A stretch of DNA of 64,000 nucleotides, from positions 1-64,000 of the forward strand of contig CAIRNJ010000004.1 of NCBI GenBank assembly GCA_903879915.1, given 5' to 3'. This DNA comes from an uncultured Elusimicrobia bacterium (GTDB taxonomy: Bacteria; Elusimicrobiota; Elusimicrobia; Elusimicrobiales; UBA9959). The notes beneath the pieces were generated by a model. The model saw only the letters and a program-made list of their open reading frames with translations. It did not search any database and had not been told where the DNA came from. The position numbers and the translations under genes are program-made. Of this stretch, positions 1 through 64,000 are shown in pieces; the first letter of the stretch is position 1, and every line of letters begins with the position of its first letter.

Positions 1-1
1 C

Positions 2-163
2 CTGCAGGGTTATAAAACCATAGTGCAGATATCTACCGCGGCGATAGATACCGACCTGCAAGGTTATAAAACCACGGTACAGGTATCAACCGCGGCAATC
101 AACGCCGACCTGCAGGGTTATAAAACCACAGTGCAGATATCCACCGCCGCGCTCAACTCTGAT
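2..163 (+). repeat. 54-bp tandem repeats encoding 18-residue units
   Basis: Three consecutive units start at 2, 56 and 110, each coding for a variant of LQGYKTTVQISTAAINAD. Two more units occur at 1382 and 1436, with degenerate ones following. The period is exactly 54 bp and in frame, so this is a protein repeat and not a CRISPR array. Confidence 0.85.
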
Positions 164-3100
164 CTGCAAACCTACAAGACTGTGGTGGCCTTGGATACCA
201 CCACCCTGCAGAATGTGAAAGCGGACAACAGCGCGGTGGTTCATTCTACCGGCGATGTTATGACCGGCGGCTTAGTGATGGCCAACAGTTCCACCATAAC
301 AGTAACCGGCAGCGCTTTCAGCGTAGGCGGCTCCACGCTGGTAGTAACCGCAGGCAACGTCGGCATCGGGACGGCGGCGCCGGGCTCATTGCTGGACGTG
401 AACGGCACGGCGCAGCTTCACGGGGCAAGCGGCGGTACCGGGCTTTATGTTAATGGCAGCGGCAATGTCGGCATCGGTACTACGGCGCCGGTCGCCAAAC
501 TTGATTTGGGGACATCTGGAGTAGCCCAAACTTTTTCATCAGGAGGATTAGGTTGGGGCGGCTCAACAAACACTGCTGGTTTCAGAACCGCGTGGAGCAC
601 CGGTTATGGAGCAAGTTTTGAGGCTTGGGATCCCGCCGCGCCGAAATGGGGTATTTATAAGTGGAATACAACTACTCCAGCCGTAGTAATGCAAGGGCAG
701 TATGACACTACAGACATTAATTTTACAGGCAGCGTCGGTATCGGGACGGTAGCGCCGTTGTCTAAATTAGATGTTTTGGACGGCTCAATAACGGTCAGAG
801 GGATGAATGCCGGCCTGGTGTTCGAAGACGCGAGCCGTGTAATAGCTCCGGAAACGACAGTTGACCTGGGCGCCGGCATACGGGTGTCCACCAATGTTTA
901 TATAGTAGGGTTCTCTTCCGCCGCCAAGTATTACGGCGACGGGTCCGGCCTTACCGGCGTAACTGTTGCGTCTCCGGTTGGTTCCGAATTATCAAGCGCT
1001 AATATTTGGGTCGGGAACGCCTCTAATAAGGCGACGGCGACAGGTTTGCTCGGTGACGTAACAATAAACAATACCGGTGTGACGGCGATAGGCGCCGGCA
1101 AAGTTACCAACGCGATGCTTGCCGGTTCGATAGCCGACAGCAATCTGGCTACAATAACCACTTCAGGCAAGGTGTCCAATTCCGCCACCACTGCGGCAAG
1201 CGCCAATACGGCCAATGCTATAGTGGCGCGCGACGTCTCCGGCAATTTCACCGCGGGTGTTATCACTGCAACCGCCTACTTGGGCAGCGGCGCCGGCCTG
1301 GCCGGAGTTATCTACTCCACCGCCGCGCTGCAAACCCAGATAAACGATGTTGCTGTTTCCACCGGAGCTATCAATGCTGACCTGCAGGGTTATAAAACCA
1401 CGGTACAGATATCTACCGCGGCGATAAATACTGACCTGCAGACGTATAAAACCACGGTGCAGCTATCCACTGCCGGGATAGTAGTCAACTTGACCAATGT
1501 AGCTGTGTCTACCGGCATGATCAATGCCGACCTGCAGTTCTATAAGAATACGGTGCAGACGTCCACTGCCGGAATAGTCAACAATCTCAATAGCGTTGCT
1601 GCGTCAACCGGCGCAATTAACACTGACTTGCAGTCCTACAAGACCACCGTGTCCGCGGCTACCACCACCCTGCAGAATGTGAAGGCGGACAACAGCGCGG
1701 TGGTCCATTCAACCGGCGACGTTATGACCGGCGGCCTCGTAATGGCTAACAATTCCACCATAACAGTAACCGGAAGCGCTTTCAGCGTGGGTGGTTCCAC
1801 GCTGGTCGTTGTGAACGGCAATGTTGGCATCGGAACCAATAACCCGACCGCGTTCATGTTGGACGTGAACGGCAGTATGGGGCCGGATTCTAATGATGTC
1901 TATGACATTGGGGCGTCTAACAGGAATTGGAACCGGGTTTATGTCTCTACCGTTATCGCCACAAATGTCAGCGCCACGAACGTATACGCCACATCCGTTA
2001 ACGCCGCAACTTTCAGCGGCGGTTTTGCTCCGGCCGGCTTTGTTGCCGGGCCGGTAGTATTCGGCGGCGCAGGTGGTGCCTTGGCGCAGAATAGCGCGCT
2101 TTTCTGGGATAACAACAATAAGTATCTTGGTGTTGGCGCGCAGAATCCGGTAAGCAAGCTCAATATAAGCAGCGGAACACTGACGATCGACGGAAATGTT
2201 TCAAATTCCATAATTGTGAGCGGCAGCGTCGGTATCGGAACTGCCAATCCTTTGGCGAAGTTGGATGTAAATGGATCTATTATAGCGAACCATGGAAATG
2301 GGTTGATCGCTCGCGGCGAGCCGGACCAACAGATTTACATATCTCATGACGGCAGCAAAGGAATAGTCAGTACCAGTTATTATACGTCCGGTATCGATAC
2401 CCCGCTTACCTTCGTAACTGCCAGTCAGGAACATGTCAGAATAGATACGAAAGGCAATGTGGGCGTCGGCACGGAGTGGCCGCAGGCAAGGCTGCATGTG
2501 GTTTCCACTTCAACAACCGACTCCGCGGTCTTTATAGTCAGCCACGCCCTTACCGGATACGGTCTTTTTGTCTCAACGAGCGCCAATGTCGGCGTCGGGA
2601 CTACGAGTCCGGCTGCTAAACTGGATGTGCAGGGTGGAAGTATTAATGCTCAATACGCGGTAAGTGCGACTAGCGGTGTGTTCTCGACCGCGCTGACCGT
2701 GGGCGGGAACGATGTGCTCACCACCGCGAGCGGCGCGGTGTTCCTGGCTTCAACGCAGACCTTTACCGGGTCGAATACGTTCAAGGATATCACCGCCGTC
2801 ACAATTAATGCCTCTTCCGCAGCGTTTACCGGCAACGACGGCGTTTACGGCCTGACAGTTTCGTCCAATGTTTCGCTGGCCGGCGCGCTTTATTCTGCTA
2901 ACGGGAACGTGGGCGTAGGGACCGCCAATCCGGCGGCGGCGCTGGACGTGAACGGACAGGTTAAGATAAGCGGCGGCGCGCCGGGCGCGAACAAAGTGTT
3001 GACGTCCGATGCGGGCGGGCTTGCTACCTGGCAGGTGGCCCCCAGTACCTTCTCGATCGGCGACAGCTATGGCGGCGGTAAGATATTCTGGATAGACCCG

Positions 3101-5665
3101 TTCGGGAAGCAAGTCCTGATCGCCTCTCAAGAGGACCAGAATGCAGGTGCATTTGTAAAGTGGTCCAACAACTCAAACACAACAGGGGCGACCTATGACG
3201 GTATTTACGCCGGGAAAGCTAATACCGTTCTGATAACCGCCAGCCAGGGAGCAGGCAATTACGCCGCGCGAATATGCTCCGATTACAGCGTTACTGTGAA
3301 TAACGAGTATTACGACGACTGGTATTTGCCCTCACAGTACGAACTAATGTTGTTGAATGCCCAAAAAAATGTGATCGGAGGTACTCTTAGTAACGCCTAT
3401 CACTGGAGTTCTACCGAGGAGACGTCTACATACTCAAAGGACGTGAACTTCTTCACTGATTCCCCGTCCAACAACCCTAAAACTCTCGAAGAACCCTTCC
3501 GTTGCGTCCGCGCCGGTCCGGCTACGTATATCGGGAATGTGCCCACGAACGCGGAAACCGTGACCGACGGGGCGTATGTATCGTCCACCCAAACCTTCAC
3601 CGGTTTAAATACCTTCAGAAATATAACCGCAGCCGCGCTTAACGCCTCTTCCGCCACGCTTACCGGCAACGGCGGCGTTTACGGGCTTACGGTTTCATCC
3701 AATGTCTCACTGGCCGGCGCGTTCTATACGGCCAACGGCAGAATAGGTATAGGCGCTGCGGCGCCGGCGGCCAGGCTGGATGTTATCGAGTCCGATACCG
3801 CCAATTCTGCGTACACGCTGCGCGTGGGCACGGGGACGGCCGACTACAGCGTAGTGGTTACTACGCGCGGCTGGGTGGGGTTGGGCAACAGGGATCCCAA
3901 AGGCCGCCTGCACCTTGTCGGTTCGGGGGAGGATTCCGGCATTATCATCGAGAACGTGTCGGCCCCGGAGAACGACCTATGGAACGGGCCGTGGATCGGC
4001 TCGGTAAGGGCGCGGAACACGGCGCCGGGGACAGTGGGAGTTGATGACGGGCTTGGCGCCTTCATTTTTATGGGCAACGACGGTGTTGACGGGGCGCAGG
4101 GGCCGTTCACTAACGCTTCCGCCATCAGGGCCGCGGTGGACGGGGCGGTGGCGGACAACAGCGTACCCGGCAGGCTGGAATTCTACACTTCTCCCGGCGC
4201 CGCCGGTTTGGTTGCGCGGCTGGTCATAAAGAACGACGGCTCGGTGGGTATTTCCACCGGCAACCCGCAGGCCGCGCTGGACGTGGTCTCCACCGGCACC
4301 GGGGCGGGCTATTACGCCCAGATCTGGCGCAATTCCAGCGGGCTCGCCGTGGCCACCATGACGGCCGACGGTCAGCTTTACGCTAACCTGGGCAACGACG
4401 GGCTGGGCAATCATATAGCTACCACTTCCCTGGATATGGCGGGGTATGCGGTAGTGAACGTGTCGACCATAGGGTTCACGGGGCTGGACGGCGGCATTGT
4501 CCTTGCGCCTTACCTGGACAAGACCAGGAACTACGCCTATTCGCAGGGCGTAGCCATAGGCAGCAACACTTACGACAATTACAGTTCCGGCGTGGGCATC
4601 GGCTACAACGCCTACGGCAACAGCGGCAACGGCGTGGGCGTGGGTTACGGCGCCAACAACAATAATAGCAGCGGCGTAGGCATAGGCAATAACGCCTCCG
4701 GCAACGCCACTTTCGGCGTGGGCGTGGGCAACGACAGTTCCGGGAACGGCCCTTTCGGCGTGGGCGTCGGCAATAACGCCTCCGGCAACAGCAACTTCGG
4801 CGTGGGTATGGGTTCGGGCGCTTCCGGCAATACTGATCATGCCGTGGGTATAGGCGCTTATTCGAGTAGTAACAAACCTTACGGCAGCGCGCTGGGCGCG
4901 TATTCCTACGCGGCCTCGTCGTCGGTGGCGCTGGGTTCCTACGCCAAAGCGAACGCCAAAGAGAGCATAGCCATCGGCGCGGGCACGGTTAATAACGATG
5001 AGGGGACGGCTAATTTCGGCGCGTATTCGATAAATACTTCAAGCAGTATTAACGCCTACGCGCTGAAGATCTCCACCGGCTTCGGGCCCATACTTGCCGT
5101 TTCGAGCGCCGGGGTGAAGATAGGCGACCTTTCCTATTCTTCGGAATCGCTGCTGAGCGTGCAGGGGCTGGCGACGGATAAGAACTTCGGGCTGGAGGAT
5201 ATCAGCCTTGGCCTGGAAACCATTATGCGCACCAAGGGCACCGGTCTGGAAGACATAGTGGCCGGCGGTAATTTCGAGGTGGACGTTGCAGGCTCGGACC
5301 AGGCCAGCCTGGTGGGCGGTCTGCGCACCTCCCTGCGCTTCAACTCGCTGTCGCATACTAAACAGGCTATAGGGCTGATGGTGGATTCTTTGTCCAATTC
5401 CGGTACGATAGATACTACCTACGGTATCTATATCGGCACCATGACCGCCGGAACGCAGACAAATGTTCCTTATGCGCTATATTCGGCGGATAAGAATGCG
5501 GTCGGTTATTTTGCCGGTAAAGTCGGGATCGGGACGGATACCCCGGCGGCGAAGCTGGAAGTGACCGGCGGGGCCATAAAAGCTACCGGCGGCCTGATAA
5601 TTGAAACCAGAACGTCCGACCCCGTAGTGCCGGTTACCGGGCAGATGTGGCTGCGGGTGGATTGA
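2..5665 (+). CDS. Large secreted repeat protein with DUF1566 insert and YadA-head-like repeats (5' partial)
   Basis: The reading frame is open from base 2, so the true start and any signal peptide lie before the window; about 1887 residues are visible. It opens with 18-residue LQGYKTTVQ-type repeats (54 bp), followed by many units of the form SVGGSTLVV..GNVGIGT..P..LDVNG, a tail-fibre-like module. Bases 3050-3540 encode a DUF1566/Lcl-type domain (WYLPSQYELM, YHWSSTEE, FRCVRAG), a family related to C-type-lectin folds. Bases 4570-4990 encode about eight 14-residue GVGIGNNASGN repeats followed by SVALGSYAKA, resembling the YadA left-handed beta-roll head. No YadA membrane anchor and no peptidase S74 chaperone is present at the C-terminus, which ends GQMWLRVD. 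Likely an extracellular fibre or adhesin; partner and export route are unknown. It precedes the coupled cluster that begins at 5754. Confidence 0.85.
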   Translation: MQGYKTIVQISTAAIDTDLQGYKTTVQVSTAAINADLQGYKTTVQISTAALNSDLQTYKTVVALDTTTLQNVKADNSAVVHSTGDVMTGGLVMANSSTITVTGSAFSVGGSTLVVTAGNVGIGTAAPGSLLDVNGTAQLHGASGGTGLYVNGSGNVGIGTTAPVAKLDLGTSGVAQTFSSGGLGWGGSTNTAGFRTAWSTGYGASFEAWDPAAPKWGIYKWNTTTPAVVMQGQYDTTDINFTGSVGIGTVAPLSKLDVLDGSITVRGMNAGLVFEDASRVIAPETTVDLGAGIRVSTNVYIVGFSSAAKYYGDGSGLTGVTVASPVGSELSSANIWVGNASNKATATGLLGDVTINNTGVTAIGAGKVTNAMLAGSIADSNLATITTSGKVSNSATTAASANTANAIVARDVSGNFTAGVITATAYLGSGAGLAGVIYSTAALQTQINDVAVSTGAINADLQGYKTTVQISTAAINTDLQTYKTTVQLSTAGIVVNLTNVAVSTGMINADLQFYKNTVQTSTAGIVNNLNSVAASTGAINTDLQSYKTTVSAATTTLQNVKADNSAVVHSTGDVMTGGLVMANNSTITVTGSAFSVGGSTLVVVNGNVGIGTNNPTAFMLDVNGSMGPDSNDVYDIGASNRNWNRVYVSTVIATNVSATNVYATSVNAATFSGGFAPAGFVAGPVVFGGAGGALAQNSALFWDNNNKYLGVGAQNPVSKLNISSGTLTIDGNVSNSIIVSGSVGIGTANPLAKLDVNGSIIANHGNGLIARGEPDQQIYISHDGSKGIVSTSYYTSGIDTPLTFVTASQEHVRIDTKGNVGVGTEWPQARLHVVSTSTTDSAVFIVSHALTGYGLFVSTSANVGVGTTSPAAKLDVQGGSINAQYAVSATSGVFSTALTVGGNDVLTTASGAVFLASTQTFTGSNTFKDITAVTINASSAAFTGNDGVYGLTVSSNVSLAGALYSANGNVGVGTANPAAALDVNGQVKISGGAPGANKVLTSDAGGLATWQVAPSTFSIGDSYGGGKIFWIDPFGKQVLIASQEDQNAGAFVKWSNNSNTTGATYDGIYAGKANTVLITASQGAGNYAARICSDYSVTVNNEYYDDWYLPSQYELMLLNAQKNVIGGTLSNAYHWSSTEETSTYSKDVNFFTDSPSNNPKTLEEPFRCVRAGPATYIGNVPTNAETVTDGAYVSSTQTFTGLNTFRNITAAALNASSATLTGNGGVYGLTVSSNVSLAGAFYTANGRIGIGAAAPAARLDVIESDTANSAYTLRVGTGTADYSVVVTTRGWVGLGNRDPKGRLHLVGSGEDSGIIIENVSAPENDLWNGPWIGSVRARNTAPGTVGVDDGLGAFIFMGNDGVDGAQGPFTNASAIRAAVDGAVADNSVPGRLEFYTSPGAAGLVARLVIKNDGSVGISTGNPQAALDVVSTGTGAGYYAQIWRNSSGLAVATMTADGQLYANLGNDGLGNHIATTSLDMAGYAVVNVSTIGFTGLDGGIVLAPYLDKTRNYAYSQGVAIGSNTYDNYSSGVGIGYNAYGNSGNGVGVGYGANNNNSSGVGIGNNASGNATFGVGVGNDSSGNGPFGVGVGNNASGNSNFGVGMGSGASGNTDHAVGIGAYSSSNKPYGSALGAYSYAASSSVALGSYAKANAKESIAIGAGTVNNDEGTANFGAYSINTSSSINAYALKISTGFGPILAVSSAGVKIGDLSYSSESLLSVQGLATDKNFGLEDISLGLETIMRTKGTGLEDIVAGGNFEVDVAGSDQASLVGGLRTSLRFNSLSHTKQAIGLMVDSLSNSGTIDTTYGIYIGTMTAGTQTNVPYALYSADKNAVGYFAGKVGIGTDTPAAKLEVTGGAIKATGGLIIETRTSDPVVPVTGQMWLRVD
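198..350 (+). repeat. Internal duplication within the first gene (copy 1)
   Basis: About 150 bp coding for LQNVKADNSAVVHSTGD..MTGGLVMA..STITVTGSAFSVGGSTLVV is repeated almost unchanged at 1662-1814, an offset of 1464 bp. Each copy follows a run of 18-residue repeats, so a whole repeat-plus-module block appears to have been duplicated. Confidence 0.8.
1662..1814 (+). repeat. Internal duplication within the first gene (copy 2)
   Basis: Second copy of the segment at 198-350, with only scattered differences at base level. It is followed by the same GNVGIGT entry into the next fibre module. Confidence 0.8.
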
Positions 5666-5753
5666 ACGGGTGGCGTGTACGCAGCGTGGCTCTTTTAGCG
5701 GGCGGTTGGGCAGGCGTTTATGCTGTGCCTGTGTTGTAAGGTGAATTATCTTT

Positions 5754-5921
5754 ATGAAAAAGAAGGGCTTGTACTCTAAGGATAGCTCAAATAAACGGAA
5801 TTTGCGCGCGCTGGCAAGGGCTATTATGCGTATGCCGTGCAACCGCAATAACGCCGATAAACTTTATGTTTATGAAAGCCAGCGGATCTACGCCGCTTAC
5901 TTCAAGGAGGTCGGCAAGTGA
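5754..5921 (+). CDS. Small basic protein of unknown function, 55 aa
   Basis: An ATG preceded by AAGGTGA opens a 55-residue frame starting MKKKGLYSKD and ending YAAYFKEVGK. Its TGA stop overlaps the GTG start of the next gene (GTGA), so the two are probably translationally coupled. The product is rich in Lys, Arg and Asn, with no signal peptide or membrane segment, so it is probably cytoplasmic. I do not recognise the family. The coupling suggests a partner of the nucleotidyltransferase-like protein downstream, for example an antitoxin-like or regulatory subunit; that is inference only. It is too short for many gene callers. Confidence 0.55.
   Translation: MKKKGLYSKDSSNKRNLRALARAIMRMPCNRNNADKLYVYESQRIYAAYFKEVGK
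5904..5910 (+). promoter_or_regulatory. Strong ribosome-binding site fixing a GTG start
   Basis: AAGGAGG lies seven bases before the GTG at 5918 and inside the 3' end of the 55-codon ORF. It supports GTG as the true start of the nucleotidyltransferase gene and coupled translation of the pair. Confidence 0.75.
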
Positions 5922-6448
5922 CTTCTGCTAATCCGTATCTTGCGCTTATCGGCAAACTGCGCCGCAGAAAGGTGCGTTTTGTTCTGGTGGGCGTTTTTGG
6001 CATAAACCATTACGCCGCCGGTCCTGCGTTGGCGTTTTCCACCCTGGATTGCGACATTCTGGTAGAGCCGAAGCCTGGAAATTTATTGCGGACTTTACTG
6101 ATACTGGAAGCGGATGGCTATGATCTGGGAACCAATGGGGAACCTCTGGGCGCTCTGGACCTTTGGCTTGCGCGCAGAATAATACGGAATAAGGCGTCTG
6201 TTTCAGCCACAAAAGAAAAGGCGGCGCAGGTCGATATCCTTATCAGCGTTGCAGGGTACACTTTTTTCAGACTTTACGCAGGCAGGCGTTTATTCAAGGC
6301 CGGCAGCACATCCGTGCCGGTGGCCAGCCTGGCGCATCTCATCGAGTCAAAAAGGAAATGCGGCCGGAAGAAAGACCTGGAATTTTTGCGCATCTATGAG
6401 GCCCAGCTCGGCCGGCTGGTAAATAAACGCGGCGGTGGCATATTATGA
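5918..6448 (+). CDS. Nucleotidyltransferase-fold protein (AbiEii/DUF6036-like)
   Basis: 176 residues from a GTG start with an excellent Shine-Dalgarno. Near residues 20-50 the motif FVLVGVFGINHYA is followed by STLDCDILVEP, matching the minimal nucleotidyltransferase pattern of a glycine loop followed by D-x-D. The C-terminal LAHLIESKRKCGRKKDLEFL resembles the K..gR.kD helix of DUF6036/AbiEii-like proteins. Such families include toxins of type IV toxin-antitoxin pairs and RNA- or protein-modifying nucleotidyltransferases; which activity applies here is unknown. The usual GG/GS of the loop is GV, so activity may be altered. It overlaps the 55-codon ORF by 4 bp and the next fibre gene by 4 bp (ATGA). 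An intracellular enzyme between secreted-fibre genes is unexpected. Confidence 0.6.
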   Translation: MTSANPYLALIGKLRRRKVRFVLVGVFGINHYAAGPALAFSTLDCDILVEPKPGNLLRTLLILEADGYDLGTNGEPLGALDLWLARRIIRNKASVSATKEKAAQVDILISVAGYTFFRLYAGRRLFKAGSTSVPVASLAHLIESKRKCGRKKDLEFLRIYEAQLGRLVNKRGGGIL

Positions 6449-7095
6449 AAAAGCCAAAACTGATTAGCGGTCTTTTTACAATTATCCTGTTCCTGGGGGT
6501 TCCCGGTCGCTTTTTCGCGGAAGACGCGGAGGTGAAGCTTAATTCCAACGACGGCTCCACCAAGATGATAGTCCAAGACAAGGACGCCAAGACCGTCTCC
6601 AGCTTCGATTCGGCCGGGAACCTTGTGGTTTCCGGTACGGCGACTGTGGCTGGTTCAAAATTCTCGGTTGGCGGCGCTACTCTTGTTGTTGCCAGCGGCA
6701 ATGTCGGTATAGGAACTACGAATCCGGGAGCGAAACTGGATGTTAATGGCAGCGCAAAGATCTCACGGTATCTTACCCAGGCCGCTGACACTGGCATTAC
6801 ACTTTCAACCGCCGATTTCGGTGCTACCATCACGGTGAACAGCGGCGCTACGCAGACCGTTGCCCTGCCTGCGGTAACAGCAAGCGATCTGGGCGCGCAG
6901 TTCACTATAGTGAAACAAGGCGTGGGAACGGTTATTGTACAGGCGGCGGGGGGTACTTCCATAGCGGATTCCACCAGCGGCGGAACGATCTACAATAATT
7001 CGGCGACTGAAACATACGCCACCATAACATTGCGCCTGACCAGCAGCACGATGTGGTCGATACTTGGCGGAAATGGTTCCTGGACTACTAATTAA
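6445..7095 (+). CDS. Short secreted fibre protein, cassette-a N-terminus
   Basis: 216 residues with a signal peptide (MKKPKLISGLFTIILFLGVPGRFFA, cleavage after about residue 25). The mature N-terminus EDAEVKLNSNDGSTKMIVQD through AGSKFSVGG is nearly identical in protein and DNA to the start of the 1177-residue protein at 9216. A single GNVGIGTTNPGAKLDVNGS module follows, then a beta-rich C-terminal domain (residues about 110-216) with TITVNSGATQTVALP and FTIVKQGVGTVIVQ, reminiscent of the closing domain of phage tail spikes and fibres. Its ATG overlaps the stop of the preceding gene (ATGA) and there is no independent Shine-Dalgarno, so it probably depends on translational coupling. Probably a surface or fibre component; receptor unknown. 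Confidence 0.75.
   Translation: MKKPKLISGLFTIILFLGVPGRFFAEDAEVKLNSNDGSTKMIVQDKDAKTVSSFDSAGNLVVSGTATVAGSKFSVGGATLVVASGNVGIGTTNPGAKLDVNGSAKISRYLTQAADTGITLSTADFGATITVNSGATQTVALPAVTASDLGAQFTIVKQGVGTVIVQAAGGTSIADSTSGGTIYNNSATETYATITLRLTSSTMWSILGGNGSWTTN
6526..6634 (+). repeat. Cassette a, copy 1 (shared N-terminal coding segment)
   Basis: About 110 bp starting GCGGAGGTGAAGCTTAATTC is repeated almost base for base at 9297-9405. Both copies sit directly after the signal peptide of a fibre gene. Confidence 0.85.
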
Positions 7096-7108
7096 GAGGG
7101 TAATTGTT

Positions 7109-8812
7109 ATGTTGTTAAAAATTATTAAGAGCGCGTTGTTCCCGGTTTTACTTGTCTGTTCAGCCGGAGTTATTCAAGCGGCCGGGATAACTCATGTGCT
7201 TGGTGCGAAAAAGAGCTTGCTGGCCCCCGCCAGCGATACGGTGAACGCCGGCTATTACTCTTCCACAACGCTGTCTGCGGTGGATACTGACCTTATACCG
7301 TGGAACCTCAGAAGCGGTGTGGTTGTATTCGGCAAGACGGGCACATTTACAAGCACCGCCACCGCGGTGGTGGGGGATATTCTAAGTGGAAAAACGGCTG
7401 GCGTTGCCGGAAATATTATTACTGGAACAATGCCGACACAGACGCTCAGCGTCGCTAATGATACGGTAACCGCCGGTTACTACGCGGGCACAACGCTGTC
7501 GGCGGTGGATGCTGATCTTATACCGTGGAACCTCAGAAGCGGTGTGGTTGTGTTCGGCAAGACGGGCACATTCACAAGCACCGCCACCGCGGTAGTTGGG
7601 GATATTCTAAGCGGCAAAACGGCGGGTGTTGCCGGGAACATCATAACCGGCACGATGGCCACGCAAACGTTGAATGTCGCCAACGACACTGTGAGTGCCG
7701 GCTATTACTCCGCCACAACGCTGTCTGCTGTGGACACGGACCTGGCGGCGGGGAATATCGCTGTGGGTAAAACCATATTCGGTTTCGGAGGAACCTATAC
7801 AAGCGACGCCAATGCCGCGGCGGCAAATATCTTAAACGGCCAGACGGCATATGTGAACGGAGTAAAGATCACCGGGAATGTGCCAGCGGGTTCCAGTGTT
7901 TCAGGCGGTAACGGGGTGAAAACTTTTACTATTCCTGATGGTCTTTACTCCGGATCCAAGACAGCTACCGCCAATGACGCTCTTTTGGTTGCGGGTAATA
8001 TAAAATCGGGGATAGCCATATTCGGTATAACGGGAACGTACACGAACCCTCCGCCGACGCCGGGTGTCGGAGGAACCTGGTTATTAGTTCCGGGAGATTC
8101 ATCGCTGGGGACCCGGGATTTTTATGTTATGAAATATGAAGCAAAGGATGTCGGCGGGGTGCCGACCTCTCAAGCAGCTGGAACTCCCTGGGTATCAATT
8201 ATACAATCGTTAGCCGAAACAAAATGTATGGCTCTCGGAGCGGGGTATCATCTTCTTACAATGGACGAGGCCCAGACAATATCAAGAAATATAGAGAGTA
8301 TCGGCTGGAACTGGACAGGTGGCAGTGTCGGTAGCGGCGGTTTATGGAGGGGGCATACCGATAACGCGCCGCCGAATACTTTAGAGGCAGATATAACAGC
8401 AGATCCCGATGATGACCCGTACACGGGAACAGGGAACATAGCTCCATCTATTGAAAAGAGGGTGTATCAGTTGTCATCCGGACAATACATCTGGGACTGG
8501 TCAGGAAACGTATGGGAGTGGCTGCATATGACCTGCGCAGGAGGCGCAGGAGTCGGGTTATGGGAGACTACTGGCTGGCTAGAGTGGAGTAATGCGGCTT
8601 TAGCGGACTATGAAAAGGGCAGGGCAGGGCCGGCAGGGAGTTACTCAAGCGCTCAAAACGCAGGGCAGTATTATGGTTGTACAGCAACTGCAAACCCGGT
8701 GCTCCGCGGCAGTAACTATAACGCCGGCGTGTATGGCGGGTTGTTCACCATCCTGGCGAACCAACTCCCATCCTACTCGGCTGACAGCGTTGGGTTCCGC
8801 TGTAGTAGGTGA
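7109..8812 (+). CDS. Secreted repeat protein with C-terminal C-type-lectin/FGE-like domain (candidate DGR target type)
   Basis: 567 residues from ATG 7109, preceded by AGAGGG; this start gives a clean signal peptide (MLLKIIKSALFPVLLVCSAG), unlike the upstream in-frame start at 7064. Residues 43-267 are three 75-residue repeats of the GYYSSTTLSAVDTDL..GVVVFGKTGTF type, plus a partial fourth. From about residue 323, WLLVPGDSSLGTRDFYVMKYEAK, the ALGAGYHLLTMDEA segment, IWDWSGNVWEW and the terminal VLRGSNYN..VGFRCSR form an FGE-sulfatase/C-type-lectin fold. This is the fold and end motif typical of variable proteins of diversity-generating retroelements. The last 35 codons hold many NNC/NNT codons (AGT AAC TAT AAC, TCC TAC, GAC AGC), as expected where template AAY codons were mutated. 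No reverse transcriptase or template repeat is in the window. Likely a ligand-binding surface protein. Confidence 0.75.
   Translation: MLLKIIKSALFPVLLVCSAGVIQAAGITHVLGAKKSLLAPASDTVNAGYYSSTTLSAVDTDLIPWNLRSGVVVFGKTGTFTSTATAVVGDILSGKTAGVAGNIITGTMPTQTLSVANDTVTAGYYAGTTLSAVDADLIPWNLRSGVVVFGKTGTFTSTATAVVGDILSGKTAGVAGNIITGTMATQTLNVANDTVSAGYYSATTLSAVDTDLAAGNIAVGKTIFGFGGTYTSDANAAAANILNGQTAYVNGVKITGNVPAGSSVSGGNGVKTFTIPDGLYSGSKTATANDALLVAGNIKSGIAIFGITGTYTNPPPTPGVGGTWLLVPGDSSLGTRDFYVMKYEAKDVGGVPTSQAAGTPWVSIIQSLAETKCMALGAGYHLLTMDEAQTISRNIESIGWNWTGGSVGSGGLWRGHTDNAPPNTLEADITADPDDDPYTGTGNIAPSIEKRVYQLSSGQYIWDWSGNVWEWLHMTCAGGAGVGLWETTGWLEWSNAALADYEKGRAGPAGSYSSAQNAGQYYGCTATANPVLRGSNYNAGVYGGLFTILANQLPSYSADSVGFRCSR
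7235..7909 (+). repeat. Three 225-bp tandem repeats
   Basis: Units begin at 7235, 7460 and 7685 with an exact 225-bp (75-codon) period. The first two are nearly identical at base level, including CTTATACCGTGGAACCTCAG; the third diverges in its second half, and a partial fourth follows. They make the stalk of the lectin-like protein. Confidence 0.85.
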
Positions 8813-8903
8813 GTGCGGGGAAAGGGTTTTGCTTCAAGTCTTCATGATCGGTTTCGTTGATGGGGATTAGAGGAAAAGAGTTCGCGGCGGCGGCGATAAG
8901 AGT

Positions 8904-9149
8904 ATGGTGATACGAGCGAAGAAAATTTTAACTACGGTCTGGCCGGCAATGGTGCTGATGCTGTTGCCGGCGCGCCGCGCTTTTGCCGATATTACCATTA
9001 ACAACAGTTCAATCTCGTTCAGCAATAACGCCGAGTCCGGGACCTCTACCATCACGATAAACGCCGGCGGCACGCTGAACGGCGGCGGTTCGAAAATAAG
9101 TGATTTGGGGAACTGGGCGAACTCGGGTGCTTTCAATGTCAGAAAATAA
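8904..9149 (+). CDS. Truncated N-terminal paralogue of the giant beta-helix protein (likely remnant)
   Basis: 81 residues: signal peptide (ending RRAFA) then DITINNSSISFSNNAESG to LGNWANSGAFN, followed by a stop after VRK. Roughly four of five residues match the first 78 residues of the 6321-residue protein at 13694, and the similarity includes bases around the start codon. Homology breaks off abruptly after GAFN, where the giant continues and this frame stops. It therefore looks like a leftover 5' end after deletion or replacement of a second giant gene, although a short secreted peptide could still be made. It lies between the lectin-like gene and the second cassette-a gene. Confidence 0.65.
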   Translation: MVIRAKKILTTVWPAMVLMLLPARRAFADITINNSSISFSNNAESGTSTITINAGGTLNGGGSKISDLGNWANSGAFNVRK

Positions 9150-9215
9150 TGGTAAAGTCTTGAGCTTTAGCGGTTTTTGTGCGAGCTACACTGGGAGATG
9201 GAAGGCTGGGATATT

Positions 9216-12200
9216 ATGAGAAAAAAAATATTGGTTAAAACTTTTTTGCGAATATGCCTGCTTTTAAGCGTGGCGCATCCCGCGTTCTCGGAGGACGCGG
9301 AGGTGAAGCTTAATTCCAACGACGGCTCCACCAAAATGATAGTGCAGGACAAGGACGCCAAGACCGTCTCCAGCTTCGATTCGGCCGGGAACCTTGTGGT
9401 TAACGGCACGGCAACGGTGGCGGGCTCGAAATTCTCGGTGGGCGGCTCCACGTTCGTAGTAAGGGACGGCAGCGTCGGCATCGGGACGACGGGTCCGGGA
9501 AGCAGGTTTGAGGTGGTTGGTGGCAGTTCCACATTCAGAGGTAGTAATAGTAATTTAGCCATAGCCGGGTTTACGGACGCGGGAGGAAATTACAGGGTAA
9601 TGATCTCAACAGGGGGTAACGTCGGCATAGGGACGACGGTCCCAGTGAGTAAACTAACGGTCAGCAGCAACATCAGTACACCGCAAGCGCCAAACACCGC
9701 AGGAGTGATGGTCCATGCTGCCGCAGCGGATGGTGTTACCTCCCGGCTGCTGCTTGATACCTATCAGGCGGCAGCCGGGAACGCAACCACGAGCGTTCTG
9801 AATCTTCGTCTGGCTCGTGGCACTGCCGCAGCACCGTCAGCCGTGCAGACCAACGACATGCTGGGGCTCTTTGCCGGCTACGGCTACGCCGCAACGGGCT
9901 ATTCCGGTGCGAAGGCTTCGATCCAGTTCAAGGTAGCAGAGAACTGGACGGACAGCGCGCAAGGCACGTACATGTCGTTCTACACGACGACTGCCGGAAC
10001 TACGTCGGCCGGAGAGCGCGTCCGTATAGATCCCAGTGGCAACGTTGGCATCGGGACGGATATCCCCGGCGCGAAACTGGAAGTTGTCGGCGCAATATTG
10101 GCCAGTTCGGCCAGCTTTACAGCTACAGGCTCCGGCGCGGAAAATGTAGGGTTGAAAGTGTCCAGCAGCGCTTATTTAGCTACCTTGGGCGGCAATGTCG
10201 GCATCGGCACTACCGGGCCGGGATATAAGCTCGATATCCAGAACGGCGATATCAACGCTTCCGGAAACCTTCGCGAGGCTGGTACGGCCTTGTCCGGAAA
10301 ATACGCTTATGTGGGGGGAGCTAACGCTTCCGGCACCTGGCTTATAACTGCAAGTACCGCCAGCAGCGTGGCTTGGACCGGCGTGACCAGCAAGCCTCTC
10401 TGGATGCAGGCGACGCTGCTCACCGCCACGATGGCCAGCGCGAACAGATCCATGCCCAGCGGTTTTTACGAAGCTAATTCTGGCACGAATTATCCAACGG
10501 ATGGGACCTGGTATAACCTTATCAACTCGCGGCACCAGAGCGTTTCTGACGACCACGGTTTCCAGATAGCGGCCAGTTACTTCGACGAGAACGTCTGGAC
10601 CAGGACCTACCAGGGCGGTACCGGCAGCAACGACGGCACCTATACCCCCTGGAAGAAACTGGTCCGCGAAGAAACGGGCCCCTGGGCTTTGAGCATAACC
10701 GGCAACGCGGCCAGTGTTTCCAACGGCGTTTATACTAATGCCGCGAATTCATTCTCGCTTATAAACCCCTTAACCACTATCGCGGAGTCCTGGGTGGGGC
10801 CAAGTTCAACTGCCGGCATATACTTTAAGGGCGGCAATGTGGGGATAGGAACTACTGCTCCGGGTACGGCGCTTGACGTGAACGGTGTGGCTAACGCCGC
10901 CACCGGTTACCGCGTGGCCGGCGCGGCAGCGAGCGGCAATTATCTGCGCGGCAACGGAACCAACTTCGTGGCCAGCGCCATACAGGCCGGCGACGTGGCC
11001 GCGGCTATAGGCGGCACTCCCGCTCTTACCCTGGGCACCAGCAGCGGGGCGGGCTCAGCCACCACGTTCGTGCGCACCGACGCCACGCTATTGACCTTTG
11101 ACTCCACTAACCCGGCGGCGCTGGGGACGGCCGCCCCCGGTTCGGCGGCAGCAGCCGCGCGGCGCGACCATGTTCATGCCGCGGCCGACCTGGCCGGCGA
11201 TTCAACTACGGGTCTCCTTCCTGTAAGTAAAGGCGGAACAGGCCAGGCCACGTCCGCCACCGCCGGCCGTTACCTGAAAGGCGACGGGACGAACTGGGGG
11301 ACATCGTCCGGTTCCCCCTCAGGTACAGGCGTTTGCGGGGCAAATGCGTGGGCGTCCACGCTTAACAGCGACGCCGCGCCCACCTGTACGCAGCCAGGGT
11401 TCTCCAATCTAAGCGGCGCGGCCACGCTCGGGCAACTGCCCCATGGTTCCGTAAATCAGATCCTGGGCACCAACAGCGTCGGCACCGCCGAGGAGCAAAA
11501 GACTTTATCCGTGGGGACCGGCGGGACCGATTTCGCCATTGCGCACGCGGCGAATTCTATCACGTTCAACCTTCCCGACGCGTCCGCCAGCGCGCGCGGC
11601 GCGGTAACGACCGGCGCGCAGACATTTGCCGGCGCCAAGACCTTCAGCAGCGCTATAACCGGGCCCACCGTCACGAACACCATCAACAGCGTGATTATCA
11701 ATGCCGGAGCCGTTTCCGGCGTGACTACTTTGGGGATGAACAATCAACTGACCAATTCATCTGCCGGCGCGGCCGCGTTCAACCTGACCGGCAACGGAGC
11801 GGGCGTCACTTTTACGGGAACCGGGCCGAATCAGATAATCACCGCTTCGGGGGTCAATCTGGCTCTTATGCCCGGAGGAGCCGGTAATGTAGGCATCGGG
11901 CTTACGAACCCGGGGGCGAAACTTGAGGTGGCGGGCGGCAGCATGACGGTGCGGGCGCTGGACTCTATGGCGGGCATTGCCGCTTTCCAGGCCCAGAGCG
12001 GGAGTTATCGTTTACTGGTAGCAACTGACTCGGTTAAATTTCAGCCATATTTCCCTGTCTATTTCAGCGATAACTCCGGCTGGGGCGGCGGGATCCGCTA
12101 TGACCAGGCCGGCAACGAAGCGCTGATCATGGCTACGCGTAACCCGGCCACGAAATTATATTTCGCCACCGGCTATAATTTCGCGCTGAACCCGGGGCAA

Positions 12201-12749
12201 TCCATTACTCCGCCGGCGTCGGCGGCGCTGGTGATAAGCGGCGCGAGTGTAGGGATAGGGACGGATAGTCCGGCCGATAAATTGCAGGTGGCGGGCGGGA
12301 TCACAGCCAGCAGCGCTACGTTCAACACAACGGCGGACGCCGGTTTGCGCGTGAGCTCAAGTGCGTATCTGGCTACATCGGGCGGTAATGTCGGCATCGG
12401 GACTACGGCTCCTTCAACAACGCTGGATGTGAGCGGCTCGCTTGGCATTGCGGCCAGTTTTTATCAGGCTTCTCCGTCCAGCGGTACCTGGTATACGGTG
12501 CTTACGGACGCGGCCGTTTCCAAAACCTATCTGGTTACGATAGAGCTTAGTGTAGCCGGTTCGATATTACATGAGAGAGTATTTATAGCAATGAACCTTA
12601 ATGGTGTATCCAGTACTCCGCTGCTGGGCAGCGGCGGCGTTAATGCGGGTAACATTGCTATACAATGGAGCGGGAACGATTGCCAGATCAAACAGAATTA
12701 TGGGACCGTTGATCACATAAGAGCGTCGTATATACGGCTTATGCGTTAA
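9216..12749 (+). CDS. Large secreted tail-fibre-like protein, cassette-a N-terminus
   Basis: 1177 residues from ATG 9216, where a signal peptide starts (MRKKILVKTFLRICLLLSVA, cleavage near residue 25); an in-frame start at 9177 would add 13 residues before it and is unlikely. Cassette a (EDAEVKLNSNDGSTKM) is shared with the 6445 gene. Multiple GNVGIGT..PG..L.V modules follow. Residues about 429-490 (YPTDGTWYNLINSRHQ, WTRTYQGGTGSNDGTYTPWK) resemble distal modules of T4/cyanophage-type tail fibres. Residues 645-720 (HVHAAADLAG, VSKGGTGQAT) are also tail-fibre-like. The last 95 residues, from SGTWYTVLTD to YIRLMR, form a separate beta-rich tip with no GIGT repeats, plausibly the binding head. 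No peptidase S74 domain is seen. The next genes in the same direction encode the collar protein and the giant. Confidence 0.8.
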   Translation: MRKKILVKTFLRICLLLSVAHPAFSEDAEVKLNSNDGSTKMIVQDKDAKTVSSFDSAGNLVVNGTATVAGSKFSVGGSTFVVRDGSVGIGTTGPGSRFEVVGGSSTFRGSNSNLAIAGFTDAGGNYRVMISTGGNVGIGTTVPVSKLTVSSNISTPQAPNTAGVMVHAAAADGVTSRLLLDTYQAAAGNATTSVLNLRLARGTAAAPSAVQTNDMLGLFAGYGYAATGYSGAKASIQFKVAENWTDSAQGTYMSFYTTTAGTTSAGERVRIDPSGNVGIGTDIPGAKLEVVGAILASSASFTATGSGAENVGLKVSSSAYLATLGGNVGIGTTGPGYKLDIQNGDINASGNLREAGTALSGKYAYVGGANASGTWLITASTASSVAWTGVTSKPLWMQATLLTATMASANRSMPSGFYEANSGTNYPTDGTWYNLINSRHQSVSDDHGFQIAASYFDENVWTRTYQGGTGSNDGTYTPWKKLVREETGPWALSITGNAASVSNGVYTNAANSFSLINPLTTIAESWVGPSSTAGIYFKGGNVGIGTTAPGTALDVNGVANAATGYRVAGAAASGNYLRGNGTNFVASAIQAGDVAAAIGGTPALTLGTSSGAGSATTFVRTDATLLTFDSTNPAALGTAAPGSAAAAARRDHVHAAADLAGDSTTGLLPVSKGGTGQATSATAGRYLKGDGTNWGTSSGSPSGTGVCGANAWASTLNSDAAPTCTQPGFSNLSGAATLGQLPHGSVNQILGTNSVGTAEEQKTLSVGTGGTDFAIAHAANSITFNLPDASASARGAVTTGAQTFAGAKTFSSAITGPTVTNTINSVIINAGAVSGVTTLGMNNQLTNSSAGAAAFNLTGNGAGVTFTGTGPNQIITASGVNLALMPGGAGNVGIGLTNPGAKLEVAGGSMTVRALDSMAGIAAFQAQSGSYRLLVATDSVKFQPYFPVYFSDNSGWGGGIRYDQAGNEALIMATRNPATKLYFATGYNFALNPGQSITPPASAALVISGASVGIGTDSPADKLQVAGGITASSATFNTTADAGLRVSSSAYLATSGGNVGIGTTAPSTTLDVSGSLGIAASFYQASPSSGTWYTVLTDAAVSKTYLVTIELSVAGSILHERVFIAMNLNGVSSTPLLGSGGVNAGNIAIQWSGNDCQIKQNYGTVDHIRASYIRLMR
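9297..9405 (+). repeat. Cassette a, copy 2
   Basis: Partner of 6526-6634; the two differ at only a few bases (for example AAG/AAA in STKM and GTC/GTG in MIVQD). Downstream of the cassette the two genes diverge, apart from generic GIGT modules. Confidence 0.85.
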
Positions 12750-12831
12750 TTTTGGGAGGGTTTGGAAAACAGGTGTAAAAAACGAAATACGCGGGTGTTC
12801 CGAGAAGTTAAATTAAAAGGGGAGGAAAGCT

Positions 12832-13623
12832 ATGGATGAACGTGAAATGATAAAGGACAAGGTGCGGGAGGAGTTTTGGCTGAAGCGCTGCTGGTGCTGG
12901 TTCTGGTGCTGGTGCCGCCGCTGCTGCCGCCATTCCTGTGACATCACCGGCGCGGTGAAGATGCTGGCCGGGGGTGCGGCCCCTCACGGCTGGCTGCTCT
13001 GTAATGGCGCCGCAGTGTCCAGAACTACTTATCTCGCCCTGTTTAACGTAATCGGAGAAAGATACGGGGCCGGTGATGGTTCAGCAACATTTAATCTGCC
13101 AAATCTTGTGGACAGGTTCCCAAGAGGAGTTGCCGCGGATCCGGGCGCTGGCGCCGGGAGCGACAGCTGTGCTCTGCCCGCGACGAATTTGCCTTCGCAT
13201 ACTCACGGTATCGCGGGTGTGACCGTAGCGCCTGAAAGCGCGCACACGCATGGAAGTTCGTATACAGTAAGCGGCGGATCCCATTCGCATTCTGCGGACC
13301 TGACAGCGGACGAAGCCGGCGAGCATGCCCATTCGCTGACCGCTTTATCGCAAAACCAGGGCGGGACTCCAACTGCTCTTGCAGTTACGGATTATGAAAG
13401 TTTCCCCGGCTTATTTACGGGCAGCGCCGGCGCGCATAGCCATTCAGTTTCGGGGACAACGGGTTCTGCCGACTTAAGTCTTTCGATAGGCGGCAATTCC
13501 GGGGCGGGCAGCGAACATATCCATGTGCTTTCCGGCTCGACAGCTTCTGCCGGCTCTGATTCTCCGGTGGAAATAGATACCGTACCGGCGTACACGGCGC
13601 TGCTTTTTATAATAAAAATGTAA
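12832..13623 (+). CDS. Phage tail collar-domain protein with Trp/Cys-rich N-terminus
   Basis: 263 residues; the start is fixed by a strong AGGGGAGGAAAG six bases before the ATG. Residues 43-100 (GWLLCNGAAVSRTTYLALFN, FNLPNLVDRFPRG) are a phage tail collar domain (PF07484 type). Residues 100-245 carry at least six H-x-H motifs (SHTH, AHTH, SHSH, EHAH, AHSH, EHIH), the pattern that binds metal in the T4 gp37 tip. The end, YTALLFIIKM, is typical of collar/microcyst-dependent proteins. Most unusual is residues 16-36: Trp at 16, 21, 23, 25 and 27 and Cys at 20, 22, 26, 28, 31, 32 and 36, in a basic context with no recognisable signal peptide. This could insert in a membrane, bind metal or form disulphides; I know of no such family. 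It sits between the large fibre gene and the giant gene, like the lectin-like gene in the upstream block. Confidence 0.8.
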   Translation: MDEREMIKDKVREEFWLKRCWCWFWCWCRRCCRHSCDITGAVKMLAGGAAPHGWLLCNGAAVSRTTYLALFNVIGERYGAGDGSATFNLPNLVDRFPRGVAADPGAGAGSDSCALPATNLPSHTHGIAGVTVAPESAHTHGSSYTVSGGSHSHSADLTADEAGEHAHSLTALSQNQGGTPTALAVTDYESFPGLFTGSAGAHSHSVSGTTGSADLSLSIGGNSGAGSEHIHVLSGSTASAGSDSPVEIDTVPAYTALLFIIKM

Positions 13624-13693
13624 GCAGCCTGGAGAGCATTGTTGAAATAGATAGTTAACGAAAGCAACGGTGATGAGCGGATAGCAGAGTAAT

Positions 13694-16600
13694 ATGGCGA
13701 TACGGGCGCGGAAAATATCAGCTGTGGTCTGGCCGGCAGTGGCGCTTTTGCTGCTGCCGGCGGGCCGCGCCTTTGCCGATATTACCATTAACAACGGCTC
13801 CATCTCGTTCAACAACAACGCCGAGTTCCGGACCTCTACCATAACGATAAATGCCGGCGGCACGCTGAACGGCGGCAGCTCGAAAATAAGCGTTCTGGGG
13901 AACTGGGCGAATTCGGGCGCGTTCAACGCCGGAACGTCAACGGTGGCGTTCGAGAACAGTTCGGCCGCTTCCGTCATTACGGGGAGCAACACCTTTTATT
14001 CATTTATTTCGGCAGCCGCCGGCAAAATAATAAAATTCGCGGCCGGCTTAACCCAGACGGTGAGCAATCTGTTCTCGGTCACCGGCGCGCCTGGAAATCT
14101 CGTTAAACTGCGTTCCACAACTGCTGCTAAGTGGTCCATAAATTTACCGAACGGTCCCCAGACAGTTACTTCTGTGGACGTAAAGGATTCGAATGCCAAC
14201 ATAAATACCGTAACCGCGGCCGGCTCGCGTAATTCCGGGAATAATAACGCGAATTGGGTTTTCAGCGATATGCCGGCGGATTGCGCTGTAGGTGTAACCG
14301 TAAAAAAAGACGGGACGGGTGACTATTCTTCCATACAGGCCGCGATTGATGCCATGGATAAAAATCTTGCGGGCAACGCCTGTGTGATAATCCGGGACAC
14401 GGCCACCTATTCCGAGCAGGTGACAGTGCAGGGGTTCGCCAATAACGGCTACCGGCTGATAATAATGGCGGACTCCACTTTTGTGAGTTCCGCGCCGGTT
14501 ATCAACCCGCCGGTGGCGTCCACGGCCGCGTTCCAGATAATGAACGACAGCGTGACCTTGCAGAACCTGACCGTTACGAGTACCAATACGGTACCTTATG
14601 GCATTCTGGTCTCTTCCTCCTATGTTACTGTATCGAGCGTTACCGTGCAGGACGCGGGCAACAATATTGGGACGGCCGGCCTGGCCTTGTCTTCAAACTG
14701 GGCTGTAGTCTCATATTCCAGCATGTCGGTTACAAAAGATCCGCTAGCTATACAGATATCCGGTTCCTCTAATACGGTAACGCAGTGCTATATTGCGAAC
14801 AACGGCTATGGAACGGAGGATTTTGGCTGCCCACTTACCCTGAACGCCGTTTCCCTGGCTATTACCGGCAGCAATAACCAGGTTCTGCAAAGCACGGTGG
14901 TGGGCGGCAACGGCAACACGCTAGCAAGTTGTTACGGAGATGGCGGCAGCACTTACGGTATTTCTATTACCAGTTCTTCCGGTAATAATCTCTCGGACAT
15001 AAGAATTATTCCCGGCGGCGGTGGCAGCCCCTTACCTGGCGTAGGTGCTGGCGCCACTGGCGGCGGTGGTGGCGGATCCTGGTACAACCCAGGCGGTAAT
15101 AGCTATGCCCTTTATCTCTTTAATGCCTCCACTAACACTATTTCCGGAATTACTATAGATGAAAGTGGTGGAACCGGGGTTAGTAATGGTTATAGTTATG
15201 CGGGCGGTGGCGGCAGCAGCGGCGGCGGCGGCGGCGCGGGCAGCATATATAACGGCGGCAGCGCCTATGCCGTAGCCCTTATTGATAGCTCCTCTAATAC
15301 ACTCTCCGGCATAACTATAACGCAGAGTGGCGGCGCCGGCGGGGGCGCCGCTTCAGGTGGTGGTGGCGGGAGTGCTGGTGGTGGTGGTGCATCTAATAGT
15401 ATTTATGGAGGTGGCGGCGGCAGCGCCTATGTTGTTTACATGAGTAACAGCTCTTCTAATACACTCTCCGGCTTTAATATAACGCAGAGCGGCGGTACTG
15501 GCGGCAATGGCGGCGGCGCGGGCGGCGGCGCGGGCAGCGGCAGTATAGGCATAAACGGCGCAGCCTATGCGATGTATATGAACGGCTCCTTCAATAAGTT
15601 CCTTAACAGTTCTATCTCCATAACGGGCGGAACGCCGGGTGCAGGGGCTTCCAGCGCCACGGCCGTTATCGCTTTGGTCAGCGCCTCGAGCAATACGTTC
15701 TCGAATATCGCCATGAGCGGGGCCAGCGGACTGGTTTTAGATATAAATTCCGCTTACAACACCGTGAGTTTCAGCACCATCACAAGTTTGATGAGCGACG
15801 CGCGGTATTTCGGCTATTACAGCAGCGGGCCGTATAATACTGCCAGTCAGAGCAATTTCGCCGGCTATTACGGCGCCGTGCTGGGCGGCGGCGGCGCTAA
15901 ATTCAACAATATCAGATACAGCACTATGACCAGCGCGTCGGGCGTGGGACTTTACTTTAACCAGGCCTCGTCCAATACCGCCGTAACCAACTATGTCCAG
16001 GGCTCTACCGCGGTTTATGTGTCCGCTTCCACCGGCACCGTGCTGGGGGACAACAGGGTGGTCTCAACTTATCCTTCCGGTTGGGGTTTATGGATATCAA
16101 ACCGCAGCCGCAATTTAACGCTTTCATCCAGCACCATTACGGGCGGGGCGCAGGGCGCGGGGATCTATCTTGGCGCCAATAACTCAGGCGCTCTAACGCT
16201 TTCCTCCAACACTATCGGCGGCGGGCTGTACGGCATGAATATCGCCGCGCAGGTCACCGGTTCGGCGCTTTCGGTGAGCAGCATCACTTTCCAAAGTCTC
16301 AGCCCCGGGGCTACGGCTATTAATTTCCTCGGCGGGCAGTTCGTCTCTACCTTCACGGGGATAGGGTTCAACAGTTCGAACATAACTAAAAATATCAATG
16401 GCAGCGCCCTGGCGGCCGGCTCGCGCATTACCATACACAATTCCGCCGGGGTCAAAGACGGCCCCGCTTTGGAGAACGACCCCTCCGATTATGTGGACTG
16501 GCCGGACCACCTCTGCGACACAAGGACGAGTATTAATAACGGCCTTTGGTCTTCGAATAGTACCTGGGACGAAGGCGTTGTGCCTTCTTTCTGCAGCCTG

Positions 16601-19600
16601 GTAGTCATCGCCACGGGGACTATTGTGACCATAGATACTATGACCGCGGTTTCTTCCACGGCTACTATTAACGGGACTTTGCAGGCCAGCCGGGTGGTGA
16701 GCTCAAGCTGGACCCTGGTGGGCGGAAATATTAATGTCAGCCCCGGCGGCACGCTGGATTACGGCACGGAGGCGGATGTTATTCCCCAGGGAGTGAACGC
16801 CCAATTGCTGCTTGCCATGGGCGCGTACGCCGGGCAGTACGGGCTTATCGTGAACAACGGCGGCAATTTCACCGTGCGCGGTTCAACTAAAACGCCGTAT
16901 TCATTCGCAACACAGAGCATTACTGCCGGCCAGACAAGTCTTACGGTTTACGGCTCCACTTCCACCGACGGCTGGCAGACAGGGGATGTGATATCCATCG
17001 GTCCTACTTCGGGCCAAGGCATTGCAACCACCTCGACCCGTACTATTACGAATATTTCGGCCGGGCCGCTCTACACTATAAGCTGGTCGGGCGGCACTTT
17101 GCCGCAGGCCCGGCTGCTGTCCTCCACTAGTCCTATCATGGTGGGCAATCTCACGCGCAATGTTCTGGTTCAGTCCTCGGGAACCGCTGGTACGGACGGA
17201 GCCTATATTCAAAACCTGGCGCAGAACGCTACAAGTTTCGCGCTCGCCTACGGTGAGTTCGCATACCTGGGCGCCAGCGTCAGCGGTTCAAAATACGGCA
17301 TAGCCTTTGGCGCCCAGACAAAGGGTTCGATCTCGAGTTCAACCGTACGCAATGGCTACGACGGAATATACCTCTACTCGGCTTCCTCTGTTACCCTGAC
17401 CGGGAATAATATATATTCCAACTCAAACTACGGTATTTACCTTAACTATTCAAATAACAACACGTTGACCGGGAACAATTCCTATTCTAACACGGGCGCC
17501 GGCTTTTACTTCGACAGCGCTTCAATTAACACTCTGACCGGTAACAATTCCTATTCGAACTCAAACGCCGGTATTCGGCTCTACAGCTCCTCCAATAACT
17601 CTTTAGCCGGTAATAATTTTTACTCCAACTCAAACATTGGTGTTTACCTCTCCGGATCATCCAGTAATATATTGACCGGGAATAATTCCTATTCTAACTC
17701 AAGCGTCGGCATACTTTTTGAAGGTTCATCCAATAGGAACACCTTGACCGGTAATAATTCCTATTCCAACTCAAGCGTCGGCATTGACTTCGGCGGCGCA
17801 TCCGACAATCTCTTAATAGGGAATAATTGCTACTTGTCCAACACAAACTTTGGTATTCATTTCTATCAGTCGTCCAACAATACCTTGATCGGTAATAATT
17901 TCTATTCCAATTCGACCGCCGGCCTTTTTGTCGAAAACTCCGCCAATAATACTTTTGTGGGCGGCAACATAGGCTATGACGGTGCCGGTGTGAGCCGCTC
18001 CAATGCCGTGGCTGAAATTAAGTATTTCCCAGGTAATCTCAAGACCGCCATTCTTAAAGGCGTTCGCGTCAACCCGGCTGTGGGTATCTCCACTGCCGGC
18101 ATGGACACAGCCGGCAGTTACCTGCTGTCATATAATCAGGACGCGGATACCGGCACGGTGCGCATCTGGGGCAATTACCAGCTGGCGGGTTCCACGCTCA
18201 CGCTGGATTATGCTTCGCGGCTGTATGTTTCTACAAGTACCGCTTATAAACTTATGCGCGGTACGGGGCATTCCATTAATAATGTGGTTACTAACGACGC
18301 AACTACTCTTTCGGAGCTTATAACGGTTCAGCATACCGGTGGTAATTCATGGACCGTCACAGGTTCATCTTCAGGCTTACTAGGTGCGCCGTTTACCTGC
18401 CCGGGCTCCTGCAACTTCAGCAATAGTAAGGTTTCATTCACGCTCATTCCCGGCGGCACGCGGAATGTGGACGATATGCTGGATTTTGTGACTATCGCCG
18501 CATCAAACGATGCTAATATCCGGAAGAAACTGTTATTCGGCCCCGGTGCCTCAACCCTCAACAATGGACACTCCAAACTTGAGGTGGCTTCAACAGGCGG
18601 CTTGGTGCTGCGCGGCAAAGACGACGGCACAGCCAACACCTTAATAGACTGGCTGGGCGCCGGCTCCACCTATTACACTTTTGTGGATTCGGGCGCGTTC
18701 ACGGCGCTTTATTCTTCCTTCACCAATATGGACCAGGGCGGCATACAGCTTTCGGGCTCGGCGGGTGTGGCTATTTCTTCTTCCACGTTCGACTACCTGG
18801 GCTTTGCCGCCGGCACCAACGCTTTTATTACCGCGCGCAGCCTTGTTTCTAACGCCGTTCTGGACAATGTTACTTTTGCGCTGTCCCGTTCGTCGGCCGC
18901 TTATTCCGCTTATAACGTGTGGGTGGACGGTACGGACTCCGGCCTGAATTGGACCATGACGAACCCGGCGGGCGCCCTTTGGGGCGAGAAGTATGATAGT
19001 GACCTTAACAGTAAGGTAGCCTGGGTGAACTGCGGCGCTATCGTAAGCGTACAGTCGGGTGGCTGGTCCATCCCCGAGATCTGGGACCCCCAGACCACGC
19101 CTTCGGCTTGTACTACCGTTACCGTGGCCTCCGGGCATACGGTAACCATCGATACTATGACCGCGGTTTCCTCTACCGCTACCATTAACGGTATTTTGAA
19201 GGCCAGCCGTGTGGTGAATTCGAGCTGGACCCTGGTAGGCGGCAATCTTAACGTGAACTCGGGCGGCACGCTGGATTACGGCACCGAGGCGGACGTTATT
19301 CCAACGGCCATTAATGCTCAGTTGGTGCTGGCCTACGGCGCCGCGGCCGGGCAGTACGGGCTTATAGTTAATAACGGCGGCAACTTTACCGTGCGCGGTT
19401 CAACCAAAACGCCGTATTCTTACGCCACGGCGGACATTACTACCGCCGTTAATAGCTTTACGGTTTACGGTTCGACCTCGATCGACGGCTGGCAGGCGGG
19501 GGATACTATAATAATCGGCCCGACCTCGGGCAGCGGGACAGGGACGACAGCAAGCCGCACCATTGCCGGCATCAATACCGCAGCTGCGCCTGTCTATACC

Positions 19601-22600
19601 GTTAACTGGGCCGGCGGTACTTTGCCGCAGGCGCGGACGCTTGCGAACGGGCAAATTATCGTCTCAAACCTGACGCGCAATGTCCTGGTGCGCTCCTCCG
19701 GCACCGTCACGGATGCTGCCGGTGGCAACAGCTCGTATATCGTAAGCCTTACGCCAAATGCCACCAACTTCGCGCTTAGTTATGGCGAGTTCGCGTATCT
19801 TGGCGCTAATCTCGCAGTAAAAGGCGGCATAACCTTTAACAGCCCGGGCAAAGGCTTGATATCAAGCTCCACCATCCGCAATGGATATAATGGCGTAATG
19901 ATCGACGGTTCCTCTGCGATCTCTCTGACCCGGAATAATTTATATTCTAACGCTGAGGGTATCTATATCCGGTTCACTTCCAATAACACACTGACGGGGA
20001 ACAATGTCTTCTCCAATGACAAAGGCATTGAGGTCTATCAATCCTCCAATAATACCCTGGCCGGGAACAATACTTATTCCAATGGAACCTTCGGTACTGC
20101 AATTTTCTACTACGCCAACAACAACACCGTGACCGGCAATAATTCCTACTCCAACACCCACGGTATTTATGTCGGCTTATACAGTAACAATAACGTTTTT
20201 ACCGGGAACAACGGCTACTCCAATTCAAGCTATGGTGTTTATCTGGTCGATTCCTCCAATAACAATACCTTTAGCGGGAATAATTTTTACTCTAATCCGT
20301 ACGGCATTTACACCGACCAGTCGTCCGGCAATACAATTGTCGACGGTAATATAGGTTATAATGCCGCCGGCGTCAGTTCGAAAAATACCACCGCGGAGAT
20401 ATATTTTGTGCCCGGCACTCCAGCCACGCCTGAAGCTTTGATCCTTAAAGGGGTGCGCGTGAACCCGGCGGTGGGCATCTCCACGGCGGGTATGGATGTG
20501 CCCGGGGCTTCGCTTATCTCATACAACCAGGACGCGGATACCGGCACGGTGCGCGTTTGGGGTAATTACCAACTGGCGGGTTCCACGCTTACGCTGGATT
20601 ACAGCACTTACACTTATGTTTCCACCAATACCGCCAGCAAGCTGATGCGCGGTACGGGGCACACCATAACCAATATTGTTACCAACGACGCGTACACGCT
20701 TTCGGAACTTATAACGGTCACGCATAGCGGCGGCAATTCATGGACGGTCACGGGCTCATCTTCAGGCGTACTGGGAACATTCACCCGGGCCGTCTCCGGG
20801 GCTTACGACTTTGTGAGTAATAAGGTGAATTTCCGGCTGACGGTTGGTTCCACGCTGAACGTGGACGATACGCTGGATTTTGTGACCATGGCCGCCTCGA
20901 ACGACGCTAACATCCGCAAAAAACTGCTGTTCGGCCCGGCGGCTGCAACCTTAAATAACGGGCATTCGAAGCTTGAAGTGGGCGCGACGGGCGGCCTTGT
21001 TCTGCGCGGCAAGGACGATGGCAGCGCCAATACGCTGATAGACTGGCTGGGTGCGGGCTCAACCTACTATACCTTCGTGGACTCCGGGGCGTTCACCGCC
21101 GTTTATTCCTCGTTCACGAATATGGACCAGGGCGGCATACAGCTTTCCGGTTCGGCAGGCGTGGCTATTTCTTCTTCAACATTTGACTACTTGGGTTTCT
21201 CCGCCGGAACCAACACGTATATTACGGCGCGCGGCCTTACCTCCACCACCACTTTGAATAATGTCACCTTCGGGCTGTCGCGCTCTTCGGCGGGCTATTC
21301 AGCCTACAATGTGTGGGTGGAGGGCGCGGACAGCGGGCTTAACTGGACCATCGCCCCTCTGGCGGGCGCGCTTTGGGGCGAAAAATTCGATAATGACCCT
21401 AACAATAGGGTCGTCTGGCCGGACTGCCGTCCCCTTGCCAGCGCGCAGACCGGTTCCTGGTCGGTGCCCTCTATCTGGGACCTTGAGTTCGTGCCTACCG
21501 CCTGTAACGCCGTTACCGTGGCCGCGGGACATACCGTTACTTTGGATACCATGACGGCGGTTTCTTCCACCGCCGCTATTAACGGCACTCTGGAGGTCAG
21601 CCGGGTGGCAAGTTCAAGCTGGACCCTGGTGGGCGGCAATATTAATGTGAACTCCGGCGGCACACTGGATTACGGTACGGAGGACGATACCATCCCGACG
21701 GCTATTACTGCCCAGCTGGTGCTGGCCTCGGGCACGTATGCTGGGCAGTATGGGCTTATCGTTAATAACGGCGGTAACTTTACAGTGCGCGGTTCCACCA
21801 AAACGCCTTACGCGTTCGCCACGCAAAGCATTTCCGCCAACAGCCTTACGGTTTACGGCTCCACCTCCGCCGTCGGCTGGCAGGCGGGCGACCAGATCAC
21901 TGTCGGCCCTACCTTGGGCAGCGGGGCCGCGACGGTCAGCAGCCGCACCATCGTTAGCATCACGGGCCTGCCCGGCTGCAACAGCCCGTCGTGCATCGTC
22001 AATTTCTCCGGCGCGGCCCTGAGCAGGACGCTGTCTTCCACTACCCCTATCATAGTGGCCAACCTTACGCGCAACGTGCTGGTGCAATCTTCGGGTACCG
22101 ACGTAACCAGCAACAGCGCTTATGTTCAGAACCTGGCGCGCAATACTACCAGTTTCGCTTTGGCTTACGGCGAATTCGCCTACCTGGGGAACAATGCCTC
22201 CGGTAAATACGGCATAATTTTTAACGGGGCAGGGGTTATGGGTTCTATTTCCAGCTGCACGGTACGCAACGGGTTTATGGGCATATACCTTAGCGGCGCC
22301 GTCATCAATAATACGTTCACCGGCAACAATATCTACGGCAATACCGCTAACGGCAGCAATAGTCGTGGCGCCCTGACTCTTTATAACGGAGCAAAGTTCA
22401 ACACCCTGGCCGGCAATAATATCTCCGGGAACGTGGGCAATGCCATAAATTTATACCTAGCCACGGAAAATCTTGTGACCGGCAACTATACCTATTCAAA
22501 TGATAGCGACGGTATGATCCTTAACGCTGATTACAACACCATTACCGGCAACTATATTTATTCCAACGGGCAGCAGGGTATCATGCTCATGGGCTCACAC

Positions 22601-25600
22601 AACACCACGGTGACGGACAATAAAATGTACCTCAACAATTTTTCTGCCGTGGATTTCTTCGGCTCCAGCCACTTCAATATCCTGGCAGGGAATAACGTTT
22701 ACTCCAATATGTACGCCGCTGATTTCTATCAGTCCTCCAATAATACTTTCGTCGGGAATACTTATTATTCCAACAGCGCCCGCGCCGTACAGGGCGGCGA
22801 CTCGTCAGTGAATAACAGTTTTGTCGGCGATACTTTCGGCTACGACCTGGCCGGGGTCAGCCGGCCCGATGGCACCTACGCGGAAGTTTTTATCACCGCT
22901 GGTTACGCGGACACGTTCGTGCTTAAGGGAGCCCGCGTTAATACGGCTTACGGCAATAACGGAGTTTATGCGGACGGACTTAACACCGCCGGTGCCAGCG
23001 TGCTCTCCTACAACCAGAACGCCGACACCGGCACGGTGCGGCTGTGGGGTAATTATATGGTCACGGGGTCAACGTTAACGCTGGACCATGCGCAGCGGCT
23101 GTATGTTTCCACCAACACCGCCCCCAAGCTCATGTGGGGTGCGGGGCATTCCATCACCAACGTAGTTACTGATGATGCTGCTACGCTCTCGGAGCTTATC
23201 ACGGTAAAACATACCGGCGGCAACTCCTGGACCGTCCTCGGGTCATCCTCGGGAGTGCTGGGCACGTTCACCCGGGCGGCTTCCGGTTCTTACGACTTCA
23301 CCGCCGGCAGTAAAGTGCAGTTCCGCCTCACGGCGGGCGCTACGTTGAACGCCGGCGATACGCTGGACTTCCTGACGATCTCCGCTTCCAACGACGCCAA
23401 TATTCAGAAGAAGCTGCTGTTCGGGCCTATGGCGGCAGCTTACAATAAGGGCCACTCAAAACTCGAGGTTTCCGGCACCGGCGGTGTGCTGCTGCGCGGC
23501 AACAGCAACGGCACGGCTAATACGCTGGTGAATATCCTGTCCGGCTCCACCTATTACACTTTTGTGGATTCGGGCGCGTTCACGGCGGTTTATTCCTCGT
23601 TCACTAATATGGACCAGGGCGGTATACAGCTTTCCGGCTCGGCGGGTGTGGCTATTTCTTCTTCCACGTTCGACTACCTGGGCTTCGCGTCCGGCACGAA
23701 TACTTATATTACCGCGCGCAGCCTTGTTTCGAACGCCGTTCTGGACAATGTTACTTTTGCGCTGTCCCGTTCGTCGGCCGCTTATTCCGCTTATAACGTG
23801 TGGGTGGAGGGTACGGATTCCGGCCTGAACTGGACCATGACGAACCCGGCGGGCGCCCTTTGGGGCGAGAAGTATGACAGCGACCTTAACAGTAAGATCG
23901 CCTGGGTGAACTGCGGTGACCTTATCAGCGCGCAGACGGGTTTCTGGTCTGTGCCGGAAACCTGGGACCCGCAGACCATGCCCTCGGCTTGTACCACCAT
24001 TACCGTGGCCCCCGGCAATACGGTAACCATAGACACCATGACCGCGGTTACTTCCACCGCCACCATTAACGGCACCTTGAAAGCCAGCCGGGTGGTGAGT
24101 TCAAGCTGGACCCTGGTGGGCGGCAATATTAATGTGAATTCCGGCGGCACGCTGGATTACGGCAACGAGGACGATATTATCCCGGCGGCCGTTAATTCTC
24201 ACCTGGTGCTGGCCTACGGCGCTAAGGCCGGGCAGTACGGGCTTACGGTAAATATCGGCGGCAACTTCACCGTGCGCGGGTCAACCAAAATGCCGTATGC
24301 CTTCGCAACGCAGAGCCTTACCACCTCCAGCACCAGTTTTGTGCTTTATGGCTCCACCTCCACCCTCGGCTGGCAGGCGGGAGACAGCATAGTTATCGGC
24401 CCCACCTCTGGCCAGGGCGAAACTACCGCCGCGAAACGCACCATTGCAAGTATAACGGGTACGGGGGAAGGGCCCTTTAATGTAAATTGGTCCGGCGGCA
24501 CTTTGCCCCAGGCCCGGGTGCTTGCGGACGGGCCCATAATAGTGGCGAACCTTTCCCGCAACGTCCTGGTGCGGTCGTCTGGAACTTTAACGTCGGCGAA
24601 CAGCGCGTATATACGGGATCTGGCGCAGAACGCCACCAGCTTCGCTCTGACCGAGGGCGAATTCGCCTATCTCGGCAACAATTACTCCGGCAAATACGGC
24701 ATCACATTTGACGGCGCGCTTACGCGCGGCTCGATCTCCAGTTCTACCGTGCGCAACGGCTATTACGGGATATCCCTGAACTTCTCCGCGAATAACGTTC
24801 TGACCGGAAATAACGTTTACGCGAACAACAACGACGGCGTTTACCTTTCCAACGCCGGCTATAACATTTTTTCAGGTAACAATTTCTTCGCCAACACGCT
24901 TTCCTTGGGCTACGGCGTTAACGCGGACGCTTCCAACTATAACGTCTTTTCGGGGAACAATTTCTTCTCCAACCGCCTGGGAGGTATCCAGCTGCATAAT
25001 TCCTCCAATACCAGCTTTGCCGGGAATAATTCCTACTCGAACGGCGCTATGGGGATATATGTAACAGGCAGCGGGAACATGCTGTACGGGAATAATTTCT
25101 ACTCTAACGCGCAGTACGGTATTTATTTCGAAAATTCCGGTAGTAATACGCTGACCGGGAATAATTCCTATTCCAACGGTAGCAGCGGTATTGCTCTTTA
25201 TAATTCCACCAATATCACGCTAATTGGCGGCAGCCTGGGTTACGACAGCGCCGGGCACAGCCGGCCCAACCTGGCTGAAGCTGATTTTTCTAACACGAAC
25301 GTTAATTCTTTGATCCTGAAGGGCGCCCGGATCAACCCGGCCATGGGGATATCTGCTGCCGGCATTGCCCAGGCGGGCAGCTACCTGCTTTCTTACAATC
25401 AGGATGGTTCCGCCGGCAATCTGAAGCTCTGGGGTAATTATAAGGTCGCCGGTTCTACCTTGACCCTGGATTATGCCTCGGCGCTTTATGTTTCCAGCAA
25501 TACCGCTCCCAAGCTGATGTCCGGCACGGGGCATTCCGCCAGCGTGGTGGCTACCAGCGATATTAATGCGGTATCCCAGCTCATTACCATCAGGTACGAC

Positions 25601-28600
25601 GCCTCGGTCCCCAACTGGCGTGTGGAGGGTTCTTCTTCCGGCTTGCTGGGTGTTTTCCCGGGTTCCATCGTAAATCAGCCATTCCCGGCGGCCGATCAGC
25701 AATTTAACCTTACTTTCACGCAAGGCGGCTCGCCCAAGAACGGGGACAGGCTGGACTTTATACTGAGCGCGGCTTCAAACGATTCCAACCGGCAGAAGTC
25801 GCTCCTTTTCGGTCCAATGGCCCCGGCCTTCAACAGCGGCCGCTCCAAGCTTGAAGTGGCCTCAACGGGCGGGCTGGTTCTGCGCGGCAGGAGCGACGGC
25901 ACGGCGTACACCTTAATTGACTGGCTGGGGGCTGGTTCCACCTACTATACTTTTGTGGACTCCGGCGCTTTTACAGCTGTCTATTCCTCGTTCACTAATA
26001 TGGACCAGGACGGCATACAGCTCTCCGGCTCGGCGGGCGTGGCTATTTCCTCTTCCACGTTCGACTACCTGGGCTTCGCCGCGGGCAGCAATTCTTACAT
26101 TACAATGCGGGACCTCAACACCGGCGCCACCTTCAATAACGTGGCTTTCTGGCTGTCGCGCCCTGCCGCGGAGTACGCCCCGGCTTATAACGTGCTTGTG
26201 GCCGGCAGCGATGCCGGCCTGGCGCCTGTATTCCAAAAAACGGCGGCGCCCCTGGGCCCGCTGTGGGGCGAGAATTACGACTCTGACCCCGGCGCTAAAG
26301 TGGCCTGGGCGGACGGGATCCTGCCCGGGGCGGTGACGGACCTGGGCGCGGCCGTTCAGTCTACCGGCAGCGTGCTGTTATCCTGGACCGCGCTGGGCGA
26401 CGACGGCGGCCTGGCGACGCTGAATGATTCTACGTTCACCATTCAATACACTTCCGTGACTGTGGACGCGCAGAACCCCGCTTTCTGGTCCGCGGCCATG
26501 GCGCAGGTGAATATTTCTACCTCGGCCATTGACCCCGGGACCAGCCTGGCGTACGGCATAAGCGGCCTGGCGGCGAATACCAGCTGGTATTTCCGCCTGT
26601 GGACCCAGGACGCGGCCGGTAATTACAGCGCGCTGTCCAACGGCGCTACCGTGGCCACGCTTATCGAACCTCCTGCCACGGTTTACTTCGACGATGTTTC
26701 CAGCAATTCAATAACCGCTTCCGGCTACGCCGCCACGCCGGCGTTCAGCAACCTGGAACTCGGCGCGTCCGGCGTGGTTGTGGCCAGGGATACCGCGTAC
26801 GAGCCCTGGCGCAGCGGCAATAAATGGGCGACAAAAGCCACAATGCCGACGGCACGCCGTTATATGGCCGTGGGTGTAATAGGTGGCAAACTCTATTTGG
26901 TGGGTGGGTATGACGGGACTGATTACTTTGATACAAATGTGGCTTATAACCCCGCAACCAATGACTGGGAGACAAAAGCGGTAATGCCTACGGTCCGCGC
27001 TGGTGCATCCATAGGCGTAATAGGCGGCAAGCTGTATATTGTGGGCGGCTATAATGGGGCTAGTTATTTAAACATTAATCAGGAATATGACCCCGTAGCT
27101 AATACCTGGAGTACGAAGGCAGTAATGCCAAGTACACGCGCTTATTTATCGGTCGGTGTGATAGGCGGCAAATTATATGCCGTGGGCGGAATGAATGCGA
27201 CCGATTACTTTGATGCTAACGAGGAGTATGATCCAGCCTTCAACACCTGGAGTACAAAAAAAGTAATGCTTACTGGTCGAAGCCAATTCGCCGCAGGAGT
27301 AATAGGCGGCAAGTTTTATGCAGTGGGGGGATACAATGGGGGTTATTTGAATACCAACGAGGAATATAACCACGTGCTCGACACTTGGGAGACAAAAACG
27401 GCAATGCCCACGGCTCGTGTTGAACCAGCTGCGGGGGTTATAGGAGGCAAGCTATATGTCGTAGGGGGAAGTCTGCCTGTTAATGCTACAAAGAATAATG
27501 AAGAATATGACCCTTTGTCTGATACCTGGGTGACAAAAGCGGCAATGCCCACAGCCCGCGCTGGTTTGTCAGTTGGGGTTATTGGTGGCAAACTGTATGT
27601 CGTTGGAGGTGCTGAGAGTGGTTACTTGAAAACCAACGAGGAATACGACCCCGGCGTGGCGGCTTTGTTCGGCGCATTGGCGCCGAATAAACTTTACAGC
27701 TTTAAAGCCAAGGCCCGGAATCTGGCGGGAGTGGAAACTCAGGAGTCGGTAACGGTTTCCACTTATACCCTGGCCGCCGTGCCGGGCGCGGCGGCGCCGG
27801 CGTTCACGGGCGTAAGCTCTATCAGTGTTACGGTCAACTGGACACCCAGCGCCAACCCGGCCGGCACCACCTATTACATGCAGCTCTCCAGCGTCCCCGG
27901 TTTCTCCCCGGTCGTTTTCTCTTCTGCTACCCTCGGCCTTCAACTCTCGACTTCCACTTTGTTCCCTAACACTACGTACTACGCCCGCGTGGCGGCCATA
28001 AACGGCGATGGAATTTACAGTGAGTATTTAATGGCTGGTTCCACCATAACCCTGGCCGCTGTTCCTGGCGCCGCAGCGCCGGCGTTCACCGGCCTGAGTT
28101 CGAATACCCTCACGTTGAACTGGACCGCCGGCGGGAATCCGGACGGAACAGCTTACCGTGTGGAGATATCCTCGGACGGCAATTTCCTGGGCAAAATCAG
28201 TTCCTCAACTACAATGGGGTTAAATAGCGCGTTCAGCGGCCTTTTGGTAAACACAACATATTACAGCCGGGTAGCCGCCCTGAACGGCAACGGGCTGTAC
28301 AGCGCTTACCTGGCGGGTTCCACCATAACACTGACCGTTGTCCCCGGCGCCGCAACGCCGGCGTATACGGGCGTGGGTTCGACAGCCCTCACTGTAAACT
28401 GGGCCGCCGGCGATAACCCCGGCGGAACAGTTTACTACGTGGAGCTATCTACCGAGAGCGGTTTCGCGAGCAGAACCGGCTCCGCGACAGTAACGGCTCT
28501 GAGCGCTGTGTTCAGCGGGCTTTCCGTCAACGCAACGTATTACAGCCGCGTGGCGGCCGTGAACGGCAGCGGTATCTACAGCGATTATTTTGTGGCGGCT

Positions 28601-31600
28601 TCCACAATGACGCTTGTTGAAACGCCGACAGGTATTTATTTCGACGAGGTCACTACCAATTCGATAACCGCCTCCGCCTACGCCGCCGCGCCCGCGTTCA
28701 CCGGGCTGGAAACCGGCTTATCAGGAGTGGCGGTAGCCATTGATAACGCGTATCAGCCTTCGCGTAACGGCAATAAATGGACCACGAAATTGGGAATGCC
28801 CGCTGCCCGCAGCGGCCCCGCAGGCGCGGTTATAGGCGGCAAGATCTATGTCGTAGGCGGGCATTTCTGGGGTACAGCCTATAATAGTAACCAGGAATAC
28901 GACCCTGTTGCCAACACGTGGCTTGCAAAAGCCAATATGTCGGTAAGCCGTAATTACCTGGCCGCGGCGGCTGTGGACGGCAAGGTTTACGCCATCGGCG
29001 GCAGGGCAGGCGACGCCGGAGCGGATTATAGCGTGAACGAGGCTTTTGATCCGGTCACGAATATGTGGGAGACAAAAGCGCCGATGACGACCGCGCGTTC
29101 CTGGCTTTCCGTTGCTGCGGTACAAGGAAAAATATTCGCTATCGGCGGAGTAAATGGCTCGACCATTTTAAACACAAATGAGGAATATGATCCGCTGAGC
29201 GACGCTTGGGTAACGAAGGCGCCGATGCTCACAAGCCGCGTGGGCGGCGCCGCCGCGGCTGAGGGCGGTAAAGTATATGTTATCGGCGGGAATACAGGTT
29301 CGGTCGTGAATATAAATGAAGAATACGATCCTGTTTTCGATACCTGGGCAACAAAAGCGCCGATGTCCGTCAGCCGCGCCAACCTGGCCGCTTGTGCCGC
29401 GGGAGGTAAAATTTATGCCATCGGCGGAGTTGGCGGCGCCGCGAATGAGAATGAGCAATACGATCCCGCCGTAAACACCTGGACCAGTAAAGCCATGATG
29501 CCCACGGCCCGTGACAGGGTGGCCGGTGCGGTTGCCGGAGGCAGGATCTACGTTATTGGCGGGGACAGCGGAGCTCCTTTGACCGCCAACGAGGAATTCG
29601 ACCCCGGAGTGGCGTCTTCTTTTACAGCGCTGACGCCTAATACGCAGTATGCCTTCAAGGCCAAAGCGCGCAACGCCATCGGCGCCGAGACCGGGGATAG
29701 CATAACGGTTTCCACCTACACGCTTGCGCTGCCGCTTGCCGCGGCGGGCGTATTCAAGGTTTATCACACCAGCGTCAGTTTAACCTGGACGGCGCTCGGC
29801 GGGAACAACGGCTATTCCGTGCTGGCCTCGTCCGGCGCGGGCGGCGTTGTGCTGGCTACGGCCACCAGCAACGGCGGCGCGACCTCGCTTACTGTTACGG
29901 GCCTGAAGAGTCACACCGTATATTACTTCCAGGCGGGCACGCTCAACGGCGACGGTGTGGCGAATTATATAACAGCGGGCTCCACTTTTACGCTCCCTAA
30001 TATCAGCGCAAGGTCCGGCTTCTGGTCCGATCCGGACACATGGGTTTCCGGAGTGCCTACTGCCGATGCCCCGGTAATTATCGACGCCGGGCATACCGTT
30101 ACTTTGAATATTATGACCGCGGTTTCTTCCACCGCCACTATTAACGGCACTTTAAAGGCCAGCCGTGTGGCGAGCTCAAGCTGGACCTTGCTGGGCGGCG
30201 ATATTTATGTGAACCCGGGAGGTACGCTGGATTATGGAGCTGAAGAAGACATTGTCCCGGATGGAATTATTTCCCACCTGGTGCTGGCCTACGGCGCTAC
30301 GGCCGGACAGTACGGGCTTATAGTCAACAACGGCGGCAACTTCACAGTGCGCGGGGCAGATAAAACGCCTTACGCGTTCGCCAGCGCCAGCATAGGCCCG
30401 TTCGATACCAGCCTGACCATATACGGCTCCACGTCGGTAGCCGGCTGGCGGGCGGGGGATGTTATCACCATCGACCCGGTATTCGTCGGCGGGCCCGTCA
30501 CTACCGTCAGCCGTACCATACTCAGCATTACAGGCGGTCCGGATTATACTGTCAGTTGGTCCGAAGGCGGGCTGGGCGCTGCCCGTACGCTTGCGGCCGA
30601 CACGCCAATAGTCGTGGGAAATCTTACGCGCAATGTCCTGGTGCGTTCCGCGGGAACCAATGTTAATGCCAACAGCGCGTATATCTCTAACCTTGCACGG
30701 AACGCAACAAGTTTCGCGCTGACCTACGGCGAATTCGCTTACCTTGGCGCCAACGACACCGGGAAGCTCGGCATAACCTTCGACGGCGCTCTGACAAAAG
30801 GCTCTCTTTCCAGCTCTACCGTACGCAGCGGCTACTACGGGATCTTCCTTAATTCCGCCTCCGGCAATACTTTGACCGGGAATAATATCTACTCCAACTC
30901 GCGGCACGGTGTCTGGCTCTACGGCGGAACCAACAACACTCTGCTCGGGAACAGTGTCTGCTCTAACTCGGGCGCGGGCATTTATATCGCGTCTGCCCAC
31001 AGCAACACGTTGTCGGGAAATAATTTCTATTCCAATACTGATTCGGGTATTCATCTTCAAGGCTCCACCAACAACACTTTAACAGGGAACGCTTCCTTTA
31101 TCAACACCGCTCAGGGTATTTACTTAGGCTTAGCCGCAAATAATAATACCCTGGCCGGGAATAACGCGTACAGCAACTCTGACGGGATTGTGTTCTATGA
31201 TTCCTCCAATAATATCGGGGCGGGGAACATTAGCCACGCTAACACCGGCAACGGCATGGTTTTCTCCGGCTCCGCCGATAATACTCTGACCGGGAGCAAT
31301 ATCTACTCCAATTCCAATTACGGCATTTATGCCGGTAATTCGGCCGGCAACACCTTTGATAAAGGTTATATAGGCTATAACGCCGCCGGTGCGGACATGG
31401 GTAATAATCACGCCGAGATATTCTTCATCCCCGGCGGCACCGCCGAGACCCTTGTGCTCAAAGGCTCGCTCGTGAACCCGGCCGCGGGCATCTCCATGGC
31501 GGGAATGGATGTGGTTGGTGCTTCGCTGGTTTCGTATGATCAGGACGCGGATTCCGGCACTGTGCGCATCTGGGGCAATTACCAGCTGGCTGGCTCCACC

Positions 31601-32659
31601 TTGGCGCTTGATTACGCGCAGCGGCTGTATGTTTCCACCAACACTACGCCCAAGCTGATGCGGGGCACGGGGCATTCCATCACGAACGTGGCCACGAACG
31701 ACGCGGCTACGCTGTCGGAGATCATTACCGTTAAGGATACTGGCGGCGATTATTGGACCGTTACGGGCTCCTCCTCGGGCGTGCTGGGTACATTCTACCG
31801 GCCTATTTCAGGGTATTACGACTTCACACACAGCAAAGTGAATTTCAAGCTTACGGTGGGCGCCACGCTGAATGTGGATGATGCGCTGGATTTTGTGACC
31901 ATAGCCGCTTCGAATGACTCGAACATCCAGAAGAAACTGCTGTTCGGCCCCGCAGCCTCCTCGTTCAACAATGGCCGCTCAAAGCTGGAAGTGAGCGACA
32001 CCGGCGGTGTCGTCCTGCGCGGCAAGGACGACGGTTTCGCGCCTACTTTAGTGGACCGGTTGAGTTCCGCCACTACCTACTACACCTTTGTGGACTCTGG
32101 CGCGTTCACGGCCGAGCATTCCTCGTTTACCAACATGGACCAGGACGGCATACAGCTCTCCGGTTCGGCCGGTGTGGTTATGTCATCTTCCACTTTTGAC
32201 TACCTGGGCGTTGCCGCCGGTACCAATACCTATATAACGGCGCGCGCTCTTGCCACGGGGGCTACCTTCTATAATGTGGCTTTCGAGCGGTCGCGTTCCT
32301 GCTTCGGGCATATTTGTTATAACGTGGGCGTCGACGGGGACGATACGGGGCTGGCGCCTGTGTTCAAAAAAACCCTTGCGTCGCTGGGGCAGCTATGGGG
32401 CGAGTATAATGATTACGACCCCAACGCTAAAGTGAGCTGGATAGATAAAACCGCATACGTCGATTGCGGCTACCGCATATTCGACGGCAGCGAGATCTGG
32501 GCGATAGCTTGCCAGCCGCCAGCGGCGGTGGATTCGCCTTTACGCATCGGCAGGGACGGGGCTACTTACGGCATCCGGCTTGCGCCCGCGGGCGACCCGG
32601 CGGCTACGAAGCTGCGCGTTAATACGACCACCGGCGTACAAACGCTGAGAAAATATTAA
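13694..32659 (+). CDS. Giant 6321-aa secreted protein: five G8/beta-helix modules and two Kelch propellers nested in FN3 domains
   Basis: The signal peptide ends near GRAFA. Residues 26-195 are a beta-rich N-terminal domain (DITINNGSISFNNN). Residues about 199-340 resemble a pectinesterase-like right-handed helix (KKDGTGDYSSIQAAIDAM). Residues 439-652 are beta-helix coils with long Gly-rich loops. Four tandem modules of about 2.4-2.5 kb (from 16494, 19014, 21408 and 23895) each hold a G8-like domain (W..TWDPQTTPSACTTVTVA, GTLDYGTE, GWQAGD), then NosD-like coils (NNTLTGNNSYSNS), then a conserved SSFTNMDQGGIQLSGSAGVA end. FN3 domains follow, then Kelch propeller 1 (26820-27650), three FN3, Kelch propeller 2 (28770-29610), FN3 and a fifth G8 module (30000-32440). 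No membrane anchor or type IX sorting domain is visible. G8 domains otherwise occur in PKHD1, TMEM2 and CEMIP. Probably an extracellular glycan-binding or adhesive protein; no hydrolase active site could be assigned. Confidence 0.85.
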   Translation: MAIRARKISAVVWPAVALLLLPAGRAFADITINNGSISFNNNAEFRTSTITINAGGTLNGGSSKISVLGNWANSGAFNAGTSTVAFENSSAASVITGSNTFYSFISAAAGKIIKFAAGLTQTVSNLFSVTGAPGNLVKLRSTTAAKWSINLPNGPQTVTSVDVKDSNANINTVTAAGSRNSGNNNANWVFSDMPADCAVGVTVKKDGTGDYSSIQAAIDAMDKNLAGNACVIIRDTATYSEQVTVQGFANNGYRLIIMADSTFVSSAPVINPPVASTAAFQIMNDSVTLQNLTVTSTNTVPYGILVSSSYVTVSSVTVQDAGNNIGTAGLALSSNWAVVSYSSMSVTKDPLAIQISGSSNTVTQCYIANNGYGTEDFGCPLTLNAVSLAITGSNNQVLQSTVVGGNGNTLASCYGDGGSTYGISITSSSGNNLSDIRIIPGGGGSPLPGVGAGATGGGGGGSWYNPGGNSYALYLFNASTNTISGITIDESGGTGVSNGYSYAGGGGSSGGGGGAGSIYNGGSAYAVALIDSSSNTLSGITITQSGGAGGGAASGGGGGSAGGGGASNSIYGGGGGSAYVVYMSNSSSNTLSGFNITQSGGTGGNGGGAGGGAGSGSIGINGAAYAMYMNGSFNKFLNSSISITGGTPGAGASSATAVIALVSASSNTFSNIAMSGASGLVLDINSAYNTVSFSTITSLMSDARYFGYYSSGPYNTASQSNFAGYYGAVLGGGGAKFNNIRYSTMTSASGVGLYFNQASSNTAVTNYVQGSTAVYVSASTGTVLGDNRVVSTYPSGWGLWISNRSRNLTLSSSTITGGAQGAGIYLGANNSGALTLSSNTIGGGLYGMNIAAQVTGSALSVSSITFQSLSPGATAINFLGGQFVSTFTGIGFNSSNITKNINGSALAAGSRITIHNSAGVKDGPALENDPSDYVDWPDHLCDTRTSINNGLWSSNSTWDEGVVPSFCSLVVIATGTIVTIDTMTAVSSTATINGTLQASRVVSSSWTLVGGNINVSPGGTLDYGTEADVIPQGVNAQLLLAMGAYAGQYGLIVNNGGNFTVRGSTKTPYSFATQSITAGQTSLTVYGSTSTDGWQTGDVISIGPTSGQGIATTSTRTITNISAGPLYTISWSGGTLPQARLLSSTSPIMVGNLTRNVLVQSSGTAGTDGAYIQNLAQNATSFALAYGEFAYLGASVSGSKYGIAFGAQTKGSISSSTVRNGYDGIYLYSASSVTLTGNNIYSNSNYGIYLNYSNNNTLTGNNSYSNTGAGFYFDSASINTLTGNNSYSNSNAGIRLYSSSNNSLAGNNFYSNSNIGVYLSGSSSNILTGNNSYSNSSVGILFEGSSNRNTLTGNNSYSNSSVGIDFGGASDNLLIGNNCYLSNTNFGIHFYQSSNNTLIGNNFYSNSTAGLFVENSANNTFVGGNIGYDGAGVSRSNAVAEIKYFPGNLKTAILKGVRVNPAVGISTAGMDTAGSYLLSYNQDADTGTVRIWGNYQLAGSTLTLDYASRLYVSTSTAYKLMRGTGHSINNVVTNDATTLSELITVQHTGGNSWTVTGSSSGLLGAPFTCPGSCNFSNSKVSFTLIPGGTRNVDDMLDFVTIAASNDANIRKKLLFGPGASTLNNGHSKLEVASTGGLVLRGKDDGTANTLIDWLGAGSTYYTFVDSGAFTALYSSFTNMDQGGIQLSGSAGVAISSSTFDYLGFAAGTNAFITARSLVSNAVLDNVTFALSRSSAAYSAYNVWVDGTDSGLNWTMTNPAGALWGEKYDSDLNSKVAWVNCGAIVSVQSGGWSIPEIWDPQTTPSACTTVTVASGHTVTIDTMTAVSSTATINGILKASRVVNSSWTLVGGNLNVNSGGTLDYGTEADVIPTAINAQLVLAYGAAAGQYGLIVNNGGNFTVRGSTKTPYSYATADITTAVNSFTVYGSTSIDGWQAGDTIIIGPTSGSGTGTTASRTIAGINTAAAPVYTVNWAGGTLPQARTLANGQIIVSNLTRNVLVRSSGTVTDAAGGNSSYIVSLTPNATNFALSYGEFAYLGANLAVKGGITFNSPGKGLISSSTIRNGYNGVMIDGSSAISLTRNNLYSNAEGIYIRFTSNNTLTGNNVFSNDKGIEVYQSSNNTLAGNNTYSNGTFGTAIFYYANNNTVTGNNSYSNTHGIYVGLYSNNNVFTGNNGYSNSSYGVYLVDSSNNNTFSGNNFYSNPYGIYTDQSSGNTIVDGNIGYNAAGVSSKNTTAEIYFVPGTPATPEALILKGVRVNPAVGISTAGMDVPGASLISYNQDADTGTVRVWGNYQLAGSTLTLDYSTYTYVSTNTASKLMRGTGHTITNIVTNDAYTLSELITVTHSGGNSWTVTGSSSGVLGTFTRAVSGAYDFVSNKVNFRLTVGSTLNVDDTLDFVTMAASNDANIRKKLLFGPAAATLNNGHSKLEVGATGGLVLRGKDDGSANTLIDWLGAGSTYYTFVDSGAFTAVYSSFTNMDQGGIQLSGSAGVAISSSTFDYLGFSAGTNTYITARGLTSTTTLNNVTFGLSRSSAGYSAYNVWVEGADSGLNWTIAPLAGALWGEKFDNDPNNRVVWPDCRPLASAQTGSWSVPSIWDLEFVPTACNAVTVAAGHTVTLDTMTAVSSTAAINGTLEVSRVASSSWTLVGGNINVNSGGTLDYGTEDDTIPTAITAQLVLASGTYAGQYGLIVNNGGNFTVRGSTKTPYAFATQSISANSLTVYGSTSAVGWQAGDQITVGPTLGSGAATVSSRTIVSITGLPGCNSPSCIVNFSGAALSRTLSSTTPIIVANLTRNVLVQSSGTDVTSNSAYVQNLARNTTSFALAYGEFAYLGNNASGKYGIIFNGAGVMGSISSCTVRNGFMGIYLSGAVINNTFTGNNIYGNTANGSNSRGALTLYNGAKFNTLAGNNISGNVGNAINLYLATENLVTGNYTYSNDSDGMILNADYNTITGNYIYSNGQQGIMLMGSHNTTVTDNKMYLNNFSAVDFFGSSHFNILAGNNVYSNMYAADFYQSSNNTFVGNTYYSNSARAVQGGDSSVNNSFVGDTFGYDLAGVSRPDGTYAEVFITAGYADTFVLKGARVNTAYGNNGVYADGLNTAGASVLSYNQNADTGTVRLWGNYMVTGSTLTLDHAQRLYVSTNTAPKLMWGAGHSITNVVTDDAATLSELITVKHTGGNSWTVLGSSSGVLGTFTRAASGSYDFTAGSKVQFRLTAGATLNAGDTLDFLTISASNDANIQKKLLFGPMAAAYNKGHSKLEVSGTGGVLLRGNSNGTANTLVNILSGSTYYTFVDSGAFTAVYSSFTNMDQGGIQLSGSAGVAISSSTFDYLGFASGTNTYITARSLVSNAVLDNVTFALSRSSAAYSAYNVWVEGTDSGLNWTMTNPAGALWGEKYDSDLNSKIAWVNCGDLISAQTGFWSVPETWDPQTMPSACTTITVAPGNTVTIDTMTAVTSTATINGTLKASRVVSSSWTLVGGNINVNSGGTLDYGNEDDIIPAAVNSHLVLAYGAKAGQYGLTVNIGGNFTVRGSTKMPYAFATQSLTTSSTSFVLYGSTSTLGWQAGDSIVIGPTSGQGETTAAKRTIASITGTGEGPFNVNWSGGTLPQARVLADGPIIVANLSRNVLVRSSGTLTSANSAYIRDLAQNATSFALTEGEFAYLGNNYSGKYGITFDGALTRGSISSSTVRNGYYGISLNFSANNVLTGNNVYANNNDGVYLSNAGYNIFSGNNFFANTLSLGYGVNADASNYNVFSGNNFFSNRLGGIQLHNSSNTSFAGNNSYSNGAMGIYVTGSGNMLYGNNFYSNAQYGIYFENSGSNTLTGNNSYSNGSSGIALYNSTNITLIGGSLGYDSAGHSRPNLAEADFSNTNVNSLILKGARINPAMGISAAGIAQAGSYLLSYNQDGSAGNLKLWGNYKVAGSTLTLDYASALYVSSNTAPKLMSGTGHSASVVATSDINAVSQLITIRYDASVPNWRVEGSSSGLLGVFPGSIVNQPFPAADQQFNLTFTQGGSPKNGDRLDFILSAASNDSNRQKSLLFGPMAPAFNSGRSKLEVASTGGLVLRGRSDGTAYTLIDWLGAGSTYYTFVDSGAFTAVYSSFTNMDQDGIQLSGSAGVAISSSTFDYLGFAAGSNSYITMRDLNTGATFNNVAFWLSRPAAEYAPAYNVLVAGSDAGLAPVFQKTAAPLGPLWGENYDSDPGAKVAWADGILPGAVTDLGAAVQSTGSVLLSWTALGDDGGLATLNDSTFTIQYTSVTVDAQNPAFWSAAMAQVNISTSAIDPGTSLAYGISGLAANTSWYFRLWTQDAAGNYSALSNGATVATLIEPPATVYFDDVSSNSITASGYAATPAFSNLELGASGVVVARDTAYEPWRSGNKWATKATMPTARRYMAVGVIGGKLYLVGGYDGTDYFDTNVAYNPATNDWETKAVMPTVRAGASIGVIGGKLYIVGGYNGASYLNINQEYDPVANTWSTKAVMPSTRAYLSVGVIGGKLYAVGGMNATDYFDANEEYDPAFNTWSTKKVMLTGRSQFAAGVIGGKFYAVGGYNGGYLNTNEEYNHVLDTWETKTAMPTARVEPAAGVIGGKLYVVGGSLPVNATKNNEEYDPLSDTWVTKAAMPTARAGLSVGVIGGKLYVVGGAESGYLKTNEEYDPGVAALFGALAPNKLYSFKAKARNLAGVETQESVTVSTYTLAAVPGAAAPAFTGVSSISVTVNWTPSANPAGTTYYMQLSSVPGFSPVVFSSATLGLQLSTSTLFPNTTYYARVAAINGDGIYSEYLMAGSTITLAAVPGAAAPAFTGLSSNTLTLNWTAGGNPDGTAYRVEISSDGNFLGKISSSTTMGLNSAFSGLLVNTTYYSRVAALNGNGLYSAYLAGSTITLTVVPGAATPAYTGVGSTALTVNWAAGDNPGGTVYYVELSTESGFASRTGSATVTALSAVFSGLSVNATYYSRVAAVNGSGIYSDYFVAASTMTLVETPTGIYFDEVTTNSITASAYAAAPAFTGLETGLSGVAVAIDNAYQPSRNGNKWTTKLGMPAARSGPAGAVIGGKIYVVGGHFWGTAYNSNQEYDPVANTWLAKANMSVSRNYLAAAAVDGKVYAIGGRAGDAGADYSVNEAFDPVTNMWETKAPMTTARSWLSVAAVQGKIFAIGGVNGSTILNTNEEYDPLSDAWVTKAPMLTSRVGGAAAAEGGKVYVIGGNTGSVVNINEEYDPVFDTWATKAPMSVSRANLAACAAGGKIYAIGGVGGAANENEQYDPAVNTWTSKAMMPTARDRVAGAVAGGRIYVIGGDSGAPLTANEEFDPGVASSFTALTPNTQYAFKAKARNAIGAETGDSITVSTYTLALPLAAAGVFKVYHTSVSLTWTALGGNNGYSVLASSGAGGVVLATATSNGGATSLTVTGLKSHTVYYFQAGTLNGDGVANYITAGSTFTLPNISARSGFWSDPDTWVSGVPTADAPVIIDAGHTVTLNIMTAVSSTATINGTLKASRVASSSWTLLGGDIYVNPGGTLDYGAEEDIVPDGIISHLVLAYGATAGQYGLIVNNGGNFTVRGADKTPYAFASASIGPFDTSLTIYGSTSVAGWRAGDVITIDPVFVGGPVTTVSRTILSITGGPDYTVSWSEGGLGAARTLAADTPIVVGNLTRNVLVRSAGTNVNANSAYISNLARNATSFALTYGEFAYLGANDTGKLGITFDGALTKGSLSSSTVRSGYYGIFLNSASGNTLTGNNIYSNSRHGVWLYGGTNNTLLGNSVCSNSGAGIYIASAHSNTLSGNNFYSNTDSGIHLQGSTNNTLTGNASFINTAQGIYLGLAANNNTLAGNNAYSNSDGIVFYDSSNNIGAGNISHANTGNGMVFSGSADNTLTGSNIYSNSNYGIYAGNSAGNTFDKGYIGYNAAGADMGNNHAEIFFIPGGTAETLVLKGSLVNPAAGISMAGMDVVGASLVSYDQDADSGTVRIWGNYQLAGSTLALDYAQRLYVSTNTTPKLMRGTGHSITNVATNDAATLSEIITVKDTGGDYWTVTGSSSGVLGTFYRPISGYYDFTHSKVNFKLTVGATLNVDDALDFVTIAASNDSNIQKKLLFGPAASSFNNGRSKLEVSDTGGVVLRGKDDGFAPTLVDRLSSATTYYTFVDSGAFTAEHSSFTNMDQDGIQLSGSAGVVMSSSTFDYLGVAAGTNTYITARALATGATFYNVAFERSRSCFGHICYNVGVDGDDTGLAPVFKKTLASLGQLWGEYNDYDPNAKVSWIDKTAYVDCGYRIFDGSEIWAIACQPPAAVDSPLRIGRDGATYGIRLAPAGDPAATKLRVNTTTGVQTLRKY
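15010..15650 (+). repeat. Gly-rich loop region in the giant gene
   Basis: Four coils of the YALYLFNASTNTISGITI type alternate with stretches of mostly Gly (for example GGGGSSGGGGGAGS), giving GGC/GGT/GGA-rich DNA. Each Gly-rich stretch lies at the same position relative to the SSNTLSGI coil, so it is a regular loop insertion in the repeat. Confidence 0.7.
16494..26310 (+). repeat. Four tandem G8 plus beta-helix modules (about 2.4-2.5 kb each)
   Basis: Module starts are near 16494, 19014, 21408 and 23895. DNA is most conserved at the G8 start (GCGGTTTCTTCCACCGCTAC type) and at the module end (ACCAATATGGACCAGGGCGG). The beta-helix coils between them vary in number and sequence. A fifth, displaced copy is at 30000-32440. 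Confidence 0.85.
26820..27650 (+). repeat. Kelch repeats, propeller 1 (six blades)
   Basis: Six units of about 47 residues with the pattern W.TKA.MPT.R....VGVIGGKLYVVGGY.G...NEEYDP. By eye the codons are more AT-rich than in the flanking FN3 sequence and in propeller 2. Confidence 0.85.
28770..29610 (+). repeat. Kelch repeats, propeller 2 (six blades)
   Basis: Six units of the same family (W.TKAPM...R....AA..GGKIYAIGG....NEEYDP), GC-richer and clearly diverged from propeller 1. They are flanked by the same split FN3 halves. Confidence 0.85.
30000..32440 (+). repeat. Fifth G8 plus beta-helix module
   Basis: Same layout as the four upstream modules (SGFWSDPDTWVSGVP, GTLDYGAEED, RNVLVRSAGT, NNTLTGNASF, SSFTNMDQDGIQLSG), but separated from them by 3.7 kb of FN3 and Kelch sequence. 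Confidence 0.85.
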
Positions 32660-32724
32660 CGAGGTAAGGTTTTGCTTGTTAATAGCAGCGGGAAAGAAAG
32701 AGTAATGGTTAAATAAGCGGAGTT

Positions 32725-35700
32725 ATGAAGAAAGGAACTGCGGTTAATTTAACGCCTGCGCGCGCGGCTTCCGCCGCGCCCTCCCGCTTTGTCCTTAGGG
32801 CTTTGCTGTTCGCCCTCTGCCCTTTGCTGTTCACTTACGTTCACGCCGCCGTTCCCAAGACCGGAGCTCCCTACGAACTCTCCGATGACTTCGCCGCCGG
32901 CGCGGCGGGTTCCGTGGACCTGAAAGGCGGCAATGTGGTTCTTTCGGGCTCCGTAGGCCAGGTGGCGGCCTCCTCCGCCTCCGCGGCGGGCAAGGAAGTG
33001 GAGAGCGGCTATTTCTCCAAATATGTTTCTTCGCCGTCAGCGCTGAATTACAGCGGCATTTCGCCGTCCTCCGCGGCCGTTACCGGCGCCGAAGCCGTCT
33101 ATCCCAACCCGTCCTCCACCGTTTACGAGATAGAAACCTCCTCGGTCTCCAATTTCAGCGGCTCGGTGATCTCTGCCTCCACTACCGCCTGGCCGGTGCC
33201 TATTGCCGGGCTGGCGGGGAACACCACTTATTACACCCGCATCCGCGCTTCCTACCTGGGGATGGACCAGTCGGCGTACGGCGTGAGCGAGTTCCTTACT
33301 TTGCCGGCTACGCCCATCCCGTCGGGTTTTACCAGCGTTTTCTATTCCAGCCTTACCGTGGCCTGGAACTATAACGGTAATTCCCCGGAAACCATGTATT
33401 TCGCGCAGGTGGGGGCCGACCCCGGGTTTACGGTGGGGGCTTTCGCCACCACCTCCGCTTCGAGCCATACCTTCGAGGGGCTGGCGCCCAACACCACGTA
33501 TTTCGTGCGCCTGAAAGCCATAGGTTCGCTGGGCGACGAGACCGTTTATTCGCTGTTCGGCTCCACTATGACCACGGCGGTGAACCCTTCTACTTCCGTG
33601 CCCTGCGCCGTCAGCTCCAATACCGTAACGGTTTACTGGGATTACAACGGCAACCCGTACGGCACGCGCTACCTGGCGCAGGTTTCCACGGATAATTTCC
33701 TTACCGTGCTGGCCGCCACGGAAACCGTTAACGATTATGCGCAGTTTACCGGCCTTACGCCCGACACCACCCATTACCTGCGCGCGGCCTCCCTTAACGC
33801 TTCGGGCACGGCCAGCCTGTTCACCGCGCTGCCCGGCGCGCTTACCAACGCGGCGGCGCCGCTGAAGCAGGCGGACACCTTCCCCGCGGTGGGGGCGTTC
33901 TCCGTGACGCTGCAATGGCTGTCTAACACTAACCCGCCGCAGACGGAATACCGGGCCGAGATCTCCACCGCCGCCAATTTCTCCGGAGCGGCCGTTATAG
34001 CGCCCGGCTGGGCCGCCGGGGCGTCGGCCTCCGCCGTAGCGCTGGAGCCTGTTACGGTTTATTACTTCCGCGTAAAAGCGCGGAACTCCGCCGGCATCGA
34101 AACCGTTTACGAGAACCTGGGTTCCACCCGCACCATCTACGGGCTGGATGTTTCCTCGCCGGTGATCACCAACAGGCAGACCGGAGACGCGGTCTGGAGA
34201 AGCTCTAACTCCGCCGTCTATAACATCGACCTGGCCGACTCCGGCGGCTCTTACCTGGATAAAATACGGGTTAAAGCCTCTTCAGGGCCGGGCGGAACGG
34301 GCACGGCCGCCTTTGACTGGAGCGACGCGGTTACCGGCCTCGGCGCTAATTCCTACACGGCCAACTGGGGGCTTACGTCCGCGCAATGGGCGCTGCTGGG
34401 GCCCGGCACCAGTTATATCTCGGTGCGCGCTTACGATACCGCGGGCAATTACGCGGAGCTCGGCGACGCTTTCTATATCCAGAAAGACACCGCGGCCCCG
34501 GTAATAACGGATAACCAGCCCGGGGAATTCAGCTGGCGGCAGACCGACCCCGGGCCCGTTTATATGGTGGATTTCGCGGACGGCGTTTCCGGGCTGGCGG
34601 CGGTGGAGTACAGCGCCGCGTACGCGCCGGGCACGGCCAGCGGGAATATCCTGGGCTGGACGGCCGTGACGGGCCTTACGCCGGGCGCCACGTATTACAG
34701 CGCGCCGTGGGCGCTGGACTTCAGTCTGCTGGCCAGCGGCAGCACGAACTATATCTCGGTGCGCGCCCGCGACCTGGCCGGCGGGGCGGCGCAGCTGACC
34801 GACGCTTTCCTGGTGCTTAAGAACTCCGGCGGGCCGGACGTGCATATAGCCGCCCCCTACGCAACTTACCATTCTACGCTTACGGCGATAAGCGGCACGG
34901 CTGCGCAGGTGGCCGATTACGCCATAATAGGCACCGAGCTTACCGTACAGCATAAGGGCACGGGCCTGTACTGGGACGGCGCGGCGTTCGCTTCCTCCGC
35001 CCGGGTGTGGCTGAAGGCTTCGGGGCTGGCGGACTGGAGCTACGACGCCTCGCTTATCCCCTGGGTTTCCAGCGCGGCTTACCAGGTGGTGGCCCGCTCC
35101 AGCGACACGGCGCTGAATTATTCCGCGCCGTACGCCACCGCCACCTTCACGTTCGATGCCAGCCTGCCGGCCGTGGTTATTTCCACGCCGGCTTCCGGCG
35201 CCGCGGCGGAGACGCCCGTGTTCATGGCGGGCACGGCGCAGGATGCGGCGCCCGACGCCGGCGTGCCGTACGTCACCCTTACTCTGCAGCGGAAGGCCGA
35301 TCTGAAGTGGTGGAATTTCTTCACCGGGGCCTGGACCGCCAGCCCTGTCTCCACCGTTACGGCCGGCGGCGCGGCCTGGAGCTATTACCCGGACGACGCG
35401 CTGAAAGGCAGCCTGTTCAACGGCGCCACCTACTACCTCTACGCCGCCGCTGTCGACGGGGCCGTTCCGCCCAACGCGTCTCCGGCCGGGCTTTACGCCT
35501 CCACCTTTACGGTGGCCGATACCACGCCTCCGGGCGTAGTAACCTCCACCTCCGGCGCGGCCGGCAGGCTGCCGGGCAGGCTGGACCTGGCCTGGGTCTC
35601 CTCCGGCGACGACGGGCCTTCGGCCATGCTGGCGGCCGGGTTCTACGGCATGGCCTATTCCACCGACCCCGCGGCCGCGCTGAGCACGGCCTCCCTGCAG

Positions 35701-36699
35701 GTGCTGTTCTCCACCGGCGGCGTTATGCCCGGCTCGGCGCAGGCGTACACGGTAGAGGGGCTTACGCCCGGGGTAACTTACTATCTGCGCATCTGGGTGC
35801 AGGACGAGGCTGAGCTGTGGTCGGGCCCTTCCGCTCTTATAACCTCGCGGTCGGGCCGCAGCCTGTCCGATACTATTTCCGGGAACGTGCGCACGCCGTC
35901 CAGGCACGGGGTTACCGGGGTGATCGTAGAGGCTATAGATCACGACCTGGGCGTGGCGAAGACCGCCTATACGCTCGACGACGGCAGCGGCTCCTTCACG
36001 CTGGGCGGGCTGGCGGTGGGTATCTACCGCGTGCAGGCCACCTGGGTGGACAACGGCTTTGTCAGCTCCATAGCGGCCGACCAGATCCCCACCGGCTACG
36101 CCGAGGTGGATTTCGAGCTTTCGGTGGATTACGAACTGGCCAGCATCGGCGGGGAACTGACGGGCTACAGGGTAGAGGCCGCGGGTTACAAGGTACGCGC
36201 GCAGGGCTCCGTTGTAGTGGAGCTTTACCAGCGCAACAGGCTGGTGGCGGTGGCCCCCGTGGGCGCCGGCGGGCGCTTCCTTATTAAGAACCTGCTGCCC
36301 GGCACCTACACGCTTAAAGTCCCCGACGTTTCCGGCGGCCATAAGGAGATGGTGGTAAAGCTCAGGCCCGGAGAAGACCTGCGCATCAGCGCGGTGGGCG
36401 AGCTTCTGAGCGACGAGAACGTATACGCGTATCCGAATCCCGCCCGGCGCAGCGTCACGTTCCACGTTGAAAGCGCTTATCCTCATATAACGAAGCAGGT
36501 TACGGTCTTCGACATTACGGGCCGCGCCATAAAAGAGTTCAATGACGGTGACTTTACCGCTTCGGGCAGCGTTTACGAAGCGGTCTGGAACATCCCTTCG
36601 GGCGTGGCATCCGGAGTGTATATTTATTCCGCGCGCGTGAAGTCGGAAGATACGGGCGAGTATAAGAAGACGGTGAAGAAATTCGCGATAGTGAAATGA
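32725..36699 (+). CDS. Secreted multi-FN3 protein with type IX-like C-terminal sorting domain
   Basis: 1324 residues with a long N-region and hydrophobic core (FVLRALLFALCPLLFTYVHA) as signal peptide. Residues about 95-470 hold four FN3 units (NTTYYTRIRA, NTTYFVRLKA, DTTHYLRAAS, TVYYFRVKARN). Residues about 475-930 are Ig-like repeats with DTAAPVITDNQPGEFSWRQ-type starts, followed by a further FN3. Residues about 1047-1210 are two carboxypeptidase-regulatory/SdrD-B-like domains (GVTGVIVEAIDHD, NLLPGTYTLKVPD). Residues 1230-1324 (ENVYAYPNPARR, VTVFDITGRAIKEF, GVASGVYIYSARV, KKFAIVK) match the Por/type A sorting-domain and FlgD-Ig-like pattern. The gene starts 66 bp after the giant and heads a run including a PorV-like protein, which supports outer-membrane export. 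Function is otherwise unknown. Confidence 0.8.
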   Translation: MKKGTAVNLTPARAASAAPSRFVLRALLFALCPLLFTYVHAAVPKTGAPYELSDDFAAGAAGSVDLKGGNVVLSGSVGQVAASSASAAGKEVESGYFSKYVSSPSALNYSGISPSSAAVTGAEAVYPNPSSTVYEIETSSVSNFSGSVISASTTAWPVPIAGLAGNTTYYTRIRASYLGMDQSAYGVSEFLTLPATPIPSGFTSVFYSSLTVAWNYNGNSPETMYFAQVGADPGFTVGAFATTSASSHTFEGLAPNTTYFVRLKAIGSLGDETVYSLFGSTMTTAVNPSTSVPCAVSSNTVTVYWDYNGNPYGTRYLAQVSTDNFLTVLAATETVNDYAQFTGLTPDTTHYLRAASLNASGTASLFTALPGALTNAAAPLKQADTFPAVGAFSVTLQWLSNTNPPQTEYRAEISTAANFSGAAVIAPGWAAGASASAVALEPVTVYYFRVKARNSAGIETVYENLGSTRTIYGLDVSSPVITNRQTGDAVWRSSNSAVYNIDLADSGGSYLDKIRVKASSGPGGTGTAAFDWSDAVTGLGANSYTANWGLTSAQWALLGPGTSYISVRAYDTAGNYAELGDAFYIQKDTAAPVITDNQPGEFSWRQTDPGPVYMVDFADGVSGLAAVEYSAAYAPGTASGNILGWTAVTGLTPGATYYSAPWALDFSLLASGSTNYISVRARDLAGGAAQLTDAFLVLKNSGGPDVHIAAPYATYHSTLTAISGTAAQVADYAIIGTELTVQHKGTGLYWDGAAFASSARVWLKASGLADWSYDASLIPWVSSAAYQVVARSSDTALNYSAPYATATFTFDASLPAVVISTPASGAAAETPVFMAGTAQDAAPDAGVPYVTLTLQRKADLKWWNFFTGAWTASPVSTVTAGGAAWSYYPDDALKGSLFNGATYYLYAAAVDGAVPPNASPAGLYASTFTVADTTPPGVVTSTSGAAGRLPGRLDLAWVSSGDDGPSAMLAAGFYGMAYSTDPAAALSTASLQVLFSTGGVMPGSAQAYTVEGLTPGVTYYLRIWVQDEAELWSGPSALITSRSGRSLSDTISGNVRTPSRHGVTGVIVEAIDHDLGVAKTAYTLDDGSGSFTLGGLAVGIYRVQATWVDNGFVSSIAADQIPTGYAEVDFELSVDYELASIGGELTGYRVEAAGYKVRAQGSVVVELYQRNRLVAVAPVGAGGRFLIKNLLPGTYTLKVPDVSGGHKEMVVKLRPGEDLRISAVGELLSDENVYAYPNPARRSVTFHVESAYPHITKQVTVFDITGRAIKEFNDGDFTASGSVYEAVWNIPSGVASGVYIYSARVKSEDTGEYKKTVKKFAIVK

Positions 36700-36763
36700 C
36701 CGGAGATCCGGGATCGGGGACCGGGGATCAAAGAGCGTGGACAGGTAATAAAAAGGAAGAGTT

Positions 36764-38491
36764 ATGAAAATTTACGGATTACTTATGACGGCGGCCATGC
36801 TGGCGGGCGGAACCTGCCCGGCGGCGCGGGCGGCGCTGACCGCGGGCGGGATAGGAGCGCTGGACGGCACGGGGAGCCTGCGCGACGCCTTCAGCAACGT
36901 GGAGACCATAGCGCTGCGCCAGCAGGTGAACAATTCCGCCGCCAGCGACGAGATGATAAGGTTCAAGTTCACCGTGTACAACCCGGCCGGAGGGGCGGTG
37001 TTCCGCCACGAGGGCAACTCCACCCGCGGCGTGCCGGGCAATTCGAACAGCCAGGTGGCGCTGCCCATCTCCAGGTTTTACGGCGTTCCCGGGGTTTATA
37101 GATTCACCGGGGAGGCCGCGCTGGGCACGGACGCGCCGGTAGTGCAGACTACGCAGTTCTCCATCTCCTCGCCCAATATAAACCTGATCTACCCGCCGTA
37201 CGGGGCGCGCGACCTTACCGACAAGCCGCTCACTTTCAGGTGGGTGGCCAGCGGGGCCTCCTCCTACAAGATCACGGTGTCGGCCAGCATAGGCCTGTAC
37301 GACCCCCTGCAGACCGGCACGGCGGCTTCGGGGATGTTCACTTACCCGGAAAATCCGTCCCAGGACAGGGAGAAGCTGGTGCCGGACAAGGTCTATTACT
37401 GGAAGGTGGAAGGCCTGGACGAGACCGGCGCGAAAATTTCTGAAAGCTCCGTATATAACTTCTCGCTTAAATCGCAGGCTTCGTCGCAGTCGCGCAACGT
37501 GGCGGTGACCGCGCTGGACCTGACGGACCAGAAGGCGGATTTCAAGAATCCGCTGCATTTCAGGGCGGTGGTGCAGAATACCGGCGGCACCAACGAAGCC
37601 AGCATCGAGATAAAGATGAGCCTGAGCGGCGTGCCGGCCCAGGATTCCCCCAAGCACATAGGGATGTTCAACGCCGGGGAGCAGCGGGAGATCCCGTTCA
37701 CCGCTTTCATGCCTACGGGGCAGGACCAGGGGCTGGCCGTGGCCTGCGTGGATATCTTCGACGACAATATCCCCGACAACTGCAAGACGAAGCTGATAGC
37801 CAAAGACACGGGTTCGGCGGTGGCGCCCTCGGAAGAGGAGGACCGCAAGCTGAGCTACCAGGAGATCTGGGACGAGGTCCTGAAGCGGCTCGGCCCGGAA
37901 GCCGCCAAGGCCCTGGAGGGGTATACCTTCGACAGCATAGACTGTCCCGACTGTTCCGCAGGGGAACTCAACGACTTAATGCTGGCCCTTATCAACGGCG
38001 AAGCCAGCCTGACCGGGGCCGCCGTTCTTGAGACCTCTCCCACCGGCTCGGCGCTGACCGCGCCCGTCGCGGGAACAGTGGAGGCGGAGCCGGAGGAAAA
38101 GAACGAACTGCTGGCCGACCTTATGCCGCAGGACAGGCAGAAGCAGGACGAGTGGAGCGGCTATACGGGCGCGGTCAAGGCGGAGGCGCCTGTCAGCTAT
38201 ATAGTGAAGAGCGCCAAGGAGTGGGAAAAGGCCTGGAAGCTGATCTCCACGGAAGAGCCGCCGGAAGTGGATTTCGAGGACAAGATGGTGGTGGGGATAG
38301 TCGCCGGCAGCGGCAGCAGGGCCGATACGGTCAGGATACTGTCGAGCAGGCGCAAGGGCGATGTGGTGATCTTCGACTATTACATAACCCAGTCGTCGGC
38401 GGAAACTTACTTCGTGCCGTATATTTTCAAGGTGGTGGAGAAGGTTTACGGGGCCGTGGAGTTCCTGCGCATAGACGTGGGCGGGAAATAG
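36764..38491 (+). CDS. Secreted protein with CARDB-like and PrcB-like domains
   Basis: 575 residues; signal peptide MKIYGLLMTAAMLAGGTCPAA. Residues about 140-235 look FN3/Ig-like (KPLTFRWVASGASSYKITVS, KVYYWKVEGLDE). Residues 241-350 resemble a CARDB domain (NVAVTALDLTDQKADF, VVQNTGGTNEASIEI). An acidic linker (EAEPEEKNELLADL) leads to residues about 470-575, which fit the PrcB C-terminal domain (SAKEWEKAWKLI, PPEVDFEDKMVVGIVAGSGS); in Treponema this family stabilises a surface protease complex. A GGAAG Shine-Dalgarno precedes the ATG. It is followed closely by the PorV-like gene, so an envelope role in presenting or stabilising exported proteins is plausible but unproven. Confidence 0.65.
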   Translation: MKIYGLLMTAAMLAGGTCPAARAALTAGGIGALDGTGSLRDAFSNVETIALRQQVNNSAASDEMIRFKFTVYNPAGGAVFRHEGNSTRGVPGNSNSQVALPISRFYGVPGVYRFTGEAALGTDAPVVQTTQFSISSPNINLIYPPYGARDLTDKPLTFRWVASGASSYKITVSASIGLYDPLQTGTAASGMFTYPENPSQDREKLVPDKVYYWKVEGLDETGAKISESSVYNFSLKSQASSQSRNVAVTALDLTDQKADFKNPLHFRAVVQNTGGTNEASIEIKMSLSGVPAQDSPKHIGMFNAGEQREIPFTAFMPTGQDQGLAVACVDIFDDNIPDNCKTKLIAKDTGSAVAPSEEEDRKLSYQEIWDEVLKRLGPEAAKALEGYTFDSIDCPDCSAGELNDLMLALINGEASLTGAAVLETSPTGSALTAPVAGTVEAEPEEKNELLADLMPQDRQKQDEWSGYTGAVKAEAPVSYIVKSAKEWEKAWKLISTEEPPEVDFEDKMVVGIVAGSGSRADTVRILSSRRKGDVVIFDYYITQSSAETYFVPYIFKVVEKVYGAVEFLRIDVGGK

Positions 38492-38541
38492 CGGCGGCGG
38501 ATAGCGGCAAAGTGCTGCAGCCGGAGTGAGAGGGAGAGTTT

Positions 38542-39489
38542 ATGAAATCGCGTGAACTTTTTTTGCCTGCGCTTTTTGCAGTATTGGCCGCGGCGGCGGC
38601 GCCGGCGGCGGACGCCGCCGAAAGCTCGGCGGCGCAGTTCCTGAAGCTCGGCTTCGGGGCCAGGGCGCTGGGCATGGGCGAGGCGTACGCGGCGGTGGCG
38701 GACGACGCCGCCGCGCTGCACTATAACCCGGCCGGGCTCGCCCCGGGTTACGGCCAGGGGGGAAGGTCGGCCGCGTTCTCCCATGCCTGGCATATACAGG
38801 ACATGGGCATTTCCCAGGCGGCCTATGTGGCCCGCCCGTGGGGCTTGTCGGTCACTTATTTTTCGGCCGGGGAACTGGAGGGGCGCGACGCCAGCCAGAA
38901 CCTGACCGGGAATTTTACAGCCAGCGACCTGGCGGTCTCGGCGGGCTACGGGCTGGCGCTGGGGCGGCTGAAAGCGGGCGCGGCGGTAAAATACATAGGC
39001 CAGAAGATAAAGGACTCGTCCGCCGCGGCTTTCGCGGCGGACGCGGGGCTGCTGTACGGCCTGGACGGCGTGCCGCTCACGTTCGGCGTGTCGGTGTCGA
39101 ATTTCGGGACAAAAATAAAGTTCGACGAGGACAGCTTCCCGCTGCCGTTGGTCTGCCGCGCCGGGGCCGCATACCGCCTGGATAAAACTTTGCTGGCGCT
39201 TCAGCTGGACCTGCCCAACGACGACGGGGCCTCCCTGCGGCTGGGCGCGGAATACGCCCCCGCCGCGGGCGTGCGCCTGCGCCTCGGCTATAAAACCTCC
39301 TCCTCCGCAGACAAGGACGCCATCCTGGGCAAGGAGCTGGGCGGGTCGGGCTCCGGGGTGTCGAACCTGTTCGGCTTCTTCGCCGGGCTGGGCCTGATCT
39401 ACAGGGATTTCAGCCTGGACTACGCGCTGACGCCTTACGGCGAGCTGGGCAACGCGCACAGGTTCTCTTTCGCGTTCAGGTTCGAATAA
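38542..39489 (+). CDS. PorV/PorQ-family outer-membrane protein
   Basis: 315 residues; signal peptide to about ADAAE. The N-terminus (AAQFLKLGFGARALGMGEAY, AAVADDAAALHYNPAGLA) is the signature of the PorV/PorQ (UPF0164) family, which is related to FadL-type barrels. Alternating strands continue to a terminal aromatic end (HRFSFAFRFE) suited to BAM assembly. PorV acts in type IX secretion by shuttling cargo after translocation; PorQ and UPF0164 relatives are less defined. Placement between proteins with a sorting domain and a second barrel supports an export-related role. No SprA, PorU or other core type IX gene is in the window. Confidence 0.75.
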   Translation: MKSRELFLPALFAVLAAAAAPAADAAESSAAQFLKLGFGARALGMGEAYAAVADDAAALHYNPAGLAPGYGQGGRSAAFSHAWHIQDMGISQAAYVARPWGLSVTYFSAGELEGRDASQNLTGNFTASDLAVSAGYGLALGRLKAGAAVKYIGQKIKDSSAAAFAADAGLLYGLDGVPLTFGVSVSNFGTKIKFDEDSFPLPLVCRAGAAYRLDKTLLALQLDLPNDDGASLRLGAEYAPAAGVRLRLGYKTSSSADKDAILGKELGGSGSGVSNLFGFFAGLGLIYRDFSLDYALTPYGELGNAHRFSFAFRFE

Positions 39490-39559
39490 GGGGCCGGAAA
39501 ATAAAAATGGATGCACTGGAGCCTGTAAATTTGGGAAAATATCGGAAGGGAATTACAGC

Positions 39560-41488
39560 ATGCACTTAAACAAAACTTTTCTGCCGCGCGCCGCGCTTTT
39601 CGCGCTCTGCTGTCTGCTGCCGCCCGCGGCGGCGCTGGCCGACGGCACGGCCAGCCTGCAGTTCACCGTGGCCGCCCCCGATCCGGTGATGGCGGGGGAC
39701 CAGATATTGTTCCAGACCCTGGTGGTGAACACCGGGGTGTCGGCCTGGGCCAAAGGGAACTATTACTGGGTGGCTGAAGTTTACGACCTGCAGGGCGAGG
39801 AGAAAAAATTCGTCACGCAGACCGCGGCCGTTACCCCTGACGAGACCGTGCAGCCGGGCTCGGCGCACGGCGTGCAGATCCCTTTCCTGGTGCCGGAGAT
39901 GTTCGGCGGGCACCGCCTGCTTTACCGCGCCTTCCTTTACGTGGACGGCCACAGGCTGCTGGAGACCGACTACAAGGGCTTCCAGGTGACGGAGCGCGAA
40001 TTCAAGGCGCCGCCCGAGAAGGATATACAGGTGGGCGGGGACATAACCTTCACCTACAAGAACTCCAGCCCCGGCGGCTGGGACAATCACCAGGGCATTA
40101 CCTCGGCCAACATGGTGGGGAAGGTGAAGCAGTCTTCCTTTATTTTCAACGCCTACCTGCTGCACACCTATCACCGGCCGATAACGCCGAACCTGATCTT
40201 TTTGAATTACTACGCCCCCTGGGGAACCCTGAGCCTCGGCGACGTGTACCCTACGCTGACGCCGCTATCCATGGACGGGCAGGGCATGCGCGGCGCGGCC
40301 TTCGAGCGCACCCGCGAAAAAACTTCCTGGACCGTGCTCGCCGGCAGGGTAGTGGCTCCGGAGGAGCCCACGCTGAACACGTCCGGCCGGTTCTCGCGCT
40401 ATGCCGGCGGTTTCAAGTTCTCCTACCAGGCCTCGCCCGACCTCAAGGTCACCGTCGACTCCGTGCTCAGCCGCGACGACGAGTATTCCATCACGCAGGA
40501 TTCGCGGGCGGCCGTCATCCTGCCGCAGCAGAGCTTCGTCTACGGCGGCATGGTGGACTGGAAGATCAGCCGGCGGTTCTCGTTCATGGGGGATTTCCAG
40601 AACAGTTCGTACAGCGCGGATATCAACGCGGGCTCGCCCGTGAGCGGCTCGGCCTGGAAGCAGGAGGTGAAGTGGCGGGGCGCCAGCGCGTCGGCCAGGG
40701 CGGCCTATTCGCGGGTGGACGCCAAGTTCATGTCCTTCGCCAGCCCTTCCGTTATCCCGGACAGGGAGACCCTGGAGGCGGAGGCGTTCCTTCCCTGCGC
40801 CGACTGGACCAGTTTTTCGCTGGCCTATAACAGCTATGTGGACAACCTGGACGACGACCCGGCCAAGAACACCACGCGCCAGACGCAGAACAGCCTTACC
40901 AATACCTCGCGGCTGTTCGGCAGGACCATCCTGACGGCGTCGGGGATGCTGAACACGGCCCTGGGCAAGTCGGCCTCGGTGCAGGACAACAAGACCACGA
41001 CGCTGAGCCTTTCGCTGCTGCAGCCGGTGGGCGCCAACACTTTGAACGCGACGGGCCAGCAGAGCGCCTTCAGGGACAATACCGGGTTCTCCCACGACCT
41101 GGACACCACGCTGCTGTCGCTCAGCGGCTCTTTTAAAATGTCCCGGCGGCTGTCGGTCTCGGCCGGCCTGGTGAGATCCGAGACCAAGGACAGGGGGGAT
41201 TCCTCCAAAGCGAAGAACGACACGTTCAACGGCAACCTGGCTTACTCCATTCCCAGGCGCTCCGTCGCGTTCCAGCTGTGGGCGTCCATGTCCACCGGCA
41301 GCAATAATTCCGTGCTTGCCCCGGCGGATTACGGCAATCTTTCCCTTAATTTCGAGACCATCTGGCTGCGCAGCAAGAGCACCAAGATAACTTTCGGCGC
41401 GGGCGCGGTCTCCAAAACGGACAAGCTCGTGCCGGCCAACGACGGCACTACGCTGAACCTGCTGACCAGATATAATTATTCTTTCTGA
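39560..41488 (+). CDS. Predicted outer-membrane beta-barrel protein with N-terminal Ig-like domain
   Basis: 642 residues; signal peptide ends near AALA. Residues 30-150 look like an Ig/CARDB-like domain (TASLQFTVAAPDPVMAGDQI, YWVAEVYDLQGEEK). From about 155 onward there are many amphipathic strands with aromatic girdles (FSFMGDFQNSSYSADI, TSFSLAYNSYVDN, VAFQLWASMSTGSNN), ending LLTRYNYSF with the C-terminal Phe of BAM substrates. I cannot assign a named family. It ends the plus-strand run that begins at 32725 and may act with the PorV-like protein in surface export or anchoring. Confidence 0.65.
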   Translation: MHLNKTFLPRAALFALCCLLPPAAALADGTASLQFTVAAPDPVMAGDQILFQTLVVNTGVSAWAKGNYYWVAEVYDLQGEEKKFVTQTAAVTPDETVQPGSAHGVQIPFLVPEMFGGHRLLYRAFLYVDGHRLLETDYKGFQVTEREFKAPPEKDIQVGGDITFTYKNSSPGGWDNHQGITSANMVGKVKQSSFIFNAYLLHTYHRPITPNLIFLNYYAPWGTLSLGDVYPTLTPLSMDGQGMRGAAFERTREKTSWTVLAGRVVAPEEPTLNTSGRFSRYAGGFKFSYQASPDLKVTVDSVLSRDDEYSITQDSRAAVILPQQSFVYGGMVDWKISRRFSFMGDFQNSSYSADINAGSPVSGSAWKQEVKWRGASASARAAYSRVDAKFMSFASPSVIPDRETLEAEAFLPCADWTSFSLAYNSYVDNLDDDPAKNTTRQTQNSLTNTSRLFGRTILTASGMLNTALGKSASVQDNKTTTLSLSLLQPVGANTLNATGQQSAFRDNTGFSHDLDTTLLSLSGSFKMSRRLSVSAGLVRSETKDRGDSSKAKNDTFNGNLAYSIPRRSVAFQLWASMSTGSNNSVLAPADYGNLSLNFETIWLRSKSTKITFGAGAVSKTDKLVPANDGTTLNLLTRYNYSF

Positions 41489-41492
41489 CGGT

Positions 41493-41522
41493 TCCCCGTC
41501 CCGGCGGTCATGCCGGGTTGGG
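41493..41522. terminator. Possible bidirectional hairpin between convergent genes
   Basis: CCCC-GT-CCCGGC, loop GGTCAT, GCCGGG-TT-GGGG forms a stem of 10 pairs with one internal mismatch loop. It lies across the ends of the barrel gene and Nif3. There is no T run on either side, so terminator function is uncertain. Confidence 0.35.
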
Positions 41523-42263
41523 GATGTCTATGAATTCGGTCCGTACGCCGAACTTCTTTTCGAGCGCTCCGGCCAGGGCCATTACGCCCGGCTTTTCGGT
41601 GTTGTAATGCCCCGCCGAGATGAAATTGGCCCGGCTCTCCCGGGCGAATTCCTGCGTGGCTTCCCGCACGTCGCCGGTGATGTAAAGGTCGAGCCCGGCC
41701 TCCACCGCCTGCCTGAACAGGTCGGACGCGCCGCCGCTTACCGCGCCCACGGTCCGGATCTTCGCGGCGCCGAAACGGAAGCAGAGCGGCTCCGCGTCCA
41801 GCTTGATGGCCAGCGCGGCGGCTATGTCGCCCATGGTCAGCGGTTTGGGGAGAACGCCGCGGAAACCGATGGTCCCGCCGTCGTAAGTCCCGAAAGGCTT
41901 TAAGTTCCTGGCGCCCAGCATTTTCAGCAGGCGGGCGTTATTGCCGCAGTCGGGGTGCCTGTCCAGCGGCAGATGCCAGGCGCACAGCGACATGCCGCTG
42001 GCGAACAGCAGCTCCAGCTTGTTTTTGAGCGGGCCCTTGAAGGCCTGGCTTTTGCCCCACAGCAGGCCGTGGTGGACTATCAGCATGTCGGCGCCCCAGT
42101 CGGCGGCTTTCTTCAGGCATTCCAGCGAGGCGGAGACGCCGAAAGCTATTTTTTTTACCGCCGGGCGGCCTTCGGCCTGCAGGCCGTTCATCGAGCTGTC
42201 CTTTATGGCGTCCGAGCCGAGATACGCGCTGGTCCAAGAAACTATTTTGTCCCTGTCGGTCAT
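41508..42263 (-). CDS. Nif3-like dinuclear metal centre protein
   Basis: 251 residues, the usual length of the short Nif3/YbgI family. Metal-binding motifs are visible: HHGLLWGK, WHLPLDRHPDCGNN and, near the C-terminus, SAGHYNTEKPGV. YbgI-type proteins form hexameric toroids with two metals per subunit; a GTP cyclohydrolase I type 2 annotation is common, but the cellular role is not settled. It starts MTDRDKIVSWTSAYLG. It is the last gene of the minus-strand run that starts at 45161 and lies 15 bp after the glucodextranase-C-like gene. Confidence 0.9.
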   Translation of the reverse strand: MTDRDKIVSWTSAYLGSDAIKDSSMNGLQAEGRPAVKKIAFGVSASLECLKKAADWGADMLIVHHGLLWGKSQAFKGPLKNKLELLFASGMSLCAWHLPLDRHPDCGNNARLLKMLGARNLKPFGTYDGGTIGFRGVLPKPLTMGDIAAALAIKLDAEPLCFRFGAAKIRTVGAVSGGASDLFRQAVEAGLDLYITGDVREATQEFARESRANFISAGHYNTEKPGVMALAGALEKKFGVRTEFIDIPNPA

Positions 42264-42278
42264 GGTGCCTCCCCGCCG

Positions 42279-44000
42279 TTATTTCCTGTCCGGGCTGACC
42301 GCGTAAACGTAGCCGTTGGCCAGGTCAGCCGCGATATAATCCGCTATAAAAAATTTTTTCGCGTCCGCGGGTTCCAGCATCAGGGCCGAGTAGGCCCAGA
42401 GCAGCGGGTTGCCTTTAAGCGCACTGCGCGGCACCCGTACGGTTATGGCCCCGTCCAGCAGCCTGGGCTGGGGCGAGGCGGTCACGGCGGGGCCTTTGGG
42501 GGTGGCCGCGTAAAGCGAAGCCTTGTACGGGGTTATTTCCAGGGCGTATTCCCAGGCGTTCTCCGGGAAAGGCCTGAGCGGCCTGCCAGGCAGCAGGGCC
42601 GCCTGCCCGGCGCGCGGCCTGCGGTTTATGTCTATGTAGAGGTCCAGGCAGACGTGGCTGAAGCCGGAGGGAAATTTCCTGGCGTTATCGGTCTCGAGCG
42701 GATAAAAGCCGAAGACCACCTCGTCGGGCAGCACTTCCACTTTAAGCCGCTCGAGCTTCCAGATCCTGTAGGGGTCGGCCGTTTTCGGCAGGCCGGCGGC
42801 CGCGCCGGTCAATTCGGGTTTCCTTTCGACGTTCTTTATTTCGAACCCGCCGGTGCTGACGCTTATCTGCAGCCGCTCCCGGCTTTCCGCGGCCGCGCCG
42901 GCCTCCGCCAGCGAGGAAAAGGCCCAGGCCGGAGGGGTTTTGCGCATAAGGCGGTAGGCGTTGGCGAGGCTGCTGCGCATGTCTATTTCCGCCTCGCGCG
43001 CCGCGTCGGGGTCGGCCGAAGCCAGCGCTGCGAGCTTCCAGCCTTCCTCGGCCGCGAAATATTCGTCGAAAGCGGGTTTTGCGGCCGCGTAGTCGCCGCC
43101 CGCGGCGTTAAGGTGCAGCATCAGGTCGGCGCGCGTCCTGGCCAGGGCGGCCAGCGCCCCGCTTTGCACCGGGGCGGCGGCCCAGCGGGTGTAGCCGCCG
43201 GCGGCGCTCCAGGGCGCGGCCCGCGCGGCGATGTCCGCGGGGGCGGCCTCGGCGGACGGCGCCGTCTTCAGGGCGTCCGAGACGGTCAGCATGGTTCCCC
43301 GGGCGGGATCCTTTAACGCGGCGGCCAGCAGGCCGCGCACCGCCGCCGGGTCCTCGGCGGAGGTTTCGTCGAAAACAACGAAGCGGCCCGCGGCGGCGGG
43401 CGCGGACGTGGAGGCGCTGATGAAAGGCACGGCCGTTATGCCGTCCGCAGTAAAGACGGCGGCCGCCGTAGAGGCCAGGGGCCCGCAGGCCAGCCAGCTG
43501 ACGCCCAGCGCCTTCGCCAGCGGAAAATAATCCTCCGCCAGCCCGCCAGGGGGCACGGCCAGGCCAGGCGGGACCTTTTTATAGCGGCGCATGGCGGCCT
43601 CCCGCATAAAGCCGAAGCGGAGGCTCAGGAAGTAGCGGTCGTTGCCGGAGAAGGCGGCCGTAGAGGGCTTACCTTCCCAGTTCACGCTCTCCAGGGCCGG
43701 GAAATAAAGCAGCGGCAGGGGAGGGGCGCCGGCCGGGGTCAGGGCGAGCTCCAGCCGGCCTTCGGCTTCCAGGGCCAGTGCCCGGGTTTTCAGGTTCGGC
43801 GGCAGCTGCGCCAGGTCGGCGGTCAGCCGCAGCGCCTTGTCGTTCTCCAGCAGGGTTATTATCTCGCCGGTCCCGGCCGCGCCGGACGGCAGCCAGAGCA
43901 GCGCCCTGCCGTCCTCCGCGCGCCCTGCCGCCGGGCACAGTAAAAAAAGCGCCGCCAGCCCCGCGCGGCCCAGGAAATTGCGTGTCGTGTCGTTCTTCAT
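42279..44000 (-). CDS. Secreted protein with glucodextranase-C-like domain
   Basis: 573 residues; signal peptide MKNDTTRNFLGRAGLAALFLL, cleaved near GRAE. Residues 30-360 are Ala-rich and resemble the scaffold of GH57-type polysaccharide proteins in length and in segments such as FGFMREAAMRRYKKV and KALGVSWLACGP; I see no certain catalytic residues. Residues about 385-573 (RIWKLERLKVEVLPDEVVFG, HVCLDLYIDINRRP, WEYALEITPYKASLY) fit the C-terminal DOMON-like module of glucodextranase. Eight bases separate it from the CBM48 gene upstream on the same strand, so a role in glycan or glycogen-like polymer handling is plausible. Confidence 0.6.
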   Translation of the reverse strand: MKNDTTRNFLGRAGLAALFLLCPAAGRAEDGRALLWLPSGAAGTGEIITLLENDKALRLTADLAQLPPNLKTRALALEAEGRLELALTPAGAPPLPLLYFPALESVNWEGKPSTAAFSGNDRYFLSLRFGFMREAAMRRYKKVPPGLAVPPGGLAEDYFPLAKALGVSWLACGPLASTAAAVFTADGITAVPFISASTSAPAAAGRFVVFDETSAEDPAAVRGLLAAALKDPARGTMLTVSDALKTAPSAEAAPADIAARAAPWSAAGGYTRWAAAPVQSGALAALARTRADLMLHLNAAGGDYAAAKPAFDEYFAAEEGWKLAALASADPDAAREAEIDMRSSLANAYRLMRKTPPAWAFSSLAEAGAAAESRERLQISVSTGGFEIKNVERKPELTGAAAGLPKTADPYRIWKLERLKVEVLPDEVVFGFYPLETDNARKFPSGFSHVCLDLYIDINRRPRAGQAALLPGRPLRPFPENAWEYALEITPYKASLYAATPKGPAVTASPQPRLLDGAITVRVPRSALKGNPLLWAYSALMLEPADAKKFFIADYIAADLANGYVYAVSPDRK

Positions 44001-44007
44001 TCAGACC

Positions 44008-44472
44008 TTACTTTACGGTAAGCAGCGAAACTTTGCGCCCGGCTTCGGTATCGGTGTCGGGGTTGAGGGGGTCCAGCACTTCCGCGCCGTCTATGCGGCA
44101 GAGGTATTTGTATTTCCCGGGCGGCAGCGGGATTATCGCTTCCCAGTAGCTGCCGGGCTTTTTAACCAGGGTCAGCGCGTCCGGGTTCCACTTGTTGAAA
44201 TCGCCGGCTATCTTAACTTCCCGCGCCCCGGCTATTTTTATGGAAAACCTGACGAAGCGCAGCTCCGGCTGCTCCGGCTCCTGCGGCCTTTCGCGCCGGG
44301 GCCGCGTGGGCGGCATGGAATTGAGCCGCGAAAGCTTTATGGTGGCGGTGTTCCAGCCGCCCATGAAGCTGAAATATTTCTTTACCGCGTCGTTGAAGAT
44401 CACGCCGGGCACGCTTACCAGCGCGAAGGCGGCCAGCGCCAGCAGCAGGAGAATGGATTTGCGCTCGATCAT
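44008..44472 (-). CDS. Membrane-anchored CBM48/AMPK-like glycan-binding protein
   Basis: 154 residues from MIERKSILLL; the ATG overlaps the stop of the radical SAM gene (ATGA). A longer frame back to 44721 would add 83 Arg/Gly/Pro-rich residues antisense in style and is rejected. Residues 5-25 form an N-terminal membrane anchor (SILLLLALAAFALVSVPG). Residues about 70-154 (VRFSIKIAGAREVKIAGDFN, KWNPDALTLVKKPGSYWEAI, KYKYLCRIDG) are an isoamylase-N/AMPK-beta type CBM48 with the conserved GDFN.W core. No enzyme domain is attached, so it may be a periplasmic binding or scaffold protein. Confidence 0.8.
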   Translation of the reverse strand: MIERKSILLLLALAAFALVSVPGVIFNDAVKKYFSFMGGWNTATIKLSRLNSMPPTRPRRERPQEPEQPELRFVRFSIKIAGAREVKIAGDFNKWNPDALTLVKKPGSYWEAIIPLPPGKYKYLCRIDGAEVLDPLNPDTDTEAGRKVSLLTVK

Positions 44473-45161
44473 AACTTCCCGCCGCCGCCCGAAGAAGGCC
44501 GGGGCTGTTCCCCGGCGGCGTCCTCCAGGCGGCCGCGTATCCTGGGCGCCGCGCCCAGCTCCGCCGCCAGCGCCTTGAACTTTTCCAGGTCGATATCGTT
44601 GCCCTCCACCGCGGTGGCGAAGGTTTCCGGCAGCGCGCGCGCGGCGCAGCGTATGAACTCCTTTACCTTCTCGAAGCCGGAAGCCTCCCAGTCCGGGAGG
44701 GGGCGCATAAGGGCCGCCCATTGCGCGGGGTCGGCGGTATTCAGGCTTACGTGCACGGAATCTATGAGGCCTTTCATTTCGGGGACCACGTCGCGGCGCC
44801 AGACCGCGTTGGCCAGGCCGTTGGTGTTAAGGCGCACGCGCAGCGTGCGCGGCAGCGGCGCCGCCGCACCGCTCCTGATAAGCCGGGCGCAGGCGAGCAG
44901 GGCTTCCAGGCGCATGGTGGGTTCGCCGTAGCCGCAGAAAACGAACTCTTCAAAAGGTTCTTTGGCCCATTCCAGCGCGGCCAGCGCGATGACTTCTTCG
45001 GGGGAAGGTTCTTTCCCGGCCAGGTCAAGGCTGCTGCCCCGGTAGTCCATCTTCCAGGCGTTCTTGATGCAGAAAACGCAGGCCGTGGGGCAGCGGTTGG
45101 TCAGGTTGACGTAAAGGCCGTTCCTGTAACGGTAGACCACGCTGGGTTTCTGGGTTTCCAT
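44469..45161 (-). CDS. Radical SAM protein (TatD-associated type)
   Basis: 230 residues starting METQKPSVVYRYRNGLYVNL. The radical SAM cluster motif is C-x3-C-x2-C in NRCPTACVFCIK, followed by FVFCGYGEPTMR, a GGEP-like SAM-binding motif. The layout fits the short radical SAM family often found near tatD. No TatD gene is here. It is first in the minus-strand run and overlaps the CBM48 gene by 4 bp. Substrate unknown. Its start is divergent from glycerate kinase, sharing a 67-bp intergenic region. Confidence 0.8.
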   Translation of the reverse strand: METQKPSVVYRYRNGLYVNLTNRCPTACVFCIKNAWKMDYRGSSLDLAGKEPSPEEVIALAALEWAKEPFEEFVFCGYGEPTMRLEALLACARLIRSGAAAPLPRTLRVRLNTNGLANAVWRRDVVPEMKGLIDSVHVSLNTADPAQWAALMRPLPDWEASGFEKVKEFIRCAARALPETFATAVEGNDIDLEKFKALAAELGAAPRIRGRLEDAAGEQPRPSSGGGGKL

Positions 45162-45228
45162 TGTTTTGCCGGGAATCCGCTCAGTACGCTTTCTGGCTAT
45201 TCGCTGACCATTATTCTATCATTTAGAA

Positions 45229-46359
45229 ATGCAGGTTTTAATAGCGCTCAACGCTTTCAAAGGAACTATTTCCGCGGCCGCGGCCTCGCGCGCCGTGGCG
45301 CGGGGCGTAAAAAACAAATTTCCCTCGGCCGCGGTGGAGATGCTCCCCATAGCGGACGGCGGCGACGGGCTGCTGGAAGCGCTGGCGCCGGCGTTCGGGG
45401 GCAGGTTCGTCCATACCCGAGTCAGCGGGCCGTACGGAGAAGCGCTCAACGCGCGCTGGCTGCTGGCGGGGCGGACGGCCGTGATAGAGATGGCGGAGGC
45501 CGCGGGGCTTAAGCGCGCCGCCGGCCGCCGGCTGCTGCCGCTGGACGCCTCTACGTTCGGGGTGGGCCAGCTGATGCTGGCCGCCGTGCGCGCCGGCGCG
45601 CGGGAGATCGTGATCGGGCTGGGCGGCAGCGCCTCCAACGACGGCGGGGCGGGCTGCGCGGCCGCCTTCGGCTTCGAGCTGCTGGGCGCCGCGGGCCGCC
45701 CGGTGGCGCCCGGCACCCACGGGCTGGCGGCCCTGCGCGCCATACGGCCGGGCGCGGCCACGGCCCGGCTGGCGGGCATCAGGGTGCGCGCCCTCGCCGA
45801 CGTCGCCAATCCCCTTTGCGGCAGGCTGGGATCCGCCCGGGTCTTCGCCCCGCAGAAAGGCGCGGGCCCCGCGGCGGTGCGCTTTATCGGCACCGCGCTG
45901 CGCAATTACGCGCGGCTGCTGCGGCGCGACCTGGGCGTGAGCGTGGCCGGCCTCAGGGGCGGCGCGGCCGCCGGCGGCCTGGGGGCCGGGCTGGCCGCTT
46001 TCTTCGGGGCCGAACTGCTGGACGGCGCCTCTTTCGTGCTCGAGAAGACCGGTTTCGGGGAGAAACTGCGCTCCGCCGACATACTGATAACCGGGGAGGG
46101 CTGTTTCGACCGGCAGACTTTTTTCGGCAAGGCGCCGGGCGCGGCCATCGCGCGCGCCTGCGCGGCCGGCAAGCCGGTCGTGGTGGTCTGCGGGCGGTCG
46201 CTCATAACTGACAAACGCGCGCTGGCGCGGCGCGGCGTGGCCGCCGTAATAGAGACCGGGGGGCTGGGCCGCAACGCCGCGGCCTTAAAGCTTGCCGTCG
46301 AGAGGGAACTGCCCGGCCTCCTGGCCGGGATTTACCAGACCCCGTCAAAGAAGGTATAA
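45229..46359 (+). CDS. Glycerate kinase (GarK/GlxK family)
   Basis: 376 residues, the normal family length. Family motifs: LIALNAFKGTISAAAASRAV at the N-terminus, PIADGGDGLLEALAP, the GLGGSASNDGGAG loop and ITGEGCFDRQTFFGKAPG. It phosphorylates D-glycerate with ATP, giving 2- or 3-phosphoglycerate; the subclass cannot be told from sequence alone. The ATG has no Shine-Dalgarno, and TATCAT at 45217-45222 ends 6 bp before it, so a leaderless transcript is possible. The C-terminal TAA lies inside the -10 box of the ahcY promoter. Confidence 0.9.
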   Translation: MQVLIALNAFKGTISAAAASRAVARGVKNKFPSAAVEMLPIADGGDGLLEALAPAFGGRFVHTRVSGPYGEALNARWLLAGRTAVIEMAEAAGLKRAAGRRLLPLDASTFGVGQLMLAAVRAGAREIVIGLGGSASNDGGAGCAAAFGFELLGAAGRPVAPGTHGLAALRAIRPGAATARLAGIRVRALADVANPLCGRLGSARVFAPQKGAGPAAVRFIGTALRNYARLLRRDLGVSVAGLRGGAAAGGLGAGLAAFFGAELLDGASFVLEKTGFGEKLRSADILITGEGCFDRQTFFGKAPGAAIARACAAGKPVVVVCGRSLITDKRALARRGVAAVIETGGLGRNAAALKLAVERELPGLLAGIYQTPSKKV

Positions 46360-46360
46360 T
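46331..46360 (+). promoter_or_regulatory. Predicted sigma-70-type promoter for ahcY
   Basis: TTTACC (46331-46336), an 18-bp spacer and a perfect TATAAT (46355-46360), 35 bp before the ahcY start. It overlaps the end of the glycerate kinase gene. Pattern match only. Confidence 0.5.
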
Positions 46361-46395
46361 CGTTTAAATTAACAACAGCGAAACAAGGAGCCATC

Positions 46396-47847
46396 ATGCC
46401 TGCCGCTACAAAAGCCGTGAAGAACAACAGACAGGGGGGGAATTCAGTCATGAACGATTTTAAAGTAAGGGATATGTCCCTGGCCGCGTGGGGCCGCAGG
46501 GAGATCGAGATAGCCGAGAAAGAAATGCCCGGCCTGATGGCCATACGCGAAAAATTCTCCGCGAAAAAGCCGCTCAAAGGCGCGCGCGTGATGGGCTCGC
46601 TGCACATGACCACCCAGACGGCCGTCCTGATAGAGACGCTCTCCGCCCTCGGCGCCGAAGTGCGCTGGTGTTCCTGCAATATTTTCTCCACCAGCGACCA
46701 GGCGGCCGCGGCCATAGCCGCCACCGGCATACCGGTGTTCGCCTGGAAGGGCGAGACGCTGGCCGAATACTGGTGGTGCACCGAAAAGGCCCTCGATTTC
46801 GGCAGCGGCAAAGGCCCTCACCTGATAGTGGACGACGGCGGCGACGCCACCATGATGATGCACCGCGGCGTGCTGGCGGAGGACAACGCCAGGATCCTCG
46901 ACGCCAAAGCCGACTGCGAGGACGAGCAGGAACTGAATAAATGCCTGAAAGCCATCCTCAGGTCTTCGCCTAAGCGCTGGCACCTGGCCGTGAAGGACTG
47001 GCGGGGCGTCTCGGAAGAGACCACCACCGGCGTGCACCGCCTGTACCAGATGCACGAGGCCGGCACCCTGATGGTGCCCGCTATCAACGTGAACGATTCC
47101 GTGACCAAGTCGAAGTTCGACAACCTCTACGGCTGCCGCGAGTCCCTGGCCGACGGCATCAAGCGCGCCACCGACGTGATGATAGCCGGCAAGGTCTGCG
47201 TTGTCTGCGGCTACGGCGACGTGGGCAAGGGCTCCGCCCGCTCCCTGCGCGGCTTCGGCGCGCGCGTTATAGTTACGGAAATAGACCCCATCTGCGCGCT
47301 GCAGGCGGCCATGGAAGGTTTCGAAGTTACCACCGTCGAGGACACGCTGGGCGTGGGCGACGTGTATGTTACCACCACCGGCAACAAGGACATCATCCGC
47401 CTAGAGCATATGCTGAAGATGAAGGACCAGGCCATAGTGTGCAATATCGGCCATTTCGACAACGAGATACAGGTGGAAGCGCTGAAGAAAGCCAAAGGCG
47501 TGAAAATGGTCAACATAAAGCCCCAGGTGGACCGCTTCGACCTGCCCGGCGGCCGCGCCATCTACCTGCTGGCGGAAGGCCGGCTGGTTAACCTGGGCTG
47601 CGCCAAGGGCCATCCTTCGTTCGTGATGAGCAACTCGTTCTCCAACCAGACGCTGGCCCAGCTCGAGCTGTGGACCAAGAAAATGGCCGTGGGCGTGTAC
47701 CGCCTGCCGAAACACCTGGACGAAGAGGTGGCGCGGCTGCACCTTGAAAAAATAGGCGTTAAGCTTACCCGGCTCAGCAAGGAACAGGCCGATTACATAG
47801 GGGTGAAGCCGGAAGGCCCCTATAAGGCCGACCACTACCGCTACTGA
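46396..47847 (+). CDS. ahcY: Adenosylhomocysteinase
   Basis: 483 residues; AAGGAG precedes the ATG at 46396, and a second possible start at 46450 ([16 protein letters not shown]) also has a purine-rich leader. Diagnostic segments: [37 protein letters not shown], the NAD-binding [20 protein letters not shown] and the C-terminal YKADHYRY. It hydrolyses S-adenosylhomocysteine to adenosine and homocysteine in the cytoplasm, recycling the product of SAM-dependent methylation. metK two genes downstream makes SAM, so the two ends of the methyl cycle are close together. A strong terminator follows directly. Confidence 0.97.
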
Positions 47848-47857
47848 CCCGGGCGGC

Positions 47858-47884
47858 GCCCCCCGGTACTCCCGGGGGGCTTTT
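47858..47884 (+). terminator. Rho-independent terminator after ahcY
   Basis: GCCCCCCGG, loop TACTC, CCGGGGGGC: a perfect 9-bp stem followed by TTTT. It starts 11 bp after the ahcY stop. Confidence 0.85.
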
Positions 47885-47898
47885 CCGCGGTTTATCAT

Positions 47899-47927
47899 TT
47901 GAACTGCGGATTTTTTTTTAATAATAT
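47899..47927 (+). promoter_or_regulatory. Predicted promoter for the phosphohexomutase-metK genes
   Basis: TTGAAC (47899-47904), a 17-bp spacer and TAATAT (47922-47927), in an AT-rich stretch that stands out in this GC-rich region. It gives a leader of about 75 bases before the start at 48012. Confidence 0.5.
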
Positions 47928-47936
47928 ATACATTAA

Positions 47937-47961
47937 CGGCCGCCGCGAGTGCTGGCGGCCG
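47937..47961 (+). promoter_or_regulatory. Leader hairpin upstream of phosphohexomutase
   Basis: CGGCCGCC, loop GCGAGTGCT, GGCGGCCG: a perfect 8-bp stem just after the predicted transcription start. There is no T run, so it is not an obvious terminator. It could stabilise the mRNA or be a protein site; no known riboswitch was recognised. Confidence 0.35.
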
Positions 47962-48011
47962 GCGCTTGTTTTCGGCATTAAGCCGGACCGCGGAGCAATG
48001 AGAGGCTTTCC

Positions 48012-49427
48012 ATGAGTTCCCACCAGTCAAACACTATTTCTTTCGGTACGGACGGCATCAGAGGGCTGATCGCGCGCGATTTCACCTATGACGTGGTAAG
48101 GAAGACCGCCCAGGGCATGGCGGATTATGTTTCCTATAAGTACATGCGCACGGAAAAGCCCTCCATCGTGGTAGGCTACGACCGGCGCTTCATGTCGGAG
48201 CGTTTCGCCCAGACCATGGCCGAGGTGCTGGCCGCCAACGGGCTTGACGTTACCCTGGCTTCCGCCCCGCTGCCCACTCCCGCCATAAGCCTGCTCACCA
48301 CCAAGGGCTACGGCCTGGGCGTGGTCATTACGGCCAGCCACAATAATCATTATTACAACGGCATAAAAGTGAAGCAGGGGGGCCGCTCCGCCCCTCCTTC
48401 CGTCACTGCCGAGATCGAGAATTACGTGGCCAAGGCCGTGCCGATGAAGCCGGGTCCCGTGCCGGTGCCCGTAAAGAATTTCGGGCCGGTTTACCTGGAA
48501 TATATGCTGGCCAAGGCCCCCGCGGCCAAGCTGCTGGGCAAACTGCCGGGCCTCGTGGCCATGGACTTCATGCACGGGGTCGGGGCCGAATCGGCCGGCA
48601 CGCTGTTCAATTCGAAGAACATCCTGAAGCTGCGCGAAAAGCACGACCCGCTGTTCGGCGGCATGTCCCCGGAGCCGGTGGAAAAGAACATGCAGGAGCT
48701 GGTGGCGGCCGTGAAAAAGCACAAAGCCCTGTTCGGGGCGGCCCTGGACGGCGACGCCGACCGCTTCGCGCTGGTGTCCGACAAGGGGCAGTACATGACG
48801 CCCTGCCAGACCGCGCCGCTGCTGCTGGAATACCTTATTTCGAAAGGCGGCGTGAACGGCAAGGTGGTGCAGGCCGTTTCGATGGGCTACCTTACCAAGC
48901 GCATCGCCAAGGCCGCCAACCTGCCGTTCGAGGAAGTCCCGGTGGGCTTCAAATACATAGCGGAAAAGATGCTTTACGAGAACGTGTCCTTCGGCGTGGA
49001 AGAATCCGGCGGCTATACCTGGAAAGGCAACCTCCCCGAGCGGGACGGCGCGCTGACCGCGCTGCTGTTGATGGAGATGGTCATCAAGACCGGCAAGCCC
49101 GTCTCGGCGCTGTACGCCGAGATAGAGAAGAAATACGGCAAGTCCGTCTTCGTGCGGCGCGATTTCACGCTGCCCAAGGCCATCCCCAATAAGCACTCTT
49201 TCGCGGTGAAGATAAAGAAGAAACTGCCCAAGGTGCTGCTCGGCCACAAGATAACCGAGACCAACACGATAGACGGGCTTAAGATAATTTTGGACAACGA
49301 CTGGTGGGTGCTGATGCGCCCGTCGGGCACCGAGCCGCTGCTGCGCACTTACGCCGAAACGGACAGCCAGGAGAACACCAGGAAGTTCCTGGACCTGGCG
49401 TTCAAATTGGTGGACATGAAGCCGTAG
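48012..49427 (+). CDS. Phosphoglucomutase/phosphomannomutase family protein
   Basis: 471 residues of the alpha-D-phosphohexomutase family. Motifs in order: [14 protein letters not shown] at the N-terminus, the phosphoserine loop [18 protein letters not shown], the metal loop [15 protein letters not shown], the sugar-binding [10 protein letters not shown] and the phosphate-binding [15 protein letters not shown]. It moves phosphate between C1 and C6 of a hexose; glucose, mannose or glucosamine specificity cannot be fixed from the sequence. Twenty-nine bases separate it from metK, so they probably share a transcript. Confidence 0.92.
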
Positions 49428-49456
49428 GCGGGACGGATAAAATAAACGGAGGGAAC

Positions 49457-50656
49457 ATGAACTTCAAAGGCAAAAGATACGTGAGCTCTGAATCGGTGAC
49501 CGAAGGGCACCCCGACAAGGTCTGCGACCAGATCTCGGACGCGGTCCTGGACGAGATAATGAAGAAAGATCCCGCCGGCCGCGTGGCCTGCGAGACTTTC
49601 ATCACCCGCGGCATGGTGGTGGTGGGCGGAGAGATCACCACCAAGACCTACGTCGATATCGACACGCTGGCCCGCCAGGTGATCAAGGATATCGGCTACA
49701 CGCACGCGAAGTACGGCTTCAACTACGAGACCTGCGCCGTCATCAACGTGATCGGCCGCCAGTCCCCGGACATCGCGCAGGGCGTGGACACCGGCGGCGC
49801 CGGCGACCAGGGCCTGATGGTGGGCTACGCTTCCGACGAAACGCCGGAGCTGATGCCGCTGCCGCTGCAGCTCGCGCAGCGCCTCTCGATGCGCCTCGCC
49901 GAAGTGCGCAAAAAAGGCATCCTTCCCTACCTCGGCCCCGACGGCAAGACCCAGGTGACCGTGGAATACCACGACGGGAAGCCCGCCCGCATCGAGACCA
50001 TCGTGGTCTCCTCGCAGCACACCGAGGACATCCTCGATAAGTCCGGCCACCAGATCACCGAGAAGTCCCGGCGCGAGATCATCGACGCCGTCATCACCCC
50101 GATCGTGGACCGTAAGATGATAGATAAGAACACCAACATCTACATCAACCCCACCGGCAAGTTCGTGGTGGGCGGCCCGCAGTCCGACACCGGTGTGACC
50201 GGCCGCAAGATCATAGTGGACACCTACGGCGGCGTGGCCCCGCACGGCGGCGGCGCGTTCTCCGGCAAGGACTCCACCAAGGTGGACCGCAGCGCGGCCT
50301 ACATGGCCCGCTACATAGCCAAGAACATCGTGGCGGCCAAGCTCGCCCAGGAATGCACCGTGCAGCTGGCCTACGCCATTGGCGTGGCCGAGCCCGTCGG
50401 GCTTTACGTGGACACCCACGGCACCGGCGTGATAGAGGACGAAAAGCTGTCCAAGATAGTGCGCTCCAGCTTCGACCTGACGCCCCGCGGCATCATCAAG
50501 ACGCTGAAGCTGCGCCTGCCCATCTTCCGCAAGACGGCGTCCTACGGCCATTTCGGCCGGCCCGGCTTCGAGTGGGAGAAGACCAACGCCGCCGAGATGC
50601 TTAAGAAAAAGGCCGCCGGCGCGCCCAAGTCCGAGTGCGCCTGCTGCTGCAGCTGA
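49457..50656 (+). CDS. metK: S-adenosylmethionine synthase
   Basis: 399 residues from ATG 49457 with GGAGGG just upstream; an in-frame start at 49304 inside the preceding gene is rejected. Motifs: [35 protein letters not shown], the P-loop-like [19 protein letters not shown] and [13 protein letters not shown]. It makes SAM from methionine and ATP in the cytoplasm. The C-terminus is unusual: after [10 protein letters not shown] it ends ECACCCS, four cysteines in the last six residues. This tail is not part of the conserved MetK core. Confidence 0.97.
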
Positions 50657-50669
50657 ACCGGCCGCTGAA

Positions 50670-50701
50670 GCGCCGCGGCGGGCCGGGGGGCCGCGCGGCG
50701 C
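50670..50701 (+). terminator. Very GC-rich hairpin after metK
   Basis: GCGCCGCG (50670-50677) pairs with CGCGGCGC (50694-50701) around a G-rich loop, 14 bp after the metK stop. There is no T run. It could attenuate transcription, or simply reflect GC-rich spacer sequence. Confidence 0.3.
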
Positions 50702-50734
50702 GGAGGCCGGCGGGGATATTTAGGGGGAGATGCT

Positions 50735-51088
50735 ATGAAGGTACTCGTTGTAGAAGATAACGCGCTGACGCGCTACACGATAAAAGCCCTGCTCACCAGG
50801 CTCGGCCACGAAGTAGTGGCCGAAGCCGAGACCGGGGCCCAGGCGGCGGGGCTCTTCTCGCAGACGAATCCCGACGTGGTGTTCCTGGACCTGATATTGC
50901 CGGGGAAGTCGGGGATCGAAGTGCTGGGGGAGCTGCGCGGCATAAATCCCGAGGCGTGCGTGGTGGTGATAACGGCCGTAGACCAGGAAGAGCTGGACCT
51001 CCGCCTTTCGGACAAGGGCGTAAACGCGATACTGCGCAAGCCGTTCTCGTTCGATGATTTTAGGACCCTGATGAAGACTCTGAGCTGA
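50735..51088 (+). CDS. CheY-like single-domain response regulator
   Basis: 117 residues, only a receiver domain. The acidic pair follows beta-1 (VLVVEDNALT), the phospho-acceptor Asp is in VVFLDLILPGKSG, the switch Thr in VVVITAVDQEE, and the conserved Lys in AILRKPFSFDDF. No output domain, so it signals by protein contact. The stop is directly followed by the start of a CheC-like gene with no gap, suggesting a regulator/phosphatase pair. No histidine kinase is in the window. Confidence 0.92.
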   Translation: MKVLVVEDNALTRYTIKALLTRLGHEVVAEAETGAQAAGLFSQTNPDVVFLDLILPGKSGIEVLGELRGINPEACVVVITAVDQEELDLRLSDKGVNAILRKPFSFDDFRTLMKTLS

Positions 51089-51676
51089 ATGGATCAAGAA
51101 AAACACCGGGTACTGGAAAAGATAGCCGGGGCCAGCATGGAAAAATGCATGGCCAACCTTTCCCGCGTCTCGGCCGGGAAGTGGCACGTGGGCGGCGTCA
51201 ACGTGTCGCGGCGCAGCATGGAAGAGTCCATCCACGGCCACGCCGAGGCCGACAGGGTAATGGCCGCCGTATATTTCCAGGTGAAGGGGGAGTACCCGTT
51301 CACTTCGATGGTGATCTTCAGGCCTGAAGACGTGGAGCTCCTCTCGCGCGGTTTTCTGGGATTCTCGTTCTCGAAGCTGCCCGGCCTTACCCAGGCGCAG
51401 GAGCTGCTTATCTCCGAACTTGGCAACGTCATCCTCAACTCTTTTATCAGCGCGCTTTCCAACGCGCTGCACCGCAGCTTCCTGCCTTCCGCGCCGAAAT
51501 ACGTGAACGGCGCTACGCAATTCCTGCTGGAAGCGCTCTGGGCCACCATCGACGGGGAGCAGCCCCACAGCCTGGTAACGGTGGCCCTGGACCTGCAGTG
51601 CGACAATTCCATCACCCGCAGCGAGGTGGTGGCGGTGGTCCCGGAGCGCCTGGAGCGGGCTTTGATGGCCGGCTAG
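51089..51676 (+). CDS. CheC/CheX-like phosphatase-family protein
   Basis: 195 residues; the ATG follows immediately on the stop of the receiver gene. Residues about 108-130 (LLISELGNVILNSFISALSN) carry the E-x2-N helix of the CheC/CheX family, followed by SFLPSAPKYV. CheC-type proteins have two such helices; here the first (residues about 8-25, IAGASMEKCMANLSRVS) is degenerate, so one active site at most is likely. It probably dephosphorylates the upstream receiver, or binds it. No signal peptide. Confidence 0.7.
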   Translation: MDQEKHRVLEKIAGASMEKCMANLSRVSAGKWHVGGVNVSRRSMEESIHGHAEADRVMAAVYFQVKGEYPFTSMVIFRPEDVELLSRGFLGFSFSKLPGLTQAQELLISELGNVILNSFISALSNALHRSFLPSAPKYVNGATQFLLEALWATIDGEQPHSLVTVALDLQCDNSITRSEVVAVVPERLERALMAG

Positions 51677-51725
51677 TCCGCGGCCCCGGGCTTTTCTTTT
51701 TTCGTGTCTTCATAGGAGAATTACC

Positions 51726-52265
51726 ATGTACAAGATCTTTTCCCCAAAAGTCCTGCTCTGCGTCCTGGCGCTGGCGGCGGGCTTCGCGCGGCCCGCGGCC
51801 GCGCAGATGGAGGTGATCAAAATAGACTGGGAATTGTCCAGATTGCAGGAGAAGGCGCGGCTGCCCTACGCCCCGGTAGAGGCGCTGAACGTCGACCCGG
51901 CGCTGAAGTTCACCGGCCGCCTGCGCGCCGTGGTGACCCTGCGCAACGCTTCGGCGAAGAAGGTGGAGGGGCTGGTGATACGCTATTCCCTGCGCCTGCG
52001 CCTGCTGAAGGCCGGCGAGCCGCAGGAAAAAGCTTTCTGGAGCGTCCCGTTCTATGTCGACGAGCTCCGCGTGGCGGCCGTCAACGCCCTGTCCGAGCGC
52101 TCCGCCAAGGCGATGAATTTCGGGTTCTCCGACCAGCTGGGCAAGCTTAAGAACAGCGGCTTTATCCCCACCGCCCTTAAGATGGAGGTCATGCTCTCGC
52201 CCCGCCTGGGCGACGAGCCCGCCGCCATCATGAAGGAATCCGTTATCGAGATCCTGAAGCCCTGA
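51726..52265 (+). CDS. Secreted protein of unknown function, 179 aa
   Basis: Starts after TAGGAGAATTACC with a signal peptide (VLLCVLALAAGFARPAAAQ). The mature part (residues about 27-179) has a beta-rich segment FTGRLRAVVTLRNASAKKVE, then IRYSLRLRLLKAGE, reminiscent of FxLYD/DUF-type periplasmic Ig-like domains. I do not recognise the family. Located between the receiver/CheC pair and serS, all on the plus strand. Confidence 0.6.
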   Translation: MYKIFSPKVLLCVLALAAGFARPAAAQMEVIKIDWELSRLQEKARLPYAPVEALNVDPALKFTGRLRAVVTLRNASAKKVEGLVIRYSLRLRLLKAGEPQEKAFWSVPFYVDELRVAAVNALSERSAKAMNFGFSDQLGKLKNSGFIPTALKMEVMLSPRLGDEPAAIMKESVIEILKP

Positions 52266-52301
52266 CCCTTTAACGCGGCCGCTGAACTCCGGAGTACGAC
52301 A

Positions 52302-53570
52302 ATGCTTGATATAAATCTTATCCGCACCAACCCTGAAAAAGTGAAACTGGCCCTGCTTAAAAGGCTGGATTTTGTGGACCTTTCGCCCATAACCGGGCTG
52401 GACCAGAAAAGGCGGCAGCTTATCGTGGAGAGCGACGCCCTGAAAATGCGGAAGAATTCCGTTTCGGCGAGCGTCAAGAGCAGGACCAGGGAAGAGCAGC
52501 AGGTGCTGTTCGCCGAGATGAAAGAGATCTCGGCGAAGGTGAAGGCGCTGGACACGGAGGCCGCCGCGGTGGAGACCGAACTCGGCCGTCTGATGGCCGA
52601 GCTGCCGAACATGCCGGCGGACGACGTAGTGGCCGGCGGGAAAGAAAGCAATTCGGCGCTGCGCGAATGGGGCGCGAAGCCGGAGTTCAGGTTCGAGCCG
52701 AAAAGCCATCTGGACCTCGCCAAAGACCTCGGCCTTATCGACTATGAGCGCGGCGTGAAGCTGGGGGGGACGGGGTTCTGGCTGTACCGGGACCTCGGCG
52801 CGCGGCTGGAATGGGCGCTGCTGAATTTTTTCGTGGAAACGCATCTTAACAACAAGTATTCCTTCACGCTGCCGCCGCACATCCTCAATTACGAATGCGG
52901 CTACACCGCCGGCCAGTTCCCCAAGTTCAAGGACGACGTGTTCCTGCTGGCTTCCGCCGACGACAAAGTGCAGTTCCTGCTGCCCACGGCCGAAACGGCC
53001 CTGATCAGCCTGCACCGTGACGAGGTCCTGAAAGAGGAGGACCTCCCTAAAAAATATTTCGCCTATTCCCCCTGCTACAGGAAGGAGGCCGGCGGCTACG
53101 GCTCCAACGAAAGGGGCATGATACGCGGCCACCAGTTCAACAAGGTGGAACTGATACAGTTCACCCGCCCCGAGGATTCCCAGGCCGCTTTCGACGAGAT
53201 AGTGGGCAACGTGGAAAGCATCATGCAGAGCCTCGGCCTGCATTACAAGGTGGTGAAGCTGGCAGCGAAAGACTGCAGCGCCTCGATGGCCCGGACCTGC
53301 GACATCGAGGTCTGGATCCCGAGCATGAAGTGCTATAAAGAGGTCAGCTCCGTCTCCAGCGCCAACGACTACCAGGCCCGCCGCGGGAATATGCGCTTCA
53401 AGCGCGCCGCCACCGGCAAGAACGAATTCGTGCATACTTTGAACGGCTCCGGCCTGGCCACCAGCAGGCTGTTCCCCGCCATACTCGAACAGTTCCAAAC
53501 GGAGGACGGGTCGGTCGTTATTCCCGAGGCGCTGCGCCGCTACATGGGGACCGACAGAATAACGCTATGA
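52302..53570 (+). CDS. serS: Serine--tRNA ligase
   Basis: 422 residues, standard bacterial length. The N-terminal antiparallel coiled-coil arm (residues about 1-110; MLDINLIRTNPEKVKLALLK) is followed by the class II catalytic core: motif 2 as YRKEAGGYGSNERGMIRGHQ, the SSVSSANDYQARR serine-pocket region, and motif 3 as LNGSGLATSRLFPAILEQF. It charges tRNA-Ser with serine in the cytoplasm. Its last codon and stop overlap the start of the TPR gene by 4 bp (ATGA). Confidence 0.97.
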   Translation: MLDINLIRTNPEKVKLALLKRLDFVDLSPITGLDQKRRQLIVESDALKMRKNSVSASVKSRTREEQQVLFAEMKEISAKVKALDTEAAAVETELGRLMAELPNMPADDVVAGGKESNSALREWGAKPEFRFEPKSHLDLAKDLGLIDYERGVKLGGTGFWLYRDLGARLEWALLNFFVETHLNNKYSFTLPPHILNYECGYTAGQFPKFKDDVFLLASADDKVQFLLPTAETALISLHRDEVLKEEDLPKKYFAYSPCYRKEAGGYGSNERGMIRGHQFNKVELIQFTRPEDSQAAFDEIVGNVESIMQSLGLHYKVVKLAAKDCSASMARTCDIEVWIPSMKCYKEVSSVSSANDYQARRGNMRFKRAATGKNEFVHTLNGSGLATSRLFPAILEQFQTEDGSVVIPEALRRYMGTDRITL

Positions 53571-54769
53571 AAAAACGTTTTTTGCTGCAGGCCGCGCTAG
53601 CCTGCCTGCTGACCGCCGCCGCGTCGGCCGGAACCCCCGCCTACGAGCCGCTGCCCGAAGAGCTGCGCACGCTTTCCAAAAAAGGCATTGACGCCATCTA
53701 CGCCGTTGACCTCGACGAGGCGATGCTGCAGTTCAACCTCGCCCTGCAGAAATACCCGGACCATCCGTTCCCCACTTTCGGCATAGCCATGGCCAAGTGG
53801 GCGCACCTCGAATACCTCGAGGACGAGTCCGACCCCAAACTTGAAGAGGAATATTCCGCCCTTACCGACAAGGCCGTGGACGTGGGCCTGAAGTGGATAA
53901 AAAAACATCCGGGCGACGCCAACGCCTACCTGGCGGTGGGCGGCATCTACGGGCTGCGGGCCCGGCTGGCCGTGCTGCAGCACCGCTGGTTCAAGGCTTA
54001 TTTCGACGGGAAAAAGGCCATCTCCAACACGCGCAGGGCCGCCAAGATAGACCCCGAGCTTTACGACGCCTACCTGGGGCTGGGGATGTACGAATACTAT
54101 ACCGGCACTTTGCCGGCCGTAGTGAAGTTCCTGGCCAGGCTGGTGGCGAGCGGCGACGCGCAGAAGGGGCTGGAATACCTGAACCTCTGCCGGGAAAAAG
54201 GCTATTTCAACGCGCTGGGCGCGAAACTGCTGCTGATAGAGATCTACACCCAGCCGGGCAGCAAATACGCCAACACCGACCTGGCCGTGAAATGGTCGCG
54301 CGAGCTGCGCGCCGCCTACCCGGTGCACCCGCAGATGCATTTCGTGGAGATAGTTTCTCTTTACGAGGATAAGAAGTACGACGAATCGCGCAAAGAATCG
54401 CTGGCTTACCTGAAGGCCGTCAACGACGGCGTGCCCGTCTACAGGCGGCGCTACCTGCCCCGCGTGCTCACCGCCATAGGCACCACCTACCTGGTGGAGA
54501 AAAAATACGCCGAAGCCGCCGACTATTTCGCCAGGGCCGCGGCCACGATCAAAGAAACCCCTTCGCTGCACCCGGCGCGCTGGGCGGTCTGGGCCATAGT
54601 GAGGCTCGCGAACGTCTACGACCTGATGGGCGCCCGCGCCAAGGCCGTGGCGATGTATAAAGAGGCCCGGTCCTATAACGACGCCTGGGGCTTTTCCGAG
54701 TTCATCGATAATTACCTGAAGAAGCCCTTCTCCGAAACCGAGTTGCCCGGCGCCCTGCCCCCGCCGTAA
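53567..54769 (+). CDS. Secreted TPR-like repeat protein
   Basis: 400 residues; signal peptide MKKRFLLQAALACLLTAAAS. Helical repeats of TPR type are visible throughout (EAMLQFNLALQKYPDHPFP, DAYLGLGMYEYYTGTLPA, KYAEAADYFARAAATI, YDLMGARAKAVAMYKEARSY). The overall pattern resembles periplasmic TPR proteins that scaffold envelope complexes; the partner is unknown. Translationally coupled to serS through ATGA, with the zincin gene 12 bp downstream. Confidence 0.8.
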   Translation: MKKRFLLQAALACLLTAAASAGTPAYEPLPEELRTLSKKGIDAIYAVDLDEAMLQFNLALQKYPDHPFPTFGIAMAKWAHLEYLEDESDPKLEEEYSALTDKAVDVGLKWIKKHPGDANAYLAVGGIYGLRARLAVLQHRWFKAYFDGKKAISNTRRAAKIDPELYDAYLGLGMYEYYTGTLPAVVKFLARLVASGDAQKGLEYLNLCREKGYFNALGAKLLLIEIYTQPGSKYANTDLAVKWSRELRAAYPVHPQMHFVEIVSLYEDKKYDESRKESLAYLKAVNDGVPVYRRRYLPRVLTAIGTTYLVEKKYAEAADYFARAAATIKETPSLHPARWAVWAIVRLANVYDLMGARAKAVAMYKEARSYNDAWGFSEFIDNYLKKPFSETELPGALPPP

Positions 54770-54781
54770 CGGGGACAGCGT

Positions 54782-55138
54782 ATGACCTTAGACGAATTCG
54801 AAAAGCATACCGCCAAGGCCATCCGCCGCCTGCCTAAATTCTTCAGGGATAAGATGCAGAACGTGGTGGTGCTGGTGGCCGACGCGCCGACCCCGGCGCA
54901 GCAGCGGCGTTTCCGCGGCGCTCTGCTGGGCCTCTACGAGGGCGTGTCGCTGCTGGACAGGGCGGCGTTCTACAGCGGCGCGATGCCGGACAAAATAACC
55001 CTTTTCAAACATAACATAGAAGCGCGCTGCCCCGGCCCCGCGGAGACCGAAAAAGAGATCCGGCACGTGGTCATGCACGAGATCGCCCACCACTTCGGCA
55101 TAGACGACGCCGAACTTATCCGCAAAGGCCTGTACTAA
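54782..55138 (+). CDS. Metallopeptidase-family (minimal zincin) protein
   Basis: 118 residues, the size of the PF06262 zincin-like family. The zinc motif H-E-x2-H is in HVVMHEIAHHFGIDDAEL, with the trailing GIDD acidic residues typical of the family. No signal peptide, so cytoplasmic. Substrate unknown. It closes the serS-TPR-zincin run; a small GC-rich hairpin follows before the next gene. Confidence 0.88.
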   Translation: MTLDEFEKHTAKAIRRLPKFFRDKMQNVVVLVADAPTPAQQRRFRGALLGLYEGVSLLDRAAFYSGAMPDKITLFKHNIEARCPGPAETEKEIRHVVMHEIAHHFGIDDAELIRKGLY

Positions 55139-55209
55139 GCCGCCTTCCTCTCCCTTAACCCCGGCCGCCGCGGCACTTAATGCCCAGACCGCGGTCAGCA
55201 AAAGAAACC

Positions 55210-55225
55210 GGCCCTTTGGGCCTTT
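55210..55225 (+). terminator. Short terminator-like hairpin
   Basis: GGCCC-TTT-GGGCC then TTT, 72 bp after the zincin stop. The stem is only 5 bp, so the call is weak. The rest of 55139-55282 holds a second small GC stem and an AT-rich TATTATAGT before the next gene, a possible -10 box. Confidence 0.25.
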
Positions 55226-55282
55226 CGCCCCTGCTCGGGGCCGGCGGATTGTATTATAGTTTAAGGGAAGAACGGAGGAATA

Positions 55283-56596
55283 ATGAGATCATTGCCTGTT
55301 AAAGCCCTTGCCGCCGCGCTTGTTCTTGTTTTGCCCGCGCTGTCGGGCGCCCAGGCGGACCTTGCCGATAAAATATTTTCCGGCGGCTACTCCGGGCGGC
55401 TTCAGGCCGAAACCCCCGCCGTCCCGGAACCTTCGATTCCCCAAAGCCCTTTCGTTTTCGACCCTGCGGTAAACCAGCGGCTGGCGGAGAAACTGGGCAT
55501 CCCGGTGTTCTTCGCGCTGCCGGACAGCGCTTACGCCGGGACCTCCGGCGGTATCGCCCCCATGGGCGGCCTGCTGGACTTCCGCCATCCCGCGGCGGCC
55601 GGCGCCCCCTCGCCCGTAGGGCTGCGCGTCTATCTCACCCCCCGTGACAAGGCGGCGGAAAGGCTGGGCGCCAGCGGCCTGGTGCAGACCGGCGACGTGA
55701 TCCTGACGTTCAGGCCGGAGTGGGGGTTCGAAGGGCCGTACCCGAACATCCAGATGGGCATAAGCCACGCCGGGCTCGCGTTCGTGGAGAACGGCGTGGT
55801 TTCGAATATCGACAACCCGCTGAGCCCGGAATATCTCGGCAACCTGGACGCCAAGCATTACAGGTCGGCCGCGGCCCTGCATATCGTCCGCCCGCGCAAC
55901 CTCAGCGCTGAACAGAAAGCCAACATCCTCGGCTGGTCGAAAAAACTTACGCAGCTCGCGCCCGAGATCTATCCCGCGCAGCTGTCGTTCAACCAGGATT
56001 ATTTCAAGCCGAAGTACACGGCCGACCTGGCGTTCGTAAGAACGCTGGCCCGGATAGCGCTGCAGCAGGACAAGACCGCCAAGCTGGACCTTTACTGTTC
56101 CGAATTCGTATGGGCGGTGCTCGCCCTGAGGAACTGCGATCCCGCCGACGCCGCGGCGTTCGCGGGGGAAGGAACCCCGGCCTGCGTGCAGCCTGTCTTC
56201 AACCCGCTGCCGATGCTGGGCGACTATTTCCTCGACCCCAAAGCGCCCGCGGCGCGCCTCGGCCTTTCCGACGGTCCCCTGGCGGTGATCGATTCAATGG
56301 GCCTGCCGGCAGCGCAGAAGCAGGTGTTCATAGGGCAGGTGTTCGAGAAAAAGCGCGTGCTGTCGCCCGGCCACGCCGCCGTGGCGGCCAGCCTGGCGCC
56401 TTTCTTCATGAAGATGGAGGGCTATTATTCCGGCATCCAGACCCGCGACCCCAAAGCCCTGGCGATACGGGACTCGTTCAACGGCAACGTGAAGCCTAAT
56501 TACTCTCCTACTTCCTACCTGATCAACGCCCTGCTGCCGGCCGGCAACGAAGAAAGGAAAATGGACGTAGTGGCCACCGTGGTGTTCTCGGATTAA
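55283..56596 (+). CDS. Secreted YiiX-like permuted NlpC/P60 hydrolase
   Basis: 437 residues; GGAGG precedes the ATG, and the signal peptide ends near LSGAQA. The core, residues about 125-290, contains GDVILTF, ISHAGLAFVENGVVSNID (candidate catalytic His) and DLYCSEFVWAVLALRN (candidate catalytic Cys) in the His-before-Cys order of circularly permuted papain-like amidases. About 145 C-terminal residues follow (FNPLPMLGDYFLDP onward) with no family I recognise. Likely acts on a lipid, peptide or peptidoglycan substrate outside the cytoplasm. A second YiiX-like gene follows after only 6 bp. Confidence 0.7.
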   Translation: MRSLPVKALAAALVLVLPALSGAQADLADKIFSGGYSGRLQAETPAVPEPSIPQSPFVFDPAVNQRLAEKLGIPVFFALPDSAYAGTSGGIAPMGGLLDFRHPAAAGAPSPVGLRVYLTPRDKAAERLGASGLVQTGDVILTFRPEWGFEGPYPNIQMGISHAGLAFVENGVVSNIDNPLSPEYLGNLDAKHYRSAAALHIVRPRNLSAEQKANILGWSKKLTQLAPEIYPAQLSFNQDYFKPKYTADLAFVRTLARIALQQDKTAKLDLYCSEFVWAVLALRNCDPADAAAFAGEGTPACVQPVFNPLPMLGDYFLDPKAPAARLGLSDGPLAVIDSMGLPAAQKQVFIGQVFEKKRVLSPGHAAVAASLAPFFMKMEGYYSGIQTRDPKALAIRDSFNGNVKPNYSPTSYLINALLPAGNEERKMDVVATVVFSD

Positions 56597-56602
56597 GGCC
56601 GC

Positions 56603-57256
56603 ATGAAAAACCTGCTGCTGGCCCTGCTCTTCTCTTTTCTGTCGGCTCCCGCTCCGGCGTTCCCGGGCGAGCCGGCGCCCGCCGCCGGAAAAATACGGTG
56701 GCAGGAGGGGGATATCGTCTTCATCCACAGCGGCAGTTCCCAGGCGCCCGCTATCGCGGAGGTGATGGGCTCCAGCTGGACCCATGTGGGGGTGGCCGTA
56801 CTGCAGGAGTCTTCCTGGTTCGTGGCGGAAGCCGCGGCTACCGTGCGCCTTACGCCGCTGCCGGAGTTCCTGGGCAGGAGCGTCGGCGGCGAGTTCGCCG
56901 TGAAAAGGTTCAGGGACTGGAAAAAACGCCCGGTGAAAAAGGACCTGGCGAAGCTTAATGCTCGGCTGCTGGCCGAACTTGGTAAAAAATACGACATCTA
57001 TTTCGAGTGGTCGGACTCCGCGCTGTATTGCAGCGAATACGTGTGGAAAGCTTATAACAGCGCTCTGAAAAAGCATCCTGAGCTTTCCAAGCCGCAGAAA
57101 TTTTCAGACCTGAAGCTGGACGGCCCGCTGGCGCAGGAGCTTGTCGATAAAAGATATAAAGCCGCCGGAAAGGCGCTTAAGATGGACGAACTGATAGTGA
57201 CCCCGCTGGCGCTGTTCAATTCTGACCTGCTGGTAACCGTCCCGCAGCAGCCTTAA
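56603..57256 (+). CDS. Secreted YiiX/YebB-like NlpC/P60 family protein
   Basis: 217 residues, close to the usual YiiX length; signal peptide MKNLLLALLFSFLSAPAPAF. The motif order matches the family: QEGDIVFIHSGSS, SSWTHVGVAVLQESSWFVAE (candidate His) and SALYCSEYVWKAYNSALKK (candidate Cys). It is probably periplasmic. It lies 6 bp after a longer paralogue-like gene. Its TAA stop overlaps the rimO stop on the other strand (TTAA shared), so transcripts converge with no spacer. Confidence 0.85.
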   Translation: MKNLLLALLFSFLSAPAPAFPGEPAPAAGKIRWQEGDIVFIHSGSSQAPAIAEVMGSSWTHVGVAVLQESSWFVAEAAATVRLTPLPEFLGRSVGGEFAVKRFRDWKKRPVKKDLAKLNARLLAELGKKYDIYFEWSDSALYCSEYVWKAYNSALKKHPELSKPQKFSDLKLDGPLAQELVDKRYKAAGKALKMDELIVTPLALFNSDLLVTVPQQP

Positions 57257-58551
57257 AGCAGCTCCGCCCTGCGCACGTAGCCGGCGGCTCCCGTTATTTT
57301 TACTTTCACCAGGCCGCCGGCTTTGAGCGGGGTTTTTCCGCCGGTCAGTATCTCGACGCGGCCGTCTATCTCCGGCGCGTCGCGGTAGGTGCGCCCGGTA
57401 TACGGGGAATCCATAAGTACTTCGAAATTCCTGCCTTTAAGCCCGGCGTTGATGGTGTCCAGCACCCTGCTCTGGGCGCTGATCAGCGCCTCGGCCCGCG
57501 CTGCTTTCACGCTCTCCGGCACCTGCCCGGGGAAGCCGGCGGCGGGGGTGCCGGGCTCCTGAGAATACTTGAACATGCCCACGCTGTCGAAACGCGCCGT
57601 TTTCACGAAAGCCAGCAGCCTGCTGAAATCCTCGGCCGACTCGCCCGGGAAGCCTACTATAAAATTAGTGCGGAGGGCGATGTTCGGCATGGCGCGCCGC
57701 AGTTCGGCTATCTTTTCTTTTATGGACTTTTCCGTGGAGACGCGGTTCATCCGCTTGAGCACCCTGTCCGCCACGTGCTGCAGCGGCATGTCCAGGTAGC
57801 GGCAGATGCTTTTGTTGCCGCGCATGAGCTCTATCACTTCCGGGGTGAGGCGCTCGGGGTAGACGTACATCAGCCGCCACCACTTAACGCTTTTGATCCT
57901 TACCAGCGTGTTGAGCAGCCACGCCAGGCGGGACCGGCCGTAAAGGTCGATGCCGTAGGAAGTGGTGTCCTGGGCTATCAGGGAGATCTCCACGGCCCCG
58001 CTGTCGGCCAGGTTCCTGGCCTCTTCTGCCAGCTCTTCCACGGGCTTCGACCTGAACGGGCCGCGGATGGAGGGGATAAGGCAGTAGGCGCAGCGGTTGT
58101 CGCAGCCGTCGGCGATCTTAAGATAGGCGCTGTGCGGGGCGGTAAGCCGCGCCTTCAGGCGGGGGGAGGAAATGCCGCCGCCGGCCGGAGCGATATAATT
58201 CCTGTTCTTGCCTATGGCCTCGGCGGCCTTGGACAGCGCGTGAATGCCCACCAGCGCGTCCAGGCCGGGGAAGCGCGCGAGCAGGCGTTCTTTTTCCCGC
58301 TCCACCAGGCAGCCGGCCACCATGACCTTGGAGAGTTTACCGCGCGCCTTGAGGGCCAGCAGGCGCCGCAGCTCTCCTTCGGACTCCTCCACGGCGGAGC
58401 CGAGGAAGGCGCAGGTGTTGAGCAGCGCGGCGTCGGCCCCGTCCTCGTCGGCGGTCAGCTCCCAGCCGGCCGCGGCCAGCTCGCCGGCCATCACTTCGGC
58501 GTCGGCGAGATTTTTCGAGCAGCCGAGAGAGACTATGAAGAGTTTAGGCAT
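57253..58551 (-). CDS. rimO: Ribosomal protein S12 methylthiotransferase RimO
   Basis: 432 residues. The N-terminal UPF0004 domain carries its cluster cysteines, beginning SLGCSKNLADAEVMAGEL. The radical SAM motif C-x3-C-x2-C is in IADGCDNRCAYCLIPSIRGP, and MYVYPERLTPEVIEL and ALRTNFIVGFPGES are RimO-like. A C-terminal TRAM domain (residues about 365-432, DSPYTGRTYRDAPEIDGRVE) is present. It adds a methylthio group to an aspartate of ribosomal protein S12 using two 4Fe-4S clusters. Confidence 0.94.
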   Translation of the reverse strand: MPKLFIVSLGCSKNLADAEVMAGELAAAGWELTADEDGADAALLNTCAFLGSAVEESEGELRRLLALKARGKLSKVMVAGCLVEREKERLLARFPGLDALVGIHALSKAAEAIGKNRNYIAPAGGGISSPRLKARLTAPHSAYLKIADGCDNRCAYCLIPSIRGPFRSKPVEELAEEARNLADSGAVEISLIAQDTTSYGIDLYGRSRLAWLLNTLVRIKSVKWWRLMYVYPERLTPEVIELMRGNKSICRYLDMPLQHVADRVLKRMNRVSTEKSIKEKIAELRRAMPNIALRTNFIVGFPGESAEDFSRLLAFVKTARFDSVGMFKYSQEPGTPAAGFPGQVPESVKAARAEALISAQSRVLDTINAGLKGRNFEVLMDSPYTGRTYRDAPEIDGRVEILTGGKTPLKAGGLVKVKITGAAGYVRRAELL

Positions 58552-58594
58552 AAAAAAATAGCCGGAGGCGGGGCTGAGGAGACCGCTGCGCCCG

Positions 58595-59521
58595 TCAGTG
58601 CTGTTCCAGCTTTTTTATCAGCCAGAAGGTGAAGGCGCCTATGCACGCCATCAGCAGTACGAAGGCCGGATAGGCCAGGTGCGGATCGTCTATGTGCGTG
58701 ATGGTGGTCAGCTCCGACATGCCGCCTACCCCGGCGAAAAAGCTGGGTACGGCTATGGCTATCACCACGGCGTTGAGGTTCTTCATCAGCACGTTGAGGT
58801 TGTTGCTGACTATGGAGGCCCTGGCGTCCATCAGCCCGGCCAGGATGTTGGAGTAAATCTCGGACTGGCGCATGCACTGGTTGTTCTCGATTATGATGTC
58901 GTCCAGGAATTCCTGGCTGCGCGGAGAAAAGCCTATTTTCTCGGCGTTGTGCTTGAGCCGGTCTATCACGTAGGCGTTGGAGTTGGTGGCGTTGAGGTAG
59001 TAGACCAGGCTTTTTTCCAGCGTGAACAGGTTCAGCAGGTGCTTGTTCTCCATGGAAGCGTTGATCTTGTTCTCCAGCTCGTCGGCGATCATGTTGATCA
59101 CCTTGAGGTGCTCCATGAAATGGAAGATGGAGCTGTAGATCAGCTTCAGGAAAACTTCGCGTATGCCGCTGACCTGCTTGAAATACTTGCCGGCGAACAT
59201 GTTGATGTCCTCGGACAGCGCCAGGATCAGCTTGTCCTTGAACAGGAACAGGCCCAGGGAGGAGACCTTGAACAGGAAATGGTCCCTGGAGGAGTAGTTC
59301 TTCGGGCGCTTGAAGATCAGTTCCAGGTGGTCGGGCTCGAACTCCAGGCGGGTCGGCTCCTCGGGGTCGAAGGCCGAATTGAAATTGTGCTCGTCCAGGT
59401 TGAAATTGCCGACCAGCCAGTTCTTCTCGTCGTCGGTGGGGTTTATCACCACCCAGATGGCGGGCGTTTCCGACTCGACCGGGACTATCTGGTGGTTCGA
59501 AATGTTGTAGCGCTTTATCAT
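58595..59521 (-). CDS. CorA-like divalent-cation transporter with altered GMN motif
   Basis: 308 residues with a soluble N-terminal alpha/beta domain, a long helix (residues about 170-245) and two C-terminal transmembrane helices (VVIAIAVPSFFAGVGGM and AFVLLMACIGAFTFWLI), as in the CorA superfamily. The loop normally reading Y-G-M-N reads G-G-M-S (VGGMSELTT), so the pore-mouth Asn is replaced. ZntB-type members also deviate here, so substrate and direction are uncertain. It lies downstream of sucC-sucD on the same strand, separated by 45 bp containing a hairpin. Confidence 0.82.
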   Translation of the reverse strand: MIKRYNISNHQIVPVESETPAIWVVINPTDDEKNWLVGNFNLDEHNFNSAFDPEEPTRLEFEPDHLELIFKRPKNYSSRDHFLFKVSSLGLFLFKDKLILALSEDINMFAGKYFKQVSGIREVFLKLIYSSIFHFMEHLKVINMIADELENKINASMENKHLLNLFTLEKSLVYYLNATNSNAYVIDRLKHNAEKIGFSPRSQEFLDDIIIENNQCMRQSEIYSNILAGLMDARASIVSNNLNVLMKNLNAVVIAIAVPSFFAGVGGMSELTTITHIDDPHLAYPAFVLLMACIGAFTFWLIKKLEQH

Positions 59522-59534
59522 GTTAAAACCGAAG

Positions 59535-59557
59535 ATCAGGGGTTCTCGAACCCTGAT
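59535..59557 (-). terminator. Hairpin between sucD and the CorA-like gene
   Basis: ATCAGGGGTTC pairs with GAACCCTGAT (one bulged G, loop TC). On the minus strand it lies ten bases after the sucD stop and is followed by CTTCGGTTTT; on the plus strand it is followed directly by TTTTATT. Probably a terminator or attenuator for sucCD. Confidence 0.5.
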
Positions 59558-59566
59558 TTTATTGTA

Positions 59567-60481
59567 CTATTTCCGGGCCGCCCTCGCCTTGCTTTTTCCT
59601 TTCAGTTTCGCGGCTACCGCGGCGCCTATTTCCGAAAGATTGTCCACCACCGTGGCCCCGGCTTTTTTCAGCGCCTCCACTTTTGAGGCGTGCGTGCCGG
59701 CGCTGCCCTCCACTATGGCCCCGGCGTGGCCCATGCGGCGGCCGGGAGGGGCGGTCTTGCCGGCCACGAAGCAGAATACCGGCTTGGTCATTTCGGCCTT
59801 GATATAGCGGGCCGCGTCCTCTTCGGCCGCGCCGCCGATTTCACCTATCATGATGACGGCCTCGGTCTGCTTGTCCGCCTGGAAAAGCTTCAGCGTGTCC
59901 ACGAAATTCAGGCCCTGCACCGGGTCCCCGCCTATGCCCACCACGGTGGACTGGCCGAGGCCCTGGCTGGTCACCTGCCAGACCGCCTCGTAGGTGAGCG
60001 TGCCCGAGCGGGAAACCACGCCCACCGAGCCTTTTCTGTGTATGTAGCCGGGCATGATGCCGGCCTTGCATTCGCCGGGGGTTATCACGCCGGGGCAGTT
60101 GGGCCCCACCAAAGTTACGCCGCCGCCGGCCGCGTTGAGGGCGTTGAGACGTTTTTTTACGCGCACCATATCCAGCACCGGCAGGCCTTCGGTGATGCAG
60201 ATTATTACTTTTATCCCGGCCGCCGCGGCCTCCAGGATGGAGTCGGCGGCGAAGGGGGGCGGGACGAAAATAAGCGAGGCGTTGGCCCCGGTAGCCCTGA
60301 CGGCGTCGCGGGCAGTATCGAAGACCGGGCGGCCCAGGTGCTGCGTGCCGCCTTTGCCGGGCGTAACGCCGCCTGCTACGTTCGAGCCGTATTCCAGGCA
60401 CTGCTGCGCGTGGAAAGTGCCCTGCGCCCCGGTGAACCCGTGCACTATGAGTTTGGTTTTTTTGTTAAGCAATATGGACAT
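59567..60481 (-). CDS. sucD: Succinate--CoA ligase, alpha subunit
   Basis: 304 residues. The N-terminal CoA-binding Rossmann region begins [40 protein letters not shown] and [17 protein letters not shown] are diagnostic. The phosphorylated active-site His is in [13 protein letters not shown]. With SucC it interconverts succinyl-CoA and succinate with nucleotide phosphorylation. The Lys/Arg/Ala-rich tail ([11 protein letters not shown]) is a lineage-specific extension. It starts 13 bp after the sucC stop. Confidence 0.97.
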
Positions 60482-60494
60482 AAATTCTCCCCGC

Positions 60495-61655
60495 TCACGG
60501 CTTCGCCGCGGCCACCGCTTTCTGCGCGGCTTCCCACAAGGAATCGGCCTGCTCCAGCTTCAGGCCCGACAGGGCCAGGATCTTTTTGCCTTCTTTTACG
60601 TTGGTGCCTTCCAGCCGCACTATCAGCGGCACGCCGATGCCCACTTTTTTCGAGGCTTCCACCACGCCGGCGGCTATGTTGTCGCATTTCATGATGCCGC
60701 CGAAGATGTTCACCAGCACGGCCTTTACTTTGGGGTCTTTGAGGATTATCTGGAAAGCGCGCGTGATCTGGTCGACGCTCGCGCCGCCGCCCACGTCCAG
60801 GAAATTGGCCGCGTCGCCGCCGGCCATCTTCACGGTGTCCAGCGTGGCCATGGCCAGGCCCGCGCCGTTGACCATGCAGCCGATATCGCCGTCCAGGCCT
60901 ATGTAGTTTATGCCTATGGCCTTGGCCTCTTTCTCTATTTCGGAGGCCTCGTGGTCGGGCTTTTCTGCCAGGTCCTTGTGCCGGAACAGGGCGTTGTCGT
61001 CGGTAACTATCTTGGCGTCCAGCGCCAGCAGCCGGCCGTCCTTGGTTATGGCCAGCGGGTTCACTTCCACCAGGCTGGCGTCGCATTCGGTGAAGACCTT
61101 CACCAGCTGCCGGGCGAAAGCGGTGAAATCGCGGAAATTCTTCTGCGGTATCTTCAGGTCGAAGGCGAGCTGGCGGGCCTGGAAGTCCAGCAGGCCGGCT
61201 TCCACGTCCACGGGCACCTTGAGTATCTTTTCAGGGCTGGTATGCGCCAGTTCCTCTATGGACATGCCGCCTTCGGCCGAGGCTATTATTACCGGGCAGG
61301 CCTCCTTGCGGTCCAGCACCACCGAAATATACATTTCGCGCGCCACTTCGCAGCCCTCTTCCACCAGCACTTCCTCCACCGTAAGGGCCTTGCCCTGGGT
61401 CTGGTGGGTTATCATTTTCATGCCCATCATTTTGCCGGCCAGCTCCCTGGCCTCGGCGGGGGTCCTGGCCAGCTTCACGCCGCCGGCCTTGCCGCGGCCG
61501 CCGGCCAGCACCTGCGCTTTCACCACCCAGGGGCCGGGCCCGTCCAGCTTCAGGCTGTCCGGTTTTTCGCCCGGCCGCAGCACGCCGAAGCGCCTGAGCA
61601 GCGGGATCCCGTATCTTTCGAAAATTTCTTTGCCTTCGTATTCAAGAAGTTTCAT
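60495..61655 (-). CDS. sucC: Succinate--CoA ligase, beta subunit
   Basis: 386 residues, the typical length. It starts [20 protein letters not shown], the family signature; the ATP-grasp motif [35 protein letters not shown] and [17 protein letters not shown] are present. It is the nucleotide-binding subunit of succinyl-CoA synthetase. It is divergent from the korAB genes across about 160 bp, so the two successive steps around succinyl-CoA can be controlled from one intergenic region. Confidence 0.97.
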
Positions 61656-61699
61656 CGTTACTCTCCGTATGAGGACCGCTGGCGGCGCCGCGGCGCCGT

Positions 61700-61735
61700 T
61701 TGAACCGTCAGAGTATAATTTGTAGTATAATTTTC
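61700..61735. promoter_or_regulatory. Divergent promoter region sucC / korA with two tandem AGTATAATTT repeats
   Basis: AGTATAATTT occurs at 61712-61721 and 61724-61733 (12-bp period). Each gives TATAAT on the plus strand and TATACT on the minus strand. A TTGAAC lies at 61700-61705, 20 bp before the second TATAAT. The -35 boxes on the minus strand are weak. Confidence 0.45.
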
Positions 61736-61816
61736 AGCTTAAAGTCCAGCGAAAAAACCGGCAGGGACCGGCGGTTCTTTCGCGGCGGAACGGCTTTTCT
61801 AATAAGGGGTGCGGCG

Positions 61817-63673
61817 ATGAATAAAAACAAGCCCGGCAGGAATGTAAGCGTAAGCCAGCTCAGCTCCGTTACCGTGCGTTTCGCCGGCGACTCCGGCGAC
61901 GGCATCCAGCTGGTGGGCAGCCAGTTCGCCAACGCCACCGCCATAGCGGGCAACGATCTCAGCACCCTGCCCGATTACCCGGCCGAAATAAGGGCCCCGG
62001 CGGGCTCCCTGGCCGGCGTGAGCGGCTTCCAGATAAGTTTCGGCGACGATTCCGTGCTGACCCCCGGCAACAAGCCCAATGTGCTGATGGTGATGAACCC
62101 GGCGGCGCTGGCGGTGAACCTCAAAAGCCTGCATAAGGGCGGCGTCATTATCGCCAATTCCGACGCCTTTACCCCGGCCGGGCTGGAGAAGGCCGGTTAC
62201 ACCTCCAATCCGCTCGACGACGGCTCGCTGGCCAATTACCGGGTGATAGGCGTGCCGGTGAACGCGCTGACCGAAGGCGCGCTGGAAGGTTCCGGGCTTA
62301 CCCAGGCGCAGGTCCTTAAATGCAAGAATTTTTACCTGCTGGGCATGCTTTACTGGATGTACGGACTGGGCACGGAAGTTACGCTGGCCTGGATAAACAC
62401 CAAGTTCAAGAAAGCGCCGGAGCTGGCCGCGGCCAACGGCAAAGTGCTGATGGCCGGCTACGATTACGCCGAAACCACCGAGATCTTCGACGCCAGGTTC
62501 CAGCTGAAGAAAAGCCCCGTGGCCCCGGGCAAGTACCGCAACCTTACCGGCAACGAGGCCGCGGCCTACGCGCTCATTACCGCGGCGAAACTGCTGAAAA
62601 AGAAACTTTTCTACGGCTCCTACCCCATCACCCCGGCCTCCGAGATCCTGCAGACGCTTTCGAAGCACCGCTCCAAGGACGTAGTGGTGTTCCAGGCCGA
62701 GGACGAGATAGCCGCCATCTGCGCCTCCATAGGCGGCGCCTTCGCCGGGGAGCTGGCGGCCACCGGCACCAGCGGCCCCGGGCTTTCGCTCAAGAGCGAG
62801 GCGCTGGGGCTGGCGGTGATAGCCGAGCTGCCGCTGGTGGTGGTGAACGTGCAGCGCGGCGGGCCTTCCACCGGCCTGCCCACTAAAACGGAACAGTCCG
62901 ACCTGCTGCAGGCCGTCTACGGCCGCCACGGCGAATGCCCGCTGGTGGTGCTGGCCGCCTCGAGCCCGGCCGACTGCTTCAATACCACGCTGGAGGCCGC
63001 GCGCATAGCCGTCAAATACATGACGCCGGTGATAGTGCTTTCCAACTCCTACCTGTCGAACGGCTCGGAGCCTTTCCGCATACCGAAGCTTTCGGAACTG
63101 CCGAAGTTCCAGGCGGGCCCGCTGCCGGCGCCCGCGGATTATAAGTCTTTCATGCGCGACCCCGAAACGCTGGCCCGGCCGTGGACCTGGCCCGGGCTGG
63201 CGGGCTACGAGCACCGCGTGGGCGGGCTGGAGAAGGCCGAGGGGACCGGGGCCATCAGCTACGACCCCGAGAACCACGAGCGCATGACCGCCCTGCGCGC
63301 CGATAAAGTGGCGCGGGTGGTGGGTGAGATCCCGCCTACCGTTATGAACGGGCCTGCCGAGGGAGACCTGCTGGTGGTGGGCTGGGGCTCCACTTACGGG
63401 GCCATCGCCACGGCCGTCAGCGCGGCCCGCAAGGTCGGAATGAACGTGTCCGCCGTGCATATCAGGCATATTTTTCCCATGCCGCCCGACCTCGGTCCTA
63501 TCATGCGCCGCTTCCGCAAGGTGCTGGTGCCGGAGGAGAATTCCGGGCAGCTGCGCCTGCTGCTGCGCAGCGCGCATATGCTGGAGCCGCTGGGCCTGAA
63601 CAAAGTGCAGGGCCAGCCGCTGAATTCCGACGAGGTCCTGGCCAGGATACACGAGATCCTGAGGGGGAATTAA
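61817..63673 (+). CDS. korA: 2-oxoacid:ferredoxin oxidoreductase, fused gamma-alpha subunit (KorA type)
   Basis: 618 residues from ATG 61817, which follows GGGGTG; an in-frame start at 61700 falls within the promoter elements and is rejected. Residues about 12-200 are the gamma domain (VTVRFAGDSGDGIQLVGSQF). Residues about 235-618 are the alpha/pyrimidine-binding part (LFYGSYPITPASEILQTLSK, GTSGPGLSLKSEALGLAVIA, VNVQRGGPSTGLPTKTEQSD), ending in the transketolase-C region with RKVLVPEENSGQLRLLL. With KorB it oxidises 2-oxoglutarate to succinyl-CoA, reducing ferredoxin, or runs in reverse. The 2-oxoglutarate choice is inferred from the family and from adjacent sucCD. korB begins 3 bp after the stop. 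Confidence 0.92.
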   Translation: MNKNKPGRNVSVSQLSSVTVRFAGDSGDGIQLVGSQFANATAIAGNDLSTLPDYPAEIRAPAGSLAGVSGFQISFGDDSVLTPGNKPNVLMVMNPAALAVNLKSLHKGGVIIANSDAFTPAGLEKAGYTSNPLDDGSLANYRVIGVPVNALTEGALEGSGLTQAQVLKCKNFYLLGMLYWMYGLGTEVTLAWINTKFKKAPELAAANGKVLMAGYDYAETTEIFDARFQLKKSPVAPGKYRNLTGNEAAAYALITAAKLLKKKLFYGSYPITPASEILQTLSKHRSKDVVVFQAEDEIAAICASIGGAFAGELAATGTSGPGLSLKSEALGLAVIAELPLVVVNVQRGGPSTGLPTKTEQSDLLQAVYGRHGECPLVVLAASSPADCFNTTLEAARIAVKYMTPVIVLSNSYLSNGSEPFRIPKLSELPKFQAGPLPAPADYKSFMRDPETLARPWTWPGLAGYEHRVGGLEKAEGTGAISYDPENHERMTALRADKVARVVGEIPPTVMNGPAEGDLLVVGWGSTYGAIATAVSAARKVGMNVSAVHIRHIFPMPPDLGPIMRRFRKVLVPEENSGQLRLLLRSAHMLEPLGLNKVQGQPLNSDEVLARIHEILRGN

Positions 63674-63676
63674 GCC

Positions 63677-64000
63677 ATGGAAAGAACAAAACTTACCGCT
63701 AAGGATTTCTCTTCGGGCCTGCCGGTGAAGTGGTGCCCCGGCTGCGGCGATTTCGCCATCCTCAATATGCTGCAGAAGACCATGGCCGGCATGGGGCTGC
63801 CGCGCGAAAAGTTCGCCGTGATCTCCGGCATCGGCTGCTCGAGCCGCTTCCCGTACTATGTCAGCACCTACGGCTTCCATTCCATCCACGGCCGCGCGCT
63901 GGCGGTGGCCTCGGGCGTGAAGCTGTCCAACCCCGAACTGTCCGTGTGGGTGATAACCGGCGACGGCGACGGGCTTTCCATCGGCGGCAACCACATGCTG
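63677..64000 (+). CDS. korB: 2-oxoacid:ferredoxin oxidoreductase beta subunit (3' partial)
   Basis: 108 codons are visible before the window ends. It starts [20 protein letters not shown]; the [14 protein letters not shown] motif, [20 protein letters not shown], the [19 protein letters not shown] segment and the thiamine-diphosphate-binding [16 protein letters not shown] are the KorB signature. It is the TPP-binding partner of the preceding subunit and clearly in the same operon. Confidence 0.93.

What the first reader, a model, noticed from the sequence alone, without database searches (positions are those of the whole stretch)
8075..8812. C-terminal domain looks like a diversity-generating-retroelement variable protein
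The domain has the FGE/C-type-lectin layout (FYVMKYEAK, GYHLLT, IWDWSGNVWEW) and ends LRGSNYN...VGFRCSR, the end shape of known DGR targets. The last 35 codons are rich in NNC/NNT codons at the positions that are AAY in templates, and the 3' part is A-free over GTTGGGTTCCGCTGT, as at initiation sites. No reverse transcriptase or template is in the window, so it may be a remote target or a fossil.
Basis: partly seen in the sequence, partly recalled or inferred. Interest (0 to 1): 0.7.

Follow-up and report, generated by a model that had tools for sequence, protein, structure and literature searches.

The report
Orphaned target of a lost mutator element
This groundwater-type bacterium carries an intact surface-protein gene whose tail end was once rewritten by a diversity-generating retroelement (DGR, a natural hypermutation device); close relatives still have the whole device, but this genome has lost the reverse transcriptase and the template, so the gene is a frozen leftover of a known kind of system.

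Summary
The C-terminal domain (8075-8809) of ORF 7109-8812 has no Pfam or NCBIfam hit, but its predicted fold is closest to the solved DGR variable proteins TaqVP and Mtd. A related Elusimicrobia MAG holds a homologue (68% identical) inside a complete DGR cassette: variable protein, bAvd, adenine-rich template, DGR-type RT. There VR and template differ at 17/26 template adenines but only 4/87 other bases. The window's VR (8699-8809) aligns to these templates without a gap. In the window's own draft genome (99% complete) no RT, Avd, template or second copy was found. The window VR keeps an excess of changes at template adenines (14/26) but has also diverged at 21/85 non-adenine bases, equal to the flanking framework (24%) and above the median in genomes with a DGR RT (7%). 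An active DGR would have overwritten those bases. The framework is under purifying selection (dN/dS about 0.08-0.2). Best reading: an intact, still-selected DGR target, orphaned long enough ago for its variable region to drift at the background rate. Orphan DGR targets are already described in Treponema denticola, so this is a new member of a known kind.

The parts
7109..8812 (+). Orphan DGR-type variable protein gene, 567 aa; N-terminal hydrophobic stretch looks like a signal peptide (by eye)
   Evidence: ORF list; start ATG 7109 chosen by inspection
7228..7743 (+). Tandem repeat of about 225 bp (2.3 copies), probable stalk or spacer of the protein; similar repeats lie in the N-terminal part of the cis-DGR variable protein of G114
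   Evidence: TRF; G114 ORF translation; PHROG matches of unknown function
8075..8698 (+). Framework of the FGE-type C-type-lectin domain, under purifying selection
   Evidence: Homologues at 46-73% identity; dN/dS 0.08-0.20 where dS could be estimated; fold match to TaqVP/Mtd/TvpA
8699..8809 (+). Former variable region (VR), 37 codons, gapless against templates of related DGRs; drifted at non-adenine sites
8789..8803 (+). A-free segment GTTGGGTTCCGCTGT at the place of an initiation-of-mutagenic-homing (IMH) site; core GGGTTCCGCTG identical to the templates of G114:C221 and G124:C17
   Evidence: sequence comparison; function inferred

Best explanation
The gene encodes a probably exported surface protein whose C-terminal FGE-type C-type-lectin domain is the display scaffold of a diversity-generating retroelement. 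In an ancestor, a DGR (RT plus bAvd plus adenine-rich template) copied the template RNA with random bases at adenines and pasted it into codons 8699-8809, up to the A-free IMH-like end, giving many binding-site variants. This lineage then lost the RT, avd and template. One variant was fixed, the scaffold stayed under purifying selection, and the former variable region has since drifted like the rest of the gene. Shown: homology to a cis-DGR target, adenine-focused difference from related templates, absence of DGR parts in the assembly, drift of non-adenine sites, selection on the framework. Inferred: the past mutagenesis in this very lineage, surface location, ligand binding, and that the gene is now static.
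For: Complete DGR in relative G114:C221 (L060 = JAKLQJ010000265.1, Elusimicrobia bin N2.88): VP 68% identical to the window domain, bAvd (PF22296, 7e-21), template 2637-2747, RT 2943-3995 with DGR motif IGNLTSQ. VR/template differ at 17/26 A vs 4/87 other. Further cis DGRs in G114:C23 and G119:C51, and template+avd+RT in G124:C17. Window VR vs best template: A 14/26, non-A 21/85; framework vs G114: A 0.21, non-A 0.24; VR non-A equals framework (p = 0.89) and VR A exceeds it (p = 0.001). Non-A departures of window and nearest homologue G137a are almost all private (2 shared, 14 + 9 private), so they look like independent drift. VR non-A divergence is lower in genomes with a DGR RT (median 0.07) than without (0.18), p = 0.002. 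Own genome: no RVT_1, no DGR RT, no Avd, no template by DNA or by VR/TR profile. Same-genus G128 keeps two VPs but only a 35-aa RT remnant, and G119's RT has lost about residues 81-151: DGR decay seen in relatives. Framework dN/dS 0.08-0.20. Fold: TaqVP, then Mtd, then PvdO and TvpA.
Against: The genome is a 112-contig draft with 4.5% estimated contamination, and DGRs on phages or islands can be lost in binning. Templates of different DGRs differ from each other by up to 21% at non-A sites, so part of the 25% could reflect an unknown, divergent template. The window's adenine excess is modest on its own (p = 0.006-0.011), the closest template was picked after looking, and template adenines sit at weakly constrained codons, which drift faster anyway. 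The model is of middling confidence (pLDDT 71.6) with low TM-scores (0.48 to TaqVP).
Confidence: 0.8

Rival explanations
1. Remote target of a live DGR: the RT, avd and template exist in the organism (missing contig, plasmid or prophage) and still rewrite this VR in trans.
For: Draft genome in 112 contigs. Fresh-looking VRs occur in other genomes without a detected DGR RT, such as G134 and G143. Remote targets are known in T. denticola (PMC4891356).
Against: Assembly 99% complete with no RT, Avd or template found. VR non-adenine sites have diverged as much as the framework, which retrohoming would have reset unless the unseen template is itself that different.
Confidence: 0.13
2. An ordinary FGE/C-type-lectin surface domain that was never DGR-diversified; it merely shares the fold and end motif with DGR targets.
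For: The C-type-lectin fold is common; enzymes such as PvdO and formylglycine-generating enzyme also match the model.
Against: It groups in a 100/99-supported clade with a cis-DGR target, aligns gaplessly to DGR templates over the VR, keeps the IMH-like core, and shows an adenine-site excess absent from the framework.
Confidence: 0.05
3. The gene was acquired alone, already diversified, by horizontal transfer or recombination from a DGR-bearing relative, so this lineage never had the DGR. This is a sub-version of the orphan reading and overlaps with it.
For: Patchy distribution (13 of 341 genomes of the phylum). The framework tree is unresolved for window, G137a and G114 of another genus.
Against: Neighbouring gene families recur next to the homologue in G137, and RT remnants in the same genus suggest loss in place. 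Not decisive.
Confidence: 0.25

Closest known systems
DGR of Elusimicrobia bin N2.88 (G114:C221, JAKLQJ010000265.1), found here
   Same: 68% identical variable-protein domain, similar stalk-like repeats, gapless VR, same IMH core
   Different: There avd, template and RT lie within 2.4 kb downstream and VR matches the template at non-adenine sites; here all three are missing and the VR has drifted
Orphan target genes in Treponema denticola isolates lacking RT and TR (PMC4891356)
   Same: Target genes left behind without RT and template, read by those authors as remnants of core DGRs
   Different: Different phylum and protein; this report adds a drift measure (non-adenine divergence equal to the framework)
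TaqVP (PDB 5vf4), Mtd (1yu0), TvpA (2y3c)
   Same: FGE-type C-type-lectin fold with the VR at the C-terminus; TaqVP and Mtd are the best structural matches, TvpA ranks ninth
   Different: Sequence identity 11-16%; those come from DGRs whose RT and template are present
Formylglycine-generating enzyme / Pfam FGE-sulfatase
   Same: Parent fold
   Different: No Pfam match for the window protein; catalytic function neither expected nor tested

Membership tests
DGR variable protein (target) | C-type-lectin (FGE-type) or comparable display fold | tested here: met
   AlphaFold model, pLDDT 71.6; best PDB matches TaqVP (E 4.5e-5) and Mtd, with TvpA at rank 9
DGR variable protein (target) | C-terminal VR homologous to a template region | tested here: met
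   8699-8809 aligns without gaps to templates of related DGRs
DGR variable protein (target) | VR/template differences concentrated at template adenines | tested here: inconclusive
   Excess present against relatives' templates (14/26 vs 21/85, p = 0.006) but weaker than in RT-bearing genomes; no own template exists to compare
DGR variable protein (target) | IMH-like invariant 3' end | tested here: met
   GGGTTCCGCTG core identical to two related templates; function not tested
Working DGR cassette in this genome | DGR-type reverse transcriptase | tested here: not met
   No RVT_1 hit (control genomes ring) and no hit to a DGR RT from the same family (which rings in 54 of 341 genomes, group II types included)
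Working DGR cassette in this genome | Template region in the genome | tested here: not met
   DNA search with own VR, with a related template, profile of 21 VR/TR peptides, scan of the window
Working DGR cassette in this genome | Accessory Avd | tested here: not met
   (only a 12-bit match below cut-off)
Working DGR cassette in this genome | Population-level variation confined to the VR | not testable with these tools
   no reads or strain series available

The most novel reading that the evidence does not exclude
In Elusimicrobiota, DGRs act as transient 'seeders': they diversify a family of surface lectins, are then lost, and leave frozen, selected variants and paralogues (two to six copies in G126, G137 and G123, genomes without a detected complete DGR RT) that persist as an inherited repertoire. 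The window gene is one of these.
Probability: 0.3. Interest if true: 0.6.

Novelty: new member of a known kind. Interest (0 to 1): 0.38.

Why it matters
It shows how to recognise a DGR target after the DGR is gone, from sequence alone: adenine-site excess against relatives' templates, with non-adenine divergence equal to the framework. It adds DGR targets and DGR decay in Elusimicrobiota (no paper on DGRs in this phylum was found in the held library beyond one incidental co-mention) and offers loci where the fate of a diversified protein after loss of the mutator can be studied.

Tried and rejected
Pfam and NCBIfam on the window protein: no family. Sequence search of PDB: nothing significant by phmmer; the profile's best but weak hit is TaqVP, E 0.2. 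Phage, plasmid and viral-contig searches for the domain: no relatives. RTs in G137, G139 and G134 were considered as DGR RTs and rejected: they carry QGG(P/V)(L/I)SP, the group II intron type. A shared divergent template as the cause of the window's non-adenine changes: disfavoured because window and G137a share only 2 such changes. Debris of RT or avd downstream of 8812: none. The pair scan of L148 and L153 gave many rows that look like an artefact of masked N runs and was ignored for those loci. The first homologue alignment took minus-strand loci in the wrong orientation and was redone.

Full report
What is in the window. ORF 7109-8812 (+) encodes 567 aa: a hydrophobic N-terminus, tandem repeats of about 225 bp (7228-7743) and a C-terminal domain from 8075. 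Pfam and NCBIfam have no family for it; PHROG 2889 (unknown function) matches part of the C-terminal domain at 7e-15.

Relatives. In 341 genomes of the phylum, 13 (including this one) have the domain. Named relatives are Elusimicrobia MAGs, plus Auribacterota and single MAGs labelled Ca. ainarchaeum and Parcubacteria. A reverse-transcriptase search in the same family put an RT on the same 4.7-kb contig as the 68% homologue in G114. That contig (L060) is a textbook DGR: variable protein 3-1694, bAvd 2247-2600, template 2637-2747, RT 2943-3995 with IGNLTSQ. VR and template differ at 17 of 26 template adenines and 4 of 87 other positions. G114:C23 and G119:C51 show the same signature in cis (16/23 vs 1/85 and 15/23 vs 2/88); G124:C17 has template, avd and RT. 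Some VPs of relatives carry the same VR module on a different, FGE-like framework (G119, G128).

Own genome. Searches in G000 (3.37 Mb, 99.16% complete, 4.5% contamination, 112 contigs) found no part of a DGR other than this gene: RVT_1, the G114 DGR RT, Avd by sequence and by family, template by own VR DNA and by a related template, and a profile of 21 VR and template peptides, which finds only 8699-8809 above noise. The RT, template and VP searches do find these parts in relatives; the Avd sequence search was run on this genome only. The G114-template DNA search by itself is not sensitive enough to recover even the window's own VR, so the own-VR search and the profile carry the template result.

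Fossil or remote target. Retrohoming overwrites the VR with template copy, so in a live system the non-adenine bases of VR and template stay nearly alike. In genomes with a DGR RT the median non-adenine divergence to the nearest known template is 0.07, in those without 0.18 (p = 0.002; rows are not independent, G119 with a damaged RT was counted as RT-bearing, and one RT-bearing genome, G151, has a divergent VR at 0.27). The window has 21/85 = 0.25, the same as its framework against G114 (110/459 = 0.24, p = 0.89), yet adenine sites remain more changed (14/26) than framework adenine sites (32/149, p = 0.001). Its non-adenine departures and those of the nearest homologue G137a are mostly private (2 shared, 14 and 9 private). 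This is what an abandoned VR should look like. The framework meanwhile has dN/dS of 0.08-0.20 (synonymous sites are near saturation, so the values are rough).

Tree. Without the VR, window, G137a and the cis-DGR target of G114 fall in one clade of nine (100/99) with unresolved order at its base. DGR decay is visible elsewhere: G128 (same genus) has two VPs beside a 35-aa piece of DGR RT, and the RT of G119 lacks about residues 81-151.

Fold. An AlphaFold model from 17 sequences (pLDDT 71.6, pTM 0.76) matches TaqVP best (E 4.5e-5), then Mtd, with PvdO, TvpA and formylglycine-generating enzymes following. In the viral library the best matches are tail-fibre and FGE-like phage proteins. PMC6328139 describes the FGE subtype of the C-type-lectin fold as the scaffold of TaqVP, TvpA and Mtd, and the final VR residues as the likely IMH.

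Known or new. PMC4891356 describes T. denticola isolates with target genes but no RT or template, read as remnants. PMC8144416 surveyed more than 30,000 DGRs but only targets near an RT, so orphans such as this one would have been missed. I therefore call it a new member of a known kind.

What remains inference: that mutagenesis happened in this lineage and not before an acquisition of the gene, that the protein is on the surface, and what it binds. The rival 'acquired alone' overlaps with the orphan reading, so the confidences do not sum to one.

Noticed in passing
L060:1821-2195(-); L133:1436-1912(-); L136:2231-2590(+); L064:6941-7291(+); L062:5869-6456(-); L138:7036-7332(-): A coiled-coil-like ORF (starts like MNNTDKSEPATKADI..., no Pfam hit) recurs near, mostly downstream of and antisense to, DGR variable proteins in several Elusimicrobia loci; possible accessory gene. 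Not found in the window.
   Followed up: partly
L136 (G128:C43) 2035-2139(-), 2824-5856(-), 6006-9191(-): Two variable proteins beside a 35-aa remnant of DGR RT: a DGR apparently caught after deletion, in the window's genus.
   Followed up: partly
L134 (G119:C51) 4303-5045(-): DGR with template and VR but an RT lacking about residues 81-151 (two separate pieces).
   Followed up: partly
L062 (G151:C180) 9085 and 9948: A second kind of cis DGR in the genus: VR/template pair with 17 adenine mismatches and 0 others in 80 bases, with a different variable protein.
   Followed up: no
window 23-5665, domain near 3260-3510: Another C-type-lectin-like domain (Pfam Lcl_C, below cut-off) inside a 1880-aa repetitive surface-type protein in the same gene cluster.
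   Followed up: no
window 12832-13623: Protein with a phage tail collar domain (PF07484, 1.7e-21) among giant surface-type genes.
   Followed up: no
window 13694-32659: 6321-aa ORF with Kelch, fibronectin III, G8 and beta-helix domains in its C-terminal part.
   Followed up: no
window 6520-6660 and 9290-9440: Two neighbouring genes share a near-identical N-terminal segment (EDAEVKLNSNDGSTKMIVQDKDAKTVSSFDSAGNLVV), flanking the orphan target.
   Followed up: no
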